Origin: Brevundimonas fontaquae
GTDB taxonomy: Bacteria; Pseudomonadota; Alphaproteobacteria; Caulobacterales; Caulobacteraceae
DNA: 64,000 nt
Direction of reading: 5' to 3'
Assembly (NCBI RefSeq): GCF_017086445.1
Contig: NZ_CP070968.1
Location: 1,054,001-1,118,000, forward strand
Below are positions 1 to 64,000 of the stretch, one piece after another. The notes beneath the pieces are model-generated. The model was not told the DNA's origin, made no database searches, and saw only the letters and a program-made list of their open reading frames with translations. Position 1 is the first letter of the stretch. Each line of letters starts with the position of its first letter. The position numbers and the translations under genes were made by a program.

Positions 1-654
1 GAGAACCCAGGTCGCCCCGCCCTGCAGCGCCAGACGATCGACGAAGCCCGGGTTGGCGTCCAGAGTGACCGCCGGCGATGATGCGACCGGCGAAGGCGCC
101 GACGCGCCCTCCTGACTCGCAGCCGCGGGTAGAGCGTCAGGCGCCTGGATCGCCAGCATGGCGGCGGCCTGTGCGGTCTGCGCATCGGCCTCCCGCGCGG
201 CCACGTCGGACTGCGGCCGGGTCGGCACGTCGATGGTGCGTGTCATCGGCGGGTAGCAGATCGAGTCCTCGAGGCAGCCCTGATAGGTGATGTTGACCGA
301 CGTCGGCTCGCCCGCCTGCGTCAACGTCCGGGCCGACAGGGTCGCGCGACCTGCATCATGCCAGACGTCGACGACGCCGAAGCCCGGATCGTCCTTGGTT
401 TCACCAGCGGCCAGTTCAAGCAGCAGCGACTGTTTCCCGCCCGGCGTGCTGGCGACGGTGTGATCGCGATAGAGATAGTGGCCGGGCGCGATGTCCCAGG
501 CGAAGGCCAGGTCGCCGTCAGCCTCGCGCGTCACCGTCAGGGCGAAGGCCTTGTCGGGCGAAAGCGGAGCCTGACCCAGAGCCGAACCCGGCAGGGCGAA
601 GGACAGGATTGCGAGAGCGGCGGGCAGCAGTCGGCGGAAAAACCTCATGGCCAT
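1..654 (-). CDS. dsbD: Thiol:disulfide interchange protein DsbD, N-terminal part (runs off window)
   Basis: The reverse strand reads an open frame from an ATG at 654 (or the in-frame ATG at 648) through the window edge, so only about 217 N-terminal residues are visible. It begins with a signal peptide (RFFRRLLPAALAILSFALPG) and contains YQGCLEDSICYPPMTRTID, the two-cysteine block of the periplasmic DsbD alpha domain that passes electrons to partner proteins. A Pro/Ala/Ser-rich linker follows, as expected before the membrane domain. DsbD moves reducing power from cytoplasmic thioredoxin to the periplasm. It is divergent from the response regulator gene and shares its 56-base control region. 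Confidence 0.85.
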   Translation of the reverse strand, partial: MAMRFFRRLLPAALAILSFALPGSALGQAPLSPDKAFALTVTREADGDLAFAWDIAPGHYLYRDHTVASTPGGKQSLLLELAAGETKDDPGFGVVDVWHDAGRATLSARTLTQAGEPTSVNITYQGCLEDSICYPPMTRTIDVPTRPQSDVAAREADAQTAQAAAMLAIQAPDALPAAASQEGASAPSPVASSPAVTLDANPGFVDRLALQGGATWVL

Positions 655-670
655 CTCGTCGGCAAGCGAG

Positions 671-687
671 CTTAAGTCAGGCTTAAG
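671..687 (+). promoter_or_regulatory. PmrA/QseB-type box: CTTAAG-N5-CTTAAG
   Basis: Two perfect CTTAAG hexamers are repeated directly with 11-base periodicity in the 56-base gap between dsbD and the response regulator. This is the arrangement of PmrA/QseB-family binding sites (CTTAAt-N5-CTTAAt). A six-base inverted repeat (GCAAGC at 662-667, GCTTGC at 693-698) surrounds it. Likely autoregulation of the two-component operon and possibly co-control of dsbD (inference). Confidence 0.6.
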
Positions 688-710
688 CCGGAGCTTGCAC
701 GTCACACCGC

Positions 711-1364
711 ATGAGATTGCTCGCCATAGAAGACGATCCCGTTCTCGCCGACGGTCTGCAGGTCGGGCTCAGCGCTTGCGGCTGGACGGTCGAGGTCGTC
801 GGGCGGGTGGAAGACGCCCTTGCGGCGCTTGAGAGTTCGGCGTTCGATGCGGTCGTGCTGGACCTGGGCCTGCCCGACGGCGACGGACTTTCGGTGCTGC
901 GCTTTGTTCGCGAGCGCGACATGGATGTCGGCGTGGTCGTCTTGTCGGCGCGCGACGACAGTCGGGACCGCATTCTGGGTCTGGACGCCGGCGCAGACGA
1001 CTATGTCGGCAAGCCGTTCGATCTCGACGAACTGGCAGCGCGATTGCGCGCGGTGCGGCGTCGCCTGCTTGGACGCTCGACACCCGCCTTGCGCCACGGC
1101 GGGGTGACCGTCGATCCCAAATCCCGCCTGGCTTGGCGTGAAGACGGTGACCTTCCCCTTTCGAGACGTGAGTTCGCCATTCTGGAAGCCCTGATGGAAC
1201 GACCCGCGCAGGTGCTGTCGCGCAGTCAGTTGGAAGAACGGCTCTACGGCTGGCAGGAGGAGATCGGCTCCAACGCCGTAGAGGTGCATATCCACTATCT
1301 ACGGGCCAAGTTGGGAGCGGGCTTTATCCGCACCGTGCGCGGCGTGGGATACACCCTGCAATGA
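711..1364 (+). CDS. OmpR/PhoB-family response regulator (QseB/PmrA-like)
   Basis: 217 residues with the standard two-domain plan. Receiver domain 1-115: acidic pair D8/D9, phospho-acceptor D51 in VVLDLGLPDGDG, and conserved K101 in YVGKPFD. The C-terminal winged helix (about 125-217) contains LSRREFAILEALM and the usual NAVEVHIHYLRAKLG and IRTVRGVGYTL blocks. It overlaps the kinase gene by ATGA (1361-1364), so the two are translationally coupled. The CTTAAG repeat upstream and the QseC-like partner suggest the QseB/PmrA subgroup. The inducing signal cannot be read from sequence; a link to envelope or redox stress through dsbD is only a guess from position. Confidence 0.93.
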   Translation: MRLLAIEDDPVLADGLQVGLSACGWTVEVVGRVEDALAALESSAFDAVVLDLGLPDGDGLSVLRFVRERDMDVGVVVLSARDDSRDRILGLDAGADDYVGKPFDLDELAARLRAVRRRLLGRSTPALRHGGVTVDPKSRLAWREDGDLPLSRREFAILEALMERPAQVLSRSQLEERLYGWQEEIGSNAVEVHIHYLRAKLGAGFIRTVRGVGYTLQ

Positions 1365-2692
1365 GCTCGATCCGCCTGCGTCTGTTCGCCACTCTCGCCC
1401 TCGTGACCGCTCTGGTCTGGGGCGGCGCCGTCTTCTGGGTCGAAATCCAGACCCGGGCCGAAGTGCAACGGGTGCTGGACCGCCGCCTGATGGAATCGGC
1501 TCGTATGGTCTCTTCCCTGATGCAGGCCGGAAGCGTCCGTCCAGCGATCCAGGCCCCGGACACTGGGGCGGCCGATGTTTACGACCGTCAGCTCTCCTGC
1601 CAGATCTGGTCGCTGGAAGGCGATCTGATTGGTCGGTCGCAAAGCGCGCCTGCCGAGCGATTGTCCGAAGGAGCGGACGGGTTCTCCGAACGTACGATCC
1701 GGGGCGAGCGCTGGCGCGTCTACACGGTGCACGACCGTGACGCCGGTTTCAGGGTCATGGTCGGGGACAATCTGGCTGTCCGCGAACATTTGGTCGGTAA
1801 TGTCGTCACCGCCTTGATCGGTCCAGCAGTCCTCGGCCTGCTGGCGCTGGGTGTGCTGATCTGGTGGTCGGTCGGACGGGGGCTCGCGCCGATCCGGCAA
1901 ATGACCCGCAGTCTTGCGGTACGGGACGCCGAGGATCTGACCGCGCTGGACGTATCGCCGGACGCTCGCGAACTCCGTCCCTTTGCCCTGGCGCTGAACG
2001 ACCTGATGTCACGCCTTGGCGCAGCGCGGCGTCGCGAGGCCGAATTCACAGCCGCCGCCGCGCACGAGTTGCGTACGCCTCTGGCAGGCTTGCGCGTCCA
2101 GGCGCAGATTGCGGCGTCGTCTTCGGACCCTGCCGTTCGAAGCCGCGCGCTGGAGCAAATCCAGACTTCCGTCGATCGCACCGCCCGCCTCGTCACAGGA
2201 CTGCTCGCCCTCGCGCGCGAAGACGACATGCCGGTCGGTCTAGAGGATCGCCGTTGGGTGTCGCTTCGTTCGCTGTTTGCAGGAGCGGAGGGGGATGGTC
2301 GGGTGACCTTCGTCGAAGGTGACGCGCTGCTCCACGTGGATCCGGATCGCTTCAGTGCAGCGGCCGCCAATCTCCTCGCCAATGCGCAGGCGCACGCGGC
2401 ATCCTCGATCCTGATCAGCTACGATCCGACTTCGGGACGCTTGATCGTCGAGGACGACGGACCGGGGGTGGCCTTCTCGGATCTGCATCGGTTGGGCAGG
2501 CGCTTCTTTCGCGCGTCCAATGCGCCTTCAGGGGGAAGCGGTCTGGGCCTCTCTATCGTCCTCGCGACTGTGAAGGCCCATGGGGGGCAGGTGCAGTTTC
2601 TGCGATCGGCAGGTGGGGGCCTTCGTATTGAGGTGACAATTCCGGAGCAAGCGCAAGGACCAATGCATAACTCAGGCAAGCCGGTCGATTGA
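1361..2692 (+). CDS. Sensor histidine kinase (QseC/TctE-like)
   Basis: 443 residues. An N-terminal transmembrane helix at about 8-26, a periplasmic sensor segment of about 120 residues, a second helix at about 148-170 and a HAMP linker are followed by the H-box AAAAHELRTPLAGLR (phosphorylated H235), an N-box (AAANLLANAQAHA, about 335), the G1 box VEDDGPGV and a G2 box GGSGLGLSIV. All catalytic motifs are intact. It should autophosphorylate and pass phosphate to D51 of the coupled response regulator. The periplasmic segment has no domain I recognise beyond the QseC-type kinase N-terminus. Confidence 0.92.
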   Translation: MSSIRLRLFATLALVTALVWGGAVFWVEIQTRAEVQRVLDRRLMESARMVSSLMQAGSVRPAIQAPDTGAADVYDRQLSCQIWSLEGDLIGRSQSAPAERLSEGADGFSERTIRGERWRVYTVHDRDAGFRVMVGDNLAVREHLVGNVVTALIGPAVLGLLALGVLIWWSVGRGLAPIRQMTRSLAVRDAEDLTALDVSPDARELRPFALALNDLMSRLGAARRREAEFTAAAAHELRTPLAGLRVQAQIAASSSDPAVRSRALEQIQTSVDRTARLVTGLLALAREDDMPVGLEDRRWVSLRSLFAGAEGDGRVTFVEGDALLHVDPDRFSAAAANLLANAQAHAASSILISYDPTSGRLIVEDDGPGVAFSDLHRLGRRFFRASNAPSGGSGLGLSIVLATVKAHGGQVQFLRSAGGGLRIEVTIPEQAQGPMHNSGKPVD

Positions 2693-2929
2693 CGAATATA
2701 TCGGCATGCCGCGCCTTAAGCTAAAGCGCCCGCTAAGGTTCGATGACGGCTGTCGAAGCCGGCGCTGGCCGAATGTCCGCTTCAGGCCTGCCAACCAATG
2801 TCCGCTGCTGGCGCTTTTAAGATGTCAGCGGGAGTCACCTAGGATGAGGGTGTCCGCAAATCCTCCCCCGACTGCGGATCGGCGTGACCCTGACCACGCC
2901 CCGGAGAAGACGGCTTTTCTTCCCGCCGC

Positions 2930-3775
2930 TCAGAACGGCGAGACGGCGGTGTCGATTCGTTCGACAAGCATTCGGAACAGGTGGGCGGTCTCGCTGACAT
3001 AGGCTTTGGTGAAGACGGTGAGTCTCTCGTTGGCCTTGTCGCGGCCGTTGCGGTGGACACAGTCATGCCGGTGCTGGATCGCGGTGAAGAGCTTTTCGCG
3101 CTGGTCCTGATCCTTGAGAACTTCGATCTCCAGGGCGGTGCGGTAAAGCACATCGACCTTGGCGAGGTTGTGATACCGGATGTCCGCCAGATAGGCGCTG
3201 ACGCGATCGCGGATGAGTTCGGGGCTGGCTTCGATCTCCGCCAGGGTGAACTTCTCCTTGGCCAACTCCCTGTCGCCGGCGAGCAGTCGGCCCAGCGGTT
3301 TCGGATCGGCGAGCACCGCCTTGAGCAGGGTGTCGCCGAGAAACGCCTCCAACGCGGCGACGTGCTGGGAGAAGACCATCCGGTTCAGCAGGGCGCCGCC
3401 ATCGTCCGAGCCATGGGTCTCCAGATAGGCTTGGGCCTGTTCGAAAGACTCCTTCCAGATCGAGAACGGATCATCGGGAAGGACATAGTCCGACCAGTCG
3501 TCTTCCTCGGGCGAGTAGAAGGCGGTGTCCGCCGAGACGTGGGTCTCCGGGTGCTCCTTGAGGGTGACTTCGCAATCGCCCGCGCTGTTGATCACATAGG
3601 CCTCGAAGAGCGAGGCGCAGACCGGGCACTGCACCTCCGTTTCGCCCTCGGAGTTCAGGTCCGACATGCGTTCCGCCCCACCCCAGTCCGGTTCGGGAAC
3701 ATCGACGGCCGTGGACGCATAGGCCGCGCACTGCGGGCAGGTGAACTGGACGTGCGTCTCGAAGCGCTGGCTCAC
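2930..3775 (-). CDS. Zinc-ribbon protein with C-terminal HEPN-type domain
   Basis: About 281 residues. The chosen start is the GTG at 3775, because GGAGG lies 8 bases upstream and the cysteine knuckles follow at once; a longer reading from 3826 is possible. Two CxxC pairs (CPQC, residues 13-16; CPVC, 50-53) form a probable zinc ribbon. The C-terminal helical half carries RHDCVH (236-241), the R-x4-H signature of HEPN ribonuclease domains, followed by NGRDKANERL. HEPN proteins often act as RNases in toxin or defence settings, but no antitoxin or partner gene is adjacent, and the gene sits alone between convergent and divergent neighbours. Function is unproven. Confidence 0.7.
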   Translation of the reverse strand: MSQRFETHVQFTCPQCAAYASTAVDVPEPDWGGAERMSDLNSEGETEVQCPVCASLFEAYVINSAGDCEVTLKEHPETHVSADTAFYSPEEDDWSDYVLPDDPFSIWKESFEQAQAYLETHGSDDGGALLNRMVFSQHVAALEAFLGDTLLKAVLADPKPLGRLLAGDRELAKEKFTLAEIEASPELIRDRVSAYLADIRYHNLAKVDVLYRTALEIEVLKDQDQREKLFTAIQHRHDCVHRNGRDKANERLTVFTKAYVSETAHLFRMLVERIDTAVSPF

Positions 3776-3994
3776 GGGTCTGGTCCTCCGGCATTGCCGC
3801 ACCTCCGGGGCGCGGATCGGTCCCAACTAGCGCGGCGGAATGCAAACCTCGAGCCCCAGGCCGTGTGCGTCGCGTGGAGGACGCCGAAGCGGCGTCGCGT
3901 GCGTCCCCATGCTGAAGCGTCAGCCCCAACCGGAAGGGTGAGCAGTAGTCTTGAAGATGAAAAGACGCTGAAGCGCCTCGGTTACATGCAGAAA

Positions 3995-4033
3995 CCCGCA
4001 ACATTATTGCGGGATGACCGCAACCTTATCGCG
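3995..4033. promoter_or_regulatory. Tandem operator-like repeats upstream of the GntR gene
   Basis: In the 363-base gap 3776-4138 there is a perfect inverted repeat, CCCGCAA-CATTA-TTGCGGG (3995-4013), and 22 bases on, two helix turns, a second diverged copy (CCGCAACCTTATCGCG, 4018-4033). An AT-rich stretch follows (4040-4080) that could hold the promoter of the regulator gene at 4139. A related CCCGC-N9-GCGGG palindrome lies upstream of the second GntR gene, near 5526-5544. The pattern fits binding by a dimeric GntR protein; which one is unknown. Nothing else was recognised in this gap. Confidence 0.45.
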
Positions 4034-4138
4034 TGCAGAATATAACCTTGCATTGTGTGAAAAATATTTGCAGTATTCTGAGCAATCGGACCGGCTCCCC
4101 CCGTTTCCCGGTCCGCCCAAGACAGTGTTGAGGGCGTC

Positions 4139-4741
4139 ATGCAGGCTTTCGAACCCCGCGATCCCTATGGGGCCGCTCTGGGGGCTGTACAACGGTTTGC
4201 GGCTGCCGGACGGTTCCTGCCGGGCGAGCCGATCGTGGTGACGGACCTGGCGGCCGAGGTCGGGCTCAGCGCCACGCCTGTGCGGGAAGCCCTGGCATGC
4301 CTCGCCGGCCAGGGTCTGATCGAGCGCCGTCGGGGTCGCGGCTATTTCTATCCCGCCCTCGACGCCGCCGAGATCATTGATCTGTTCGAGCTCCAGCTCG
4401 CCTACCTTAATGCCGCCCTGACCCTCTATCCCCGCGGGCTGACACCGTTGCGCAAGGCTGTCGTCGCCGTCGATCCCCTGGCCGGCGTCCAGGCGCTCTT
4501 CGACGCCGTCATCGCACAGTCCTCGAACGCCGCCCTGATCCTGGCGCACCAGCGCGTCGTCGATCGGTTGAAGGCGGTGCTCACGGCGGAACGCGGCCAG
4601 GACGACAGCGACGGAGCGATGGTCCGGACGATGGTTTCGATGATCGTCGAGGGTCGCATTCCAGACCTGCTGGGTCAGCTTGACGCCTATCATGAGCGGC
4701 GATGCGCGCGTGTCCCGGCGCTTATGTCCGAGGCCCGCTGA
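4139..4741 (+). CDS. GntR-family transcriptional regulator (short effector domain)
   Basis: 200 residues. An N-terminal winged helix (about 10-75) contains the GntR hallmark VTDLAAEVGLSATPVREALACLAGQGLIERRRGRGYF. The remaining roughly 120 residues are helical but lack the usual histidine/aspartate metal pocket of FCD domains. It converges with, and overlaps by 52 bases, a second GntR-like gene on the opposite strand whose winged helix is clearly related (LSTTPVREALARLSGEGLVER), so the two look like a diverged pair. Both lie just upstream of the lasso-peptide locus and could control it, but no experimental link can be inferred from sequence alone. Confidence 0.8.
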   Translation: MQAFEPRDPYGAALGAVQRFAAAGRFLPGEPIVVTDLAAEVGLSATPVREALACLAGQGLIERRRGRGYFYPALDAAEIIDLFELQLAYLNAALTLYPRGLTPLRKAVVAVDPLAGVQALFDAVIAQSSNAALILAHQRVVDRLKAVLTAERGQDDSDGAMVRTMVSMIVEGRIPDLLGQLDAYHERRCARVPALMSEAR

Positions 4742-5397
4742 TCTCCCCGCGCATCGTCCGCGTCCGGCGCAGCCGGGCCGGTCTGACCACCACTGAGCAC
4801 CAGGGCGACCAGGGCGCCGGCCGCGCCGATCCGACGGTCATGGTAGCGATCCAGGGCGATGCCAAATCCGGACGCGGTTTCGTCGGCGTAGGCCGCATAG
4901 AGGGCTTTCGCCTCAGCGCCGAGGTCGTCGAACAAGACCGCCTCGAGCCGTCGCACGAGATCCAGTTGCCCGCTGACCTTCCGATACGCCTCGCAGAGGA
5001 CCTGGTTGCCTGCACTGCAGACGATGGCGGCGAACAGCCGATCCACGGCCACGAGGGGGGTAGCCGCCTCGAACGGCGGCGCGGGCGGCCGCAGCGATCC
5101 AAGGGCCCGGACATTGGCCTCGACGGCGATACGCACATAGTGGGCCTGCATGGCGTAGCGGTCGCGGGCGGCGGCGGCGTCGAGCCGCAGGGTGACGTAT
5201 CCGCCCGAGGCGGCGCGCTCGACGAGACCTTCTCCGCTGAGACGCGCCAGGGCCTCGCGGACAGGGGTGGTGGACAGGTTCAGCCGAGCGGCCTCGTCCT
5301 GGACGATGACCGGCGCCCCGCCGGCCAGAACACCCAATTGAATCCGTTCCCGCAGGGATGTGAGCGCCTGGGTGAACGGGTCGCGGTTACGCGCCAT
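4690..5397 (-). CDS. GntR-family transcriptional regulator (short effector domain)
   Basis: The homologous part starts at the ATG at 5397 (MARNRDPFTQAL); an upstream in-frame extension to 5562 is arginine-rich and unlike a GntR N-terminus. About 235 residues: winged helix (about 10-75) with VQDEAARLNLSTTPVREALARLSGEGLVERAASGGYV, then a helical region of about 150 residues without an obvious FCD metal site. It is paralogous in its DNA-binding part to the convergent gene that overlaps its 3' end. The upstream gap carries a CCCGC...GCGGG palindrome. Confidence 0.78.
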   Translation of the reverse strand: MARNRDPFTQALTSLRERIQLGVLAGGAPVIVQDEAARLNLSTTPVREALARLSGEGLVERAASGGYVTLRLDAAAARDRYAMQAHYVRIAVEANVRALGSLRPPAPPFEAATPLVAVDRLFAAIVCSAGNQVLCEAYRKVSGQLDLVRRLEAVLFDDLGAEAKALYAAYADETASGFGIALDRYHDRRIGAAGALVALVLSGGQTGPAAPDADDARGDQRASDISAGTRAHRRS

Positions 5398-5642
5398 GAC
5401 CAGATCCCGATCTTCCCGGCGCCCCCGCCGGCTCCTGATCGTCCGTCGCTCTATCGTTCCCCACAGAGGCGAAACCGTCTGCGAAAATCTTCGTCGGGAA
5501 CGCCGCCATACGGTTGTATCGCGCCCGCCGCTTTTTTGCGGGTCGGCCACCTGATTCCGCAATCATCGAAAAAAGTCGCACACGCCAGCATTGATCGGAC
5601 TGGCCGAACACAGCACCTTTGGAGGAGAAAGGTCGAACGCCT

Positions 5643-6131
5643 ATGCCGCCCGATCCACCGGAAAAGTTGAGTGATGCACGGCTGATCGGCCTGGCGGCGC
5701 GGACGGTGCGCCGCGCCCGCAACATGACCGCCCAGCAGGTGGCGACGGCGATGAACCTGCCGCTGCGGACCTACGAATATTTCGAGGCGGGATCCGGCCG
5801 GGTGAACCTCGACTATGTCCACCGCTTCGCCCTGGCGACCAACTGCGATCCCTGGTCCCTGCTGTTGGGACCGTCGCTGGGCTCGGTGGAGTTCGCCCGC
5901 CAGACGGCCGACACCAAGTTGATGCTCATCTTTCTCATCGCCCTGGGCGAGTTCGTCGGGGCGATGGGCGATCGCCTGCTGACCTTGGATCCGCGTGCGC
6001 TGATCGAGGCCTTCACCGACACCTTCCGCCGGCTCGAGGAAGAAAACCGGATCAAGAGCGAGGAGACCGAGGCATGGCTGGACGCGGGCCGCGACCGTCT
6101 GGCGGGCAAGCCGCCGGAAGACGAGGGTTGA
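5643..6131 (+). CDS. XRE-type helix-turn-helix regulator
   Basis: The ATG at 5643 is preferred over an upstream TTG (5619); GAGAAAGG lies about ten bases before it. About 162 residues: an N-terminal lambda-repressor-like helix-turn-helix (AARTVRRARNMTAQQVATAMNLPLRTYEYFEAGSGRVN, with NLDYVHRFALATNCDP after it) and a C-terminal helical region that may dimerise. The stop is only 14 bases before the first copy of the 24-bp element preceding the lasso precursors, so the gene may belong to the same regulatory unit. The family is known for DNA binding; the target is inferred from position only. Confidence 0.75.
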   Translation: MPPDPPEKLSDARLIGLAARTVRRARNMTAQQVATAMNLPLRTYEYFEAGSGRVNLDYVHRFALATNCDPWSLLLGPSLGSVEFARQTADTKLMLIFLIALGEFVGAMGDRLLTLDPRALIEAFTDTFRRLEEENRIKSEETEAWLDAGRDRLAGKPPEDEG

Positions 6132-6144
6132 ACCGCCGCAGCTG

Positions 6145-6168
6145 AAATACACGACAGATATAGATTGC
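6145..6168 (+). repeat. 24-bp promoter-like element, copy 1 (before lasso precursor 1)
   Basis: A 24-base sequence starting AAATACACGACAG and ending ATATAGATTGC recurs without mismatch at 6488-6511. Copy 1 ends 67 bases before the ATG of precursor 1, copy 2 ends 68 bases before the ATG of precursor 2. It contains TATAGAT, a possible -10 box, but has no good -35 hexamer 17 bases upstream, so an activator or alternative sigma factor may be needed (inference). Confidence 0.6.
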
Positions 6169-6235
6169 CACCCTGCCCGGGCCGGGCGCTCCATGACCTG
6201 CCGCATTCCGCGGCGACAAGCGAATGGAGGCTACC

Positions 6236-6355
6236 ATGACCAGCACCGTTCAGATTCGACTGATCGGCTTCGGACCCGTCACCGCCCTTACCCGGGGCGC
6301 GATCGTCGGGCCGCCGCTGGAGATCGAAGAGACGCCGTTCGACGGCGTAGCCTGA
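6236..6355 (+). CDS. Lasso peptide precursor A1
   Basis: 39 residues, too short for ordinary gene calling. GGAGG lies 7 bases before the ATG. The leader is MTSTVQIRLIGFGPVTALTR with threonine at -2, the conserved leader residue recognised by lasso maturation enzymes. The predicted core is GAIVGPPLEIEETPFDGVA: Gly1 and Glu9 would form a nine-residue macrolactam ring, leaving a ten-residue tail in which Phe15 is a likely plug. The downstream B and C genes and the near-identical second precursor support the call. The core resembles caulosegnin-type cores in its start (GA-[ILV]-[VI]-G) but matches no lasso peptide I can recall. Confidence 0.9.
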   Translation: MTSTVQIRLIGFGPVTALTRGAIVGPPLEIEETPFDGVA

Positions 6356-6360
6356 CGGCA

Positions 6361-6390
6361 GGGACGAGCGTCGCTCGCGGCGCTCGTCTT
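6361..6390 (+). terminator. Hairpin after lasso precursor 1
   Basis: Inverted repeat GACGAGCG (6363-6370) / CGCTCGTC (6381-6388), extended by G-U pairs, followed by TTTCG, five bases after the precursor stop codon. It may stabilise the short precursor transcript or act as a leaky terminator, so that precursor RNA exceeds that of the enzymes (inference from other lasso loci). Confidence 0.5.
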
Positions 6391-6487
6391 TCGCCCACAT
6401 CCGCTCCATACGCTTCCGCCGCCCGACGTCCGTCGCGGCGGCTTTCTTGCGACTGACGCTCTGAACCGAAGCCCCAGCCGCAACCCC

Positions 6488-6511
6488 AAATACACGACAG
6501 ATATAGATTGC
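6488..6511 (+). repeat. 24-bp promoter-like element, copy 2 (before lasso precursor 2)
   Basis: Identical to 6145-6168. Its distance to the second precursor ATG (68 bases) is the same as in copy 1 within one base, showing that the whole cassette of control element, leader, core and hairpin was duplicated. Confidence 0.6.
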
Positions 6512-6579
6512 AGCCCGAGGCCCACGAGCGGCTCCATCAACAGCCGCAATCCTGCGGCGTCACAAACCAGGAGGCTCTC

Positions 6580-6699
6580 ATGACTGGCATCCCCCCCATC
6601 CGACTGATCGACCTCGGTCCCGTCAGCGTTCTCACGAGAGGCGCGCTCATCGGCCCGCCGCTGGAGACCGAGGAAATGCCGTACGACGGCGGGGCCTGA
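6580..6699 (+). CDS. Lasso peptide precursor A2
   Basis: 39 residues with AGGAGG 6 bases before the ATG. Leader MTGIPPIRLIDLGPVSVLTR (threonine at -2) and predicted core GALIGPPLETEEMPYDGGA. The ring would again be Gly1-Glu9, and Tyr15 takes the place of Phe15 as plug candidate. Compared with precursor A1, 12 of 20 leader and 13 of 19 core residues are identical; ring substitutions are limited to conservative changes at positions 3 and 4, whereas the tail differs at 10, 13, 15 and 18. Its stop codon overlaps an ATG in frame with the B gene (TGATG at 6697-6701). Confidence 0.9.
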   Translation: MTGIPPIRLIDLGPVSVLTRGALIGPPLETEEMPYDGGA

Positions 6700-6706
6700 T
6701 GGCCCG

Positions 6707-6734
6707 GGGACGAACGCCGTCCGGCGCTCGTCCC
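6707..6734 (+). terminator. Hairpin between lasso precursor 2 and the B gene
   Basis: Twelve-base stem GGGACGAACGCC / GGCGCTCGTCCC (one mismatch) with a four-base loop GTCC, without a run of T. It sits eight bases after the precursor stop and matches the hairpin after precursor 1. It probably limits read-through or protects the precursor message. Its position argues that the B protein starts downstream, at 6756. Confidence 0.55.
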
Positions 6735-6755
6735 TCGCCGCCGCGTGTGTGCACC

Positions 6756-7436
6756 ATGCAGAACCAAATCTCCGATCCCATGCCCTCACCCGAGCCGGAG
6801 GGCGTTGTCGCCTACCTCTCGCAACATCTGCATTTCGCGGTCGTCGACGAGGACGTCATTGTCCTGGACGAGCGGACAGACGCCTACAGCTGCCTGCCCG
6901 GGGCCGGCGCAGTGATCCAGGTCCATGGCGAACGGATCGTCGGTCCCAGGTCGGTCATCGCCCAGCTTCGTGAGGGCGGCTTTCTCGGCGATCCAGGTCC
7001 AGCCCGAGTGAGGGCGCCGCCCGCGCCCACACGAGCGCTTCCCCTTGCAATGTCATCTGAGCTGAACCTGATCGCAGCAACGCGGTTCTGGTGGTCCTGG
7101 TGGCGCGAGGGACGGCGGTTTGAGTCCAGATCCCTCGCAGACCTTCTCGCCACCCATCGCCGACGCGCCCGATCTCCAGGTCTTCCGGACGTCGAGATCG
7201 CGAGACTAACGTCGACCTTCGTCCGGCTTCTTCCCTGGGCTCCTGGACAGGGCGCCTGCCTGTACCGCGCCCACCTTCTGCGAACCCTTATCCGGGACGC
7301 GGGCGGGGACGCGCAATGGGTGTTCGGCGTTCGCACCTGGCCCTTCGCCGCCCATTGCTGGCTACAGGTCGGGGACGCGGTCCTCGACGACGAACCGGAT
7401 CGTGTCGGCGTCTACACCCCGATCATGGTGATCTGA
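6756..7436 (+). CDS. Lasso peptide maturation protease B (fused B1-B2)
   Basis: About 226 residues from the ATG at 6756; an in-frame ATG at 6699, overlapping the precursor stop, would add 19 low-complexity residues that span the hairpin. The N-terminal 80 residues form a PqqD-like leader-recognition domain (AYLSQHLHFAVVDEDVIVLD...YSCL). The C-terminal half is the transglutaminase-like cysteine protease that removes the leader: Cys168 in GQGACLYRAHLL, His200 in PFAAHCWLQVG and an aspartate in VLDDEPD, with the spacing of McjB. It is followed after one base by the C gene. The fused B1-B2 form is usual in proteobacterial lasso clusters. Confidence 0.92.
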   Translation: MQNQISDPMPSPEPEGVVAYLSQHLHFAVVDEDVIVLDERTDAYSCLPGAGAVIQVHGERIVGPRSVIAQLREGGFLGDPGPARVRAPPAPTRALPLAMSSELNLIAATRFWWSWWREGRRFESRSLADLLATHRRRARSPGLPDVEIARLTSTFVRLLPWAPGQGACLYRAHLLRTLIRDAGGDAQWVFGVRTWPFAAHCWLQVGDAVLDDEPDRVGVYTPIMVI

Positions 7437-7437
7437 C

Positions 7438-9198
7438 GTGGGGCATTTTCTGCATCTCGCCTGGTCGGACACCAGCCGCGTTGATCTGGCCAAGGCCCTC
7501 GTCGCCAAGGCTCAGGTGGAGGGCTTCACCCCGATCCAAATCATGGACCAGGCCTGGCTTGGAGTCCGCGGGCCCAGACCACCGAGGCTTCATCAACCCG
7601 GAGGCGACGATCTTATTGTGCTCGGCGATCTGTTCGATGCTCTCGACAACGATCAATGCGCGATCCCTAGGCGCGGTGAGGACGCGGATCGCGCCCGCGC
7701 TCTGATCCGTCGACACTGGGGGCGCTATATCGGGCTATTCAGGACCCCCCGTGGTCAAGTCCGGCAGATCGTCCGGGACCCGTCGGGCGCCCATGAATGT
7801 GCGGCGTGGCGGCGTGAGGGCGTCCAGATCGTCACCTCTGAACTTTCCGACTGGCTGATGGCGCTGGCGGCGCCCCCGGTGCAGATCGATTGGGATCGGA
7901 TTGGCGGCCTCCTGCGTGATCCGATCAATGCGACCGCCGCCAGTCCGCTCATTGGCATCCGGATCGCCGAAGCCGGCGATCTAACGGATCTCAATGCTGA
8001 GCGAGTTACTCCGCTCTGGCGGCCGGTCGACTTTACCGACGCCGTTACGACGGATCCGAAGGAGGGGGCCGCGAGCCTTAGGGATCGGATTGATGGCTGC
8101 CTCGCGGCGTTCGCCAGCGTCGTTGATCGGCCGGGCGTTGAGGTGTCCGGCGGACTCGATTCGGCGATCGTCGCGGGGTCCTTCAAGGCGGCGGGCGCTT
8201 CGCCAAGGCTCTGGTTCAACATGTTCGGCCCGTTTGCCGAAGGCGACGAGCGCCGGTTCGTTCGCGTCCTGGGGGATCGCCTCGGATTCGAACCGCACTG
8301 CGTCCAGAGGGCGGTCAAGGCGATGACGATGGAGGGGTTCGACATCACCGCAAAAGGACCGAGACCTGGCGTGAATGGCCGGGATTATTCCTTCGACGCC
8401 GCCGTCGCCTCAGCCTGTCTGGCTCATGGGGTCGACGGGCTGCTGACGGGAAAGGGCGGCGACGGCGTCTTTTTCCAGATGGGCGTCCCGGAGATCTTCG
8501 TCGATGTGCTCCGCGAGCGCGGGATCAGAGCGGTGTTCAGCCCTGCTCTGCCAAAACTGGCGAGGTGGACGCGGCGCTCGACCTGGTCACTCCTGAAGAC
8601 CGCCATGACGACTCCCAGGCGATTTCCGCTCGATCGGTCGGCCAGGGCCTTGTCGATCTTCAATCCCGACAGCGTGTCACCTCCAGGCGACCAGGCGCTG
8701 CACCCTTGGCTAAAGGGTCTGGAGGCCGTCCCGCCGGCCAAACGCCTTCAGGTGGAGTCCGTGGCAGCCGGCCTCGCCTACCAGAGCCAATGCCGACGGA
8801 CGGAAGCGGCTGATCTGATCCATCCGCTGCTTTCTCAACCGGTCGTCGAGCTGGCCTTGGGGCTGTCCGTGCCCCTCCTGACGGATGACGGTCAGGCCGA
8901 CCGGAGACTGGCGCGAGCCGCCTTCGCCGATCGCCTGCCGCCGGAGATCCTCCACCGTCGGTCCAAGGGCGAGATGACCGCCTATTTCGGACGCCAGGCC
9001 GCCGCCAGCCTTCCCTTCCTGCGAGAGTATCTGCTCGAGGGTCGGCTCGCGTCGCGCGGGATCATCGACCGGGCCAGGACCGAGGCTTTGCTCGACGTCG
9101 ATCGTCTGCTCTGGAAGGGCAGCGTGCCGGATTTCACGATGGCGGCGGTGACGGAGAGCTGGATTCGACGCTGGGAGGCGATCGGGGCTGCGGCGTGA
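7438..9198 (+). CDS. Lasso peptide macrolactam synthetase C (asparagine-synthetase-like)
   Basis: 586 residues, GTG start one base after the B stop codon. The N-terminal half resembles the glutaminase domain of AsnB but starts MGHF, lacking the catalytic Cys2, as usual for lasso cyclases. The C-terminal synthetase domain has the ATP pyrophosphatase loop SGGLDS (237-242) and a later KGGDGVFF motif. The enzyme adenylates the Glu9 side chain of the core and joins it to the Gly1 amine freed by B. The 3' end overlaps the convergent isopeptidase gene by 65 bases. No ABC transporter gene (D) is present, as in other isopeptidase-type clusters. Confidence 0.93.
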   Translation: MGHFLHLAWSDTSRVDLAKALVAKAQVEGFTPIQIMDQAWLGVRGPRPPRLHQPGGDDLIVLGDLFDALDNDQCAIPRRGEDADRARALIRRHWGRYIGLFRTPRGQVRQIVRDPSGAHECAAWRREGVQIVTSELSDWLMALAAPPVQIDWDRIGGLLRDPINATAASPLIGIRIAEAGDLTDLNAERVTPLWRPVDFTDAVTTDPKEGAASLRDRIDGCLAAFASVVDRPGVEVSGGLDSAIVAGSFKAAGASPRLWFNMFGPFAEGDERRFVRVLGDRLGFEPHCVQRAVKAMTMEGFDITAKGPRPGVNGRDYSFDAAVASACLAHGVDGLLTGKGGDGVFFQMGVPEIFVDVLRERGIRAVFSPALPKLARWTRRSTWSLLKTAMTTPRRFPLDRSARALSIFNPDSVSPPGDQALHPWLKGLEAVPPAKRLQVESVAAGLAYQSQCRRTEAADLIHPLLSQPVVELALGLSVPLLTDDGQADRRLARAAFADRLPPEILHRRSKGEMTAYFGRQAAASLPFLREYLLEGRLASRGIIDRARTEALLDVDRLLWKGSVPDFTMAAVTESWIRRWEAIGAAA

Positions 9199-11743
9199 CG
9201 GCTGGCACCCGCGCACCCGCGCCGAGTGTGCGGTCGAGGAAGATCACGATCTGGGCGTAGAGATCGCGGATGTTGTCCGGGCTCCAGAGGTGATGGCCTT
9301 CGCCCCAGTAGGTGAGGAGCCGCGCATCCTTGTTTTGACGCCAGAGCGCCGAGAACATGATCTCCGACTGGGTGCTTGGCAGAAGGTCACGGTCTCCATG
9401 AACGAGGAGCACGGGCGCGGTGATCCTGTCCGCAGCAAACAGGGGACTGTTACGCACATAGCGGTCGGGCGCGGTCCAGGGCGGGGCGCGCATGCGCCCC
9501 TGGCTCTCTTCGGCCCAGCCGATGCGTTGGCGGAGCGACAGGCCAAACTCGGGGTTGTCACGGTTGGACGGCGAGAATTCGCCCCACGCCGTTGCGAGAT
9601 CCGACAGGCCGGCCACGGCGATGATGGCCTTGAACCGATCCGTTTGGGTGGCGGCGACCAACCCCACATAGCCTCCGAAGCTGTGGCCCCAATGGGCGAT
9701 CCGGCCGGGGTCCAGATCCGGGTACTGGGCCAGGGCGGCGTCCACGACCGCCAGGACGTCCTTCGCGTAGTCCTCCGCCGGCTCCTTGTCCCGGTCGAGG
9801 GCGAGGACTGGGATAAGCACGGCGTATCCGCCTCCGACCACAAGGTGGGGATTGGCCCAGGCGTTGAGCGTTGCAGGTTCAGCCGGCGGGGCGGCGGGGC
9901 CTCCCGGATAGGACAGGACGACGAGAGGCGTCTTCTCGCCCTGCCAGCTGCGGGGGCGATAGAGCCAACTCGTGCGCTCGCGGCCGTCCGGGCCGAGGTG
10001 ACGCACCGGCTCGGGCGGCGGGAAATCGACCTCGGCCAGGTATTGGTTGATCGTTGCGAGGGTCCTTGGAGGACGGCCTGGCTGCTCCAGTCGCAAGCGC
10101 TGCACGCCGTTGTCGACCGAGCGTGTGATGACGCCCAAGGCTCCCGCGTACACTCCGAACCGCGCGTCTTCTTCGACGACCTCAACCGCGGGATCGAGTC
10201 CGGGCCGCAGGACGGCGCCGGCCGGCGTTCGCACCGCGAACCAGGACCGGCGCGGGGGCGAGTTGCGTTGATGGCGCTGCGAGTCCAGGTAGCCCGCCCC
10301 GTCAAAGCCGCTCAAAGTTCCTGCGGCCGCCGCCAATGGGTCCGCTTCGCCCGCAGCGGTCACCGCCCAGGGCCGGCCACCCGCGAGGAGTAGAAGGCGC
10401 TCACCGTCGATTGCGCCGATCTCGGACGAGGGCTGGGCCAGAGCCTCTGTCAGGTTGACCGGCCCGCCAGCGCCGAGCCGGTGCCAGTCGTCGCGCGCCG
10501 TCGACGGAGATCGTCCAAAGAGGATCGGACGGTCCCCGAGCCAGTCCGCATAGACGGTATTGAAGGCGGCGACCCCCCCGCCTGTGTAGGGCTTGAGGTC
10601 GCCCAGCGCATATCGCTCCGCCGCGCCGGTCGTCGGGTCGAAGGCGACGAGATCGCCTGCCGTCCAGCCGGCCGAACCCCGCGTCCAGACCAGCAGTCGG
10701 TTTGAGAGGGGGGACCAGCTGAGGAGGCTGGGTGCGACGTCCGCCTCGCCCAGGGGCGAGGACAGGTCGCCGGTTCTCAGGTCGCTGAGGCGGAGACGCC
10801 GCTCGCGGTCGATCGCCTGGGGCTCAAAGGCCCCGGCGGGATCAAAGGGGGCTGCGGCGCCCGTCTCGACCAGTGCCAGGTGGTCGCCGTCCGGGGCGAG
10901 TTCGAGGTCGTAGAACCGGCCGGCGGCGACCGTCGTGAACCGGCCGGTCGCCACATCCAGGCGAACCGCTTGGTTTTCGGGCATCTCGGGCATGTCCGCG
11001 GCGAAGGCGCCGCTGCCGAGCGTGGTCCGTTGCGCCGGCCCGCCAGCCTCCGTTGCGCGCCAGCGGGCGGCGAGGGCCCTTACGCCACGTCCGCCGCTGT
11101 CGAGCCATTGGGGGAGGGACCCATCAGGTCTGATCAGCAGGACAAGCTCGTCGTCCGAGCGCCACTGCGCCGCCTGGCCGAAGGTCGACAATTCCGGAGT
11201 CGGGGCGAACCATCGGACGGTCCGCGCTGGCATCTCGACGACCCCGGCCTGCCAGCGGCGGTCGCGCAGCCGGAAGACCAGAAGTCTGCGCCCGGATGGC
11301 GACCAAGGGCCGAGCACATGGCCGTCGCCCTCGCTTTCCGCCAGAAGCCGGCCGGCCGGCCGATTCCCGGCGAGATCGACCACCTCGAGACGGCTGACGG
11401 TCCAGGGATTGCGCAGACCGAACGCGAACGCGGTCGCGGACTCATAGGCTGGACGGTGCTCGAAGATGGCCCATCGCCCTGTGGGATCGACGGTTGCATT
11501 ACCGAATGACTCGGCGGCGAGCATGTCATCCACCCGGTAAGGTCGGCGTGGGCTCAATGCCGCCGGCGGCGAGACGGCATCAGCGGCGACCGTCACGCCG
11601 TCCTGCACCATGGATCGCGCTGATGTTGGGATGGTCAGGCCCGCCGCCAGGGCGGCGGCGAGCGAAACAGCGAGAATGCTACGGACAGGCGCGCGCCACC
11701 TGGCGGACGCCGTCGGGCGTCCGCTCACAGTCGAGTTTGACAT
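9134..11743 (-). CDS. Lasso peptide isopeptidase (AtxE2-like, S9 prolyl oligopeptidase fold)
   Basis: 869 residues. A hydrophobic signal segment at about 22-42 suggests export. A long beta-propeller-like region (about 70-600) precedes an alpha/beta hydrolase domain with Ser688 in GHSFGG, Asp786 in HGDRD and His817 in GEGHHLW, giving a complete Ser-Asp-His triad. Isopeptidases of this type cut the Gly-Asp/Glu macrolactam bond and linearise lasso peptides. The gene follows the TonB receptor by six bases and runs convergently into the C gene, overlapping it by 65 bases. The C-terminal tail is rich in Ser and Pro. A general dipeptidyl peptidase would look similar; the cluster context decides. Confidence 0.9.
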   Translation of the reverse strand: MSNSTVSGRPTASARWRAPVRSILAVSLAAALAAGLTIPTSARSMVQDGVTVAADAVSPPAALSPRRPYRVDDMLAAESFGNATVDPTGRWAIFEHRPAYESATAFAFGLRNPWTVSRLEVVDLAGNRPAGRLLAESEGDGHVLGPWSPSGRRLLVFRLRDRRWQAGVVEMPARTVRWFAPTPELSTFGQAAQWRSDDELVLLIRPDGSLPQWLDSGGRGVRALAARWRATEAGGPAQRTTLGSGAFAADMPEMPENQAVRLDVATGRFTTVAAGRFYDLELAPDGDHLALVETGAAAPFDPAGAFEPQAIDRERRLRLSDLRTGDLSSPLGEADVAPSLLSWSPLSNRLLVWTRGSAGWTAGDLVAFDPTTGAAERYALGDLKPYTGGGVAAFNTVYADWLGDRPILFGRSPSTARDDWHRLGAGGPVNLTEALAQPSSEIGAIDGERLLLLAGGRPWAVTAAGEADPLAAAAGTLSGFDGAGYLDSQRHQRNSPPRRSWFAVRTPAGAVLRPGLDPAVEVVEEDARFGVYAGALGVITRSVDNGVQRLRLEQPGRPPRTLATINQYLAEVDFPPPEPVRHLGPDGRERTSWLYRPRSWQGEKTPLVVLSYPGGPAAPPAEPATLNAWANPHLVVGGGYAVLIPVLALDRDKEPAEDYAKDVLAVVDAALAQYPDLDPGRIAHWGHSFGGYVGLVAATQTDRFKAIIAVAGLSDLATAWGEFSPSNRDNPEFGLSLRQRIGWAEESQGRMRAPPWTAPDRYVRNSPLFAADRITAPVLLVHGDRDLLPSTQSEIMFSALWRQNKDARLLTYWGEGHHLWSPDNIRDLYAQIVIFLDRTLGAGARVPAVTPQPRSPPSVESSSPSPPPS

Positions 11744-11749
11744 GGCGAC

Positions 11750-14746
11750 CTACCAGCGCTTGATCAGCTGGAAGGCGGCCACCCGGCCCAGCGGCCCGGC
11801 CTGACCCGGGTCGAAACCAAAGCCCTGAGGCGAATCGTAGAAGGGCGGATCCGCGTCGAACAGGTTTTGGACCGTCAGGGCGACCTCGATCCCTTCGGCC
11901 AGGCCGCGCCCGACGCCCGCCCAGCGAACCTGCAGGTCCGCCGTGGTGAAGGCATCGATCGTCCGTCCAGCGACATCGCGATAGTCGGAAGCGTGGTTGA
12001 CGCCGATCCGCGTCGACCAGTCACCGCGAGTCCAGGTCGCGGCGGCCTGGGTGCGCAGATCGACAGGGAAGCCGACGAGACCCAGGACATCCTCGCGGGT
12101 GGCGACGGGCGTCACACGCCGGCTGTAGTCCAGCAGATACGAGGCCGAAACCGAGAGACCGAAGGCGTTGTCACCCAGGGCGAAGTCGAAGTTGGCTCCG
12201 AGGTCGAAGCCCTCGACGGAGAGCTCGCCCGTGTTCGCCCATCGGCCGTCGAGGATCACCGAATAGGCCGACGCCGGATAGAGACTCGGCGACGTGAAGC
12301 GAGGGTCCGCCAGGAAGGCCTGGACGCGCGCCAGATCGGCGGGGTCGCCCGGTGTCAGACGCGTGACGAAAGGGGCCAGGCTGGGATCGACGAGGATGCT
12401 CGTGATGTTCTCAATCGCCGGTCGGCCGATCTTGTTCTCGAACCGGATATCGAAATAACCCGCACTGAAGCGCAGCCCGGGGCGCGGCGCCCACTCCATG
12501 CCGACCGTCAGACTCTCGGCGGTCTCAGGCTCCAGATCCGTATTGCCGCCGGACTGCAGGATGGCCACGCGGCTGACGCCTGAGTCGGCGACCGTCAGAG
12601 GACCGAGCTGCACACGATCGAACACCTCGGTGAGCGCGGGCGCCCGAAACGAAGTCCCCCAGCTCGCGCGAACCGTGACCGGCTCGGACGGCTGCCAGAT
12701 CAGGCCGATCTTGGGGTTGGTGGTCGAGCCGACGTCGTCATAGTGCTCGGCGCGGCCGGCGAGAGTGAGCTCGAGACGCTCGATCCCCGGCAGGGCGTTT
12801 GCGGGGCCGACCAGGGGAATTCGCGCCTCGGCGAAGACCGCGCCGATGTCACGCACCTGGGGATCGCCGATGGTGACGACCGGCGCGAGGCCTGAGGCTA
12901 AGTTGCGACTGCGACGGTTGAACGCTTCGCGCCGGAACGCCGCCCCCACCGCAATCCGCAGATCCCCGCCGGGTAGAGTCAGGGGCGATCCATCCAGCAT
13001 CAGGTTGGCCGAGCTGATCCGGCTACGATAACGGGACCAGGTGTAGCCCTGAGAGATGAAGTCGAGAACCGCCTCGCCGTTCGCGTCGCCTGATCCGAAA
13101 GGATTGAAGTAGCCGTCCCGCAGCGCGCTGTAGGGCGTAGCGAGATTGTCGGCGGTGTTTCCGAGCGCCTCGGCCAGGAAGGTGCTGTTCAGCTGATTGT
13201 CCGTGCCGCCCTCGCTCAGCTCCTCGGCGAAGGCGCCGTAGGCTTCCAGCGTCCAGTCTCGAGGCAGTGCGATCTCGATCCCGGTGGTGCCGCCCAGGCT
13301 TCGCGAGACGCCATAGCTTTCCGTCGGGCCCAGGTCGCCGATGAAATTGTAGGCGATCAGGTGAGAGGCGGCGCCCGTCGGCGAGACGAAGAAGGGGTTG
13401 GCGCGGCCGACGGTGAGGATGCTGACAGGGGCCAGGTTCGCGTACTCATAGGCCCGCCGACTGAAGCGCGCGTCCGCCGAGATTTCCACATGCGAGCCGA
13501 GGGTCTGTCGTACGCTGGCGTAGGCGCTGTGACGCTCCTGGAGCGGGAGGATGTCGACGCCTGCCCGACGATTGCCGAGATTGGCGCCGCCGGTCTCGAA
13601 GTCGGCCGGAGTTCGCGCCGTTCCGTCCGGCCCGGGCCGGATCGCATAGGTGCTGCGATAGGCGCCGCGCGCGGCGTCGAAGACCACGATACTGCCGGGC
13701 GGCCCATAGAAGCTGCGCCGGTCCGTCCCGCCCCAGGGCCTGAGGTCGCCTGTCGCCGTGTAGTCCCGGTCGGCTGAGTTCAGGGGAGACTGATGCTGGT
13801 ACTCATAGGACAGGAGCGCCGACCCGCCCTGCCATCGCGTCCCGACGAGATGAGACGCCAGCAGGTCTTCGCCTCCGCCTCGGGCCGCTGAGGCGCGCAG
13901 TCGCGTCTCCTGCCCCTCGTAGGTCCGCCGAAGGATGACGTTGACCACGCCGGCGACGGCGTCGGATCCATAGAGGGCCGAGGCTCCGTCGAGCAGGACG
14001 TCGACACGCTCGACCGCACCGCCGGGGAGCGCGGAGACGTCGGCGAACTCACCCTTCATGCCTGTACCGGCGAGACGTCGCCCGTTGACCAGCACCAGCG
14101 TGGCGTCGGCTCCCAGTCCCCTCAGATTGACGCCCGTCGCCGTCGCCGTGTTGCTGCCGAGGGAGTCGGCGCCGAGCAGCAGGCTGTTGGGCGTGGCGTT
14201 GCCGGAATAGGACTGCGGCAATCGGACCAGCGCATCGGCGACCGTGGCGTCGCCGCGTCGGTCGAGCTCCCCACGCGAGATGACCGTGACCGGAGACGGG
14301 GACCTGCCTGGCCCCCGCAGCAGCGTGCCGGTCACGATCACCTCGTCGATCTCGGTCGCCTCCCCTGGGTCCGCCTGGGCGTTGATCGATCGGCGCAGTA
14401 CGATCACGCCGGGACGACTGCGCGACCAGCGGATGCCGGTGCCTGCCAGCAGCCGCTGGAGCGCGGCCTCGGGCGGGTGACGCCCCGCGACGCCCTGTGT
14501 GCGCAGCCCGGCGACGAGATCGGCCGTGTAGAGCAGTTGCACATTGGCCTGTCGGGCGTAGGCGACGAGGGCGGCGTCCAGCGCCCCTCCGGCGATATCA
14601 AAGTCGCGGGCTGCACCGGCCGGACCGGCCTGGGTCTGGGATCGCGGGGGCTGAGCCGTTTGAGCGCGCGCGTCCGGCGCCAAGGCTGCGGCGACGATGG
14701 GCAGGAGCGCGACGCCGGCAAGCAGGCTTCGGGTGCGGATGGTCAT
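11750..14746 (-). CDS. TonB-dependent receptor with N-terminal STN signalling domain
   Basis: 998 residues from the ATG at 14746 (a GGAGGGGA ribosome site precedes it). Signal peptide, then an STN domain (about 45-120, FDIAGGALDAALVAYARQAN to GIRWSRSRPGVIVLRR), a plug domain (about 135-260) and a beta-barrel ending in FQLIKRW with a terminal aromatic residue. The STN domain is the part that touches FecR-type anti-sigma factors, and fecR and fecI lie directly upstream in the same direction. By analogy with astexin- and benenodin-type loci, the substrate is expected to be the lasso peptide itself, taken up for cleavage by the isopeptidase downstream (inference). Confidence 0.92.
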   Translation of the reverse strand: MTIRTRSLLAGVALLPIVAAALAPDARAQTAQPPRSQTQAGPAGAARDFDIAGGALDAALVAYARQANVQLLYTADLVAGLRTQGVAGRHPPEAALQRLLAGTGIRWSRSRPGVIVLRRSINAQADPGEATEIDEVIVTGTLLRGPGRSPSPVTVISRGELDRRGDATVADALVRLPQSYSGNATPNSLLLGADSLGSNTATATGVNLRGLGADATLVLVNGRRLAGTGMKGEFADVSALPGGAVERVDVLLDGASALYGSDAVAGVVNVILRRTYEGQETRLRASAARGGGEDLLASHLVGTRWQGGSALLSYEYQHQSPLNSADRDYTATGDLRPWGGTDRRSFYGPPGSIVVFDAARGAYRSTYAIRPGPDGTARTPADFETGGANLGNRRAGVDILPLQERHSAYASVRQTLGSHVEISADARFSRRAYEYANLAPVSILTVGRANPFFVSPTGAASHLIAYNFIGDLGPTESYGVSRSLGGTTGIEIALPRDWTLEAYGAFAEELSEGGTDNQLNSTFLAEALGNTADNLATPYSALRDGYFNPFGSGDANGEAVLDFISQGYTWSRYRSRISSANLMLDGSPLTLPGGDLRIAVGAAFRREAFNRRSRNLASGLAPVVTIGDPQVRDIGAVFAEARIPLVGPANALPGIERLELTLAGRAEHYDDVGSTTNPKIGLIWQPSEPVTVRASWGTSFRAPALTEVFDRVQLGPLTVADSGVSRVAILQSGGNTDLEPETAESLTVGMEWAPRPGLRFSAGYFDIRFENKIGRPAIENITSILVDPSLAPFVTRLTPGDPADLARVQAFLADPRFTSPSLYPASAYSVILDGRWANTGELSVEGFDLGANFDFALGDNAFGLSVSASYLLDYSRRVTPVATREDVLGLVGFPVDLRTQAAATWTRGDWSTRIGVNHASDYRDVAGRTIDAFTTADLQVRWAGVGRGLAEGIEVALTVQNLFDADPPFYDSPQGFGFDPGQAGPLGRVAAFQLIKRW

Positions 14747-14828
14747 GAGCAAGGTCCCCTCCGACGCAAGGGCGCGTCGAACAGGAGACGAAAGGACGCC
14801 GGCTCATCTGAGTTGAGAGCCGAAATTA

Positions 14829-15824
14829 TTATCCGCCGACGGAGCGCGCCGTCAGTCGGACGCGGCCGTCGGCCTCCGCTTGGGCCGTCAGGTCGAACAG
14901 GTCCGCCACGGCGGCCACGAAGGCCTCGCGATCGCCGGTGGCGAAGACGCCGTTGACCGGGACCGCGGAGATGCGGCGGTCCGCCAGAACGATCTTGTCC
15001 GGGAGATAGCGATTGACCTCGGCGATCGCCTCGCCGAGCGGCGTGTCCCGGAAGACCAGACGGCCCTCGGACCAGCTGGTCTCGACGGCCGGATCCACCA
15101 TGACGGGGGTTGCGTCGGGACGGACCGTCCGCACCTGCTGACCGGGAGCCAGACGCCACTGGCCCGCTGCGGTCCGTGCGTCCGTGACCGCGACCGCGCC
15201 CTGGACCAGGGTGACCTGGGCTCCGACGGCCTCGCGCCGCACGTCGAACACCGTCCCCAGGGCGGTGACCTGTGTGCCCCCCGCCTCGACCCGGAAGGGC
15301 CGCGCGGCGTCGTGGGCGACGGTGAACAGGGCCTGGCCCTGCTCCAGCACGATACGGCGTTCGCCGGAGGCGAACCGCACGCGCAGGCGCGTGTCGGTGT
15401 CCAACTGTACGCGGGTGCCGTCGTCGAGGGCGACGGTCCGCCGGCCCCCGACCTCGGTCTCGTAGACGCCCCGGTTCGGCAGCCAGAAAAGAAGGGCGAC
15501 GGCGATCGCCGCCGCGGGGACAAGCGCCAGCGCGGCAGGGATGAGGCGTTGGGATTCCGCGCGGCGCGCCCGGGGCTTTGAGGCCCGGAGCGTAGCCTGG
15601 GTCAGGGCCTGAATGTCGGGGTCCGACGACAGGGATCCGGTGGTTCGCCACAGCGCCTCGACCTTGCGATAGGCCTCGGCGTTGCCCGCCGTTTCGCGCC
15701 AGGTCTTGAACGCATGGAGCGTATCGGCCGACACGGGGCGCTCCCCGAGGCGGACGTGCCATTCGGCGGCTTCACGGTCCGCAGCGCCGACCGCGCTTTG
15801 CGGGTCGCTCATGGCGTTCCCCAT
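14829..15824 (-). CDS. FecR-family anti-sigma factor / sensor
   Basis: 331 residues; an internal ATG at 15812 with GGGGA upstream is an alternative start. The N-terminal cytoplasmic part (about 10-90) includes AAEWHVRLGERPVSADTLHAFKTWR, the FecR N-terminal domain. One transmembrane helix lies at about 95-115, and the periplasmic FecR domain (VALDDGTRVQLDTDTRLRVRF to FRDTPLGEAIAEVNRY) follows. It would relay occupation of the STN-TonB receptor to the sigma factor encoded four bases upstream. Confidence 0.92.
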   Translation of the reverse strand: MGNAMSDPQSAVGAADREAAEWHVRLGERPVSADTLHAFKTWRETAGNAEAYRKVEALWRTTGSLSSDPDIQALTQATLRASKPRARRAESQRLIPAALALVPAAAIAVALLFWLPNRGVYETEVGGRRTVALDDGTRVQLDTDTRLRVRFASGERRIVLEQGQALFTVAHDAARPFRVEAGGTQVTALGTVFDVRREAVGAQVTLVQGAVAVTDARTAAGQWRLAPGQQVRTVRPDATPVMVDPAVETSWSEGRLVFRDTPLGEAIAEVNRYLPDKIVLADRRISAVPVNGVFATGDREAFVAAVADLFDLTAQAEADGRVRLTARSVGG

Positions 15825-15827
15825 CGG

Positions 15828-16328
15828 CTACAGCCGCAACTGGGCTGCGCAGTGTTCGAGGGCCTTACGCATCCGCCACTGAACGGTGGTGACGGGGAGG
15901 TTCAGACGCTCGCCTATCTCCTGATACTCCAGATGGGCGAAACGGCTCAAGACAAAGACCTCCTGCAGATTGGGCGGCATCGACAGAACGATCTGCTTGA
16001 GGAGGACGGCATCGATCTGGGCCGCCGGATCCGCCTCCGGATCCGCGCCGACCCGATCGCTCGACGCCAGGGGACGCGGCCCTCGGCGGCGGGCCCGGTC
16101 GATGACGAGATTGTCGACGATCCTGAGCAGCAGCGCCTTGGGGTGTTCGATCCGCCCGTCGCGGCTGTAGGGCGCCGCGCGCAGCCAGGCTTCCTGGGCG
16201 AGATCCTCTGTCTCGTCTCCAAAGCGCTTGCGCAGACGTCCCTTCAGCCAGCCGGAATAGGCGCGATAGAGGTCGTGGAGGCCGGCGTCGGCCGCCTTGT
16301 CTCCCACACCTCCAGTTCGATCCGACAC
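15828..16328 (-). CDS. ECF RNA polymerase sigma factor (FecI-like)
   Basis: About 166 residues from the GTG at 16328, chosen because GGAGG stands 8 bases before it and homology begins there; an open frame extends further upstream to 16457 but looks non-coding. Sigma region 2 (LYRAYSGWLKGRLRKRFGDETEDLAQEAWLRA) and region 4 (LSMPPNLQEVFVLSRFAHLEYQEIGERLNLPVTTVQWRMRKALEHC) are both present. With FecR and the STN receptor it forms a surface-signalling relay, likely driving its own operon and perhaps the lasso genes. Confidence 0.92.
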   Translation of the reverse strand: MSDRTGGVGDKAADAGLHDLYRAYSGWLKGRLRKRFGDETEDLAQEAWLRAAPYSRDGRIEHPKALLLRIVDNLVIDRARRRGPRPLASSDRVGADPEADPAAQIDAVLLKQIVLSMPPNLQEVFVLSRFAHLEYQEIGERLNLPVTTVQWRMRKALEHCAAQLRL

Positions 16329-16367
16329 GGGCTCGCCTCCAGATGACGAGGCGAGCCCGGCCGAAGC

Positions 16368-16449
16368 ACCGGGTGTTGAGACCATGCTTGAGGCATGCGC
16401 CGACGCCTTTAGCCTCCAGGGGCTTGTCCCGGAGGCCTGGACATACGCG
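16368..16449. repeat. Dispersed repeat, copy 1 (upstream of fecI)
   Basis: The stretch from CACCGGGTGTTGAG to CCTGGACATACGCG resembles 27743-27809 in the same orientation. Shared blocks are GTTGAGA-C/A-CATG, GCATGCGCC, CGCCTTTAGCC and GCCTGGACATACGCG; copy 1 has about a dozen extra bases in the middle. Copy 1 lies in the upstream region of the sigma factor gene. Origin unknown. Confidence 0.45.
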
Positions 16450-17161
16450 CCGGCCACGCCGCTGCCGCGGAGCGAAGATATCGAATGATCGTCTCAAGCG
16501 AGGTTCTCACGCCTCGACGCCACCCGAGGGCGACGCACCCAAAGCTTGAATCAAGGGCGCGGGGTTTGCAAGCGGGGTGAACGAACGGCTTTGTCCCCGT
16601 TACCGACATTGCGGAGCCCTGCCCACTAGTTGATCCATGGACGTGCAACCTGATCTTCGCCAGCAGCAGGACATGGACAGTGATGGCTCTGCGAGGGCAG
16701 CTCATAACCTATAATATGACCCGGCTTTCGGGGGCTTATTATATGTTGGAGACGAGGTGCGACCCCGCTGTGGACGCAAGGAGTGAGCCCGCCAGAGGGG
16801 CGATGCGCCGTACGGCAAGAAGCCCATCTCTGTCGGAGAAACGTCGGGATGACGATTTATGAGGGCCTCTGCGGCCGCGACGGAGTCACTCGTTATGCCG
16901 CGCTGGTTCAGAAGGGGGCCTAGGCAACGGTAATGCCATCTCAAACGAGAAGGACCGCCCTTTTGCACTCCTCCCGAAGGCGGATCGTGTGGCGGCCCGT
17001 GACGCCGTTCAATTAGCTGGCCGGCGGTTAGGTTCAAGTGAAAAGCGCCGCGGCTCAGCGCCCCGATGACAGGAAATTGCGGCACAGCTTATCATGTCGT
17101 CTGTCGGGGTGGGCAACCGGAGCGGGATAACGAGATACGAATGCGCGGGTAGCCAGGGACA
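16450..17161. other. Intergenic region without a recognisable gene
   Basis: About 700 bases between the fecI upstream region and the nucleotidyltransferase-HEPN gene. A reverse-strand open frame at 16702-17085 (127 residues) matches nothing I know and has no clear ribosome site. The stretch 16710-16750 is AT-rich. This is the left edge of the accessory region, so decayed mobile DNA is possible. Confidence 0.5.
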
Positions 17162-18076
17162 TCAGGTGCTCACGGCACCCTTCAGGCCAGCGATCCGCTC
17201 TTCACAGCTCCGGATGACCAGATCGCGCAGGTTTCGCGCGCACGCCGAGATCGCGTCCAGGTCCTCTGCGCTGACGTCGTACTGGTCTGAGTATCGGGCC
17301 TCGACATAGGCGCGCTTCAGGGTTTCGAAGCGTCGCTTGTCGATGCGCTGCTCTCGCGGCCAGGCCTCCACAAGGCGTTTGTCGACGTCTTCCGCTAGGG
17401 AGCGGAGGAATTTGATGTTGTGGGATCGCGGGAAGTAGAACGTGTGGACCAGCAGGAAGCAGATGTAGGCGCGTTCAGCGGCCTGATGAAGATTGTATGC
17501 TGCGTCCTTCCTGTTGCTCCGGCCAATGTAGAACTCAGCACCAGCAAGCGACTCTTCGATCTTCAGATACCACGTATTGAAATATTGCTCCGCCATCTCG
17601 ACGGCGTCCTTGGGTGTCATCGGTTTGGGCACAGCCAACGGATGGCCCGGCAACTCGTAGAGCATGACCCCGTCGCGGGCGATGTCGGTCCAGAAGTATT
17701 CGCCCCGACCCAGCGCCTGGTTCACCTCGGCCAGATCGTGGACGATGATATTGACGATGCGGCCGACGGACGGGTCGCGCAGGATCCGGTTCTCGGCTTC
17801 CCACCAGTAGTCGGCGATATCGGTCAGTTTCGGATGGCTGACGATGATGAGCAGGTCGAAGTCGGACAGATAGCCGTTGTCCGGCTCATCGACCCAGTCG
17901 TCGCGAGCATAGCTGCCGAACAGGATGATCTTCAGGACCTGTCCGCCCTTGCGCCATTCCGACGTACCGCCGGCCCCTTTGCGGAGGGCGGCCTCGAACT
18001 CGGTCAGCAGCGTCGTGCGGACCTGCGCGAGCTCCTGCTGCTGCCGTTCGGGGAGGTGATTGAGGACCGTCTTCAT
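17162..18076 (-). CDS. Nucleotidyltransferase-HEPN fusion protein
   Basis: 304 residues. The N-terminal half is a minimal nucleotidyltransferase: GSYARDDW with SDFDLLIIV downstream supplies the GS motif and the metal-binding DxD-like residues. The C-terminal half (about 165-300) is a helical HEPN domain with NLHQAAERAYICFLLVHTFY, the form usually found with such transferases, and lacks a clear R-x4-H RNase motif. Separate MNT/HEPN pairs act as toxin-antitoxin modules in which the transferase AMPylates the HEPN toxin; here the two are fused in one chain, so that reading is not certain. It stands alone next to the insertion sequences. Confidence 0.8.
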   Translation of the reverse strand: MKTVLNHLPERQQQELAQVRTTLLTEFEAALRKGAGGTSEWRKGGQVLKIILFGSYARDDWVDEPDNGYLSDFDLLIIVSHPKLTDIADYWWEAENRILRDPSVGRIVNIIVHDLAEVNQALGRGEYFWTDIARDGVMLYELPGHPLAVPKPMTPKDAVEMAEQYFNTWYLKIEESLAGAEFYIGRSNRKDAAYNLHQAAERAYICFLLVHTFYFPRSHNIKFLRSLAEDVDKRLVEAWPREQRIDKRRFETLKRAYVEARYSDQYDVSAEDLDAISACARNLRDLVIRSCEERIAGLKGAVST

Positions 18077-18259
18077 CGCGACAAGTCTAGCGAGAAAGCC
18101 CTGGTTTGCGCACCTGTTTTAAGGTCAAGGCAACACCGACGCGGGGGAGCGCGGCCGAATCGCAGGTCAAAAGGCTACCTTTGACTCGATGCAGCGGTTC
18201 GCAACGTCTGCTTTTGGGTGACGTCAACGGGGGGCTCGGACCTTCGCTGTGACGTGATG

Positions 18260-19605
18260 GTGTGGACGACCTCCACCTGACCAGCTTTTCTGGGGTGTCG
18301 TCATCAGGGACGTCACGTCTAGGAGCGGTATCATGCAGACCATCGCTGTCGTCGGGCTCGATCTGGCGAAGACTGTTTTTCAGGTTCACGGAGTTGGGGC
18401 TGACGGCACTGTCGTCGTGAGGCGGCAACTGCGACGCGGCCAGGTCTTGGGCTTCTTCCAGTCGATCGGCCCCTGCCTCGTCGGCATTGAAGCGTGCGCC
18501 TCTGCCCACCATTGGGCGCGTGAGCTGATGGCGATCGGCCACGAGGTGCGGCTCATGCCGCCAGCGTATGTGAAGGCCTATGTGAAGCGCGGCAAGACCG
18601 ACGCCGCCGACGCTGAGGCAATCGCCGAGGCCGTTACACGGCCGACCATGCGGTTCGTGGCCGTGAAGTCCAAGGCGCAGCAGGCTGTGTTGATGCTGCA
18701 CAAGACCCGGGATCTCCTGGTTCGCCAGAGAACGATGCTGATCAACGCTCTGCGGGGCCACCTCGGAGAGTTCGGCATCATCGCCCCTCAAGGCCCGGCG
18801 GGGGTGCAGGCGGCTCTCAGGGCTCTTCGGGAAGAGGAACAGGATCTGCCCGATCTGGCGCGTGCCGCGCTGGGAGGCCTGGCAGACCAGCTTGACCATC
18901 TCGGCGCAGAGATCGGACGATTGGAACGCCGGATTCTTGAGTGGCACCGCCAGGATGAGACGAGCCGGCGGCTAGCGACCATCCCGGGCATCGGGCCGAT
19001 CACCGCCAGCGCCATGGCCGCCAGCGCGCCGGATCCGACGCTGTTCAAATCAGGCCGGCAGTTTGCGGCTTGGTTGGGGCTCACCCCACGCGCCAACAGT
19101 AGTGGCGGAAAGGAACGCCAGGGCGGCATCAGCAAGATGGGCGACAGCTACCTTCGACGCCTTCTGGTCGTTGGGGCGACGGCTGTCCTGCGAATGGCCC
19201 GCCAGCGAGGACGCGAGGGCTGGGTGGGCAATCTGCTCGAACGCAAAAAGCCCAAGGTCGCCGCCGTAGCCTTGGCCAACAAGACCGCTCGCATCGCCTG
19301 GACCCTGATGGCGCGACAGGAGGACTACAGGCCCATGACGGCATAGAGATCGGCCCGGTCTTCACCAGGGACCGACGCCGCAGACGAAGAGTGGTGAGAC
19401 GTGATGACGAACCGGCCGCAGCCGGGGACAGGTGAAACCCAGGGGGTCAGAGCGCCTTGAGCGCGTTGACGTGATTAGGGAGCCCGTCCGCGGACTTCAT
19501 CAAGGCCAGCAGCGCACACAGCTGCATCAACAGGCCGAACACATGACTGCACTCGACCGAGCGCCAACGTCGTTTTCACTCTTGCGTCTGGGAGGTCGTC
19601 CACAC
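18260..19605 (+). mobile_element. IS110-family element, IS1111 subgroup
   Basis: The transposase gene is enclosed by a 15-base inverted repeat (GTGTGGACGACCTCC at 18260-18274 and its complement at 19591-19605). Subterminal inverted repeats of this size are typical of the IS1111 subgroup, whereas other IS110 members lack them. The exact ends probably lie a few bases outside. The 3' repeat stops one base before the IS3 element begins, so the two elements abut. Confidence 0.7.
18333..19346 (+). CDS. IS110/IS1111 family transposase (DEDD recombinase)
   Basis: 337 residues, full length for the family. The N-terminal RuvC-like DEDD domain has VVGLDLAKTVFQVHG (first Asp), GIEACASAHHWARELM (Glu) and GKTDAADAEAIAEA (Asp pair). 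The C-terminal transposase_20 domain has ATIPGIGPITASAM and FAAWLGLTPRANSSGGKERQGGISKMGDSYLRRLL with the conserved serine. No frameshift or stop is seen, so the element may be active. Ribosome site AGGAG about 10 bases upstream of the ATG. Confidence 0.93.
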   Translation: MQTIAVVGLDLAKTVFQVHGVGADGTVVVRRQLRRGQVLGFFQSIGPCLVGIEACASAHHWARELMAIGHEVRLMPPAYVKAYVKRGKTDAADAEAIAEAVTRPTMRFVAVKSKAQQAVLMLHKTRDLLVRQRTMLINALRGHLGEFGIIAPQGPAGVQAALRALREEEQDLPDLARAALGGLADQLDHLGAEIGRLERRILEWHRQDETSRRLATIPGIGPITASAMAASAPDPTLFKSGRQFAAWLGLTPRANSSGGKERQGGISKMGDSYLRRLLVVGATAVLRMARQRGREGWVGNLLERKKPKVAAVALANKTARIAWTLMARQEDYRPMTA

Positions 19606-19619
19606 ATGACCCCCGTTTC

Positions 19620-20690
19620 TCATCCAGCCATAGCGAGAGTCCTCGGTTGATCTGAGCCGTGATTGGCTGGGGTGGCAAGAGGCCGGTCTGCGCAGCCATC
19701 AACCAGCGCAGCAGACCGGCCGCTGCGTCCGGTGAGCGCCTGGGCGTAGGCCTTCGGGGTCAGCCAGCCGAGCTTCGAGTGCGGCCGGGTTTCATTGTAG
19801 TCGCGCCGCCAGGCTTCCAGCACGACCCGTGCATGCGGCAGGGAGCGGAACAGCGTCTCGTTCAGCAGTTCGTCGCGCAGCCGACCATTGAAGCTCTCGT
19901 TGAAGCCGTTCTGCTGAGGCTTGCCCGGCGCGATGTAATGCCAGCCCACGCCGGCGTCGTCGGCCCAGGCCAGGATGGCGTTCGAGGTCAGCTCCGTGCC
20001 GTTGTCGCTGACGATGGTCCCCGGACGCCCGCGCTGCTGGATGATGACGTCCAGCTCGCGCGTGACCCGTTGGCCCGATAGCGAGGTGTCGGCCACCAGC
20101 GCCAGGCACTCGCGGGTGCAGTTGTCGATCACGGTCAGGATACGGAAGCGGCGGCCGTCGGTGAGCTGGTCTGACACGAAGTCGAGCGACCAGCGCTGGT
20201 TCGCGACCAGCGGCGTCTCCAGCGGACGTCGCGTGCCCATGGCCCGCTTTCGACCGCCGCGCCTGCGCACCGTCAGCCTCTCCTCCCGATAGATCCGCTG
20301 GACCCGCTTCTTGTTGACCGCATGCCCCTCGCGCCGAAGCATCACGTGCAGGCGTCGATAGCCGAACCGCCGACGCTCCTGGGCCAGGGCCTTCAGCCGG
20401 TCACGCAGGACGCCGTCATCCGGCCTTGTGGCCCGATAGCGAACGCTAGCTCGATCGGTGCCCAGCACCCGGCACGCCCGCCGCTCGCTCATCTCGTAGA
20501 CCGACTGCAAGTGCGCTGCCGCCTCTCGATGCGCAGCGGGCGTCACCACTTTTTTCCCAGCAGATCCTTCAGCGCGACGTTGTCCAGCATCGCGTCCGCC
20601 AGCATCCGCTTCAGCTTGGTGTTCTCGTCCTCCAGCGCCTTCAGACGCCGAGCCTCCGACACGTCCATGCCGCCGAACTTGGCCTTCCAC
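19620..20690 (-). CDS. IS3-family transposase OrfB (DDE integrase)
   Basis: The catalytic domain carries the DDE triad: Asp in [13 protein letters not shown], Asp in [10 protein letters not shown] and Glu in [18 protein letters not shown]. An HTH_21 segment ([22 protein letters not shown]) precedes it. The open frame upstream of about 20555 overlaps orfA and is not translated alone; OrfAB is made by -1 frameshifting at A-AAA-AAG (20549-20555), the last codons of orfA. The integrase core is complete, so the element is probably functional. Confidence 0.9.
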
Positions 20691-20809
20691 TTGTAAAAGG
20701 TCGCCGAGCTGACGCCGTGACGCCGGCAGACCTCCGCCGTCGCAACGCCCGCCTCCTGCTCACGCAGGATCCCGATGATCTGCTCTTCCGTGAACCGTGA
20801 TCGCTTCAT
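20543..20809 (-). CDS. IS3-family transposase OrfA (helix-turn-helix)
   Basis: 88 residues: HTH_Tnp_1 domain ([44 protein letters not shown]) followed by a leucine-zipper-like helix ([22 protein letters not shown]). It ends in GKKW, where the slippery A-AAA-AAG run lies for the -1 shift into OrfB. Confidence 0.92.
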
Positions 20810-20865
20810 TCTGTCCGTCCTTTCAAGGGGCGGACTCTAGCTATTCCTGGAGGAGTTTCAGGGGG

Positions 20866-21150
20866 TCACGTCAAGGGAATACGCGCCCGTTTCATCGTGG
20901 ACACGCCCGCCGCGAGCGCTTCATCGATGCTCTTGAAGACCCGTCGCGGCTGATGCTCATAACCGCTCTGTCTGGTGGTGAAGACGACATAGGCCTGACC
21001 GGGGGCGAGATTGCAGAGCCCGCGAAGCTGATCAAGGTCCACCACCACTTTGTCGTTGGGGTCTTCATGACGCTTGGTCGTCTTCGACATCATGCTCAAT
21101 GTCGCGATGACGAAGGCGACGCCTAGAATGATACCGATGAACGTCATCAT
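20866..21150 (-). pseudogene. Small membrane protein gene truncated by the IS3 element
   Basis: 94 residues with one N-terminal transmembrane helix (MTFIGIILGVAFVIATLSMM) and a soluble part. The TGA stop codon is formed by the first three bases of the IS3 right inverted repeat (20866-20868), so the original C-terminus is missing; I could not find it on the other side of the IS pair. The start overlaps the preceding lipoprotein gene by ATGA (21147-21150), placing it last in a four-gene operon. Function unknown. Confidence 0.65.
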
Positions 21151-21587
21151 GGTTTGCAGTTCCCCGCCCGCCCCTCGACCACCCGCATCATCGCATATTC
21201 GAGAAAGCTCTTCTGAGCATTCGCCTCAGCCCCATCCGCTGTCTGATAGGCTTCACCAGTGGTGGCGCGCCCCACTCTGATTGCAAAATCGTAGCTGTCG
21301 GCACGGTATAGGCTGACGGCCTTTAGAACCTCGCTCTCGCAAGCTTGAACGACAGCACGGGCGACGATGTCAGCAGCGTCTTTCGAGGGTGCGAGACGAT
21401 AGGCATTGCGATGCAGGCACGCTTCGGCATTGATTTTCGTCCACGGGAGCGTGTCGGACATTTTCAGCATCTCGACCGGATCGGCGACAGTCGTGGGTTC
21501 GAAAATCGCCTGACAGATCGAGTTGGACTGGCCGCATCCGACCAACGAGAGGGCCAAGAGTCCAACAAAACACTTCCTCATCCCCAA
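21147..21587 (-). CDS. Putative lipoprotein of unknown function
   Basis: 146 residues. The signal peptide ends in a lipobox (LALSLVGC), so the protein should be anchored through the cysteine near residue 18. The mature part has several further cysteines and no domain I recognise. It is translationally coupled to the downstream truncated membrane protein by an ATGA overlap and starts 10 bases after the upstream gene ends. Confidence 0.7.
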   Translation of the reverse strand: MGMRKCFVGLLALSLVGCGQSNSICQAIFEPTTVADPVEMLKMSDTLPWTKINAEACLHRNAYRLAPSKDAADIVARAVVQACESEVLKAVSLYRADSYDFAIRVGRATTGEAYQTADGAEANAQKSFLEYAMMRVVEGRAGNCKP

Positions 21588-21597
21588 ACCCCGTCGT

Positions 21598-22455
21598 TCA
21601 GTATCGCAGTTGAAGGAAAGGCGTGACGCCGAACCGGGGGAACGATGGCGGGCTCCGTACCGCGTTCATAAGGTCCCAGTGCATCCGCACCGCGATCGGG
21701 TCTGCGATCCCATCGGGTAGTTTCCACCGATAGATCGGGAAGGCGTCTTCGTAAGCCCGTTCACGTTCTGGCTGGAGGTAGCTCCAAATCTCCCACCTGA
21801 TCTCGTTCAGATGCCAAGCGATCGTGGACGCGTGGTAGCGGAGGATGTCTTCGAAAAACTGCTCTTGGAAATCCGGGATGATGGCCACGGCTTCATCCTC
21901 AGTGATCGTCTCGCCGTGATCCTTCAGCAGTTTCGTAAGCTGACCGATTACGTGTTTGAGGCGTCCGACACTGTGTTTTGCAATGTCACCGGTGATCTTC
22001 AGATAGGTGATGCGTCGGATCGTCATCGGAATGTGGAGGTCGATCTCACCCAGGTGGACCTCCGGAATGTCGGCCTCGACATCGAGCCAATCGGCGAAGG
22101 CATCAACCGCACGTCTGAGATGGTGACCGTCTAGACCTAGTTGCGGATTGGCCGTCACGCGACGGAGATGAACCAGGAAGGTGAGCTCACTCTTCCTCTC
22201 GGAGTTCTGGTTAGCCTTGGGCTCGAAGAACGACCCGCCCGGTTGCGATAGGAAGTCCGCTAAAAGGATGTTGAAGAGAGCCGCCGATGGAGGGTGATTG
22301 AACTGAAGGTTCGTGTCTCGGGAGGTGATCACTTCGCCAAAGATCGACAGGTTCACCATAGCCCCAATCATGTCGAGCGCGGTTCGCAGGACCACAACCT
22401 CTTTCTCAATCGCCGCCGGCCCCGCGACCGGTTCGGTCGGCTCTACTTCGCTCAT
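21598..22455 (-). CDS. Protein of unknown function (285 aa)
   Basis: 285 residues, no signal peptide, mostly helical. I do not recognise a family. Its start overlaps the stop of the MucR-like gene by ATGA (22452-22455), so the two are coupled. The C-terminal region is rich in aromatic residues (WHLNEIRWEIWSYLQPERER, FPIYRWKLPDG). Membership in an operon with a MucR-type regulator, a lipoprotein and a membrane protein suggests a small envelope-linked accessory unit (inference). Confidence 0.65.
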   Translation of the reverse strand: MSEVEPTEPVAGPAAIEKEVVVLRTALDMIGAMVNLSIFGEVITSRDTNLQFNHPPSAALFNILLADFLSQPGGSFFEPKANQNSERKSELTFLVHLRRVTANPQLGLDGHHLRRAVDAFADWLDVEADIPEVHLGEIDLHIPMTIRRITYLKITGDIAKHSVGRLKHVIGQLTKLLKDHGETITEDEAVAIIPDFQEQFFEDILRYHASTIAWHLNEIRWEIWSYLQPERERAYEDAFPIYRWKLPDGIADPIAVRMHWDLMNAVRSPPSFPRFGVTPFLQLRY

Positions 22456-22913
22456 TTTTTGGGACGACCGCGCGCCTTTGCGGGAGCCGTTGCGTCGGAT
22501 TTGGAATTCCGCCCCTTCGCGCCCAGACCAATCGCTTTCGCCATCTCCGAACGCGCCGCCGAATAGGCCGGAGCAACGATCGGATACGTCGAAGGGAGGC
22601 CGTAGCGATCACGGTATTCGTCCGGCGTCAGACCGTTCGTGGTCAGGTGACGCTTGAGGGTCTTGTAGGTTTTGCCGTCGATGAAGCTGACAAGACCGTC
22701 GTCAGTCATCGACTTGCGAATCTGGGCTGAGGAAGCCCGGTCATAGGTCTCGACCGGTTCCGGCTCAGGCTGGCCGACGTTGGAGAGTGCTGCGTGAGTG
22801 GCCGTGATCAGCGCGCCCACTTGATCTGGGTCCAGGCGATTATTCGAAAGGTAGTTCGCGACGATCCCAACGGTCATGTCGAGGATGTCGGCGGTTTGAG
22901 TTTCTTGAGTCAT
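22452..22913 (-). CDS. MucR/Ros-family regulator lacking the zinc-finger cysteine
   Basis: 153 residues from the ATG at 22913 (an in-frame extension to 22937 is unlikely). The MucR core is clear: DGKTYKTLKRHLTTNGLTPDEYRDRYGLPSTYPIVAPAYSAARSEMAKAIGLG. In classical Ros/MucR the segment before LEDGK has a cysteine that binds structural zinc; here it reads VSFIDGK, so that ligand is absent. Zinc-independent members (the Ml proteins of Mesorhizobium) are known. The tail ends in a GRPKK-like basic motif. The first gene of the operon running to 20866. Confidence 0.85.
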   Translation of the reverse strand: MTQETQTADILDMTVGIVANYLSNNRLDPDQVGALITATHAALSNVGQPEPEPVETYDRASSAQIRKSMTDDGLVSFIDGKTYKTLKRHLTTNGLTPDEYRDRYGLPSTYPIVAPAYSAARSEMAKAIGLGAKGRNSKSDATAPAKARGRPKK

Positions 22914-23020
22914 TGGAGCCCTTTCTCTGAGCCGCAACTTACACGGCCTCAGACCTCGCTCTAGGCCTCACGGATAAATATCGACGAACGCCATTCGAAG
23001 ATTAAAGCGGGGGAGCTGTA

Positions 23021-23107
23021 ATGAGCGAAGACAACGCCGATATCGTCGTCATCAAAACACTTCTGTCCGACCCGGCACCGCCGTCTTGCCCGCCTCCTGG
23101 GCGCTAA
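23021..23107 (+). CDS. Possible 28-residue small protein
   Basis: The frame begins MSEDNADIVVIKTLLSDPAP and ends in a proline-rich tail with TAA. A strong ribosome site (GGGGGAG, 6 bases before the ATG) is the main support. It is divergent from the mucR-like gene and may be the start of a gene cut off by a past deletion. Low confidence. Confidence 0.25.
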   Translation: MSEDNADIVVIKTLLSDPAPPSCPPPGR

Positions 23108-23406
23108 GCGCAGCCGCAAGGCCGCTGAATGTGAAAGGCCCCTCGTCGAAGCGACGCGCTCAACGAAAGTCGGCTTTCAGGCTTGGTCCGGGTGTCTGCA
23201 AATGGCGCATTTCAGACCTGTTGCTCTAGCAGCCAAGTCTGACTGAGGCCGCGTAAAAACTCGGAGCAACCAGTTTTATTGGAAATTACTTTGCTATTAT
23301 TCGCGAATAAGCAATCAGTATAGAGAACTTCTGCCGAATATACTCGCCTGATTGGCGACGTTTTGCCTTCGCTTTTTGCGGAGACGATTTTTTACACAGC
23401 CTCGAA
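23108..23406. other. Intergenic region, AT-rich towards gajB
   Basis: About 300 bases with no gene seen. The part 23270-23345 is distinctly AT-richer than its surroundings, consistent with transferred DNA at the edge of the Gabija-like pair. Confidence 0.4.
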
Positions 23407-23511
23407 TCATTGCGGCGGTTCAAAGCTCCGCTCTGGGGTACCCAGCTCCGCAACTGTCTCCTCGCCGGAGTTGATGTAGTCATCGAACGTCTTGTCGAGT
23501 TCCGGCTTCAC
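23407..23511 (-). CDS. Possible small protein coupled to gajB
   Basis: A 34-residue frame starts at a GTG that overlaps the helicase stop codon (GTGA, 23508-23511), the usual sign of translational coupling, with GAAGAGG just upstream. It reads VKPELDKTFDDYINSGEETV and is acidic. No known family; it may be real or a chance frame. Confidence 0.3.
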   Translation of the reverse strand: MKPELDKTFDDYINSGEETVAELGTPERSFEPPQ

Positions 23512-25313
23512 GCCTCTTCGTCCGGAATGGGGTCGTAGGCGAACGGGTAAGCGGCCAGCACGTCGGTGGGGTTGTAGGGGTCGCCGCGCCAATTCACCCG
23601 CCCAGTCTCGGAGATGAGATGAAGGTTTTTGCGCGCCCTTGAGCAAATGACGTAGAGCAGCTTATTGGCGCTATCGACATGCGCATCGTTGGAGTTCGGC
23701 ACCATGCCCTGCAGCAGGGCGAAGGAGATCACGGCGTCGAACTCCGCGCCCTTCACTTGATGGATGGTAGAGATGGTGATGCCCGACCGGCTGGCGAACA
23801 CCCGGCGGAACATGGCGATGTCGGTGATGCCTTGGAGACCGCCGCGCTCAAGGCTCTCGATCCGCTTTTGCGAGTCCCCAACAAACATCTCCCGGTGCTC
23901 GGCAAGGTTGGGGTAGTCGGCCAGTTCAAGACCAAGCTGGAAGAACAGCTCATCGAAAAACAGGTCGAGGTAAGTGAGGCCATCATCCTCACCGATCTCG
24001 ATGGAGTTGCAGGTGCGCAACAGGCTCTTGCGCGAGATGTTTTTCACGCTGACGCCGGCATGCTCCATCTCGGCGATCACTTCCCCTGCCCAGCGCAAAC
24101 GGCGGACATACAACTGGGGGGACGGCTCAGTCAGCGCGAGACGCGCGAGCTTGTAGAAGAAGTTGTCGATATTTCGAGCGAACGGGGCGATCCCCGGCCC
24201 GTCGAAGCTGTATTCGGGCAGGGCTGCAACAAGTCGGCGGGTGACGACCGCGAGAGGTATCCACTGCGGGCCGACTATGCAGATTTCGCGGGGGGCGATC
24301 CCGGCGGTTTCTATGTTGTAGCGCAGCAGCCCAATCAGGGCGTCTTCAAGGTCACGAGCCTCGGTCACGTGATCATAGGTAATCTTGCTGGGAAACAGCC
24401 GATCCTTCCCCTCGGCGCTGATTGCAGCCGGCATCACATGGTAGTTGCTGAAATAGCCAACGATGCGCTCGGACGACCGGTAGTTTACCGACAGGCTCTT
24501 GGCTGTGAACGGCGCGCCGCAATCCGCCGCAAACTGCGCCTGGGCGATGGCGTAACCTCCAAGCGAGCCGAAAATGGCTTGGTTCGCGTCGCCGACGACG
24601 AAGGCGTTGGTCCGGCCAACCCCGGCCCTCATGATGTGGGCGACGATGTCGTACTGGATTTCTTTGGTGTCTTGGTACTCGTCGATGAGGACGAAGCGGA
24701 ACATCTGGCTAAGCAGGATGGCGATCGACGGCACGGTCGAGATGAGCTCGTGCGCAAAGCGCAGGATCATCTCGAAGTCGATCTGCCGGTTCGCGTGCAG
24801 GTCCTCCCAGTACCAGCCAAGCACCTCCATGACGGCGGGCTGAAAGCCGGCATCGATGCCGCGCAGTTCGGGGCCCCGGCTCGTGTAGTTGTAGGCACAA
24901 TGAAAGGGGCTGACGCGGTGTTGTGACGCTTGGCAATGCTCGGCCAGACGGCGCTCGGTCTCGTGCGCGTCAATCACTCTGAACCCATGCTGTAGAGCCG
25001 GGTGGTAGATGCCGTAAGGGCGAAGAATCCAGTCGAGACAGAAGCTGTGAATGGTCCCGATCCAAAGCTGGTCGGTATCGACACCGAGCGCCTCGATGCG
25101 GTCGTAGATCTCGTCCGCTGCGCGGTGGGTGTAGGTGATAGCGACGACGTGCTACTTGTTAGTCGTCAGGCGGGAGAGTTCGAGGGCGGCCTTGTACGTC
25201 AGAGCGCGTGTTTTCCCGCTACCGGGACAGGCTGTCAGAAAGACATTGCCCGGCGTTGTGATCGCGTCGACCTGTTCAGCGTTCAGGTCATCCTCTGGCC
25301 AGGCGAACGTCAT
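23508..25313 (-). pseudogene. GajB-like UvrD/PcrA-type helicase with in-frame amber stop
   Basis: The full frame from the ATG at 25313 would encode 601 residues. Walker A lies early (ACPGSGKTRALTYKAAL), but codon 54 is TAG (25152-25154). The same frame then continues with helicase sequence: VVAITYTHRAADEIYDRI, GTIHSFCLDWIL, a Walker B FVLIDEYQDTKEIQ, VVGDANQAIFGSLGGY and a C-terminal motif VICSRARKNLHLI. One base change from AAG or CAG would restore it. A GTG at 24977 opens a 489-residue frame, but that product lacks the ATP-binding loop. It overlaps gajA by four bases (25310-25313). Gabija GajB is a UvrD-like helicase encoded beside GajA. Confidence 0.85.
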
Positions 25314-27445
25314 GTGGCGTGGTTCAACACCCTGCCAATCTGATCGGCGGGGAAAGCCGCGTTCATTTCACCAAGCAGAGCGGGAAGGTCGAGCTCGCCG
25401 TCGCTGTAGCGCCCGACATGATCGCGCATGACGGCCACCGCCTGCGGGTCAACCAAGTCGGATTTCTGGAGAAGGTCGAGGCGGTAGCGCATGATGCTGG
25501 CGACGATGGCCGGCGTGGGGCGGTGCGCGGTGAACAGGGCCTCGGCGACATAGTCCGGCAGGGCCGTGTTGGCGTCGATTTTCTTGGCAACCTGAATAGC
25601 GAACCAGCCCTTGCCCGCATACTTTGCCACGGCCAGAACCCGGCGCCCGTAATGCGTGAGGTTGCCGGACTGCAAATCTTCGGTGGCAGCCGCGATGGTC
25701 CCCGGATCGCTGTAGACATCGGGCAGAGCGGCGACTACGGGCCGGTGATTGCCCGCCGCGATGAAATCGACCTCAAAGGTGTGAGGGGCGTAGTGGACAG
25801 TGACCCAAGGATTGCCGGCCGCGAAGCCGTCGAGCCTGATCTTCCTGCCTTGACCCGCTTCATGCGAGCGGCGCGCCTTGTCCTTCGCCTTCTTCGTTGG
25901 CTCGTCGTCAAGCGGGTTGGCGACCGTATCGATGAAGGCGGCGTCTAGATCGGTGATGATGGCGCAGCGCTTCTTCAGGCGCTCTTCGTGGAAGACCACC
26001 GCGACGTTCTCAAAGCCGGTGCTGCCGATGTTGATGAGGCTGATGCCCAGCTCGTCGAGGCTCACCCCCAGCACCTCCTTCACGAGAGCGGGCAGCAGTA
26101 TTTCCTCGGCGTCGCCTTCGACCATCACGACGCTCTTGGCGAAGAGCAGGTTGCTGCGGACGGCATCCATATAGCGTTGCAAGCCGCGCACCTCATCCGG
26201 CGGCAAATTCGCGGCTGGCTGATAGGCCTCACAGCGGCCTTCCATGCGGCCGAGCACGTTGACGTTCTCGACGTTGCTCACTTCGGAGATATGCGAGGAG
26301 TGAGTCGAGTAAATGACCTGGGTGTCCGGATACTTCAGCCGGTCGAACAGCGTCTTCTGGATGTGGGTGTGGATATGCGCCTCCGGCTCCTCGATGACGA
26401 GGAAGTTGGCGCAGACCTGCTTCTCCTTTTGGTAGCGGAAGTGCAGGAGCTTGAGCGTCAGATAGATGAGATTGGCACCACCCAAGCTTAGCTCGTGGAT
26501 CGCCCCCTCATGGCCATCGTGATTCTCCCCGACGAAAAGCCGCAGCGACTGAAACAGCTTCTCTGCGTCGTTGGGGACGCCTGAACGAACCCAGAGGTCG
26601 GCGGGGGAGTAAGTCTCCCCCGCCGCGTCCCGGATCGTCTGGCGAATATCGCCCCGGATCGTGCCCACATCATCGAGGCGTTCAATGGCCGTGTTCAGAT
26701 CACCGACCATCGCCGTAATCGGCTCGAGAGCGGCCTGATCAATCTGGCCGCTCTTGCTGCGCAGAAGGGTCAGCAGCGGGTTCGTGCGGTTGTTCTGAAA
26801 ATCGGTAACGACGTCCCGCAGGGCCTGTATGAAGGTGAAAGACACCTCTTTCTCAATGGAGAGGATTTTGGGTGCCCGTGCGCCGATTTCCGGCGGCTCC
26901 ATCTCGGTTGGAAACCGCACCGCCTCGAAGTCGCCAACAATCGCCCGGTACTGTTCGGGATCGGTCAGATCGGCCGTGCTCTTGCCGGTGAACATCGCGT
27001 CGTAGTCGTCCAGCGTGATGGTGCGGCGGAGCTGGGCGAGGCCTTCATGGTCGCCTTCGTCGAGCTGCGACAGACGCAGCCGAATGGCCGTGTTGGGCCG
27101 GAAAATGAGGCTGTAAGTCGCACGCCCTACCTCCTCTTCCTCGACGTTGCCGGTGCCGTGCAGGAAGAGCGCCTGGACGGCCTCGTCCTGAGACACCTCC
27201 TCGAACTCCAGCCCAATGACGATCCAATGGCCGCGCCACTCTCCCAAGCCACGGTGGAAGTCGCTTTGATCGAGGCGGCGCGCCATGCGCAGCATGTCGT
27301 CGTCCAGCAGCAGCCGCATGGCGCGAAACAGGTTCGTTTTGCCCGTTCCGTTCTCTCCGATGACTGTGTTGATGCCCTTCTTGAAGTGGACGTTTGCTGC
27401 CGCGAAGTTGCGGTAGTTGACGAGCCTAAGGCTAGAAATGTGCAT
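25310..27445 (-). CDS. GajA-like OLD-family endonuclease (ATPase + TOPRIM)
   Basis: 711 residues. The N-terminal ABC-type ATPase has a Walker A GENGTGKT (30-37), a signature motif LSLGGANLIYL and Walker B FLVIEEPEAHIHTH followed by YSTHSSHISEV. The TOPRIM domain follows with SVVMVEGDAEEILLPAL and the metal-binding ITDLDAAF. This is a class 2 OLD nuclease, the class encoded next to UvrD-like helicases; the Gabija nuclease GajA belongs here, though it is usually shorter (near 580 residues). It may still nick DNA without its helicase, but the anti-phage system needs both. Same operon as the broken helicase gene. Confidence 0.88.
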   Translation of the reverse strand: MHISSLRLVNYRNFAAANVHFKKGINTVIGENGTGKTNLFRAMRLLLDDDMLRMARRLDQSDFHRGLGEWRGHWIVIGLEFEEVSQDEAVQALFLHGTGNVEEEEVGRATYSLIFRPNTAIRLRLSQLDEGDHEGLAQLRRTITLDDYDAMFTGKSTADLTDPEQYRAIVGDFEAVRFPTEMEPPEIGARAPKILSIEKEVSFTFIQALRDVVTDFQNNRTNPLLTLLRSKSGQIDQAALEPITAMVGDLNTAIERLDDVGTIRGDIRQTIRDAAGETYSPADLWVRSGVPNDAEKLFQSLRLFVGENHDGHEGAIHELSLGGANLIYLTLKLLHFRYQKEKQVCANFLVIEEPEAHIHTHIQKTLFDRLKYPDTQVIYSTHSSHISEVSNVENVNVLGRMEGRCEAYQPAANLPPDEVRGLQRYMDAVRSNLLFAKSVVMVEGDAEEILLPALVKEVLGVSLDELGISLINIGSTGFENVAVVFHEERLKKRCAIITDLDAAFIDTVANPLDDEPTKKAKDKARRSHEAGQGRKIRLDGFAAGNPWVTVHYAPHTFEVDFIAAGNHRPVVAALPDVYSDPGTIAAATEDLQSGNLTHYGRRVLAVAKYAGKGWFAIQVAKKIDANTALPDYVAEALFTAHRPTPAIVASIMRYRLDLLQKSDLVDPQAVAVMRDHVGRYSDGELDLPALLGEMNAAFPADQIGRVLNHAT

Positions 27446-27910
27446 GCTGCCCCAACGCCCGGTCTGTCAAAGTCAACGCCAGCATAGGTCACATTTCGCT
27501 GTTGAGCAGATCAAAGTTGAGGCCAAGGCCGGCGCGGCGTGCGTGGGGCGGTCACGCTGGGGCGGCTAAGTGTTGCGCCGCGCCCGAGCATCACCAACGG
27601 GGGCGCAAGCGGGCACATGTGGTAGGACGGCCGGGGGTCACCTTCTCGGCAGCGTTCCGGCTTCCGCTACTGGCGCATCAGCGACATGACGTTTGCGGAA
27701 GCAGCGGCGACCCTCTTAGTCCAAGCGGACGTTGGAATGTGCGCCGGGCGTTGAGAACATGTGAGAGTCGCATGCGCCCGCGCCTTTAGCCGAAGCCTGG
27801 ACATACGCGTGGGCCGCACCGGGCTGGCGCAGCTTAGGCGACGGACCTTTCATGGCGAACTGGAATTTGGCGCCGTCTCCTGCAGCGCGGAGCCTTTGGT
27901 GTAACTGGCC
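27446..27910. other. Intergenic region with dispersed repeat copy 2
   Basis: 465 bases between gajA and the HipA-like gene. Apart from the repeat at 27743-27809, no gene is supported; a small open frame at 27502-27789 is arginine-rich and lacks a ribosome site. GC-rich, possibly decayed mobile DNA. Confidence 0.45.
27743..27809. repeat. Dispersed repeat, copy 2
   Basis: Runs from CGCCGGGCGTTGAG to CCTGGACATACGCG and resembles 16368-16449 in the same orientation, with about a dozen bases missing from the middle. Beyond the shared end the two sequences still have weak likeness for some 30 bases. It marks both sides of the stretch containing the IS elements and Gabija-like genes. Confidence 0.45.
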
Positions 27911-29743
27911 CTAAACAAAAGGCTCCGCGCGCTGGCGGACGATTTCGGAGATCCGGTCTCGGATACGATCGGCGCCGGGGGCGATCCGTTCCGGCACCGG
28001 CAGGGCTTGCAGCCCCTCCACGGTGCGCCGGGCGCAGTCGGCAGTCAGTTGCGCGGCTCGAGCGACCGGGAGGTCGATGGTGCGGGCGAGCGCCTCGAAA
28101 TCGTCGGGTGTCAGCCGGTCTCGTTTGCCGTTGAGGGTCAGAGCCATCTGATCGTTGTCCAGGCCGGGGAATATCCGCGTGGTGACGGCGTCATAGACCG
28201 GGGCGAAGCGCACCTCGTCGAAGCGGTCGCTGCCGGCGTCGGCGACCTTCAGCAGGGCCAGGTTCTTCAGGTGCATGTCTCCGTCGGCAATGAGCCAGGC
28301 GAAAACCGCCCGCCGGTACAGGATCTCCAGATCCTGCGCCGGGTGTGTCGACAGGGGGCGCAGTCCACGCGCCATGCGTTCGATGGAGCCGTCGTACTTG
28401 CGCAGGGGCGGCAGTTCGAGGATCGAGCAGAAATCCTCCAGCGCGTATCGGCGTGCGTCGTTGTCGGTGCGGCGGATGTCGAAACGCTCGACGACAAGGG
28501 CCGGGCGCATGCCGTCCGGCATGGGAACAAGGGCGGCGTCGGGCGTTTCGAAACCGGCGGCGCGAGCGAGCGCCAACCCCATCCATTCGACGATCGGCAG
28601 GTCTTCGAAGCCGTTGGTGCCCGCCGGCTTCAGGATATGAGTGAAGGGCGCCCCCGTCGCCGGGATGAGCTCGCCGCCCGTCGTCAGGCACATAGGCGCC
28701 TTGATCTGGATACCGGAGAGACGCGGCGTGTCGCGGGAGGCAAACAGCTTGGCTAGATTGGCCTGGAAGCTCTCTTCGAGGGATCGACGTGTCGGACCCT
28801 CGTAACGGCCGGTGAGGACCCCGTCGTCGATATGCTGCGCCAGACGGCCCTGAAGGACGTCCGGGGTCACTTCAGCCAGCTCGGCCAGGTCGGCGACGAT
28901 GGCGATGTTCGACATGTAGCGCCGGCCTGTGCGCAAGGCTTCACGCTCGTCCCGCGCGTCCAGAACCTCGGCAAGCCAACCCTCCGGCAATAGGGATTCG
29001 ATGAAGGGGGGGAGGCTTCCGGGACGGGTCGGGCGCACCAGGGGGGGCTGGCCCTCGGCGGTGGCTGCCCAGCGCCACTCCACGCCGTCATGGGTCAGTT
29101 CGCCGACGGGCGCGCCATGCCAGGCGACCGTCAGACCCACCCGGGCCGCATTCGCCGGGGCCTGGGCGGGATGGGCCGCGTCGAGGAAGAGCTCGGCGGC
29201 CTCGGCCTCTCGAATCCACCGGATCAGTCGCCCGAGCACCCACACGGCGTCGGCGGCCCGGCGCGCGTCGCCGTATTCTTCTATCAGACGCTCCGCCATC
29301 CGGCGGCGCATGAGGGGGTCGATCGCGCCGGCATGCTCGCTTCGGATGCGGAAGGCCTCCAGAAAACGCTGGCGAGGCGATGACGCGGTCATATGGATTT
29401 CGCCCATCGTGTCAGCAACGATGGCGGGCACGGTGGAGGGCGCGTCCGGCCCCTGGTTCTGAATGATCTCTAGGCCCCGGATGCGGGTCCGCTGGTTGCG
29501 ACGCCCGCTTAGAAATAGCCGGCCGTCCGCCGTGGGCGCCAGCAGGAGAGCCGAGGCGCCGGACAGATAGGCGCGCGGATAGAGATAGGCGGCGATCCGC
29601 ACGGCGTGCGCCATGACCACGGCGTCGATGTCGTCGGCCGCGTCCACATAAACGCCGCGGACCAGGGCCACGAGATCACCTGCTTGGGCGGCCGCGTGGG
29701 CACGGGCCCGATCAATCGTCTCACCCACCAGATGTAGAGCCAT
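27911..29743 (-). CDS. AbiEi-like winged-helix / HipA-family kinase fusion
   Basis: 610 residues from the ATG at 29743; a GTG at 29761 would add six residues but lies inside a palindrome. Residues 1 to about 190 resemble the AbiEi antitoxin/regulator fold (LVALVRGVYVD, AYLYPRAYLSGASALLL). The rest is a complete HipA kinase: QIKAPMCL and FTHILKPAG, the catalytic block ADGDMHLKNLALL (Asp489, Asn494) and the metal aspartate in FAPVYDAVTT (Asp518). HipA kinases phosphorylate aminoacyl-tRNA synthetases and are normally held by a separate XRE antitoxin, HipB. No hipB precedes it; instead it diverges from an XRE-GTPase gene. The built-in winged helix may do the regulating (inference). Confidence 0.8.
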   Translation of the reverse strand: MALHLVGETIDRARAHAAAQAGDLVALVRGVYVDAADDIDAVVMAHAVRIAAYLYPRAYLSGASALLLAPTADGRLFLSGRRNQRTRIRGLEIIQNQGPDAPSTVPAIVADTMGEIHMTASSPRQRFLEAFRIRSEHAGAIDPLMRRRMAERLIEEYGDARRAADAVWVLGRLIRWIREAEAAELFLDAAHPAQAPANAARVGLTVAWHGAPVGELTHDGVEWRWAATAEGQPPLVRPTRPGSLPPFIESLLPEGWLAEVLDARDEREALRTGRRYMSNIAIVADLAELAEVTPDVLQGRLAQHIDDGVLTGRYEGPTRRSLEESFQANLAKLFASRDTPRLSGIQIKAPMCLTTGGELIPATGAPFTHILKPAGTNGFEDLPIVEWMGLALARAAGFETPDAALVPMPDGMRPALVVERFDIRRTDNDARRYALEDFCSILELPPLRKYDGSIERMARGLRPLSTHPAQDLEILYRRAVFAWLIADGDMHLKNLALLKVADAGSDRFDEVRFAPVYDAVTTRIFPGLDNDQMALTLNGKRDRLTPDDFEALARTIDLPVARAAQLTADCARRTVEGLQALPVPERIAPGADRIRDRISEIVRQRAEPFV

Positions 29744-29792
29744 AACTTTCCCGCACTTCACATACGAGAAAGTTAGGCGCTCAGGACCTAAC
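29744..29792. promoter_or_regulatory. Two overlapping palindromes in the HipA / XRE-GTPase divergent region
   Basis: AACTTTC-N17-GAAAGTT (29744-29774) sits directly before the ATG of the HipA-like gene, and GTTAGG-N9-CCTAAC (29772-29792) overlaps its outer arm. Both are perfect inverted repeats. They lie in the 174-base gap between the divergent genes and are good candidates for operators bound by the AbiEi-like domain or by the XRE domain, which would tie the two genes into one autoregulated unit. Confidence 0.5.
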
Positions 29793-29917
29793 TGTCAGCG
29801 CATAATGCAAGAGAAGGTCGATAAATGAAGGAGGTAGCGAAACGTTTCAGCTTGAACGGATAATAGTTTGCGAAATTTCGGCATCTATGGCATTGATATT
29901 CGAGAAAGGTGTGTGCG

Positions 29918-32008
29918 ATGACCTATCCTGTATCCGGTGAAGCCCTCCGCTATGTCCGCGATCAAGCGCGCATGAGTCAAACCCAGCTGGCCAAGGCGAT
30001 GGGCACGGTCGCCAGCGTCCTGTCCAAGCTGGAAAAGCTCGACGAGGTCGAAGCCGAACTCGCGCAACGCTATTTGAACGCAGTCGACACGCACCTCGCC
30101 CGGGAAGCCCTGGATCACTACGGTCGAAACTGGCGTCGCAGCACGCCGCCGTCCTTCCTTCATCCCGACCGCGAGGCGCTCTGGCTCTTCGACATCGCGG
30201 CCCGGGACCTGGACGTCTTCGAGGCCGAACGGAAGGATCCCATCCTGCGCGGCCACATCGACCTGCTCCGCGAAGACCTCCGCGCTGCGGAAACCTACCT
30301 GGATCGGCGCGACCACACGGTCGCATGGATCGGCGACATCGGCGTCGGCAAGACCACCGCCCTGTCGCACGCCGTGGGCCTGCTGGTCGGAGACGGTCGG
30401 AGCGGGCGTCGCCCGGCCTTCCCGGTCGGGCCAGGCCGCACCACCGTCTGTGAGACGGCCATCCGCGTCGGCCCCTATGGCGTCCTCGTCGATCCCATGG
30501 AGGAGGAGCAGGTGGTTCGTCTCGCGCGCGATCTGGTGGCCAGCCTCGCGCCGGATGCTTCAGGGATCGCCGTACCCGCGGAATTGGCGCGGTTGATCCG
30601 CGCCATGGCCGACATGAAGGTCACGAGCCGTGTGGACGGGGACGAGGTCGTCACCATCGATCCGATCGCCGATCTGCTTGCTTCGGGGGTAGGCATCGCC
30701 GAGGTCGCGGATCGCGTCGTGGCAGGAATGAACCTGTCCGACCGGACGGAGCGTCAACTCATCCAGGCGGAGGGCAGCGAAGACGGCCTCACATGGATTT
30801 CCCGCTTGGTCTCGGCGATCAATAGCGGGACCGATCCTCGCTTCAGTGTTCCGACCCGCATCACCGTTCTCATGCCCTCGGACCGCCTCAAGGCCGACGG
30901 ACAGATCCTCTCCGTCATCGACACGCGCGGCGTCGAGGGCGTCACCCAACGCAAGGACATCAGCCAGCACGCCGAGGAGATCCGGACGCTGATGGTTCTG
31001 TGCACCAAGTTCGCCGATGCGCCCAACGCCACGGTGCAACGACATCTTCAGGATTCCTACGACGCCGGAACGGGGGCTGCGGATCGCCACCGGCAGTGCA
31101 TTCTGGTTCTGCCGCGTGGCGATGAGGCACTCGAGACCCCCGGCCCGGACGGGCCGGTCTCCAGCCGACTACAGGGCTATGCCGTCCGACGCGCGGAGGT
31201 GAGGCAGGCGCTTGTCGGCGCCGGACTGCCGCCGACGCCCACCTATTTCTTCGACGCCCGCAATGACGATCCCGATCAGATCTGGTCGGACCTGCGCGCC
31301 CAGATCCAGCGCATGCGGAATGACTATGCCGCTCGGGGGCGGGCCGCCGCTGCGGGCGTCCGCAATCTGATCGAAAACGTGGATGACGTCCGCGCTTCCG
31401 AAGCCCGTCTGGACATAGAGGTCGAGCTGGCCCGCCTGCTCGGCGAGGTCGGACCGCTTATGCAGTCGGTGCGCCCGCCGCACCAGAACCTCATCGAGCA
31501 ACTGGCGGTGGGCCACCACAGCTCGATCGCCGCCTCGATCTACCGCCGGGGCGACTGGGAGAATTTCGCATTCGACCACATTCTCGGCATGGGGGTCCGG
31601 ATCGACGCCAACCTGCGCACCCAGCGCGATACCCACAGGCTCGAGTTCCGGTTCAAGGATCTCGAAACCAAATATCACGACCTCGAAAGCGTGTTGGTGA
31701 CGATCCAGTCACTGAGGATCCGTCTGTCCGAAGGGCGTCAGGAGTTTCTCTCAGCCGCCCGGCTGATCGGCGCGGACGCCTATGGGCGTCTGCTGGCCGG
31801 CGCCGATCTCTGGCCGGAAGCCGCCAAGCGCTACGGAATGGGATCTGGATACAAGCGCGATGTGGCTGAGCTCTGGCGTGCGTGGTTCGAAACCACGCCG
31901 GAAGCCCAGGACGTTCGAGTCGCCGTGGACGCCCGCCTGCAGGATGCGTGGTCGACCTGGGTGATCGAGCCCCTGCGGCAGGCCGTGAGGGCGGCGCCGA
32001 CCCCGTAG
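29918..32008 (+). CDS. XRE helix-turn-helix / P-loop GTPase-like fusion protein
   Basis: 696 residues from the ATG at 29918, with GAGAAAGG 8 bases upstream. Residues 5-60 form an XRE helix-turn-helix (SGEALRYVRDQARMSQTQLAKAMGTVASVLSKLE). A P-loop follows at 139-147 (GDIGVGKTT), with GRTTVCE as a possible switch I and DTRGVEG (335-341) as a DxxG switch II, giving a dynamin- or GTPase-like order. The C-terminal third is helical, with LEFRFKDLETKYHDLESVL likely a coiled coil. No G4 NKxD motif is obvious. I know no named family with this pairing. It is divergent from the HipA fusion; the XRE domain would be in the role of HipB. Confidence 0.75.
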   Translation: MTYPVSGEALRYVRDQARMSQTQLAKAMGTVASVLSKLEKLDEVEAELAQRYLNAVDTHLAREALDHYGRNWRRSTPPSFLHPDREALWLFDIAARDLDVFEAERKDPILRGHIDLLREDLRAAETYLDRRDHTVAWIGDIGVGKTTALSHAVGLLVGDGRSGRRPAFPVGPGRTTVCETAIRVGPYGVLVDPMEEEQVVRLARDLVASLAPDASGIAVPAELARLIRAMADMKVTSRVDGDEVVTIDPIADLLASGVGIAEVADRVVAGMNLSDRTERQLIQAEGSEDGLTWISRLVSAINSGTDPRFSVPTRITVLMPSDRLKADGQILSVIDTRGVEGVTQRKDISQHAEEIRTLMVLCTKFADAPNATVQRHLQDSYDAGTGAADRHRQCILVLPRGDEALETPGPDGPVSSRLQGYAVRRAEVRQALVGAGLPPTPTYFFDARNDDPDQIWSDLRAQIQRMRNDYAARGRAAAAGVRNLIENVDDVRASEARLDIEVELARLLGEVGPLMQSVRPPHQNLIEQLAVGHHSSIAASIYRRGDWENFAFDHILGMGVRIDANLRTQRDTHRLEFRFKDLETKYHDLESVLVTIQSLRIRLSEGRQEFLSAARLIGADAYGRLLAGADLWPEAAKRYGMGSGYKRDVAELWRAWFETTPEAQDVRVAVDARLQDAWSTWVIEPLRQAVRAAPTP

Positions 32009-32126
32009 AAAGACACGATATAGGGGCAGCTCAGGGAGCCATGGGACGCTGGCCCTTGTGCGGACGCGACGCCGCTGGAAGCGGCCTGATCTCGAAGTCG
32101 AAATCGACTGCCGGTCCGCATCGATC

Positions 32127-32492
32127 TCAAAAATCGAAGCCGAGCTGACCCTCGGCGAGGGTTGATCGCGGTCGCCGCGCAGGTCGGTGTTGGTGGTGGG
32201 GCGACGGCATCGCCGCAGAGGGCGCCGATTCAGGGGCCGCCGTCTCAATAACGCGGACTTCCGAAAGACGCGGCTTGGCCGCAGCCCGCCGGGTCGGGAT
32301 CGGGGCGCCCCGGCTCTCGTTCCAGGCGGCGATGTCCCGTTCTCGCCAGGCCACCCGGCCGGGTGAAATCGGCACCGGGTCGGGGAAATCCCCGGCCTGA
32401 CGCATGCGCCACGCCGTCGTGCGGCCGAGACCCGTGAGGTTGCGCACCTGACGCCAGCTGAGAAACCGGTCCAGCCCTCGCTCATGGGCCAT
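32127..32492 (-). CDS. AlpA-type helix-turn-helix regulator
   Basis: About 121 residues from the ATG at 32492; the longer frame to 32630 overlaps the next gene. The AlpA/excisionase-like winged helix is LSWRQVRNLTGLGRTTAWRMRQAGDFPDPVPISPGRVAWRERDIAAWNESR. Such proteins regulate integrative elements or act as directionality factors. It is the most downstream gene of the conjugation-region operon reading leftwards, and no integrase follows it: the next gene is convergent. Confidence 0.8.
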   Translation of the reverse strand: MAHERGLDRFLSWRQVRNLTGLGRTTAWRMRQAGDFPDPVPISPGRVAWRERDIAAWNESRGAPIPTRRAAAKPRLSEVRVIETAAPESAPSAAMPSPHHQHRPARRPRSTLAEGQLGFDF

Positions 32493-32667
32493 GACGCTGC
32501 TCCAGAAGCGAGACCGCACGATCGCCCATGACCGTAGCGAGGGCCGCCGCGTCGTTCGCCGCATCGAGCGGGTCGCGACTCCACCAGACCAGAAGGACGG
32601 CCTTGAGCGGGTAACTGACTGAGGGATCATTCAGCAGGGTCTCCAGGCTGGGGCGTTCGGAGATCAT
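32482..32667 (-). CDS. Small protein of unknown function (61 aa)
   Basis: 61 residues, MISERPSLETLLNDPSVSYP at the start, no signal or membrane segment. It overlaps both neighbours (four bases upstream, eleven bases downstream with alpA), the tight packing seen in integrative-element operons. No known domain. Confidence 0.6.
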   Translation of the reverse strand: MISERPSLETLLNDPSVSYPLKAVLLVWWSRDPLDAANDAAALATVMGDRAVSLLEQRHGP

Positions 32668-32969
32668 GATGCGGCCTCGCGGCGGGCCTCGCGCCGTAGG
32701 CGCTGGCGCTCACTGGAAGAGGCGACCGGCGTGGTGATCTGGGACTGAGCCCAGAGATCGAGCAGGTCGAGAGGGTAGAAAGGCTTGTTCCGGATGTGCC
32801 GGCAAGGCGGCCCGCCCGAGCCGGTGGAATAGGCCCGGGCCAGGGTCGTGGGCTTCATACGGATGCCTTTGCCCTTGAGAAAGGCCGAGGCCTCCGCTCG
32901 GGTCAGCAGGGTCTCCGCTGTCGCGGGCGCTTGATCGTCGCCATGGCGGGGTTCTGTCACGAGTGTCAT
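32664..32969 (-). CDS. Helix-turn-helix-like small protein of a conjugative element
   Basis: About 101 residues from the ATG at 32969. The central part (LLTRAEASAFLKGKGIRMKPTTLARAYSTGSGGPPCRHI...FYPLDLLDLWAQSQ) resembles a helix_turn_helix_17/AlpA-like fold with a long wing. It overlaps its neighbours by four bases on both sides. Confidence 0.6.
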   Translation of the reverse strand: MTLVTEPRHGDDQAPATAETLLTRAEASAFLKGKGIRMKPTTLARAYSTGSGGPPCRHIRNKPFYPLDLLDLWAQSQITTPVASSSERQRLRREARREAAS

Positions 32970-33577
32970 AGCGCGGCCTCCGCCGGACTGCATTCCCGCG
33001 ACGACCGGACCCCGCGACCGGCCGTCAGCGCCAGGTAGCAGTTGATCACGGTCACGACGTAGTTCTGGGTCTCGGTGATGTTCGGAATCCGGCCCAGCCG
33101 GGCGACCCGATCGGGACCGGAATTATAGGCCGCGAGGGCCAGGCGCAGATCGCCGAAGCGGAGGATCTGGCGGGCGAGGTAGTCGGCGCCGCCCCGCAGG
33201 TTCTCGTAGGGGTCGAACCGGTTCCGAACGCCAAGGTCGGCGGCGGTGCCCGGCATCAGCTGGGTCAGGCCGCAGGCGCCCGCGTGGGAGCAGGCCTGGG
33301 GCCGATAGGCGCTTTCAACCACGACCAGGGCGTGGAGCAGCTTGCGGTCCAGGCCATGTCGGTCAGCCGCTTCAGCGATGGCCTCGGCGAAGGGTTGGTC
33401 CAGATCCGCGAGACGGACGGCTTCCACACCGGCGACGTGGGACGTCGTGGCGTCCACGGCGGCGCCGACGAACAGGTCCCCGCCGGCGAGGCGCCAGTCG
33501 ATGCGTGTCTGGGCGGCGGCCGGCGACGTCGCCGCGAGCACGACGAGGGCGGCGATGGGAAGGCTGTATCTCACCAT
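32966..33577 (-). CDS. Lytic transglycosylase (VirB1/TrbN-like)
   Basis: About 203 residues from the ATG at 33577; signal peptide at 1-22. The SLT domain is clear: DRKLLHALVVVESAYRPQACSHAGACGLTQLMPGTAADLGV with catalytic Glu in VVVES, then YLARQILRFGDLRLALAAYNSGP. It opens peptidoglycan for the type IV secretion channel. Overlaps the signal-peptidase gene by seven bases, inside the trb operon. Confidence 0.9.
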   Translation of the reverse strand: MVRYSLPIAALVVLAATSPAAAQTRIDWRLAGGDLFVGAAVDATTSHVAGVEAVRLADLDQPFAEAIAEAADRHGLDRKLLHALVVVESAYRPQACSHAGACGLTQLMPGTAADLGVRNRFDPYENLRGGADYLARQILRFGDLRLALAAYNSGPDRVARLGRIPNITETQNYVVTVINCYLALTAGRGVRSSRECSPAEAAL

Positions 33578-34074
33578 GTCAGGGTCTCCCGGTAGACGCC
33601 CTCGATCTGGGCGGTCGTGACCGGCCCGAAGTACCGGCTGTCCAGGCTGGACGGCGTGTCGCCGAGCAGCAGGCGTTCGTTCGCGGCGAGCCTGCGGCAG
33701 CCCCGCCAGGCCGGGAGAGGCGCGCCGTTGCGGTCCCTGTCGTGGATCCGGACGGTGCGCATCGGGGCGATCATCCAACGGCCGTCCGAGCAGACGGAAT
33801 CGCCCCCCGTCGCCGCCACCCGTTTGATCAGGCGCACCTCGGGCGGCATGCCCTGACGCGCCAGATAGGGACGCACGACGGCTGGCTGGCGAATGGCGAC
33901 GACCGCGCCCCGCGAGATTTCGGCGGCTGCCGTGCGGACATAGACGCCCTTAGGCAGGCTCGGGCTTTCATTGATGAGCGCGAGGGCGGGCCGTTGTCCC
34001 GCGATCGCGCCGAACGCCAGGAGGCCGACGGCGGGCGCCACGGCGGCCGTGAGAAGACGACGGAAACGGGTCAT
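33571..34074 (-). CDS. traF: TraF-like S26 family signal peptidase (conjugal transfer)
   Basis: 167 residues with an N-terminal membrane helix (about 8-26). The S26 serine is in INESPSLPKGVYV, and a lysine follows in RLIKRVAATGGDSV, the Ser-Lys pair of the family; LLLGDTPSSLDSRYFGPV is the C-terminal conserved box. TraF of RP4-type systems processes the TrbC pilin, and a trbC gene is present further up. Overlaps trbI by four bases. Confidence 0.88.
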   Translation of the reverse strand: MTRFRRLLTAAVAPAVGLLAFGAIAGQRPALALINESPSLPKGVYVRTAAAEISRGAVVAIRQPAVVRPYLARQGMPPEVRLIKRVAATGGDSVCSDGRWMIAPMRTVRIHDRDRNGAPLPAWRGCRRLAANERLLLGDTPSSLDSRYFGPVTTAQIEGVYRETLTW

Positions 34075-35252
34075 CGGCGATAGGGCTCCAGAATGAGATC
34101 ACGGGTGATCATCACCCGGACCGGTGCGCCTGCCCGGACGCGGATGGACGGCTGGACCCCGAGCTCGCGGTCGATGAGCCGTCCCCCGACCTGGGAGGCC
34201 TCAATGGACGCGGCGCTCCCCGCACTGGCGGCGAACGACCGATCGTCTGATCCGCCCCGCGCCAGCTCGCCGAGGGTGGTGACGGCGCCGGCGAAGAGGG
34301 TCGCGACGCCGAGCGGCCAGAGACGCCGGTCCACCTCGCCGCGGACCCCGACGGCCCCTTGCGCATCGACGCCGGGCTCCTCCGAGAGGATCAGGCTCTT
34401 GCCGTTGGGAAGGATCAGCCGGTCCCAGACCAGAAAGGCCCGACGATCGCCATGGGCGCTCTCGCCTTCGTGGCGTCCGATCAGCCGCGTCCCCTGCGGG
34501 ACGACGAGATGACGTCCGGTGATGGAATCGAACACATTCTGGCTGACCGTGGCCACGACGGGACCGGGACGGGACGTGTCGACCGCCGTGAGCAGAACGC
34601 CCGGGATGACGGCTCCGGCCTTCAGCTCGTAGGGGGATACGGGCGCCAGCAGGCCGTGTGGACTGTAGATCGCCCCATAGTCCCGCATCGCGGGCGAGGG
34701 ACTCGGGTCTGATCGGCCGGCGGTCTGGACGGTTCCGCTTCCCGGGGCGCCGTCGAAGAAAAGCCCCGAGGCGGCTGCCTGGTCCGCCGGTCGCGGCGCG
34801 CGGGGAGCCGTGCTGTAGTGGGGCGCAGGCACGCGCGCGGGCTGTGGGGATGCGACGGTCTCTCTCGCCTCGGGCACCGCGCCCCGGCGCTCCGGCAGGG
34901 TGTCAGCCTGGGCGAGGCGATCATAGCTCGCCGGCTGGTCGGTCACGCGATCCGAAGGCCGGACGCTGCCTCGCGCCTCGCCTGCGCCGTCGGCGTCCGC
35001 CGCGTCACGAGCCTGGCGCGTCATCTGCGGCTGGACCACGAAGGCCCAGGCCAGAGATCCGGACACGAGCAGGGCCGCAACCAACACCGCCCCCTGGACG
35101 ACAGGCTTGCGGATGCGAACGGCCCCGGGACGCGGCGCCCGTCCCATCAAGGGCGGCGGCGGGGCCTTGGGAGCCGTGACGGGCGGCGGGGTCGCCGGTG
35201 TGTGCGTGTCGTGTTGAGTTCCAGCGGTTTCAGCGCTGTGAGGATCGGTCAT
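34071..35252 (-). CDS. trbI: Conjugal transfer protein TrbI (VirB10-like)
   Basis: 393 residues from the ATG at 35252 (MTDPHSAETAG). A Pro-rich cytoplasmic tail, one membrane helix (about 45-65), a Pro-rich periplasmic linker, and the VirB10 domain (LKAGAVIPGVLLTAVDTSRPGPVVATVSQNV...GTRLIGRHEGES) follow. In a type IV secretion system it bridges the two membranes. Here the VirB9 partner gene trbG is missing from its usual place between trbF and trbI. Confidence 0.9.
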   Translation of the reverse strand: MTDPHSAETAGTQHDTHTPATPPPVTAPKAPPPPLMGRAPRPGAVRIRKPVVQGAVLVAALLVSGSLAWAFVVQPQMTRQARDAADADGAGEARGSVRPSDRVTDQPASYDRLAQADTLPERRGAVPEARETVASPQPARVPAPHYSTAPRAPRPADQAAASGLFFDGAPGSGTVQTAGRSDPSPSPAMRDYGAIYSPHGLLAPVSPYELKAGAVIPGVLLTAVDTSRPGPVVATVSQNVFDSITGRHLVVPQGTRLIGRHEGESAHGDRRAFLVWDRLILPNGKSLILSEEPGVDAQGAVGVRGEVDRRLWPLGVATLFAGAVTTLGELARGGSDDRSFAASAGSAASIEASQVGGRLIDRELGVQPSIRVRAGAPVRVMITRDLILEPYRR

Positions 35253-35437
35253 CGGACGGCTCCCGTTAGGCGGCGGATATGGACGATCTGCGGTCGACGA
35301 TCCGCGAGACCGATCTGCGTGGGGAGCGCGGTCGGTTCCACGCCGCCGTCGGCCCCACGAAATATCGCGCAGCCGGAAAGCGCAAAGGCGAATGTGACCG
35401 TGACAACGGTCCCGATCAGGAAGCGTCGGGGGTCCAT
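35249..35437 (-). CDS. Small lipoprotein between trbF and trbI
   Basis: 62 residues; signal peptide with lipobox (FAFALSGC), then a short mature part ending RRLTGAVR. It occupies the position where trbG would be expected and overlaps trbI by four bases and trbF by 22. It could be a VirB7/TrbH-like lipoprotein or a remnant of trbG, of which the N-terminal lipobox survived; the sequence is too short to decide. Confidence 0.55.
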   Translation of the reverse strand: MDPRRFLIGTVVTVTFAFALSGCAIFRGADGGVEPTALPTQIGLADRRPQIVHIRRLTGAVR

Positions 35438-36105
35438 GAGACATCCTCGATCTTGAGGCCAAGGGGATTGCGCATCAGTTCCGCCTCGTTGCGCGGCGGC
35501 TGATGGGCGACGGTGATGAGGGCGCGCCAACGCTCGGCCCCGGCTTGCTGACCGTTGACGAAGCGGGTCTCTCGCCACTGCAGATCGAAGGTTCGCTCGC
35601 TGCGGCGGACCACATTGAGCACCTCGACATTGACCGCTTCCCGGCCGGCGTCGGCGAACGGGTCGTTGGCCTGGGCCCAGTCGTTCAGGAAGGCGGAGGC
35701 CTTGGGGGTCAGGAGGTCGTAGGCCCCCAGCCAGTTCTGACGGATCACGATCGGATCGATCGACTTGGACCGCACGTCCCGGATCCACTGAGCGAGCGCA
35801 TAGCCGGTCTGGGCCTCGGTCGGCTCATAGCGGCCGTCCAGGGCGGTGATCTTCTGGGTCTGTCCCCAGTCGGACACCTCGACGACGAAAGGCCGGACCA
35901 CGGCGCGATCGGCCTGGGCCCACCAGCCCGCGCCGAGGAAGGCCGCCAGGGCGAGATTGGCCAGGGCGATGCGGCGCCAGTTGCGCGCGTGGGCGATGGA
36001 AAGACCCATCCGGTCGTCCCAGACCTGACCAGCCCGCTGGTAGGGCGTGGCCTCGGGGGACGCGGTCAGGGCGCGTTTGGGTTTGAAAAAGGGATGCATG
36101 CTCAA
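35416..36105 (-). CDS. trbF: Conjugal transfer protein TrbF (VirB8-like)
   Basis: 229 residues. A short cytoplasmic part (YQRAGQVWDDRMGLSIAHARNWR), one membrane helix (about 46-64) and a periplasmic VirB8 domain (VVEVSDWGQTQKITAL...WIRDVRSKSIDPIVIRQNW...FDLQWRET). Full length for the family. ATG overlaps the trbL stop (36102-36105). Confidence 0.92.
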   Translation of the reverse strand: MSMHPFFKPKRALTASPEATPYQRAGQVWDDRMGLSIAHARNWRRIALANLALAAFLGAGWWAQADRAVVRPFVVEVSDWGQTQKITALDGRYEPTEAQTGYALAQWIRDVRSKSIDPIVIRQNWLGAYDLLTPKASAFLNDWAQANDPFADAGREAVNVEVLNVVRRSERTFDLQWRETRFVNGQQAGAERWRALITVAHQPPRNEAELMRNPLGLKIEDVSWTPDAS

Positions 36106-37469
36106 TCCTCGGGTCTGACGGTGGGTTTGAGGGCGCCGCTGTTCTCTCCGGCCGGCATCAGGGCGCGGGCTGAGTTGGCGATAAAGAAGGCCTGGAGAGC
36201 AGCGGATCGGCCGGCGGCGCGACCGCTGCCTGCACCCAGCGTTCTCTCCTCCGACAGGGAAGGCCGGGCGCGGCTCTCGGCGTCAGGCGCCGACTTGCCG
36301 AGGGACGGCGCCGCGGCCGACCGACCGGGCGACTCATCAGCGGACGACGTTGACGTTGACCGCGATGGCCCCGAGCCTGCTGGCGAAGAGCCGGACGCGC
36401 GGGAGAGGGGTGGAGGCGCCGCACCACCGCTGGAGCCCGGCGCGGGGCCTGGTGAAGGTCTCGGTCCGCCGCCCGGCGGAAAGCTCCCGGACGAGGGTCC
36501 GCTTCCTGATGAGCGCGCTGCGGAGGCCGCGCCTGCGGCGGCTCTGGACGACCCGCTGACGGCGGCGGCTCGCCCGGCCATGGCTCCGGCCCCCGCCACG
36601 CCGCCCGCCACGAGGGCGCCGGCGCCGGCAACAGCCAATCCGCTCGTCAGAGCTGCGCCCGCTCCCAAGGCCGGCCCGCCGGTCACAAGGGCCGAGGCGA
36701 GGTTCGGGATGAAGATGGCCAGCATGGCCAGCAGCAGGGCGGCGACCAGAATGGTCAGGGCCTCGTAGATGTCAGGATTGGCGGAGGGCTGGAGCTGGTC
36801 GAAAATCGTCCGTGCGCCCGAAACGACGATGGCCAGCGCCAACACCTTGAGCCCGGAGGAGACGACGTAGCCGAGCGGCCTCTCAGCCAGAAAGGCGGTC
36901 TTGTTCCAGATGCCGAACGGCAGGAGCACGAAGCCGCCCAGGGTGACGATCTTGAACTCCAGCAGAGAGACGATGATCTGCAGGGCGAGTATGGCGAAGG
37001 CCAGCATGATGCCGATCATCGCCAGGCCGAGGATGAGGGCGTCGGCCATATTCCCCATGACGTCGAGCGGGTTCTCGACCGGCGCGGGTGTCTCGCCCAG
37101 CGCCTTCACGATCTCCCAGCCCTGCTGGAGGATGGCCCCCGGATTGAGAAACTCCGCGCGCGACAGGGAGCCTCCGCCGGCGGTGAGGCCGAGCTCGAGG
37201 AAGCCGGCGTAGATCGTCTCCGACAGGGCCTGCCAATCATTGATGAGCCAGGCGAAGGCGCCGATCAGCAGCACCTTGCCGAAACCGGCGGCGAGGATTT
37301 CCCGGTTGGGGGAGAGCGCCCACTGGATGCCCGTCAGCGCCACCACGAGCGCGATCAGCAGTCCGAAGACGCCGTTGACCGAGCTGGACAGGGCGTCAAA
37401 GCCGGCGGTGACGGTGTTGGAAAACACCACCATCAGCTCGTTCGGGGTCTCCATTCCGGGGCCGGCCAT
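36102..37469 (-). CDS. trbL: Conjugal transfer protein TrbL (VirB6-like)
   Basis: 455 residues from the ATG at 37469, with AGGAG seven bases upstream. Five or six membrane helices occupy about 20-265 (GVFGLLIALVVALTGIQWAL, LLIGAFAWLIN, ILGLAMIGIMLAFAIL, LVAALLLAMLAIFI), followed by a low-complexity Ala/Gly/Ser/Pro tail of about 170 residues, normal for TrbL. It forms part of the inner-membrane channel. Lies 11 bases after the trbJ remnant. Confidence 0.92.
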   Translation of the reverse strand: MAGPGMETPNELMVVFSNTVTAGFDALSSSVNGVFGLLIALVVALTGIQWALSPNREILAAGFGKVLLIGAFAWLINDWQALSETIYAGFLELGLTAGGGSLSRAEFLNPGAILQQGWEIVKALGETPAPVENPLDVMGNMADALILGLAMIGIMLAFAILALQIIVSLLEFKIVTLGGFVLLPFGIWNKTAFLAERPLGYVVSSGLKVLALAIVVSGARTIFDQLQPSANPDIYEALTILVAALLLAMLAIFIPNLASALVTGGPALGAGAALTSGLAVAGAGALVAGGVAGAGAMAGRAAAVSGSSRAAAGAASAARSSGSGPSSGSFPPGGGPRPSPGPAPGSSGGAAPPPLSRASGSSPAGSGPSRSTSTSSADESPGRSAAAPSLGKSAPDAESRARPSLSEERTLGAGSGRAAGRSAALQAFFIANSARALMPAGENSGALKPTVRPED

Positions 37470-37480
37470 GACCGCTCTCC

Positions 37481-37936
37481 TCAGTCCCGAGCGTGGGGCA
37501 AGGGGTTGAAGGACGGGGCGGCCGGGGTGGAGGATCCGCCCTCCCAAAAGCGGCGCCGCGCCTCGATCGCGGCCTCCCGGTCGGCGGCCTGACGCGCCGC
37601 GCCCTCGGCCATCAGCCGGGACTGCGCCAGAAGCAGGGTCCGCATGCTGGCCAGATCCTCCGCGAGGACGGACAACATCTGGGTCGAAGACTGGATCGCG
37701 GCCGTCTCGCCCTCCGCCGCCTCGCTGGCGGCCATAGCGCCCCGGAGACGCCCGTCCCGACTCCGGGCCAGCCGCTCCAGCTCGGCCGCCGTCCGCGCCA
37801 GATCCTCGGCGGTCCGTCGGGCGGTCGTGGAGCGCTCGGCGCCGAGCGCCGTGAGATCCGAGAGAGACAGGTCGTCTGGATACAGATCGGCGAACTGCCG
37901 CTGGACCCCGTCGAGGGTCGATGCCGTGCCCCTGAG
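37481..37936 (-). pseudogene. trbJ: trbJ remnant (3' part only)
   Basis: About 150 C-terminal residues of TrbJ remain, from LRGTASTLDGVQRQFADLYP to FNPLPHARD, mostly coiled-coil helix (RTAEDLARTAAELERLARSR). The N-terminal 90-100 residues with the signal peptide and the start codon are gone: at about 37932-37937 the frame runs directly into trbE, in a different phase. It cannot give a normal TrbJ (a VirB5-like pilus tip protein). Confidence 0.85.
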
Positions 37937-39288
37937 CCGGTCGGCCCCACGACCATGGCGTGGCCAACGTCGCCGACATGCAGGGAGAGCCGGAAAGGCG
38001 TGGACCCGCTGGTCCGCGCGACCGCCAAAGGCGGCCCTTGCAGACGCGGGTCTGCGGTCGGCCCGGCCCAGACGGCGGAGACCGGAAGAAGGTCGGCGAG
38101 GTTCAGGGTGGAGACCAGCGGCCGGCGGACGTCCGCATAGGGCTCGCCCGGCAGGGAGCCGAGCCAGGCCTCGACCGCATTCAGATCTTCGGTCCGGGCG
38201 ACGAAGCCCTGGGCGTTCAGCGTCGCCTCGATCGCCCGCGCCTGCTCCGCCGCCCGGTCGGGGTCGCGCGCCGTCACCGTGATCGTCGTGGTCAGATAGC
38301 CATAGGCGCAGGCATCCGAGCCGAGCGCCTCCAGGGCGCCGTCGCACTCGTCAGTCTTGGCGGCCGCGTCCGTGTCGAGGAGCGGAACTTCCTCCTTGGT
38401 GATCGCCTCGCGCAACAGGACGCCGACGCCCTTGCGCTTGGCGAACCACCTCTTGCGCAGCTTGACCAGCTCGACCTCGGCGTCCGCCTTGTCGAGGCCG
38501 ATCCAGCGGGCGCTCCAGCGATAGGGAAACGGCAGAGCGCCGAGGGCGTCGAGCAGCCCCGGCCGCGTGCTCGCCGGGAGACCACGCACCGAGACCACCT
38601 TGAGTGTCCGGCCGTCGAGCGTGGGCGCCACGCCGCCCAGAAGGGGTGCATCGGCCAGCCAGGCGTCGAGGAACATCGGCGTAGCGGGCAGTTCGAGGCG
38701 GACGGTTCGGGGAGAGACGCAGTCATGGAGCCAGGTCAGGATCTCCGCATCGTCCAGCATGGCGACTTCCGGAAGGGCGTCGGCCAGAAGATCGACGATC
38801 TGTGCGGTCTCGCGCGTGAAGGCGTCCAGCGCGTTGCGCCAGTCGCGGCTCGCCGGGTCGGCTCCGTCGAACAGGACCCGCTCCATCCGGCGGGTCTGAT
38901 CCGCTGGCGGCAGCCAGGTCAATGCGGCCCGGTAATCGGTCTCGTAAGCCGGCTCGCTGGTCTCGAAGAGGGTGCGGCGCTCGGCGTCGATCAGCCAGGC
39001 GGCGGCGATCTCGAACTCGCTCTTCGGATAGGCCTGGGCGGGACGACGACGCGCCTCCACATGCAGACACCACCCGCTGCCAAGACGTTTGAGGGCGTTG
39101 TTGAGCCGCGCCCGGACCGACATCAGCTCCAGATCCGAGGCCGACTCGAGGTCGGGCCCCCGGAAACTCAGGCCGCAGGTGAAGGACCCGTCCTTGTTCA
39201 GCACGACCCCCGGCGCGACCATGGCCGCCCAGGGCAGATGATCGGCGAGGAGCGCGGGTCGCCTACGATGTTCATCCAGAAAGCGCAT
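37932..39288 (-). pseudogene. trbE: trbE remnant (5' part, cut inside the Walker A motif)
   Basis: About 452 residues of the VirB4-type ATPase TrbE remain from the ATG at 39288. They end at GHAMVVGPTGSG, where a lysine (GPTGSGK) should follow; instead the sequence joins trbJ. Roughly 360 residues with the catalytic ATPase are missing. The frame stays open to 37612, adding about 107 unrelated residues. The junction bases GGCTCAGGG would fit both parent genes, suggesting recombination at a short identity. Without this ATPase the secretion system cannot work. Confidence 0.88.
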
Positions 39289-39296
39289 GATCAGTC

Positions 39297-39575
39297 TCAC
39301 GCATCGAGATGGCCGGGCAGGGCCAGGTGGCGGCGAAGCACGTCGAAGAACCGCTTGTCGGCCCGCGCGGCGTAGAGGCCGATGGCGTGGGCGACCGCCC
39401 ACCACAGCAGACCGAGCCACCAGATCCGCAAAGCCAGCCCCAGCACCACTGCGACGGTGCCCATCAGGATGGCGTAGTCCCGTGGCATGCCCGCCAGGGT
39501 CACGGGCTCCGTCAGGGCGCCGGCGACCGGCAGATCCCAACCGGCCGGACGGTGATCGGACAGCGCGTCGGGCAT
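39297..39575 (-). CDS. trbD: Conjugal transfer protein TrbD (VirB3-like)
   Basis: 92 residues; two adjacent membrane helices (about 34-60, AILMGTVAVVLGLALRIWWLGLLWWAVAHAIG) then KRFFDVLRRH, the C-terminal VirB3 box. Overlaps the end of trbC by one base and precedes the cut trbE by eight. Confidence 0.9.
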   Translation of the reverse strand: MPDALSDHRPAGWDLPVAGALTEPVTLAGMPRDYAILMGTVAVVLGLALRIWWLGLLWWAVAHAIGLYAARADKRFFDVLRRHLALPGHLDA

Positions 39576-39895
39576 CAGCCGATCTCCGCTCCGCCGGCGA
39601 ATCCGAAGAACTGCAGGAAGAAGGTCGAGGCGGCGAAGGCGATCGACAGGCCGAACAGGATGCCCAGCCCCCGCCGCATGGACGAGCCGTTCTCGCTCAT
39701 GGCCACGCCGGCTCCGAAGAGCACCACCGCCACGACGGCGGCGGCCTGGACCACCGGGCCGGTGATGGATTCCACGATCTGCTGAAGCGGGCCTTCCCAA
39801 GGCATCCCGGATCCGCCCGCAATAGCTTGGCCAGCGATGAGAAGGCCGCAAGTCACCGTCGCGGCCGACAGGCCGCGTTGAAGTAAACGCGTCAT
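39575..39895 (-). CDS. trbC: Conjugal transfer pilin TrbC (VirB2-like)
   Basis: 106 residues from the ATG at 39895. Signal peptide ending near AGQAIAGG, then two hydrophobic helices (PVVQAAAVVAVVLFGAGVAM and GLGILFGLSIAFAASTFFLQFF) flanking a short positively charged turn, the VirB2/TrbC pilin plan. It is now the first gene of the cluster; trbB (VirB11 ATPase), which usually precedes it, is not present. Confidence 0.9.
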   Translation of the reverse strand: MTRLLQRGLSAATVTCGLLIAGQAIAGGSGMPWEGPLQQIVESITGPVVQAAAVVAVVLFGAGVAMSENGSSMRRGLGILFGLSIAFAASTFFLQFFGFAGGAEIG

Positions 39896-40254
39896 GGTTT
39901 GAGTTCCTGAAGCCGATGCGCGATGGTTTGCGCTGACGGTCATAAGGAAGTCAAAGTATCCACAGACCGTCAACGCGTCCTGTGAATATATTATCCGAGT
40001 GATAGAAGTTGGATCGCGGGCGATTCGAATTTCATAGTCGGACTATGTATTCCGACTTGCAGGCGACTTGCATGTAACAGCGCTGTTTGCCTGCCAAGCA
40101 AGGGTTTCGACCGATTCCGCCAGACTATCGCCTGGGTTTCCGGGCGATGCTGCGGCAATATTTGACCGGGTGTCAGCCGGTCAGCAGGGTCTCCGGCGCC
40201 TGCAGAATATTGACGCCAAGACCGATCAGCCTCTTCCGCGACCCCTCAGCTCAC
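39896..40254. other. Intergenic region upstream of trbC
   Basis: 359 bases without a supported gene, AT-richer than its surroundings. Two palindromes are seen: CATAGTC-G-GACTATG (40033-40047) and AACAGCGCTGTT (40076-40087), possible operators for the trb operon. The stretch is where trbB and the rest of the transfer genes would be expected, so it marks another deletion edge, next to the 3' end of the STAND gene. Confidence 0.45.
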
Positions 40255-43200
40255 TCACGACGTGAGCTGAATCTCGCGAAAGATCTCGCCTTGCTGCAGC
40301 GCGGCGCTGCGGCGATCACCGAGATCTACCAACTGATCCAGGATCTGGAGCAGCTTGAGCGCTAGGTCTTGAGACAACGGTGCCGCCCGCTCCGAGAAGA
40401 TCTGCACCAGACCGGCAATCCTCGCGGCAAGGGTGGTCCCATGCCAGCCCGGCAGTTCCTCGCCATTGCCGAGCCTAAGGACGGCCAGCGTCAGGTCGGC
40501 GAAATGCTCCGGCGGGTAGTGATCCCTGGCGCGTTCGCACAGGGTCAGGAACTGGGTCATCACGAAGGGAGACCAGCCTGCCGCCGCTACGAATTTCGCG
40601 ACGTGGCACAGCACCAGCCCGACATCTCGCCAATCCCCGTTGACGAACCGGGCGGCTCCGCCAGCGAGGTCATCGATCTGGACGAACAACAAAGCTTTCA
40701 CCAGCGCGGGTTGGTCGAACCCGTGGAGTTCTCCCGCGCGGTAGCTGGTTCGAGAGAAGACGGAATCCTTCAGCAGCCGATCAAGACAGACATCGAGAAC
40801 CTCCATCACGTGTGCGGGCGGCAAGGGGGCGTCGAAGACAAGGACCGCGACGCAAGTATTACCGTCGATGATCCGCCGGATGAGCGTATCGAGGTCCGCG
40901 CCTTCGGAAAGCTGATCGACTGCCCAGTCTTCGAGCGCCAGATAGCCGGAGCCGAGTGCCTTGGGTCCCTGCAATCCGCGCGACCAGAGATATTCGCGCT
41001 CACCGCCCCAGAAGGTCTGACGTCCCCACGGGAAATCCAGGACGATCGGGATCGGCGTGCCCGGCGTTTCGTAGTCGAGGGTGTGCAGCTGTCGCCACGC
41101 GGTGATGGCGTGGTTCGACAATTCGGTCAGGAGCCGGATCGCCTCATCTGGCGCGTGCTGGAATAGGGCAAGATAGGGCTGCCTCATTGGAGAGGCCGGG
41201 AAGAAGTTCTTCATACCCCGGTCGAGGGCGAGACTCTTCCAATCATGGTACGAAAAGGATCGGGAGCCGAGCGACATGCCCAGCCCGTCAGCCACCCTCT
41301 GCTGATCGACGGTCCGTTCCGCTTCGGGAATGGCCAGCGCTTCTTGGCGTCGCTGGGCAGCGCGTTCATTCTCCCGAAACTCACGCTCCTGCTGATCGGC
41401 TGGCAGCTCCTCCCTCAGATGCTTCAGGGTCACTTCAACAAGGAGCGATCCATGTGTTTCGGCCAGGATGGGCGAAAAGGCGACCACTTCCTCGAACTCA
41501 GGCTCATCGATGTCTTCGGACGCGACAAGCGCGCTCAGATAGGCGGTGGCGTGATCGGAATAGGAGCGGGCGGCACGCAGGATGAGGGTGACATACGCGG
41601 TCCGGCGAGAGCCGCCGTCCTGTCGCCGGCGCCATCTCGAGATGCTGTCGTCAGAGCCGTCTCCCAAACTGGAAAGCCACCGACCGACCACGGTGAGCAG
41701 GCCGTCGGAAACAGGGTTCTTCATGTCAGCGAACATGTTCTGCCAGACGGTGAAGACGGCCGTGACCTGGGGCTGTAGCCGGATCGGAACCCGGTCGATC
41801 CGCTCGACCAAGAACCAGATCAGGCGGGCCCAGCTCTCAACATCCGACGGCCAACCCAGGGAGTCCGCCATCCGGATCCGGGTCTCCGGGGGCAGGTCGC
41901 CGCCGATGACGACGGGGTTCGGCGTGGTTCTCTCGGCCTGGAACCAAACCAACGCCTTGTAGAGCCACGCGCCCTCATTCACGAAGACCACATCCTCGTA
42001 GGCTTTCGCTTCGTTCGGAAAGACCGTCGAGCCGATTGGGCCTAGGAGCCAAGCCCTGACCCACTGACTGCGGATCGGCTGGGTCGAAAGGTTCTCAAGG
42101 GTGGCCACCCACTGTTCTGACGGGAACAGGGATTGGGAGAAGAGCTCCACGATCCGCGCAAACGCCGGCGGCTGGCCTGCCTCGACCAGTTCATCCGGCC
42201 AGTCATCAGCGCGATCGACGAGGGTCTGGAAGAAGGCCCATTCGAAGAAGATGTCATGGGCGAAGCGCAGGGAGACGCCCGGAACGACGAACTGGAGGAT
42301 TCCGTCGGAAACGAGATCAGGGATTTGCTCAACGGTGCTGGTCTGCAGTCCGGCGATCGCGATCGGCTTGCTGAGCGCCCGGGCCCGCCTGCGTCCCAGA
42401 TCAACGATCGCGCGTTGGCGAAGAAGAGCGTCCTTGCCGTCCGCGGCGTACCCGCCGTTGAGCCACCAGTTCCGGATCAGATCCACCTCGGAATGGAGCA
42501 CGGTCGCGTCGCCGCCCGCCGTGCTGGCCTGTTGCAGGATCTTGGCGAAGAACGGACGTCTGGCGATTTCCCGAACAGCCCCTTTCGAGGTCAGGACCGG
42601 TTGCAGAGAGGGGATGTCCGAGGCCAGCGCCGCCGCTTCGGGATCGTCTAGCTCAGGCGCCTCGAGTGTCTGGACGCCGAGCGTCGACAAAGCGCTGCCC
42701 AGCCAGTTGCGCAAGGGGCCGATCCCGGTGTCGCGCAGCGTCATCACGATGCGCCAGTCTTTCAACCCCTCCACCGTCCCGACGGCCCGGACGACGTCGA
42801 GCACGACCCCCCGATGCTCCTTCTCAATCCGGTCCACACCGTCAATAAACAGCGTCGGGGTGCCGACGGAGCCGACTTCAGCCATCAGGTCGTCGAGCGA
42901 TGCCGCGGTCAGGCCGTTGGCGGCGGCGAAGGACGCCCAGCTGGTCCCGGACAGACGGTCATGTTTCAGGAAAAGAACCGGCCCTTGCGCGAGCGCGTCC
43001 TCGATCTCCATCCTCAGGAGCACGGATTTGCCACTGCCCGGCAGGCCGGTGATCTGGACCAGTCGACCCGCGGCCATCTTTTCAATCAGCGCTTTGCGCA
43101 AGGCGGCGCGTGGCACGGTGACGCCGCTCACATCCTTTTCGATGTCGGAGACCCAGGCCTGCGAGAGTTCGGACAGTCTCAGCAGATCGGGTCTAAGGCC

Positions 43201-43440
43201 GCCCAACCCCCGGAGGGGCGCGACCGCCTTGACCTCCCTGAGCAGTCTCGGTCGGTCGAACACGCCGGCGGCCTTGGCCGCAAGGCCGCCCATATGGCAC
43301 AGCCGCGACAAAAGGAGGGAAGCCTGACCCGCCGCCTCATCCGTCAAAGCTTGTGCAGCGCGCGCGACGCCGTCCGAACGCGCGCGAGACGCCGACGACT
43401 GGAAATCGAACTCGATCAGCGCGAAGTGGCTGATAAGCCG
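40255..43440 (-). pseudogene. STAND-type ATPase, 3' part of a gene split by an insertion
   Basis: About 1,060 codons. A TTG at 43347 opens a 1,030-residue frame, but coding sequence in the same frame runs upstream to about 43440 (HRLISHFALIEFDFQSSAS) without any start codon. The ATPase core has Walker A GLPGSGKS, Walker B LFIDGVDR, a sensor block IVMTLRDTG and a winged-helix-like region (FVVPGVSLRFAHDIFFEWAFF); a long helical sensor part follows. The missing N-terminal effector part is found 2.45 kb away at 45889-46224 on the same strand. Large STAND proteins with an N-terminal nuclease-like domain act as antiviral sensors (Avs-like); that role is inferred here. Confidence 0.75.
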
Positions 43441-44361
43441 GTGGAGCTCCCCATCCTGTCGGGCCTCCTCGAGCGCGCCGCCGCCTCAGGCGATCTGGAT
43501 CGCGGGCTTGAGGATATCCAAGCCGAGGCACTGGCCGTCCTGGAGGAGGAGGTGATCCGAACGGATGTCTCAACCGAGGCCGAAACGGCCTTGGTCACCT
43601 TCGAGTTGAAGGTCCGGCGCGAGCTGGTCAGCTCGGACGCGGCCCTGAGCGGCGCGGAGGGCGCAGCCTTCCGCCTCGTCGTGAACGCGCGTTCGGGGCG
43701 CGCCGCCCTGGCCGAGTTCGGCCTGACCACCACCACCGACGACGACCGGCTCGTGCCGGCTGTCCGCCTGTTGCGGCCCGACCAGCATCAGGTGACGCCG
43801 GAGAAGGTCTTTGCGGAATCGGCCTGGTCCGAGACCGACGAGGCGGGATGGCGCGCCGTCTGGGACGCCGAGGTCGCCGCGACCGATCCCTGGCGGACGC
43901 GGCGCCTGACCCTGGCGACCGGTCTTCTGCTGCCGATCTGGGGAAAGCTGCCGTCCAAGGGCTGCTCGGTGCGCCGGGTGCGGGCACCGGACGGTCGGCG
44001 TTGGCTGGGGCGCGTGCTGGATGAGGTCCAGGCCGCCAGCCTGAAGACAGCGCTCGGCTTGACGGCGGTCGGCGACGCCTGGGCTGACGGCGGACGTACT
44101 GCGGCGGCTGTGCTCGACCGCAATGTGCAGCTCGCCCTCACGGGCGGGCTGTGGCTGAAGCGGTCGCGTGTCATGGACCGCTGGCGGCTGGAGGTGGTCG
44201 GCGGCCGGACCGACCGCGACGCGCTGGTGGCGCTGGGCTGCTTCGTCGAGATCATCGCCTATGCGCCGCGGGTCTTCATCCCTGTGGATCGGCCCGAGAT
44301 CGTGGAGTCGGTGCTTCGCCGCCACCGGGTACAGTCGACGTTGGAGGGCGCGGCAGCCTGA
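43440..44361 (+). pseudogene. Strawberry-notch-type helicase/methyltransferase-like protein, C-terminal remnant
   Basis: About 305 C-terminal residues of a large plasmid/ICE protein with a strawberry-notch helicase C-terminal domain: VELPILSGLLERAAASGDLDRGLED near the start, VFIPVDRPEIVESVLRRHR near the end. Full-length members have more than 1,000 residues, so most of the gene and its start are missing. Its 5' cut is exactly where the STAND reading frame stops on the other strand, near 43440. It reads away from the cut and ends in TGA at 44361. Confidence 0.65.
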
Positions 44362-44378
44362 CGACAGATCACGGCGTA

Positions 44379-45062
44379 TCAGTCGTAGCCGCCTCTGGCC
44401 TTCTTACCAGTCTTGGATTTAGTCGTCGCGGTCTCGCTCGATCTGGCGGCGCGCGGCAGCTTTTGGTCGTCAGGTCGGGTCTTTTTCCAAAAGGCGTTCA
44501 GCCGCTTGCGATTGTCGCGGACACATCGGATCGCCGCTGCCTCGCCCCGGAGATTCCTTGGCCCGGCGAGAACCTCAGGGTCCTTCTCGATGGAAATGGT
44601 GATGTGGCGACCCTCGAGCGCGACACGCACATGCGGGCGCCCGCGGTGTTTGGACTCGTCGTGGAAGATGTCTATCCGGAAGTCCGTGATGTCCTTCACG
44701 TGCTTTTCGTCGAGCCGATAGACGGCGTTCGTCGGTTCGTCCGCGAGCGCCGCGTCAAAGTCCTCCCAAACCTGGCGCGCCAACTTGGGCGGCAGGGCAT
44801 GGCCCGACCCGATCGGAACCTGGTCGTCGCCCTGCAGCATCCGCGCCAGGGCCCCGGCGACCTCCCCGCGGTCCTCGCCCAGAAAGAGCAGGATCTCCGC
44901 TGCCAGCGGAGTGCAGACTCGTCGCGCCTCGTTGAGGTCGGCGACCCCCGCCTTCACCGATGGCGCCATGAGGCGGCCGATCACAGCGCCCATCCGGCGC
45001 TCGATCTCGGGAGACTCCGGCAGCTCGCCGAGTGGATCGGACATTATCTCGTCTTTCGGCAT
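44379..45062 (-). CDS. Unknown protein with DUF4160-like C-terminal domain
   Basis: About 227 residues from the ATG at 45062. The N-terminal half is helical and unrecognised. The segment FRIDIFHDESKHRGRPHVRVALEGRHITISIEKDPEVLAG, followed by RCVRDNRKRLNAFWKK, has the layout of DUF4160 (histidine, then PHVRV, then acidic strand and a C-terminal helix). The tail is Lys/Thr/Ser-rich. It lies within the conjugative-element fragment, convergent with the strawberry-notch remnant and divergent from the ssb-like gene. Confidence 0.6.
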   Translation of the reverse strand: MPKDEIMSDPLGELPESPEIERRMGAVIGRLMAPSVKAGVADLNEARRVCTPLAAEILLFLGEDRGEVAGALARMLQGDDQVPIGSGHALPPKLARQVWEDFDAALADEPTNAVYRLDEKHVKDITDFRIDIFHDESKHRGRPHVRVALEGRHITISIEKDPEVLAGPRNLRGEAAAIRCVRDNRKRLNAFWKKTRPDDQKLPRAARSSETATTKSKTGKKARGGYD

Positions 45063-45244
45063 CGGGTCTTCAGTCCTCTCTGGTCGTGCGGGTCCGGCGG
45101 CACCCACTTTTCGAGATCCATGTGGGAAGACGCCGCGATCGGGCAAAGGCCCGCCGCGAAAGGGAGTGAAGGAAGGGAGGTCTCGGCTGAAGCGGGACTG
45201 GGGAGATCGGCTCCCCGGCGGCTTCGGATCAACAGGAGACTGAC

Positions 45245-45598
45245 ATGCAGACCATGGTGTTCACGGGCCGCCTCGCGGCCGACCCCCAGATCAGCGACGA
45301 CTTCGGCAAGGCGGTCTTCCGCCTGCTCGAGCAGCGCGGGACCGACAATGCCGGCAAGCCTCGGCTGGTTGGCGTCAACTGCGTCAGCTGGTCGAAGGGC
45401 CTGAACGAGAAGGTCATCGCCCGGGGCTTGGCCCAGGGATGTGAGGCCGTCGTCATCGGCGCCTTCATCGACACCGCCTACACGGCACGGGACAGGTCGG
45501 AACGGACGGCCAAGGAGCTGGTGATCAACCGGCTCACCGTCCTCGACTGGGCCGAGGACCGCCAGCCCGAAGCGGCGGACGACCGGGTCGCCGCCTGA
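45245..45598 (+). CDS. SSB-like OB-fold protein 1
   Basis: 117 residues. MQTMVFTGRLAADPQISDDF is the start of a single-stranded-DNA-binding OB fold, and LVGVNCVSWSKGLNEKVIAR then EAVVIGAFIDT fill the middle strands. Such diverged SSB-like proteins are carried by conjugative elements, where they assist entering single strands. GGAG lies 9 bases before the ATG. The second SSB-like gene follows 34 bases on. Confidence 0.7.
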   Translation: MQTMVFTGRLAADPQISDDFGKAVFRLLEQRGTDNAGKPRLVGVNCVSWSKGLNEKVIARGLAQGCEAVVIGAFIDTAYTARDRSERTAKELVINRLTVLDWAEDRQPEAADDRVAA

Positions 45599-45632
45599 CC
45601 CTCCCTTCCACTCATCACCAAGGAGACTGATC

Positions 45633-45889
45633 ATGCAAACCCTCACTCTCGAAGGCTATCTGGCCGCCGATCCCTCGATCCTGGCAGCGCAGGGCTCAGG
45701 CAAGAAGCGCGCGAGCTTCCGCGTCCTGGAAACCACTCGCTTCCGACGCGCCAATGGCGAGCCCGGCGAGCGCACCACCGGCTTCAACTGCATCTGCTTC
45801 AACGAGGCGACGGCTGAGAACTACATCCAGCCTTACGCCCGCAAGGGCAGCCGCGTCGTCATCCAGGGCCATGTCGAGAACGACAGGGC
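45633..45889 (+). pseudogene. SSB-like OB-fold protein 2, 3'-truncated
   Basis: The N-terminal 85 residues are a normal SSB-like OB fold (MQTLTLEGYLAADPSILAAQ, FNCICFNEATAENYIQPYARKGSRVVIQGHVENDR). After VENDR, where the family continues with W and the last strands, the frame turns into APEPDL and stops at 45908; those bases belong to the STAND gene on the other strand. So the 3' end was cut at about 45887-45890. Confidence 0.75.
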
Positions 45890-46224
45890 GCCAGAGCCAG
45901 ACCTCTGACGCCGCGCTCAAGGACAAGCACCAGGCTGTCCGGCGGGGCGCCCGCCGCCTCGTGTCGGTCCCAAAGCTCGGCAATGTAAGCCGCGGCGTCT
46001 GAGACCGAGAATTCTCCGGCTTCGCTCCGCCGTGACTTCGCCTGGACGAAAGCCCTGTCCTGGGCGCCGATCAGATCGAAGTCGTCATGCGCTTCCGGGG
46101 TCACTGCCCCGAAGGGCGAGGCTCCGGTCCAGCCCTGAACAGCGAGAAGCGCGCCCACGGCGTCCTGGTAACGGAACCCTCGCCCGGCTCTGGACCCGGC
46201 CGGATTGATTGGAGACTTGGCCAC
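45889..46224 (-). pseudogene. STAND-type protein, 5' part (N-terminal nuclease-like domain) of the split gene
   Basis: About 110 codons from the ATG at 46224: SPINPAGSRAGRGFRYQDAVGALLAVQGW, DDFDLIGAQDRAFVQAKSRR and LVLVLERGVRGL. The order RGFxYQDAVGALL, then an acidic strand and VQAKS, is that of N-terminal restriction-endonuclease-like (Cap4/DUF4297-type) effector domains (E...QxK active site) on large STAND proteins. The rest of such a protein lies at 40255-43440, same strand. The two parts are separated by a fragment of a conjugative element, so no full protein can be made. It starts 33 bases after the PIN-like gene. Confidence 0.7.
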
Positions 46225-46257
46225 TTGCGGCTCCTTTGCTGAACCAAGTCGCGAAAC

Positions 46258-47349
46258 CTAGTCGCCTGCCCGTGTGAGGGCTCTTATCGCCTCGACCGCC
46301 TCTTCGAGATCGCTGACGACATGGCAGTCGTTGAGGGCGAGGAGGTCCAGTTGCTTGCGCCTGACCAGATCATGCAGCGGCCGCTCGGTGAGGAACGTAT
46401 CGCAGTAGCCCAAAGCGGCTGCGGCATGCCGGAAATCGTAGAAGTCATTCGGTTTGAAGCGACGCGCCTTATCCACCCGCATTGCGGCATGAAGGGAGGT
46501 CTCGATGTGGAGCGTGCGAACGACGCGCTGGCCCATGCCGGCGTTGAAAGCCCCGAGAAGGGTGTTTAGCCCGATGTTTTTCAGGGTCGTCCACTTCTCA
46601 GCGTCATCTGGGTGGGGCCTTTCGACACCATCCTTCTCGGCCATGGCGCAAAGCGCGTCCGCAGCCAGCGTCCCACACACGCGGATCGCGCCTCTGAGCT
46701 CGATCTCGTACGCCCGCTCGAAACTCGTGATCTCATCAGCATGGAGATCGCGGTTGATGTTCGTCTCCGAGCTCAGCGCGACGTAAGGGTCGATCGGTCG
46801 TGGCTGATTTCCGATGATCTCAATCAATCTCAAGAGGGGCGTGTCCCACAGCTCATCGATCCAGCGCCTTTGAAGATCCAGCAATTGGGTCGGATCCAGG
46901 GTGTCGATGACAGGATGGGTTTCACCCAGGACCAGCGCCGCTCTGGTCCAAACGATCTCGGCCATTTCGTAAAGCTCTCCGGACCGTTCTAGGAGCCGGT
47001 GGAACGCCGCATAGATTTCGGCGCCAACACGGCGGTCCCACACCATCAGGGAAACGCCGAGACTCAGCTCATCGCAGAGGCGGGCCGTGCCAATCCGGCG
47101 ATCCTCCGAATAGGGCTGTTTCATCAGCTCCAGGAAAATGTTGTCGGCGATCGGGCACACCAATGCGCCTTGGCGCACGCCACGTCGAAGCAGATGCAGC
47201 AGCTTCAACGCTGGCGCGTCCTGCCTCAAACCCAAGGCGGCGTCGCGAACGATGATCCAGTACATCAGGTCGAGATAGACTTTTCGACGCGGCGCTATTG
47301 TCCGGCCAAGTGCGATCTGTTTCGACTTTACGTAGGCCTCAATCGTCAA
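46258..47349 (-). CDS. PIN-like domain protein (putative nuclease)
   Basis: 363 residues; TTG start overlapping the upstream stop codon (TTGA). The N-terminal strand RKVYLDLMYWIIV has the first acidic residue of a PIN-like fold, and the C-terminal part NDFYDFRHAAAALGYCDTFLTERPLHDLV the later acidic ones, ending with LLALNDCHVVSDLEEAVEAI. The middle is helical and not recognised. PIN domains are metal-dependent RNases. It sits between an unknown protein and the STAND gene in one operon, so it may be a component of that system. Confidence 0.6.
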   Translation of the reverse strand: MTIEAYVKSKQIALGRTIAPRRKVYLDLMYWIIVRDAALGLRQDAPALKLLHLLRRGVRQGALVCPIADNIFLELMKQPYSEDRRIGTARLCDELSLGVSLMVWDRRVGAEIYAAFHRLLERSGELYEMAEIVWTRAALVLGETHPVIDTLDPTQLLDLQRRWIDELWDTPLLRLIEIIGNQPRPIDPYVALSSETNINRDLHADEITSFERAYEIELRGAIRVCGTLAADALCAMAEKDGVERPHPDDAEKWTTLKNIGLNTLLGAFNAGMGQRVVRTLHIETSLHAAMRVDKARRFKPNDFYDFRHAAAALGYCDTFLTERPLHDLVRRKQLDLLALNDCHVVSDLEEAVEAIRALTRAGD

Positions 47350-48116
47350 ATGGCTTGTCCGGGAATCGTACGCACCAAGGCCGCGAACCGCTTTTGTGCT
47401 GCGATCCGGGTCAGGTGAAGCTCCTCGAACTTGCGGTCGATAGCCACATGGCCGCTCACGCCGAGAGCATCGTAGTGAGCTTCAAAAGCGTCGCAGGCTT
47501 TGATGAGCGCGTCCACAGCCTCCGCGACGGGATCAGCCGCAGTCTTTTCCTCAAGCCAGGCCTCTAGGCTCAGGCCGGACTTTTCGGCGCGTCGCCTCTC
47601 GTAGGCTTGTTTGGACGGTGTGAGGGAGGCTTTGAGCCGCTCGAGGCGCGCGGCATGCGCTTTCGGGCCGTATATGTTCATCCGGCTGTTACGTGGTCGG
47701 AGATCGAAATCGAAGTCGGCAGGCCGAGTCGGGTCGGCAACGAAAACGATCTGCTTCTCGAAGCGCGGCTTCGGGGTGATGTCGAAGAGAATCCCATCCG
47801 GAGCGCGCCACACGCAGTGGAACTCGGCCGTGAGCAACGCTGAAGCCCATTCCCAGATCGTCCAGCCGTAAACAGCCTCTCCACCATCCGCTTCGACCTT
47901 CAGGCGGACGCCGTCGCTACACCATCCATACCGCCCGCAGGCGTCGTCGATGACAGGCACGAGGAGGGGGGTGGTCTCGGAGAGCGTTGCCGCGAACCGT
48001 TCCACCTCGGCCGTAATGCCCTGCGGCGTCGTTTCGGTGACCTTGGAGGCGTTGTTCCGTTCGTCGGTCAGCCTCTGCGCTGCATCTGCGCGAATCTCGT
48101 CGTCAGTCATCTTCAT
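47346..48116 (-). CDS. Protein of unknown function, first gene of the PIN/STAND operon
   Basis: About 256 residues from the ATG at 48116; a longer frame to 48176 is less likely. The middle includes GWTIWEWASALLTAEFHCVWRAPDGILFDITPKPRFEKQIVFVADP, a strand-rich block with conserved-looking aromatic and His/Cys residues; the C-terminal part is helical. No family that I can name. The stop overlaps the next start, so the genes are co-translated. Confidence 0.6.
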   Translation of the reverse strand: MKMTDDEIRADAAQRLTDERNNASKVTETTPQGITAEVERFAATLSETTPLLVPVIDDACGRYGWCSDGVRLKVEADGGEAVYGWTIWEWASALLTAEFHCVWRAPDGILFDITPKPRFEKQIVFVADPTRPADFDFDLRPRNSRMNIYGPKAHAARLERLKASLTPSKQAYERRRAEKSGLSLEAWLEEKTAADPVAEAVDALIKACDAFEAHYDALGVSGHVAIDRKFEELHLTRIAAQKRFAALVRTIPGQAI

Positions 48117-48346
48117 GGCGGCTCTCAACAAGGGGATCGCAGATGTCGGGAGATTCCGGCAATGGGGCGTCTCCACCAGTTGCGCACACGCAATGCGGCC
48201 TGAATCAGAGAGTGGCGTATGGGCCGCCTCACGATGAGCGCGTGGATAGCGGTTTCTTTAGCTTGGAACCGGACAGGCGCGATCGAAACCCGGCGAAACG
48301 AAGAGAAAATAATAACGCTGTTCGTTACCCCGGTGTTACCCCAAAG

Positions 48347-48378
48347 CAAAAGGGGTTAGCAGCGGAACTGCTAACCCC
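48347..48378 (-). terminator. Intrinsic terminator of the tRNA-Ala gene
   Basis: Reading the minus strand after the tRNA: a perfect 11-base stem GGGGTTAGCAG / CTGCTAACCCC (48352-48362 and 48368-48378), five-base loop, then TTTTG. It ends the tRNA transcript 9 bases after the CCA end. Confidence 0.85.
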
Positions 48379-48386
48379 TTGGAATT

Positions 48387-48462
<76 letters not shown>

Positions 48463-48748
48463 GGACCTGTCGGTCTGGATCGCCCGGTTCATCTTGCGAT
48501 GGCCCCCGGCGAGGCGGCGGAAACTAGGTCAGGCCTTTTCTGCGATCAAGCCCGTTTCGAGATTTATTTTCACCGCGTTCCCAAGGGTGAAAATACGCAG
48601 GTTTTTCAAACCGAAAGGTATGAAAGGCCTGCTGTCCCGCCGCGTCTCCCTAACGGGAAATGCGGCGGGTGCAACAAGAATCTGAGCCTATCCACAAGCC
48701 CCGAAGAAGACGGGCCTCATGTAGCGCGAAGCGCGATAGGCCCGAAAA

Positions 48749-49210
48749 TCAGTCGTCGTCGCGCGACGGCTTGGCGATCTCGTCGTCGATCGAGTCGTCG
48801 TCTTCGTCTTCGATGAACGGCACGGAGTCGTCATCGTCGTCGGCCAGCAGATCGTCGTCGCCGTCGGTAGAGCCCATGCCGGCTTCTTCCGAGGCGTCAG
48901 CCGGAGAGTCTTCGTCCTCGTCGTCCGGGGTCAGGATCGGCTCGTGGCCTTCCTCGTCGATTTCCGGCGTCTTGACGTCGTCTTCCTCGTCCTCGTCGCC
49001 GTCGACCTTCTTGTCCTTGACCTGGTCTTCCGTGTCCTCATCGTCGGACGGATAGCCGGGACGGGCGCGGCGGCTGCGCAGCTTCATCGCCTCTTCGGGA
49101 TCGAAGTCGGTTCCGCATTTGGGGCAGTGTGCAGGGCGACGGTTCAGGTCGTAAAACTTCGCCTGGCAGTTGGGGCAGACCTGTTTGGCGCCCAGTTCGG
49201 GATTGGCCAC
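48749..49210 (-). CDS. FYDLN acid domain protein (TIGR02300 family)
   Basis: 153 residues. The N-terminal zinc ribbon [33 protein letters not shown] has two CxxC pairs and the FYDLN motif that names the family; the remaining about 100 residues are strongly acidic (runs of Asp and Glu). It is a conserved alphaproteobacterial protein of unknown role, usually found beside aroA, as here. Divergent from aroA. Confidence 0.93.
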
Positions 49211-49335
49211 GTTTGGATGCTTTCAACGGGTTGAATTCGGGGCGGTCCCTTGCCACCCCTTTGACCCGCTGTCAAAAGCTGTCTTTCGCGCCGCCCGCGC
49301 GGCCATTCACACAATACAGCCTGAAGCGGGTGATC

Positions 49336-50655
49336 ATGCCGTCCCAACTGACTTCGCGCCGCGCATCCGCCCTGACCGGAAAGGTCCGCGCACCGGGCGA
49401 CAAGTCGATGTCGCACCGGTCGATGATCCTGGGCGGAATAGCGTCGGGCGTGACCGAGGTCGAGGGTCTCCTGGAAGGCGACGACGTCCTGGCCACCGCC
49501 CGTGCGGTCGAAGCCTTCGGCGCCAAAGTCGAGCGGACCGGCGACGGCAGATGGCGGATCGAGGGGGCGGGCGGCTTTAAGACGCCGGCTTCGGTGATCG
49601 ACTGCGGCAACGCCGGAACCGGGGTGCGCCTGCTGATGGGGGCGGCGGCCGGCTATCCGCTAACGGCGACCTTCGATGGCGACGGCTCGCTGAGAAAGCG
49701 GCCGATGAAGCGGGTCACGGGACCCTTGGCGGACATGGGTGCGGCGTTCGACTGGCAGGCGGCCGAGGATCGGCTTCCTGTGGCCCTGACGGGCGGGACG
49801 TTGAAGGCCATCGACTATGTGCAGACGGTGGCTTCGGCCCAGGTGAAGTCGGCCATCCTGCTGGCGGGTCTGAACGCCGAGGGCGTCACCTCGGTGGTCG
49901 AGCCGGAAAAGAGCCGGGATCACACCGAGCGGATGCTGCGGGCCTTCGGCGCCGAGGTGGGCGTCGAGCAGAGGGGCGAGGGCTGGAAGGTGACGCTGAA
50001 GGGCGGTCAGGCCCTGACCGGGACCTTCGTCGCCGTGCCGGGCGATCCGTCTTCGGCGGCGTTTCCACTGGCGGCCGGTCTGATCGTGCCGGCGTCGGAG
50101 GTCACGGTCGAGGGCGTGATGCTGAACCCGCTTCGCACCGGCCTGTTCGACACATGGATCGAGATGGGCGCCGACCTGACCATCACCAACCGGCGCGAGG
50201 CCGGGGGCGAAGAGGTCGGCGACATCACCGCCCGTCATTCGTCCCTGAAGGGCGTGGTCGTGCCCGAGGATCGCGCCGCCTCGATGATCGACGAATATCC
50301 GATCCTGGCGGCGACGGCCGCCTTTGCGGACGGCGTCACCGTCATGCGCGGCGTGGGTGAAATGCGGGTCAAGGAAAGCGACCGGATTTCGCTGATGGTC
50401 GAGGGGCTGCGCGCCTGCGGTATTCAGGTCGAGGAGGAGCCGGAAGGCTTCATCGTCACCGGCGCCGGCCAGGGCAGGTCGGTGCGTGGAGGCGGCCTGG
50501 TCCACACCGCCCACGACCACCGCATCGCCATGAGCCATCTGGTCCTGGGCCTGGCCGCCGAGCAACCGGTCTCGGTCGACGAGCCTGGGATGATCGCCAC
50601 CAGCTTCCCCGGCTTCGTCGAGATGATGAACGGCCTGGGCGGGCGTATAGTGTGA
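49336..50655 (+). CDS. aroA: 3-phosphoshikimate 1-carboxyvinyltransferase (EPSP synthase)
   Basis: 439 residues from the ATG at 49336. Shikimate pathway, sixth step: joins phosphoenolpyruvate to shikimate 3-phosphate. Conserved blocks: [19 protein letters not shown] (substrate-binding Lys, Ser), [11 protein letters not shown] (class II rather than the class I NAGTAMR, with the alanine that reduces glyphosate binding), [23 protein letters not shown] and [13 protein letters not shown] overlap with the small membrane gene downstream shows coupling. It heads the cmk-rpsA-ihfB stretch. Confidence 0.97.
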
Positions 50656-50921
50656 AGCCCGTGCGCGACGTCGTCGGTCGAGGCATCGCGGTCCTTGGTC
50701 TTCTGACCTGTCTGGGCGGAGCCGGCTGGACGGCTTGGATCGTCTGGCAAGGGGTGACGACAGGCCGGGTCTCGGGCAAGCATGGCGCCGTGCATCTCAG
50801 GGCCGAGGGCGACGCCTTCTTCTATTCGACCGTGGCGCTGAGCGGCGTCGCCTGTTTGGTTTGGCTGGGTTTGGCGGCCTTCGCGGTCGTGGTTCTGGCG
50901 CGTTGGAAGGCATGGTCGTGA
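50652..50921 (+). CDS. Small membrane protein, two helices
   Basis: 89 residues, GTG start overlapping the aroA stop (GTGA). Two hydrophobic segments ([20 protein letters not shown] and [20 protein letters not shown]) around a short hydrophilic loop. No known function; position in the aroA-cmk operon only. Confidence 0.65.
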
Positions 50922-51199
50922 ACCGGCCGGGGCCGTCGGGCTGGATCAAGCCGATCCTGACGCTGGCGATCGCGATCCTGATCGGCTGGTTCTGCGTGAT
51001 CGGAGCCCGAGAAATCGTCCAAAGCCTGGATGCCGGGGTGCTGAACAACCGAAAGGGGCCGGACGTTCTGTTGGCGGACCGACCCCTGCTGTATTGGAGT
51101 TTGGTCGGCTTCTATGTGGCGTCGGTTGCGGCCGGGGCGGGCCTGGCGGTCCTGCTGGCCGGCCTTGCAATTCGTGATTTGGTCGGACGCCGAGACTGA
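50918..51199 (+). CDS. Small membrane protein, two helices
   Basis: About 93 residues. The GTG at 50918 overlaps the previous stop and has GGAAGG seven bases upstream; an ATG at 50912 is an alternative. Two hydrophobic segments (ILTLAIAILIGWFCVIGA and WSLVGFYVASVAAGAGLAVLLAGLAI). Layout like the gene before it, so perhaps an old duplication. Function unknown. Confidence 0.62.
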   Translation: MNRPGPSGWIKPILTLAIAILIGWFCVIGAREIVQSLDAGVLNNRKGPDVLLADRPLLYWSLVGFYVASVAAGAGLAVLLAGLAIRDLVGRRD

Positions 51200-51299
51200 G
51201 GCCTGCGGCTGGATTGGTCGGGCGATCCTCGCTATCAGGTTCGGCCTCCCGTGCGTTTGGGATCGAGATTGAAATGCGCCACGCGCTGCGGAGACCTGC

Positions 51300-51944
51300 T
51301 TGACCCTGATCATCGCCGTCGACGGACCGGCCGCCTCTGGCAAGGGGACCATCGCCGCGCGTCTGGCCCAGACCTATGGTCTGCCGCATCTGGATACGGG
51401 GCTGCTGTACCGGGCCGTGGGCGCAAAGGTGCTGGCGGACGGCGGATCGCTGGATGACGAGGCCGCGGCGACGCAGGCGGCGCGGGGCCTCGACGCGGCG
51501 GGCCTGTCGGACGATCCGCGCCTGACGACAGGTGAGGCGGGAGAGGCCGCCAGCCGTGTCGCCAGCTTCGCCGGCGTTCGCGCGGCTCTGCTGGAGCTGC
51601 AGCAGGCGTTCGCGGCCCAGGCGAGCGGCGCGGTTCTCGACGGACGCGACATCGGCACGGTCATCGCGCCGAACGCTCAGGCCAAACTGTTCGTCACCGC
51701 GACGCCCGAGGTGCGGGCCACGCGCCGCTGGAAGCAGCTGACGGCGCGCGGATCGGACATCGCCTTTGACGCCATGCTGGCCGACATCCAGCGCCGCGAC
51801 GAGCGCGACGCCGGGCGCGGGGCGGCCCCGATGGTCCAGGCCGATGACGCGGTCTTGCTGGACACGACCGATCTGGGTATAGAGGCCGCCTTCGATGCGG
51901 CCCGCCGTATCGTCGAGGCGGCGCGCGCGAAACACGGTCTCTGA
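51300..51944 (+). CDS. cmk: Cytidylate kinase
   Basis: 214 residues, TTG start with GGAG six bases upstream. Phosphorylates CMP/dCMP. P-loop GPAASGKGT (9-17), CMP-binding LDTGLLYRAVG, GRDIGTVI and the LID arginines RRDERDAGR are all present. It precedes rpsA, the classical bacterial order. Confidence 0.96.
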   Translation: MTLIIAVDGPAASGKGTIAARLAQTYGLPHLDTGLLYRAVGAKVLADGGSLDDEAAATQAARGLDAAGLSDDPRLTTGEAGEAASRVASFAGVRAALLELQQAFAAQASGAVLDGRDIGTVIAPNAQAKLFVTATPEVRATRRWKQLTARGSDIAFDAMLADIQRRDERDAGRGAAPMVQADDAVLLDTTDLGIEAAFDAARRIVEAARAKHGL

Positions 51945-52143
51945 CCTGCCCTCGCAAATCCAACGCTCCCACCCTCGGCCTCCGCGGGCGTTTTGATCGT
52001 TCTGAACGGTCTCGCATCCCGACGACCTGATTCCATCTTTTCCCATCGCCCCGCGCGCCGCCTTTCGCTGCGTCAGGGGTCCACCTCGCGCGGGATCGTC
52101 CTTCGGTCACGCGCCATAGCCCCACTGGAAACACCAGAGCTTC

Positions 52144-53847
<1,704 letters not shown>

Positions 53848-53935
53848 GGCCCAAGCCGAAGGGCGCACCGCGTCCTTCGGCCGCCTCGCTCAAGCCGCAG
53901 AGCGCCGCGCGCTCTGCGATAGCGACAAAGACTGA

Positions 53936-53965
53936 GGGCGGCGGGAGCGATCTCGCCGCCCTTTT
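53936..53965 (+). terminator. Intrinsic terminator after rpsA
   Basis: Stem GGGCGGCG (53936-53943) / CGCCGCCC (53954-53961), ten-base loop, then TTTT (53962-53965). Confidence 0.85.
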
Positions 53966-54129
53966 CTCTGTTTGAAACATCGCTGTGTTCGGCTCCGGAC
54001 ATTTTTCTTGCGAATGACGCGCATCTTTGTCGGATAAGGGCTTTTTCGAGAGCCGGTCGGGGGTTAGGGTGTCGCTCTGGATCGACGGCGGGCGAAACGG
54101 CCTGTCCAAACGAGCTGGCAGGGGCGCAG

Positions 54130-54420
54130 ATGATCAAGTCCGAACTGATCGAGAAACTTGCAGCGGAAAACACCCACCTGACTCACGCCGAGGTGGAACG
54201 GCTGGTCAATGCGATCCTCAACACCATGACGTCGGCCCTGGCCGACGGCGGCAGGGTCGAGCTGCGCGGTTTCGGCGCCCTGTCGGTGCGATCGCGCCCG
54301 GCGCGTGCGGGTCGCAATCCGCGCACCGGCGAGACCGTCGACGTGCCCGCCAAGGCCGTCCCCTTCTTCAAGAGCGGCAAGGAGCTGCGCGAGCGGCTGA
54401 ACGCCTCGGGCGACGCCTGA
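54130..54420 (+). CDS. ihfB: Integration host factor subunit beta
   Basis: 96 residues of the HU/IHF fold: [30 protein letters not shown], then the beta arm with [23 protein letters not shown], including the Arg-x-Asn-Pro tip that intercalates DNA. Follows rpsA as in most alphaproteobacteria. IHF bends DNA in transcription, replication and site-specific recombination. Confidence 0.96.
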
Positions 54421-54440
54421 TCGTCATTTAAGGATACCCT

Positions 54441-54863
54441 ATGGGCCTGCTTTCGGAATTCCGCGAGTTCGCGGTCAAGGGCAATGTCGTGGACCTGGCG
54501 GTCGGCGTGATCATCGGCGCCGCCTTCAACGGCATCGTCAAAAGCCTGGTCGATCAGGTGGTGATGCCGCCGATCGGTCTGATCACCGGCGGCATCGATT
54601 TCTCCGAACTGGAATGGGTGCTGAGGGCCGAGAACCCGGCGACCGAGGCCGTCGAGAAGGTGGCGATCCAATACGGCGCCTTCCTGAACACCGTGATCCA
54701 GTTCCTGATCGTGGCTTGGGTCGTCTTCCTTGTGGTCAAGGGCATCAACGCCCTGCGTCGTCAGGAAGCCGCCAAGCCCGATCCGGCGCCCGCCGCGCCG
54801 ACGGCGACCGAAGCGCTGCTGGCCGAGATCCGCGACGAGCTGAAGGCCCGCCCCAACGCCTGA
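54441..54863 (+). CDS. mscL: Large-conductance mechanosensitive channel
   Basis: 140 residues. N-terminal helix LLSEFREFAVKGNVVDLAVGVIIGAAFNGIVKSLVDQVVMPPIG (TM1 with the pore), a periplasmic loop, TM2 (FLNTVIQFLIVAWVVFLVVKGIN) and a cytoplasmic helix. Releases solutes under hypo-osmotic shock. Begins 20 bases after ihfB and ends one base from a convergent gene. Confidence 0.97.
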   Translation: MGLLSEFREFAVKGNVVDLAVGVIIGAAFNGIVKSLVDQVVMPPIGLITGGIDFSELEWVLRAENPATEAVEKVAIQYGAFLNTVIQFLIVAWVVFLVVKGINALRRQEAAKPDPAPAAPTATEALLAEIRDELKARPNA

Positions 54864-56015
54864 TCAGGCCTTGGACACGAGCCCGCCCAAGGTTGGGCGC
54901 GTGATCGCGGCGGCAGCCAAGGGTTTGGGCATCGGCGGCGTGCGCCAGCAGATGCCGTAGTCGCCGTCGAACGGCGTCGGCGTCCAGGCGGCCGCCAGTG
55001 CAGGATCGTCGATGATGGCGTGGCAGTGTCCCCAGCCGCCTTCGCGCCGCGCCGTCTTCGCCAGATCGCCCAACTGCGCCAGCAGGCGCGGCGTCACCAC
55101 CTGCAGCCGCACCTTGGCGGCTCCCAGCGCGCGGGCGTTGTCGATCAACGCCCGGGTCAGAAGCGCAATCGCCTCGGGCGCCGTCTCCAGCGCGATCAGA
55201 TCGATAATATCCAGATAGGGCGGCTCGATCAGGCTGGTCTTGGTCATCTGCGCCATGGCCATCCCGACGATGCGGCTGTCCCTGACGCAGGCCAGCATGA
55301 CCGGCGGCAGGGTCAGGTCGGGGTCCGCCAACCGCCAGCGCAGGATTTCCGGACTGCGATCCGCCAGCAGACGATCTTCTTGCGACAGCCGACGCCAGAA
55401 GTCCGCATAGGGCGAGACGTCCGACAGATCGCGCAGCACCGTCACCCCTGCCGGCAGCACCAGCGGCGTCTGGCGAAACACGCGCCCGTTCATCAGCCGT
55501 TCGCCCAGTCGCGCGGCGGTCTCGGCGGAGGTGCGGCCCAGCAGCAGGCGCAGCCCTCGACCCTGAGCGCAGGCCAGACGGTCGGTGATCCATGACAGCT
55601 TCAGTCCATGACTTTCGGCCGGCCAGGGCTTCATGTCGAACAGGCAGTACAGCGGCGCCGAGCGAGCATTGGCGTTGAAGGTGTAGCGGGCGAACAGCCC
55701 TGGCTGTTTCAAAAAGGTGCGGATCAGCGGGCGGCTGGCGCCCTTCTGGCTGGGCGGCACGATGATCGAAAAGCCGGTGGCGCCGAAGTGGTCCTGGGCG
55801 CCGTAGCGAAACCGCTGGATGAAGTTGCCCAGCATGGCGACGGCGTTGTCGTTCTCGTCGGCGACCACCCAGCCGGCCGGCGCGCCAAGCATCAATCGCG
55901 CAGGATTGGCCTCGAGCCAGCGCCATCCGGCCGGCGACCGCTCGGGCCAGCCAACCTGACGATGCAGCCGGTTCAGCGCCGCATGGTCGGGAGCGTCGAT
56001 CGGTCGGACAGACAT
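54864..56015 (-). CDS. GNAT-like acyltransferase-fold protein of unknown substrate
   Basis: 383 residues. RPIDAPDHAALNRLHRQVGWPERSPAGWRWLEANPA at the start and GWVVADENDNAVAMLGNFIQRFRYG match the first strands of a GNAT fold, and the second half (ILRWRLADPDL, SRIVGMAMAQMT, DLIALETAPEAIALLTRALIDNARALGAAKVRLQ) a second GNAT-like unit. The usual acetyl-CoA loop (Q/RxxGxG/A) is not clear. Role unknown; possibly polysaccharide or antibiotic-type N-acylation. Confidence 0.6.
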   Translation of the reverse strand: MSVRPIDAPDHAALNRLHRQVGWPERSPAGWRWLEANPARLMLGAPAGWVVADENDNAVAMLGNFIQRFRYGAQDHFGATGFSIIVPPSQKGASRPLIRTFLKQPGLFARYTFNANARSAPLYCLFDMKPWPAESHGLKLSWITDRLACAQGRGLRLLLGRTSAETAARLGERLMNGRVFRQTPLVLPAGVTVLRDLSDVSPYADFWRRLSQEDRLLADRSPEILRWRLADPDLTLPPVMLACVRDSRIVGMAMAQMTKTSLIEPPYLDIIDLIALETAPEAIALLTRALIDNARALGAAKVRLQVVTPRLLAQLGDLAKTARREGGWGHCHAIIDDPALAAAWTPTPFDGDYGICWRTPPMPKPLAAAAITRPTLGGLVSKA

Positions 56016-56296
56016 CTGGCGCTCCTTCCCATTATGAAACCGTGTGCGTTTCTGACGAACGACCTAGCAGGATATACGCCACCAGACATCACTCAGGGTT
56101 GTCTTTCGCTTCCTTCACGCGTCGCCTGGCCGCCCCCGCGACAGCCTTAACACTTGTTCGGATTCGCCCGCTGTGCTGGGTATGCGCCTTTCGCGCGCCC
56201 GATAAGCGGCGCGGCAGTTGGGAGTGAGCCGTTGAGGACGGATTTGGGGAAGGCGCGACTTACACGACGCGTGAAGACGATTAGGGGGACGCGCGC

Positions 56297-58231
56297 ATGA
56301 ACATCGTCGTCGCCCTTGGACTGATCATCACCTTCGCCACGGGCGTGCCGGTGCTGATGCAGATCCTCAAGAACCACCCGCGCGGACTGATCATCCTGTT
56401 CTTCGCCGAGATGTGGGAGCGGTTCTCCTACTACGGCATGCGCGGCATCCTGATTTTCTTCCTGACGCAACACTTCCTGTTCGACGACGCCATGGCGGGG
56501 TCGACCTACGGCTCCTACACTTCCCTGGTCTATTTGCTGCCCCTGCTGGGCGGCATCATGGCCGACCGCTTCATCGGCACGCGTAAGGCCGTCGCTTTCG
56601 GCGCCCTGCTGCTGGTCGCCGGTCACGGCATGATGGCTTTCGAGGGCCGTCCCGCGACCGAAACCCTGACTTATGCCGGTCAGACCTATCAGATCGACGC
56701 CGAAGGCCGCGGCGCGGCGCGTGAAGTGTCGATCGTCGTCAACGGCCAGAAATACGCCTTCGAGGCGGCCGAGAACGGCCTGGCGATCGAGAACCTGCCG
56801 GCCGCCTCGCCATTGCCGGCCGTGCTGCCGACCGGCGAATACAAGATCGACGCGACCCGCGACATGGCGGGCGTGAACGTCTTCTATCTGGCGGTGTCCT
56901 TCATCATCATGGGCGTCGGCTTCCTGAAGCCCAACATCTCGACCATCGTCGGACAGCTCTATCCGCAGGGCGATCCGCGTCGGGATTCCGGCTTCACCCT
57001 CTACTATTACGGCATCAACCTCGGTGCCTTCTGGGCGGCGGTGCTGTGCGGCCTTTTGGGGCAGACCGTCGGCTGGTGGGCAGGCTTTGGTCTGGCCGGC
57101 GTCGGCATGGCGCTGGGCTGGGTGGTCTTCGTACTGGGCAAACCCCTGCTGCAAGGCAAGGGCGAGCCTCCGGCCGAAGCCAATCTGAGCAAGCCCATGC
57201 TGGGTCCGATCAACCGCGAATGGTCGATCTACCTGCTCAGCATCCTGGGCGTCGGCGTCGTCTGGTTCATGGTTCAGCGCAACGCCCTGGTGGGTTGGGT
57301 TCTGGGCGCCGCCACCGTCGCGTCGCTGCTGTTCATCCTCTACGTCATCGTCAAGGTTTGCGAGAGCAAGGCGCAGCGTGAGCGGATGATGCTGGCGATG
57401 GTGCTGATCTTCGGGTCGGTCGTCTTCTTCACCCTGTTCGAACAGGCCGGAACCTCGCTGAACCTGTTCGCCGACCGTAACGTCGATCTCAGCATCACCC
57501 CGCAGGCGTTCCAGCTTCTGGGCGTCACCGTCGGCACCCCGGCCCAGATCGCCGCCGCCGGTCTCAGCACGTCGGGTCCCTGGATCGACGCCACCATCAC
57601 GGCGGCCCAGACCCAGTCGTTCAATGCGGGTTTCATCCTGATCTTCGCACCGATCATGGCCGCGCTCTGGTCCTTCCTGGGCAAGCGCAACCTGGACCCC
57701 AACCCCACGCTGAAGTTCGGCCTCGGCCTTCTCCAGGTCGGACTGGGCTTCATGATCGTGGTGTGGGGCGCCGGCATGGCCAACTCGGCCTTCCAGATGC
57801 CGCTGCTCCTGCTGGGTCTGCTCTATCTGTTCCACACGACCGGCGAGCTGTTCCTGTCGCCGGTGGGCCTGTCGGAAATCACAAAACTGTCCGTCGCCAA
57901 GGTGGTCAGCTTCATGATGGCCGTCTGGTTCCTGGCCAGCTCCATCGCCCAATATGTCGGCGGCTGGATCGCCGGCCTAGCGGGCACGGAAACGGTGGGC
58001 GGCCAGGTGTTGAACCCGGGCCTTGCGCTGCAGACCTCGCTTGAAGTGTTCAAGCTGTTGGGTCTGTGGGGCATGGGTATCGGCGTGGCCTTCATCGTCG
58101 TCAGCCACTTCATCAAGGGCTGGTCGCACGGCGCCAACGACGGTGATGATCACCCTGGCCCTGTGCTGAACGATCGCGGTCAGGAAGACGGCAACGTCGC
58201 CCGTCCTGCGGCCTCGACGCCCAGCCACTGA
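56297..58231 (+). CDS. Proton-dependent oligopeptide transporter (POT/PTR family)
   Basis: 644 residues, longer than the usual 450-500 because of an extra soluble insertion after TM3 (about 115-200, ATETLTYAGQTYQIDAEGRG...). The family motif is in TM1: EMWERFSYYGMRGIL (ExxERF). The PTR2 signature follows in DSGFTLYYYGINLGAFWAAVLCG. About 13-14 membrane helices. Imports di- and tripeptides with protons; such carriers are common in peptide-scavenging Caulobacterales. A strong terminator follows. Confidence 0.93.
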   Translation: MNIVVALGLIITFATGVPVLMQILKNHPRGLIILFFAEMWERFSYYGMRGILIFFLTQHFLFDDAMAGSTYGSYTSLVYLLPLLGGIMADRFIGTRKAVAFGALLLVAGHGMMAFEGRPATETLTYAGQTYQIDAEGRGAAREVSIVVNGQKYAFEAAENGLAIENLPAASPLPAVLPTGEYKIDATRDMAGVNVFYLAVSFIIMGVGFLKPNISTIVGQLYPQGDPRRDSGFTLYYYGINLGAFWAAVLCGLLGQTVGWWAGFGLAGVGMALGWVVFVLGKPLLQGKGEPPAEANLSKPMLGPINREWSIYLLSILGVGVVWFMVQRNALVGWVLGAATVASLLFILYVIVKVCESKAQRERMMLAMVLIFGSVVFFTLFEQAGTSLNLFADRNVDLSITPQAFQLLGVTVGTPAQIAAAGLSTSGPWIDATITAAQTQSFNAGFILIFAPIMAALWSFLGKRNLDPNPTLKFGLGLLQVGLGFMIVVWGAGMANSAFQMPLLLLGLLYLFHTTGELFLSPVGLSEITKLSVAKVVSFMMAVWFLASSIAQYVGGWIAGLAGTETVGGQVLNPGLALQTSLEVFKLLGLWGMGIGVAFIVVSHFIKGWSHGANDGDDHPGPVLNDRGQEDGNVARPAASTPSH

Positions 58232-58250
58232 TCGACGCCTGATCAAGGAA

Positions 58251-58283
58251 AAGCCCCGGCGGAGCGATCCGCCGGGGCTTTTT
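58251..58283. terminator. Bidirectional intrinsic terminator between the POT gene and the TonB receptor gene
   Basis: Perfect 13-base stem AAGCCCCGGCGGA (58251-58263) / TCCGCCGGGGCTT (58268-58280), loop GCGA, T run on the plus strand (58279-58283) and A's before it giving a short T run on the minus strand. It serves the two convergent genes. Confidence 0.92.
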
Positions 58284-58301
58284 GCTGCGCTGATCTAGGC
58301 C

Positions 58302-60371
58302 TCAGAAGGTCTTGCGGACCCGCAACGAGACGAAGGTGCGCGGGTCGATGGAGCGCTCCTCGACGAAGGCCACGGTGCGCGGATTGCGTGTGGCGTAGAC
58401 CGTGCGCTGCTGTGTGAAGTCGTCCCACAGGTTCAGCTGGGCGCGCAGCGACAGGGTCGGGCTAGGCTTGTACTCGACGAAGGCCTCCAGATAGTCCGCG
58501 CCGCGCCAGGCGAAGGTCTGGTCCGGATCGTAGGTCGCCTGGCCCAGACGCGGCAGCCAGTTGATCCCCCACTGGGTCTTCCACGAGGTGATGTCCTGCT
58601 GGAAGCCGACATTGGCCTGGCTGGCGCGCACGCCCGAGATGCGGCGGTCCTCGCCCGTCGTCGGGTCGGTGACGCTGGTCTTGTTCCAGTCGTTCTTGAA
58701 GGTGAAGCGGGCGCCCGAAATCCCGACCTTGTCCAGCGGCACCACGACGTTCAGCGACAGCTGATCCAGCGTTCCGTCGCCGATGTTGCCGGTCGCCGAC
58801 AGGCCGCCGGGCAGGGGAAGGCGGTCGATCACGTCGATGATGCGGTCGTGGCGATAGCCGATCGAAACTACGCCCTCGCCCCAGAAGCGGCGTTCGTAGG
58901 ACAGTTCGGAAATCCAGCGCTGCTCCGGCTCCAGATCGACGTTGCCGCCGAACACCGTGCCGTCGCTCAGCTCAGCCGAGGCGGCGAAGTCGCCGAAGTC
59001 CAGCTGACCCAGTTCGCGCTCGAAGCGGAAGCGCAGTTGGTTGTTCGCCATCGGCGTCCAGGTCGCCAGCAGGCGCGGCTTGGCGAAGAAGAAGCTCTTT
59101 TCCTGATCCGCATCGCCCGACTGGCTGATGGTGGAGGCTTCCAGGCGGACGCCGCCTTCCAGCGTCAGCTTCGGATTGATACGCCAGGTCGCCTTGGTAA
59201 AGGCTTCGCCGCGCGTCTCCTCGACCTTGACCGAGGCGCTAGGCAGCGGAACGTCGACCCCGCCCACCGTGAAGGCCTGGTTCACGTCCAGCATATTGTA
59301 GGCGATCTCGGCCCCGGCCTCGATCGTCAGGGCGGGCGAGCGTTCGTGACGCACCAGGGCGCGCAGAATGGATTCCGACGAGTCGCCGTTGGACTTGAAC
59401 TGCTGCTCCGGCGCCGCCGTCCCGTTGAGCGTCTCGTTGCTGCCCGACACGCTGTCGAAGCTTGAGAACTCGTGGATCAGACGCGTCTCCAGCGTCCAGC
59501 GCGGGTTCAGGGTGCGGGTCCAGGTCAGGCCCAGCTCACCGGAATCGCCGTCTTCGGCGTAGTCGCTGCGGCGCAGCGAGGTGGGCGACGAAAGCTCGGT
59601 CCAGTTCTGATAGTCGTTCAGACCATAACGGGCGGTGCCTTCCAGCTTTCCGCCAAACAGCGGGCCGGTGTAGTTGCCGCGAATGCTCTGGCCGCCGCCC
59701 CAGCCGTCGTTCTCGTACCGCTCGTCGCGGATGACATCGCCGGCGGCGTTGCGACGGATCGACCGGCCGACGCCGTTGGAATCGCTTGATCCCATGCCGT
59801 CCGACAGGGTCACGCCCCAGCTGCGATCGCCCTTGTTCTGCGTGAACTGATAGGAGCCGCCGTAGATGTCATGGCCGCCTTCGAACAGCATGGCGTTCCA
59901 GGTCAGAATCGACTGGCGGCTGTCGGTCGTCTTCAGGATGACGTTCACGACGACGGAATAGCCCTGCATGTCGATGCCCGCCGCACCGCCCCGGATCAGT
60001 TCGATGCGCTCGACCTGATTGGCCAAGGTCCGGCCCAGGACGTTCGAACCCGAATCGTTCTTTGAGGCGGGACGGTTGTTGTTGATCAGCACATTGCCGA
60101 CCGCCCCTTCGAAACCACGCGCGCCCGATCCGTTGTCGATGGAGAAGCCGGGGACGCGGTTGACCATGTCGAGCGCCGTATTCGGGCGCTGGGCGGCGAA
60201 GAAGTCCGGCGTGAAGACCAGCACGCCGCGCTGGCTGGCGTCGGCCAGGGGCGCCTGGTTGGTCGGGCCGGTCGGCACGGGGGCCTCGGCGACTTGGGGC
60301 TTGTCACCGGCGAATGCGGCGCCGGCGGTGAAAAGCAGGGCGGTGCTGGCCAGCAGCAGGGTCTTTGTCAT
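58302..60371 (-). CDS. TonB-dependent outer-membrane receptor
   Basis: 689 residues from the ATG at 60371 (MTKTLLLASTALLFTAGAAFA, signal peptide); an open extension to 60422 is unlikely. The plug domain (about 45-165) includes VNRVPGFSIDNGSGARGFEGAVGNVLINNNRPASK and VERIELIRGGAAGIDMQGY. The barrel ends in FVSLRVRKTF, with a terminal aromatic residue for barrel assembly. No STN domain, so direct transport rather than signalling. Substrate cannot be inferred; no siderophore or sugar genes are adjacent. Divergent from the TraB/GumN-type gene. Confidence 0.9.
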   Translation of the reverse strand: MTKTLLLASTALLFTAGAAFAGDKPQVAEAPVPTGPTNQAPLADASQRGVLVFTPDFFAAQRPNTALDMVNRVPGFSIDNGSGARGFEGAVGNVLINNNRPASKNDSGSNVLGRTLANQVERIELIRGGAAGIDMQGYSVVVNVILKTTDSRQSILTWNAMLFEGGHDIYGGSYQFTQNKGDRSWGVTLSDGMGSSDSNGVGRSIRRNAAGDVIRDERYENDGWGGGQSIRGNYTGPLFGGKLEGTARYGLNDYQNWTELSSPTSLRRSDYAEDGDSGELGLTWTRTLNPRWTLETRLIHEFSSFDSVSGSNETLNGTAAPEQQFKSNGDSSESILRALVRHERSPALTIEAGAEIAYNMLDVNQAFTVGGVDVPLPSASVKVEETRGEAFTKATWRINPKLTLEGGVRLEASTISQSGDADQEKSFFFAKPRLLATWTPMANNQLRFRFERELGQLDFGDFAASAELSDGTVFGGNVDLEPEQRWISELSYERRFWGEGVVSIGYRHDRIIDVIDRLPLPGGLSATGNIGDGTLDQLSLNVVVPLDKVGISGARFTFKNDWNKTSVTDPTTGEDRRISGVRASQANVGFQQDITSWKTQWGINWLPRLGQATYDPDQTFAWRGADYLEAFVEYKPSPTLSLRAQLNLWDDFTQQRTVYATRNPRTVAFVEERSIDPRTFVSLRVRKTF

Positions 60372-60443
60372 TGGTCTTCCCCTCGGGTGTTGGCGAGAGG
60401 TGTGCCGATCCGGCGCATTCATCTCCAGTTACAAGGCCGCAAG

Positions 60444-60519
60444 GTGGATTAAATCCACGACATCATTACAGCGATTTCATTAAACCAGTGACAGTAATGA
60501 AGTTTACAGCGGTGTAATG
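60444..60519. promoter_or_regulatory. Nested palindromes in the TonB receptor / TraB divergent promoter
   Basis: GTGGATT-A-AATCCAC (60444-60458) is followed by CATTACA (60464-60470) paired with TGTAATG (60513-60519) and, nested inside, CATTA (60478-60482) paired with TAATG (60495-60499). The element TTACAGCG also occurs twice directly. The outermost arm overlaps the ATG of the TraB-like gene. Probably binding sites for an unidentified regulator. Confidence 0.4.
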
Positions 60520-61470
60520 ATCAGACGCTCTTCTTCTCTATTGCTTTTACTTGCCGCGATGACGCTGACGACCGCGCCTGCCGTCGCGCAGGACGCGCCG
60601 TCGGACGCCGTCGAGGATATCGTCGTCACCGCCCGCCGGATCGAGGCGCCGATGTGGGAGGTGCGGCGCGGCGACAGCGTCCTGATCCTGGTCGGATCGA
60701 TCGACGGTTTGCCCAGAAAGATGGCGTGGCGCACCGACGCTCTCATCTCAGCGGTTGATCGTGCGGACCGCGTTCTGTTTCCCGTCGAGGGGCGGGCCTC
60801 GCTGGCCGATGTGGGCCGGCTAATCTGGCGCTTTCGGACGCTGACCCGTTTGCCGAACGGGCGCACCAGCGCCGACTATCTGTCACCGGACCTTGAGGCC
60901 CGGGTCGAAAGCCTGACAGGCGAAGGTCCGACCCGCGACAGCATGCTGATCCTGTCGGGCGATCTGATGGAACTGGGCGGCTACAGCAGTGGAGGGCGTC
61001 CGGTGTCCGGCCTGGTTCGTCAGGCGACGCGCGCCAATCGCACGCCCGCTGAACCCGTCGGCATCTTCAGGGGTGACGAGCTGATCGAAAAGGTTCTGAC
61101 GACGCCGCCCGAACACTATCTCGGCTGCATCGACGCTGCGGCGACGGCGGCCGAGGCCGGGGTCGAGGCGGGCGCGCAACGTGCGGAGAACTGGCGTCTG
61201 CGCCGGATTCCGGCGGTGTTGGATTCGCCCCTGGAAAAGGCGGCCACGGCCTGTTCCTACTGGTCGGTGATGGCCCAAGCGGACGATCTGCGTCGGATAT
61301 GGAATACGGCGGTGGACAAGGCGCTGGCCGAAGCCGGGGTCACCGTCGCTATCGCGCCACTGCGGCTGTTGGCCGAGCCGAACGGCGTGCTGGATCGGCT
61401 GGAGGCGGAGGGGCTGGAACCGATCGGTCCCGAATGGCGCCCCTCCGCCCCCACTCAATCGGCGCGCTAG
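60517..61470 (+). CDS. TraB/GumN family protein
   Basis: 317 residues, signal peptide at 1-24 (SSLLLLLAAMTLTTAPAVAQ). The family core is WEVRRGDSVLILVGSIDGLPRKMAWRTDALISAVDRADRVLFPVEG. In TraB/GumN proteins the motif at this point is normally a GTxH; here it reads VGSID, with Asp in place of His, so a metal-dependent peptidase-like activity may be lost. The C-terminal C-rich part (HYLGCIDAAATAAEAG, TACSYWSVM) is not characteristic. Function unknown. Confidence 0.8.
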   Translation: MIRRSSSLLLLLAAMTLTTAPAVAQDAPSDAVEDIVVTARRIEAPMWEVRRGDSVLILVGSIDGLPRKMAWRTDALISAVDRADRVLFPVEGRASLADVGRLIWRFRTLTRLPNGRTSADYLSPDLEARVESLTGEGPTRDSMLILSGDLMELGGYSSGGRPVSGLVRQATRANRTPAEPVGIFRGDELIEKVLTTPPEHYLGCIDAAATAAEAGVEAGAQRAENWRLRRIPAVLDSPLEKAATACSYWSVMAQADDLRRIWNTAVDKALAEAGVTVAIAPLRLLAEPNGVLDRLEAEGLEPIGPEWRPSAPTQSAR

Positions 61471-61473
61471 AGG

Positions 61474-61764
61474 TTACTTGCGTTCCGGAACGGCGTCGCG
61501 CGCGGCTTCGCCGATGTTGTCGGCGGCGTTGCCGACGCTCTCGGCTGCGCCGGCGATGGCGTTGTCCTTCACCGCGTCGCTGCGGTTCATGTTCATCAGG
61601 AAGTAGCCGATCACCAGCACGGCCAGCAGGCCGACGATCAGGGCGACGATGGCGCCCATGCCGCTGCCGCTGCGGCGCTCAACAACTGTCGTCGGGGCGG
61701 CGCTGCTTTCGCTGATGCGCTCGACGCGGCCATCGGGATGTTCGACGGTACGTTCGGTGGTCAT
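61474..61764 (-). CDS. Small single-helix membrane protein
   Basis: 96 residues from the ATG at 61764. A polar N-terminal part (TERTVEHPDGRVERISESSA) precedes one helix (MGAIVALIVGLLAVLVIGYFLM) and a C-terminal tail with NAIAGAAESVGNAADNIG, an amphipathic repeat. Small proteins of this form are common in alphaproteobacteria; function unknown. Ends three bases from the convergent TraB-like gene. Confidence 0.65.
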   Translation of the reverse strand: MTTERTVEHPDGRVERISESSAAPTTVVERRSGSGMGAIVALIVGLLAVLVIGYFLMNMNRSDAVKDNAIAGAAESVGNAADNIGEAARDAVPERK

Positions 61765-61824
61765 GGTGTGTCCTCTCCAGTGATGGCGGGGAAACACCCG
61801 TTGCAGCCATACGGTTCCGCTGGC

Positions 61825-63255
61825 CTAGACCGCCGTGCCGCCGACAGTCAGACCGCCGATCTTCAAACTTGGCTGGCCGATGCCGACGGGCACGCCCTGT
61901 CCGGCCTTGCCACAGACGCCGACGCCCGGATCGAAGGCGAAGTCGTCGCCGACCATCTGAATCTTGGTCAGGGCCGTGGCCCCGTCGCCGATCAGGGTCG
62001 CGCCGCGCACCGGAGCGGTGATCACCCCGTCCTCGATCAGATAGGCCTCGTTGCACTGGAACACGAACTTGCCGTTGGTGATGTCCACCTGGCCGCCCGA
62101 GAAGTTGGCGGCGTAGAGGCCGCGCTTCGTATTGGCGATCATGTCGGCCCTGGAATCCTTGCCGCCCTCCATGAAGGTGTTGGTCATGCGCGGCATCGGC
62201 ATATGGGCGAAGGACTGGCGCCGGCCGTTGCCGGTTGCGGCGACGCCCAGCTGCCGCGCCGACAGCCGGTCGTGCATCAATCCGACCATGATCCCGTCCT
62301 CGATCAGCACGGTGCGCGAGGTGGGCGTGCCCTCGTCATCGACCGACAGCGATCCGCGCCGTCCGGCGATCGAGCCGTCATCGACCACGGTGACGCCGGG
62401 GGCGGCGACCCGCTGGCCCATCATGCCGTTGAAGACCGACGAGCCCTTCCTGTGGAAGTCGCCCTCGAAGCCGTGGCCGATGGCCTCGTGCAGCAGGACG
62501 CCGGGCCAGCCGGCGCCCAGGACCACGTCCATCTCGCCCGCCGGACAATCGACGGCGTCCAGATTGACCAGGGCCTGACGCAGGGCCTCGTCCACCTGGG
62601 CCTGCCAGCGTTCGGGCGCGACCCAGGCTTCGAACCCGGCCCGGCCGCCGGCGCCGGACGAGGCGCTCTCGCGCTTGCCGTTCTGTTCGACGGTGACGGA
62701 GACGTTCAGACGGACCAGGGGGCGGATGTCGCGCACCGCCCGTTCGTCCGCGCGCAGGATCTCGATGGCGCGGCGTTCGCCGATCAGGGAGGCGGACACC
62801 TGGACCACACGCGGATCACGGGCGCGCGCCCAGGCGTCGATCTCGGCCAGCAGGGCGATCTTGTCTGAGAAGGCGGGCGAGGCGAGGGGATCGACCTCGC
62901 CATACAGTTTCTGATTGGTGGCGCGGGGGCCTTCGGCGACCCGGGCCTCATGCCCCTGTTTGGCCAGAGCCGCGCTGTCGGCGGCGCGACGCAGGGCGGC
63001 GGCCGAGAATTCGTTGGCGTGGGCGTACCCGGCGGTCTCGCCCGCCACGACCCTGAGGCCGAAGCCCTCGGTCGCGTCATAGGCGGCGGACTTCAACCGG
63101 CCGTCGTCGAACACCAGGCTCTCGCTCTCGGACCGCTCCAGGAACAGTTCGCCGTCGTCGGCGCCGGCCAGGGCCGTTTTCAGGATCGACAGGGCTTCAT
63201 CGGTGTCGACGCCGGCGGCGTCGAGGATGGGCGGCGGGGAGGCGTGAACGGTCAT
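61825..63255 (-). CDS. tldD: Metalloprotease TldD
   Basis: 476 residues, full length. The zinc site HEAIGHGFEGD (HExxxH) is intact, with GVCGKAGQGVPVGIGQPSLKIGG at the C-terminus as third-ligand region. With TldE, TldD cleaves unfolded peptides; it processes microcin B17 and CcdA in enteric bacteria. tldE is not in this window. Confidence 0.95.
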   Translation of the reverse strand: MTVHASPPPILDAAGVDTDEALSILKTALAGADDGELFLERSESESLVFDDGRLKSAAYDATEGFGLRVVAGETAGYAHANEFSAAALRRAADSAALAKQGHEARVAEGPRATNQKLYGEVDPLASPAFSDKIALLAEIDAWARARDPRVVQVSASLIGERRAIEILRADERAVRDIRPLVRLNVSVTVEQNGKRESASSGAGGRAGFEAWVAPERWQAQVDEALRQALVNLDAVDCPAGEMDVVLGAGWPGVLLHEAIGHGFEGDFHRKGSSVFNGMMGQRVAAPGVTVVDDGSIAGRRGSLSVDDEGTPTSRTVLIEDGIMVGLMHDRLSARQLGVAATGNGRRQSFAHMPMPRMTNTFMEGGKDSRADMIANTKRGLYAANFSGGQVDITNGKFVFQCNEAYLIEDGVITAPVRGATLIGDGATALTKIQMVGDDFAFDPGVGVCGKAGQGVPVGIGQPSLKIGGLTVGGTAV

Positions 63256-63315
63256 GGCCTGTAGGTAGGGGCTGAAGGCCGTTTCGTCACCTGCCCCGGC
63301 GCGCGAAACCGCCGA

Positions 63316-64000
63316 TCAGTCCAGCGGCTGAGGCCGCGTCACCACCGGACCGTCGGGATCGCTGCTTGACGGACGTGCAGCGGTCGGGGCGGGCGTCGGC
63401 GCCGTGGGCACGATCACCAGCGGTTCGGTCGTGCCCGTCGGCGCCGGCGTGGACGGCGCCGGCGGGGTGGTCGTGGGCGCACGCGTCGTCGGTTGCGTCG
63501 TTGCGGCCGGTGTCTGGGTCTGGTTCTGAGTGCGCGGCGCGGCCGTCGTGGAGCGTGGCGTCGTCGTTGCAGGCGTAGAAGCGGCGGGGGCGGGCGGCGT
63601 GGTTGTGGTCGTCGCGGCTGGCGCGGGCTGTTCGGTCGCGACGACAGGGGCGGCGTCGGCAGGAATCGTATCGGCCGGCGGGGCGGTCAGAGGCGTATCG
63701 GCGGCGACGGCGGGCGTGGACGTCGCCGGGGTCGAGGCGGGACGCATCGCGAACCACAGGCCGCCTCCGACGACCAGCAGGGCGACGACCCCGAGCCCGA
63801 CATAGAGCGGCAGGCGCGAGGTCTTGGCGGGCGCACGGGCGAAGCTGGGCGTGATCGGCGCAGCGGCCGGCGCGATGGCGGGTCTGGCCGCGACCGCTGG
63901 GGCGGCGGCGACGGGTTCGGTCGCGACCGGCTTCGGCGCAGGGGTCGGCGTCGTCTCGGGCGCGGGCAGGGGCCGCACGGTCAGATCGGGTTGAGCGGCC
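63316..64000 (-). CDS. Pro/Thr/Ala-rich single-pass membrane protein, partial
   Basis: The frame is open to the window edge; a GTG at 63978 is possible but the upstream codons continue in the same style, so the start probably lies outside. A Pro/Ala-rich cytoplasmic part is followed by one membrane helix (LPLYVGLGVVALLVVGGGLWFAM) and a long Thr/Pro/Ala-rich tail (TTTTTPPAPAASTPATTT...), ending VTRPQPLD. The composition looks like a periplasmic or cell-wall spacer. No catalytic domain is seen in the visible part. Confidence 0.7.
   Translation of the reverse strand, partial: AAQPDLTVRPLPAPETTPTPAPKPVATEPVAAAPAVAARPAIAPAAAPITPSFARAPAKTSRLPLYVGLGVVALLVVGGGLWFAMRPASTPATSTPAVAADTPLTAPPADTIPADAAPVVATEQPAPAATTTTTPPAPAASTPATTTPRSTTAAPRTQNQTQTPAATTQPTTRAPTTTPPAPSTPAPTGTTEPLVIVPTAPTPAPTAARPSSSDPDGPVVTRPQPLD

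Follow-up and report, generated by a model that had tools for sequence, protein, structure and literature searches.

A divergent AbiEi-like/HipA kinase gene and XRE/dynamin-like GTPase gene in Brevundimonas fontaquae: one module, or two self-contained genes that probably travel together

In this study, a divergent gene pair in a window of Brevundimonas fontaquae DNA (the whole stretch analysed, 64,000 nucleotides) was investigated. A sequence-only reading had proposed that the two genes, a HipA-type kinase fusion and an XRE-GTPase fusion, form one toxin-antitoxin or defence system. The question was whether they work as one module or as two self-contained genes. Both reading frames were intact, at the positions where that reading had placed them.

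27911..29743, minus strand: AbiEi-like/HipA kinase fusion gene (610 aa, ATG start; Pfam HipA_C, 13-member family alignment, PDB HipT/HipA matches)
29909..32008, plus strand: XRE/dynamin-like GTPase gene (699 aa from GTG; alternative ATG at 29918)

The ATG at 29743 appeared to be the better kinase start than the GTG at 29761, because the GTG would place part of a conserved palindrome in frame. For the GTPase, the ATG at 29918 seemed to fit the palindrome spacing of other pairs better than the GTG at 29909. The gap was 174 bases with both ATG starts, which is the length given before, and 165 bases with the GTG start. The surroundings had been called full of defence genes. This held for the Gabija pair (gajAB) next to the kinase gene, on its flank away from the GTPase gene, the one flank checked for defence; the opposite flank carried conjugation genes.

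The kinase was divided into three regions.

28019..28720, minus strand: HipA kinase core, residues 342-575 (ADGDMHLKN and APVYD motifs, Pfam, family alignment)
28949..29131, minus strand: HipA N-subdomain-1-like stretch (Couple_hipA), residues 205-265 (E 0.0037, below the curated cut-off)
29174..29743, minus strand: N-terminal AbiEi-like region, residues 1-190 (AbiEi similarity over about residues 4-68 or 8-68 only)

The kinase motifs were intact, as claimed earlier. HipA_C matched the window kinase with an E-value of 9.8e-42 and was found in all 13 aligned family members; the DMHLKN and APxYD motifs aligned with those of HipT and HipA, which were matched in the PDB. The catalytic-aspartate position was conservatively changed in one of the 13 members, and Couple_hipA was detected in 10 of them at E up to 0.1. 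The reported absence of hipB was also confirmed: neither the ORF list nor the Pfam search of six ORFs showed a small XRE gene or any other hipB-like gene adjoining the window kinase. The hallmark of type II hipBA and hipBST, a separate HipB-like XRE gene, was thus not found at this kinase. At another locus (L015), the paired kinase was accompanied, at a distance of about 1.6 kb, by a separate HTH gene and a second HipA-family gene.

The N-terminal block of about 190 residues had been described as AbiEi-like. PADLOC AbiEi models matched all ten kinase N-termini given, with a best AbiEi E-value per protein of 6.5e-5 to 0.013; in one of the ten (L089), a different PADLOC model outscored AbiEi over residues 90-165. 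Comparison by hhalign with two AbiEi sets gave E-values of 0.004-0.005 with a probability of only 7-8%, and the Pfam AbiEi family had no match in the ten N-termini. The AlphaFold2 model of the kinase, built with four sequences, had a pLDDT of 47.2. The profile results suggested that the N-terminus is weakly AbiEi-like. The earlier description was thus weakly supported, on sequence similarity.

HipH/YjjJ are monocistronic HTH-HipA kinases in clade X of the Hip tree, and their extension has been proposed as a cis-acting antitoxin, according to the parts of PMC8262856 consulted. The window kinase resembles them in having a DNA-binding-type N-terminal extension and no hipB. It differs in that this extension is AbiEi-like and about 200 residues long, whereas theirs is described in those parts as about 100 residues with an HTH. 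The cut-off of the HipH/YjjJ equivalog NF007297 of NCBIfam is 401 bits; the window kinase scored 22.5, aligned over the kinase core only. Unlike in type IV AbiE, the AbiEi-like part is fused to the HipA kinase, so that the effector is in cis. Within 2.5 kb, no ORF family was common to at least three of 17 kinase loci lacking the GTPase gene, except in the close relatives L030-L032 (among the 12 largest groups listed). Therefore, among those groups, none of the 17 loci had an AbiEii nucleotidyltransferase toxin as partner. The same comparison gave no HipB-like partner gene shared by these loci.

The GTPase protein consisted of two recognizable parts.

29936..30124, plus strand: XRE helix-turn-helix, residues 10-72 (HTH_3; five helices in the model; HigA/HipB-type structures by profile)
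30305..31333, plus strand: dynamin-type GTPase domain, about residues 133-475 (P-loop at 142, DTRG at 338, model)

HTH_3 matched the window protein with an E-value of 6e-4, below the Pfam cut-off, and matched 33 of 39 relatives. The P-loop GDIGVGKTT was located at residue 142 and DTRGVEG at residue 338. The fusion of an XRE domain to a P-loop protein was thus upheld, the P-loop part now being dynamin-like. The AlphaFold2 model had a pLDDT of 90.7, with IniA, BDLP, Campylobacter DLP and mitofusins as top matches, and the predicted fold comprised a dynamin-type GTPase, a neck and a trunk. What had been called a coiled-coil tail is better described, on the predicted model, as the neck and trunk helices. 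As modelled, the protein joins an XRE domain to a dynamin-like GTPase of the bacterial type. Like IniA, BDLP, the Campylobacter DLP pair and SynDLP, it has the predicted GTPase/neck/trunk fold with P-loop and DTxG motifs. Unlike them, it has an N-terminal XRE domain, palindromes in its promoter region, an LPRx[D/E]E motif and no strongly hydrophobic segment. The portions of PMC9948734 consulted contained no passage on an HTH or on the N-terminus.

The usual G4 motif of dynamin-like GTPases is [N/T]KxD. It was not present in the 39 GTPase-family sequences, and LPRx[D/E]E stood in its place, with R403 in 37, E406 in 37 and D405 in 20 of them. With regard to the membrane-inserting paddle of bacterial dynamin-like proteins, a strongly hydrophobic segment was not found in the 54 rows scanned; the highest 19-residue mean hydropathy was 1.74 and fell in the GTPase domain. 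No phage records matching the GTPase protein were found.

The upstream region of the kinase gene was examined for operator-like sites.

29744..29774, minus strand: 31-bp imperfect palindrome, putative kinase operator (inverted repeat abutting the kinase start codon)

This palindrome was the most conserved element of the gap and had not been mentioned in the sequence-only reading. Each of the 23 kinase genes analysed (6 paired, 17 without a dynamin gene alongside) had it ahead of the start codon, with the palindrome centre 16-24 bp upstream of the start used. Matrix scores were 15.8-48.5 bits in the 23 genes, compared with at most 8.2 in 40 base shuffles of each; the window palindrome scored 26.9 bits against a shuffle maximum of -2.0. 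The scan was leave-one-out for the 13 seed genes, and for L082 it used a start 3 bases too late. It was used in place of an earlier matrix-free scan, whose threshold left five of the six paired genes and a number of unpaired genes undetected. The palindrome overlaps a putative -10 box, the promoter boxes having been read by eye. A second copy was located 53-67 bp further upstream in 16 of the 17 unpaired genes and in none of the six paired genes, which hints that pairing changed the regulation of the kinase. According to the parts of PMC7319586 consulted, regulators of the AbiEi type recognise inverted repeats within the promoters of their own genes, and Rv2827c has two inverted-repeat pairs within -1 to -131. 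The kinase family is similar to AbiEi of type IV AbiE and to Rv2827c in its weakly AbiEi-like N-terminus and in the inverted repeats before its own start, with two sets in most unpaired relatives.

Two perfect palindromes had been read in the gap, GAAACGTTTC at 29839-29848 and CGAAATTTCG at 29871-29880. Both were present. Only CGAAATTTCG was part of a block that all six pairs conserve; GAAACGTTTC was not seen in the other five pairs and was treated as a chance occurrence.

29863..29888, plus strand: palindrome around CGAAATTTCG, putative XRE operator of the GTPase gene (inverted repeat)

TTGCGAA was located about 50 bp upstream of the GTPase start codon in all six pairs, with the window start taken as 29918. 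Scores were obtained for the regions preceding 48 GTPase genes, several of whose starts were set by hand. The CATATATG core was present in 17 of 30 distant genes (shuffle mean 0.08, maximum 1) and absent from the other 13, and the TTGCRA box was absent from 7 of 12 intermediate genes. The kinase and GTPase palindromes differed in sequence and did not overlap. A single operator for both genes was rejected, the kinase palindrome also being present at unpaired kinases and the GTPase block being different from it.

The sampled loci were then considered by pairing. The divergent pair recurred in six loci with the same layout and a gap of 165-176 bp. In the kinase tree, the paired kinases and L024 formed one group with support of 100/100 and two label changes. 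Since the kinases of all six pairs fell in one well-supported group, the pairing is not chance. The paired proteins shared 61-76% identity, and the divergence of the partners was correlated (r 0.87 without the near-copy). This co-descent suggests some selection for linkage. A kinase adjoined only 6 of 59 dynamin-family loci (58 distinct, L037 and L069 being one locus); the records of L043 and L077 break off just upstream of the GTPase gene, where a divergent neighbour would lie. The GTPase matched 20 plasmid records, of which 15 were taken; H7, H9, H12 and H14 are apparent near-copies of records taken and H20 covers 28%. Of 706 plasmid records with a kinase match, 69 covered at least 80%, and seven unpaired loci and three pairs were taken. 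Among 299 genomes of the order, the GTPase was found in 2 and the kinase in 11 (one a broken fragment), and the two occurred together only in the genome from which the window comes; the occurrences were therefore too sparse for a linkage test. The condition that the sequence-only reading had named as refuting the pairing, homologues found mostly apart, holds for the families as a whole and does not hold within the paired group.

The same conjugative element was present in a same-genus genome (G290, locus L024) with 91-93% DNA identity. There the kinase was intact and 95% identical to that of the window, and what was missing was exactly the dynamin gene.

29827..32097, no strand: segment missing from the matching element in G290 (GTPase gene and promoter region; blastn of window 15001-45000 against L024)

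These results did not support the idea of a toxin-antitoxin pair or of an obligate module of two genes: L024 keeps its kinase without the GTPase gene, 53 of the 59 GTPase loci have no kinase, and all 17 unpaired kinases keep the palindrome. A type II-like pair, with the XRE domain of the GTPase acting as HipB, is very improbable, despite the divergent adjacency of the genes and the resemblance of the XRE profile to HigA/HipB structures. Unpaired kinase genes persist as open frames, that of L024 among them, and in characterised hip modules a single operon encodes both the kinase and the HTH protein that partners it, according to the parts of PMC8262856 consulted. As a HipB equivalent, the XRE domain was rejected on the evidence of L024 and the other unpaired kinases. 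Of the two controls proposed earlier for the kinase, its own AbiEi-like N-terminus is favoured and the XRE domain of the neighbour disfavoured.

The genes could still form a functional two-gene defence cassette, in which the XRE-dynamin senses infection and tunes the kinase via DNA or protein contact. The shared layout and gap length, the single kinase group with matched partner divergence, the different flanking genes in several paired loci and the retention of the second kinase palindrome only outside the paired group argue for it. L024, the many GTPase loci without a kinase and the two distinct, non-overlapping palindromes make it possible but rather unlikely. An unlikely alternative is that the two are chance neighbours hitch-hiking in a defence island with no functional link. 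Both families are mobile and mostly found apart, and the paired loci L014 and L039/L040 have other island genes in common. Against this, in the lineage of the window and in several genera of Hyphomicrobiales, the linkage persists down to a protein identity of about 61%, and flanks differ in several of them; linkage kept so long by chance is unlikely because cargo turnover is seen at the site.

We therefore consider it probable that two self-contained defence-type genes were divergently joined once in an alphaproteobacterial lineage and have travelled together since. Both genes are probably self-repressed. The kinase gene would be a one-gene toxin-antitoxin-like unit. Its AbiEi-like N-terminus would bind the 31-bp palindrome and repress transcription of the kinase gene itself, and may also hold the HipA-type kinase in check in cis. 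On loss of this control, a translation factor would be phosphorylated by the kinase and growth would stop. The XRE domain of the dynamin would bind its own, different palindrome and repress its own promoter, and the dynamin-type GTPase core may sense or remodel the membrane in stress or infection. The genes may have a role in phage defence. The kinase would combine two toxin-antitoxin types in one protein, a HipA kinase apparently with its own AbiEi-type regulator and a very well conserved operator-like site. The pair would be an example of two self-contained genes mimicking one toxin-antitoxin pair.

The wider family reveals dynamin-like proteins that carry a DNA-binding domain, some of which lie among defence effectors; with the OLD/AriA-type fusions, it is a more novel lead than the pair itself. 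A doubtful proposal is that XRE-dynamins are portable immunity switches. The GTPase or membrane state would set the hold of the XRE domain on its operator and couple membrane attack to an interchangeable effector: Gabija, a GmrSD-like nuclease, a DUF3800 protein or, in one group, the autoregulated AbiEi-HipA kinase. In this scheme, the fusions of XRE-less relatives with an OLD/AriA-type ATPase would represent the switch in a single chain. If the GTPase state does control DNA binding, this would link membrane stress directly to the expression of immune genes. Several XRE-dynamin genes directly adjoined gajAB-like (Gabija) genes and some adjoined GmrSD-like defence effectors; most sampled members had other neighbours. 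XRE-less relatives fused to an OLD/AriA-type ATPase were found. The LeoBC (Eleos) model matched one of the 39 GTPase members with an E-value of 4.7e-4.

The two genes lay divergently in the window at the following positions.

27911-29743, minus strand: kinase gene, 610 residues, ATG start.
29909-32008, plus strand: XRE-dynamin gene (an XRE domain fused to a bacterial dynamin-like GTPase), 699 residues from GTG, or 696 if the ATG at 29918 is used.

The window kinase matched Pfam HipA_C with an E value of 9.8e-42, and its catalytic motifs aligned with those of Legionella HipT and E. coli HipA. Residues 205-265 gave a weak match to HipA N-subdomain 1, which was found in 10 of 13 members at E ≤0.1. 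The paired kinase of Sinorhizobium americanum (L016:4992-6827) carried a conservative substitution at the position of the catalytic aspartate in a frame that was still open; it is possibly a weakened kinase.

The sequence-only reading had described the N-terminus of the kinase as AbiEi-like. PADLOC AbiEi models matched all 10 submitted N-termini, always within residues 4-68, with best E values per protein of 6.5e-5 to 0.013. In one protein, L089, the AbiEi models were outscored by an unrelated PADLOC model, which matched residues 90-165. Profile comparison with two AbiEi sets again pointed to the stretch matched by the AbiEi models (E 0.004-0.005); the E values of two control profiles were 0.49 and 0.82. 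However, Pfam AbiEi matched none of the first 200 residues in the 10 relatives searched, and the profile probability was low (7-8%). The AbiEi label is therefore likely, short of proof.

The three best plasmid matches to the GTPase (61.6-64.0%) all carried the kinase in divergent orientation, and a profile scan of genome contigs yielded two further pairs, both from Mesorhizobium. Of the 59 GTPase-family loci (of which 58 were distinct, with the window counted), six had the kinase: the window and five loci whose GTPase was at least 61% identical to that of the window. The kinase adjoined none of the next GTPase relatives in this set (identity ≤49%). A midpoint-rooted tree of 23 kinases placed all six paired kinases and one unpaired kinase in a single group with 100/100 support. 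Mapping the paired label onto it took two changes, interpreted as a single gain and a single loss. The divergence of the partners was correlated (r 0.97 including a near-copy pair, 0.87 without it). On these grounds the pair seems to have formed once and then been kept together through wide transfer. The pairing is thus not fortuitous in this group.

The pair is not obligate, as seen in G290, a genome of the same genus. G290 held the same conjugative element: window 32098-37949, where TrbI, VirB8 and the greater part of the TrbL gene lie, matched at 93% identity, and window 27723-29826 at 91%. Between these blocks it had just 24 other bases, and window 29827-32097, containing the entire GTPase gene and promoter region, was missing. 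Elsewhere in G290, the GTPase family profile gave only short helix-turn-helix matches. The kinase at this locus (L024) was intact and 95% identical to that of the window. In a survey of 299 genomes of the order, the GTPase was found in 2 and the kinase in 11 (one the window's own genome, one a broken fragment); both occurred together only in the window's own genome. The phylum sample contained the kinase in 3 of 349 genomes, window's own counted.

The far side of the kinase was occupied in the window by a Gabija pair.

23508-27445: Gabija pair, GajA model match 1.8e-298, GajB 1.1e-172.

At this place, 3' of the kinase, G290 carried DEAD helicase, BrxC/BrxD (3.2e-150) and TerB domain genes (L024:10276-16849, G290:C5), which shows turnover of the cargo here. 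The window gajB frame lacked roughly the first 111 positions of the model and was cut off from its Walker-A-bearing start by an in-frame stop near 25152-25154; this Gabija may therefore be inactive.

Alignment of the six paired intergenic regions showed two conserved islands, the remainder having diverged. The first was a palindrome.

29744-29774, minus strand: 31-bp palindrome abutting the kinase start codon, AACTTTCTCGTATGTGAAGTGCGGGAAAGTT.

A matrix was built on 13 unpaired kinases, which were themselves scored by leave-one-out. In all 23 kinase genes examined the palindrome was centred 16-24 bp 5' of the start and scored 15.8-48.5 bits, whereas base shuffles (40 per gene) reached no more than 8.2. 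A second copy was present 53-67 bp further upstream in 16 of 17 unpaired kinases and in none of the six paired ones; the lone exception was L024, a member of the paired group. No ORF family within 2.5 kb was common to at least three of the 17 unpaired loci, except among the close relatives L030-L032. Judged by sequence, every kinase gene in the sample has an operator-like site of its own, since the palindrome accompanied paired and unpaired genes alike. The arrangement is like that published for the AbiEi promoter, which has two 23-bp inverted repeats, and for the promoter of the AbiEi-type regulator Rv2827c, where two pairs of inverted repeats lie within -1 to -131 (PMC7319586, partial text).

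The second island, TTGCGAAATTTCGC-like, lay about 50 bp 5' of the GTPase start in 6 of 6 pairs. A CATATATG core was found upstream of 17 of 30 distant XRE-dynamin genes (shuffle mean 0.08), extending in several of them to ATGCTGCATATATGCAGCAT or near it, and was missing from 13. A TTGCRA box was present in 5 of 12 intermediate GTPase genes and missing in 7. Promoter boxes were read by eye. These counts indicate that a substantial share of the GTPase-family genes have operator-like sites of their own. Binding would be expected at both the kinase and the GTPase sites.

The best explanation, and a fairly probable one, is that two self-contained, probably self-repressed genes were joined once, divergently. 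Autorepression by each protein is proposed as the economical reading. The AbiEi-like part of the kinase would bind the palindrome at its own start codon and perhaps also restrain the kinase in cis, which parallels the proposal for the HTH of the monocistronic HTH-HipA kinases HipH/YjjJ (PMC8262856, partial text). The XRE part of the dynamin would repress its own promoter, and the GTPase core would act at membranes. DynA, a B. subtilis dynamin, delays phage lysis (PMC8844932, partial text). The kinase was filed as a variant of self-contained HipA kinases and its neighbour as a variant of bacterial dynamins; the two were not classed as a new toxin-antitoxin pair. Titles and abstract openings of open-licence papers described no HipA-AbiEi fusion (papers on HipA, AbiEi, GTPase, HTH and defence islands), no DNA-binding or XRE dynamin fusion (dynamins with HTH, DNA-binding domain, XRE or Gabija), and no XRE-dynamin among the dynamin/phage-defence matches listed. 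In the paper on the Hip kinase phylogeny (PMC8262856), the main text does not use the term AbiEi.

In the wider family, a gajA-like gene lay directly downstream of the XRE-dynamin at four loci (L053, L055, L067 and L070), and gajAB lay upstream at one (L063). PADLOC matched GajA at E 1.6e-216 or better at four of these five loci (L053, L063, L067 and L070) and GajB at two (L053 and L063). Clustering with the PADLOC-confirmed genes was the basis for assigning L055 and the remaining gajB genes. L017 had a more distant GajA/GajB-like pair upstream. The spacing at some of these loci fits one operon. Downstream genes were of DUF262 type at three loci (GmrSD_N confirmed in L020), DUF3800 at one and AAA_21 ATPase at one; other loci had unrelated neighbours, such as sigma-70 and aldo-keto reductase. 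In 3 of the 349 genomes of the phylum sample, the dynamin part occurred without XRE and was joined to an OLD/AriA/HEC-01A-type ATPase at its C-terminus.

L114:145-3156, L115:1405-4428 and L116:310-3246: XRE-less dynamin-ATPase fusions, about 1000 residues.

These arrangements suggest that the dynamin family works jointly with OLD-type ATPase defence, but the association may merely reflect defence islands. It is conceivable, though improbable, that XRE-dynamins are portable immunity switches in which GTPase/membrane state would control the hold of XRE on its operator and the expression of an interchangeable effector. The limited generality of the GTPase palindromes slightly lowers confidence in this and in the preferred reading of two self-contained genes joined once. 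At L038:6914-9625, a cyanobacterial dynamin-family gene adjoined another whose product weakly matched an HSDR_N-like nuclease.
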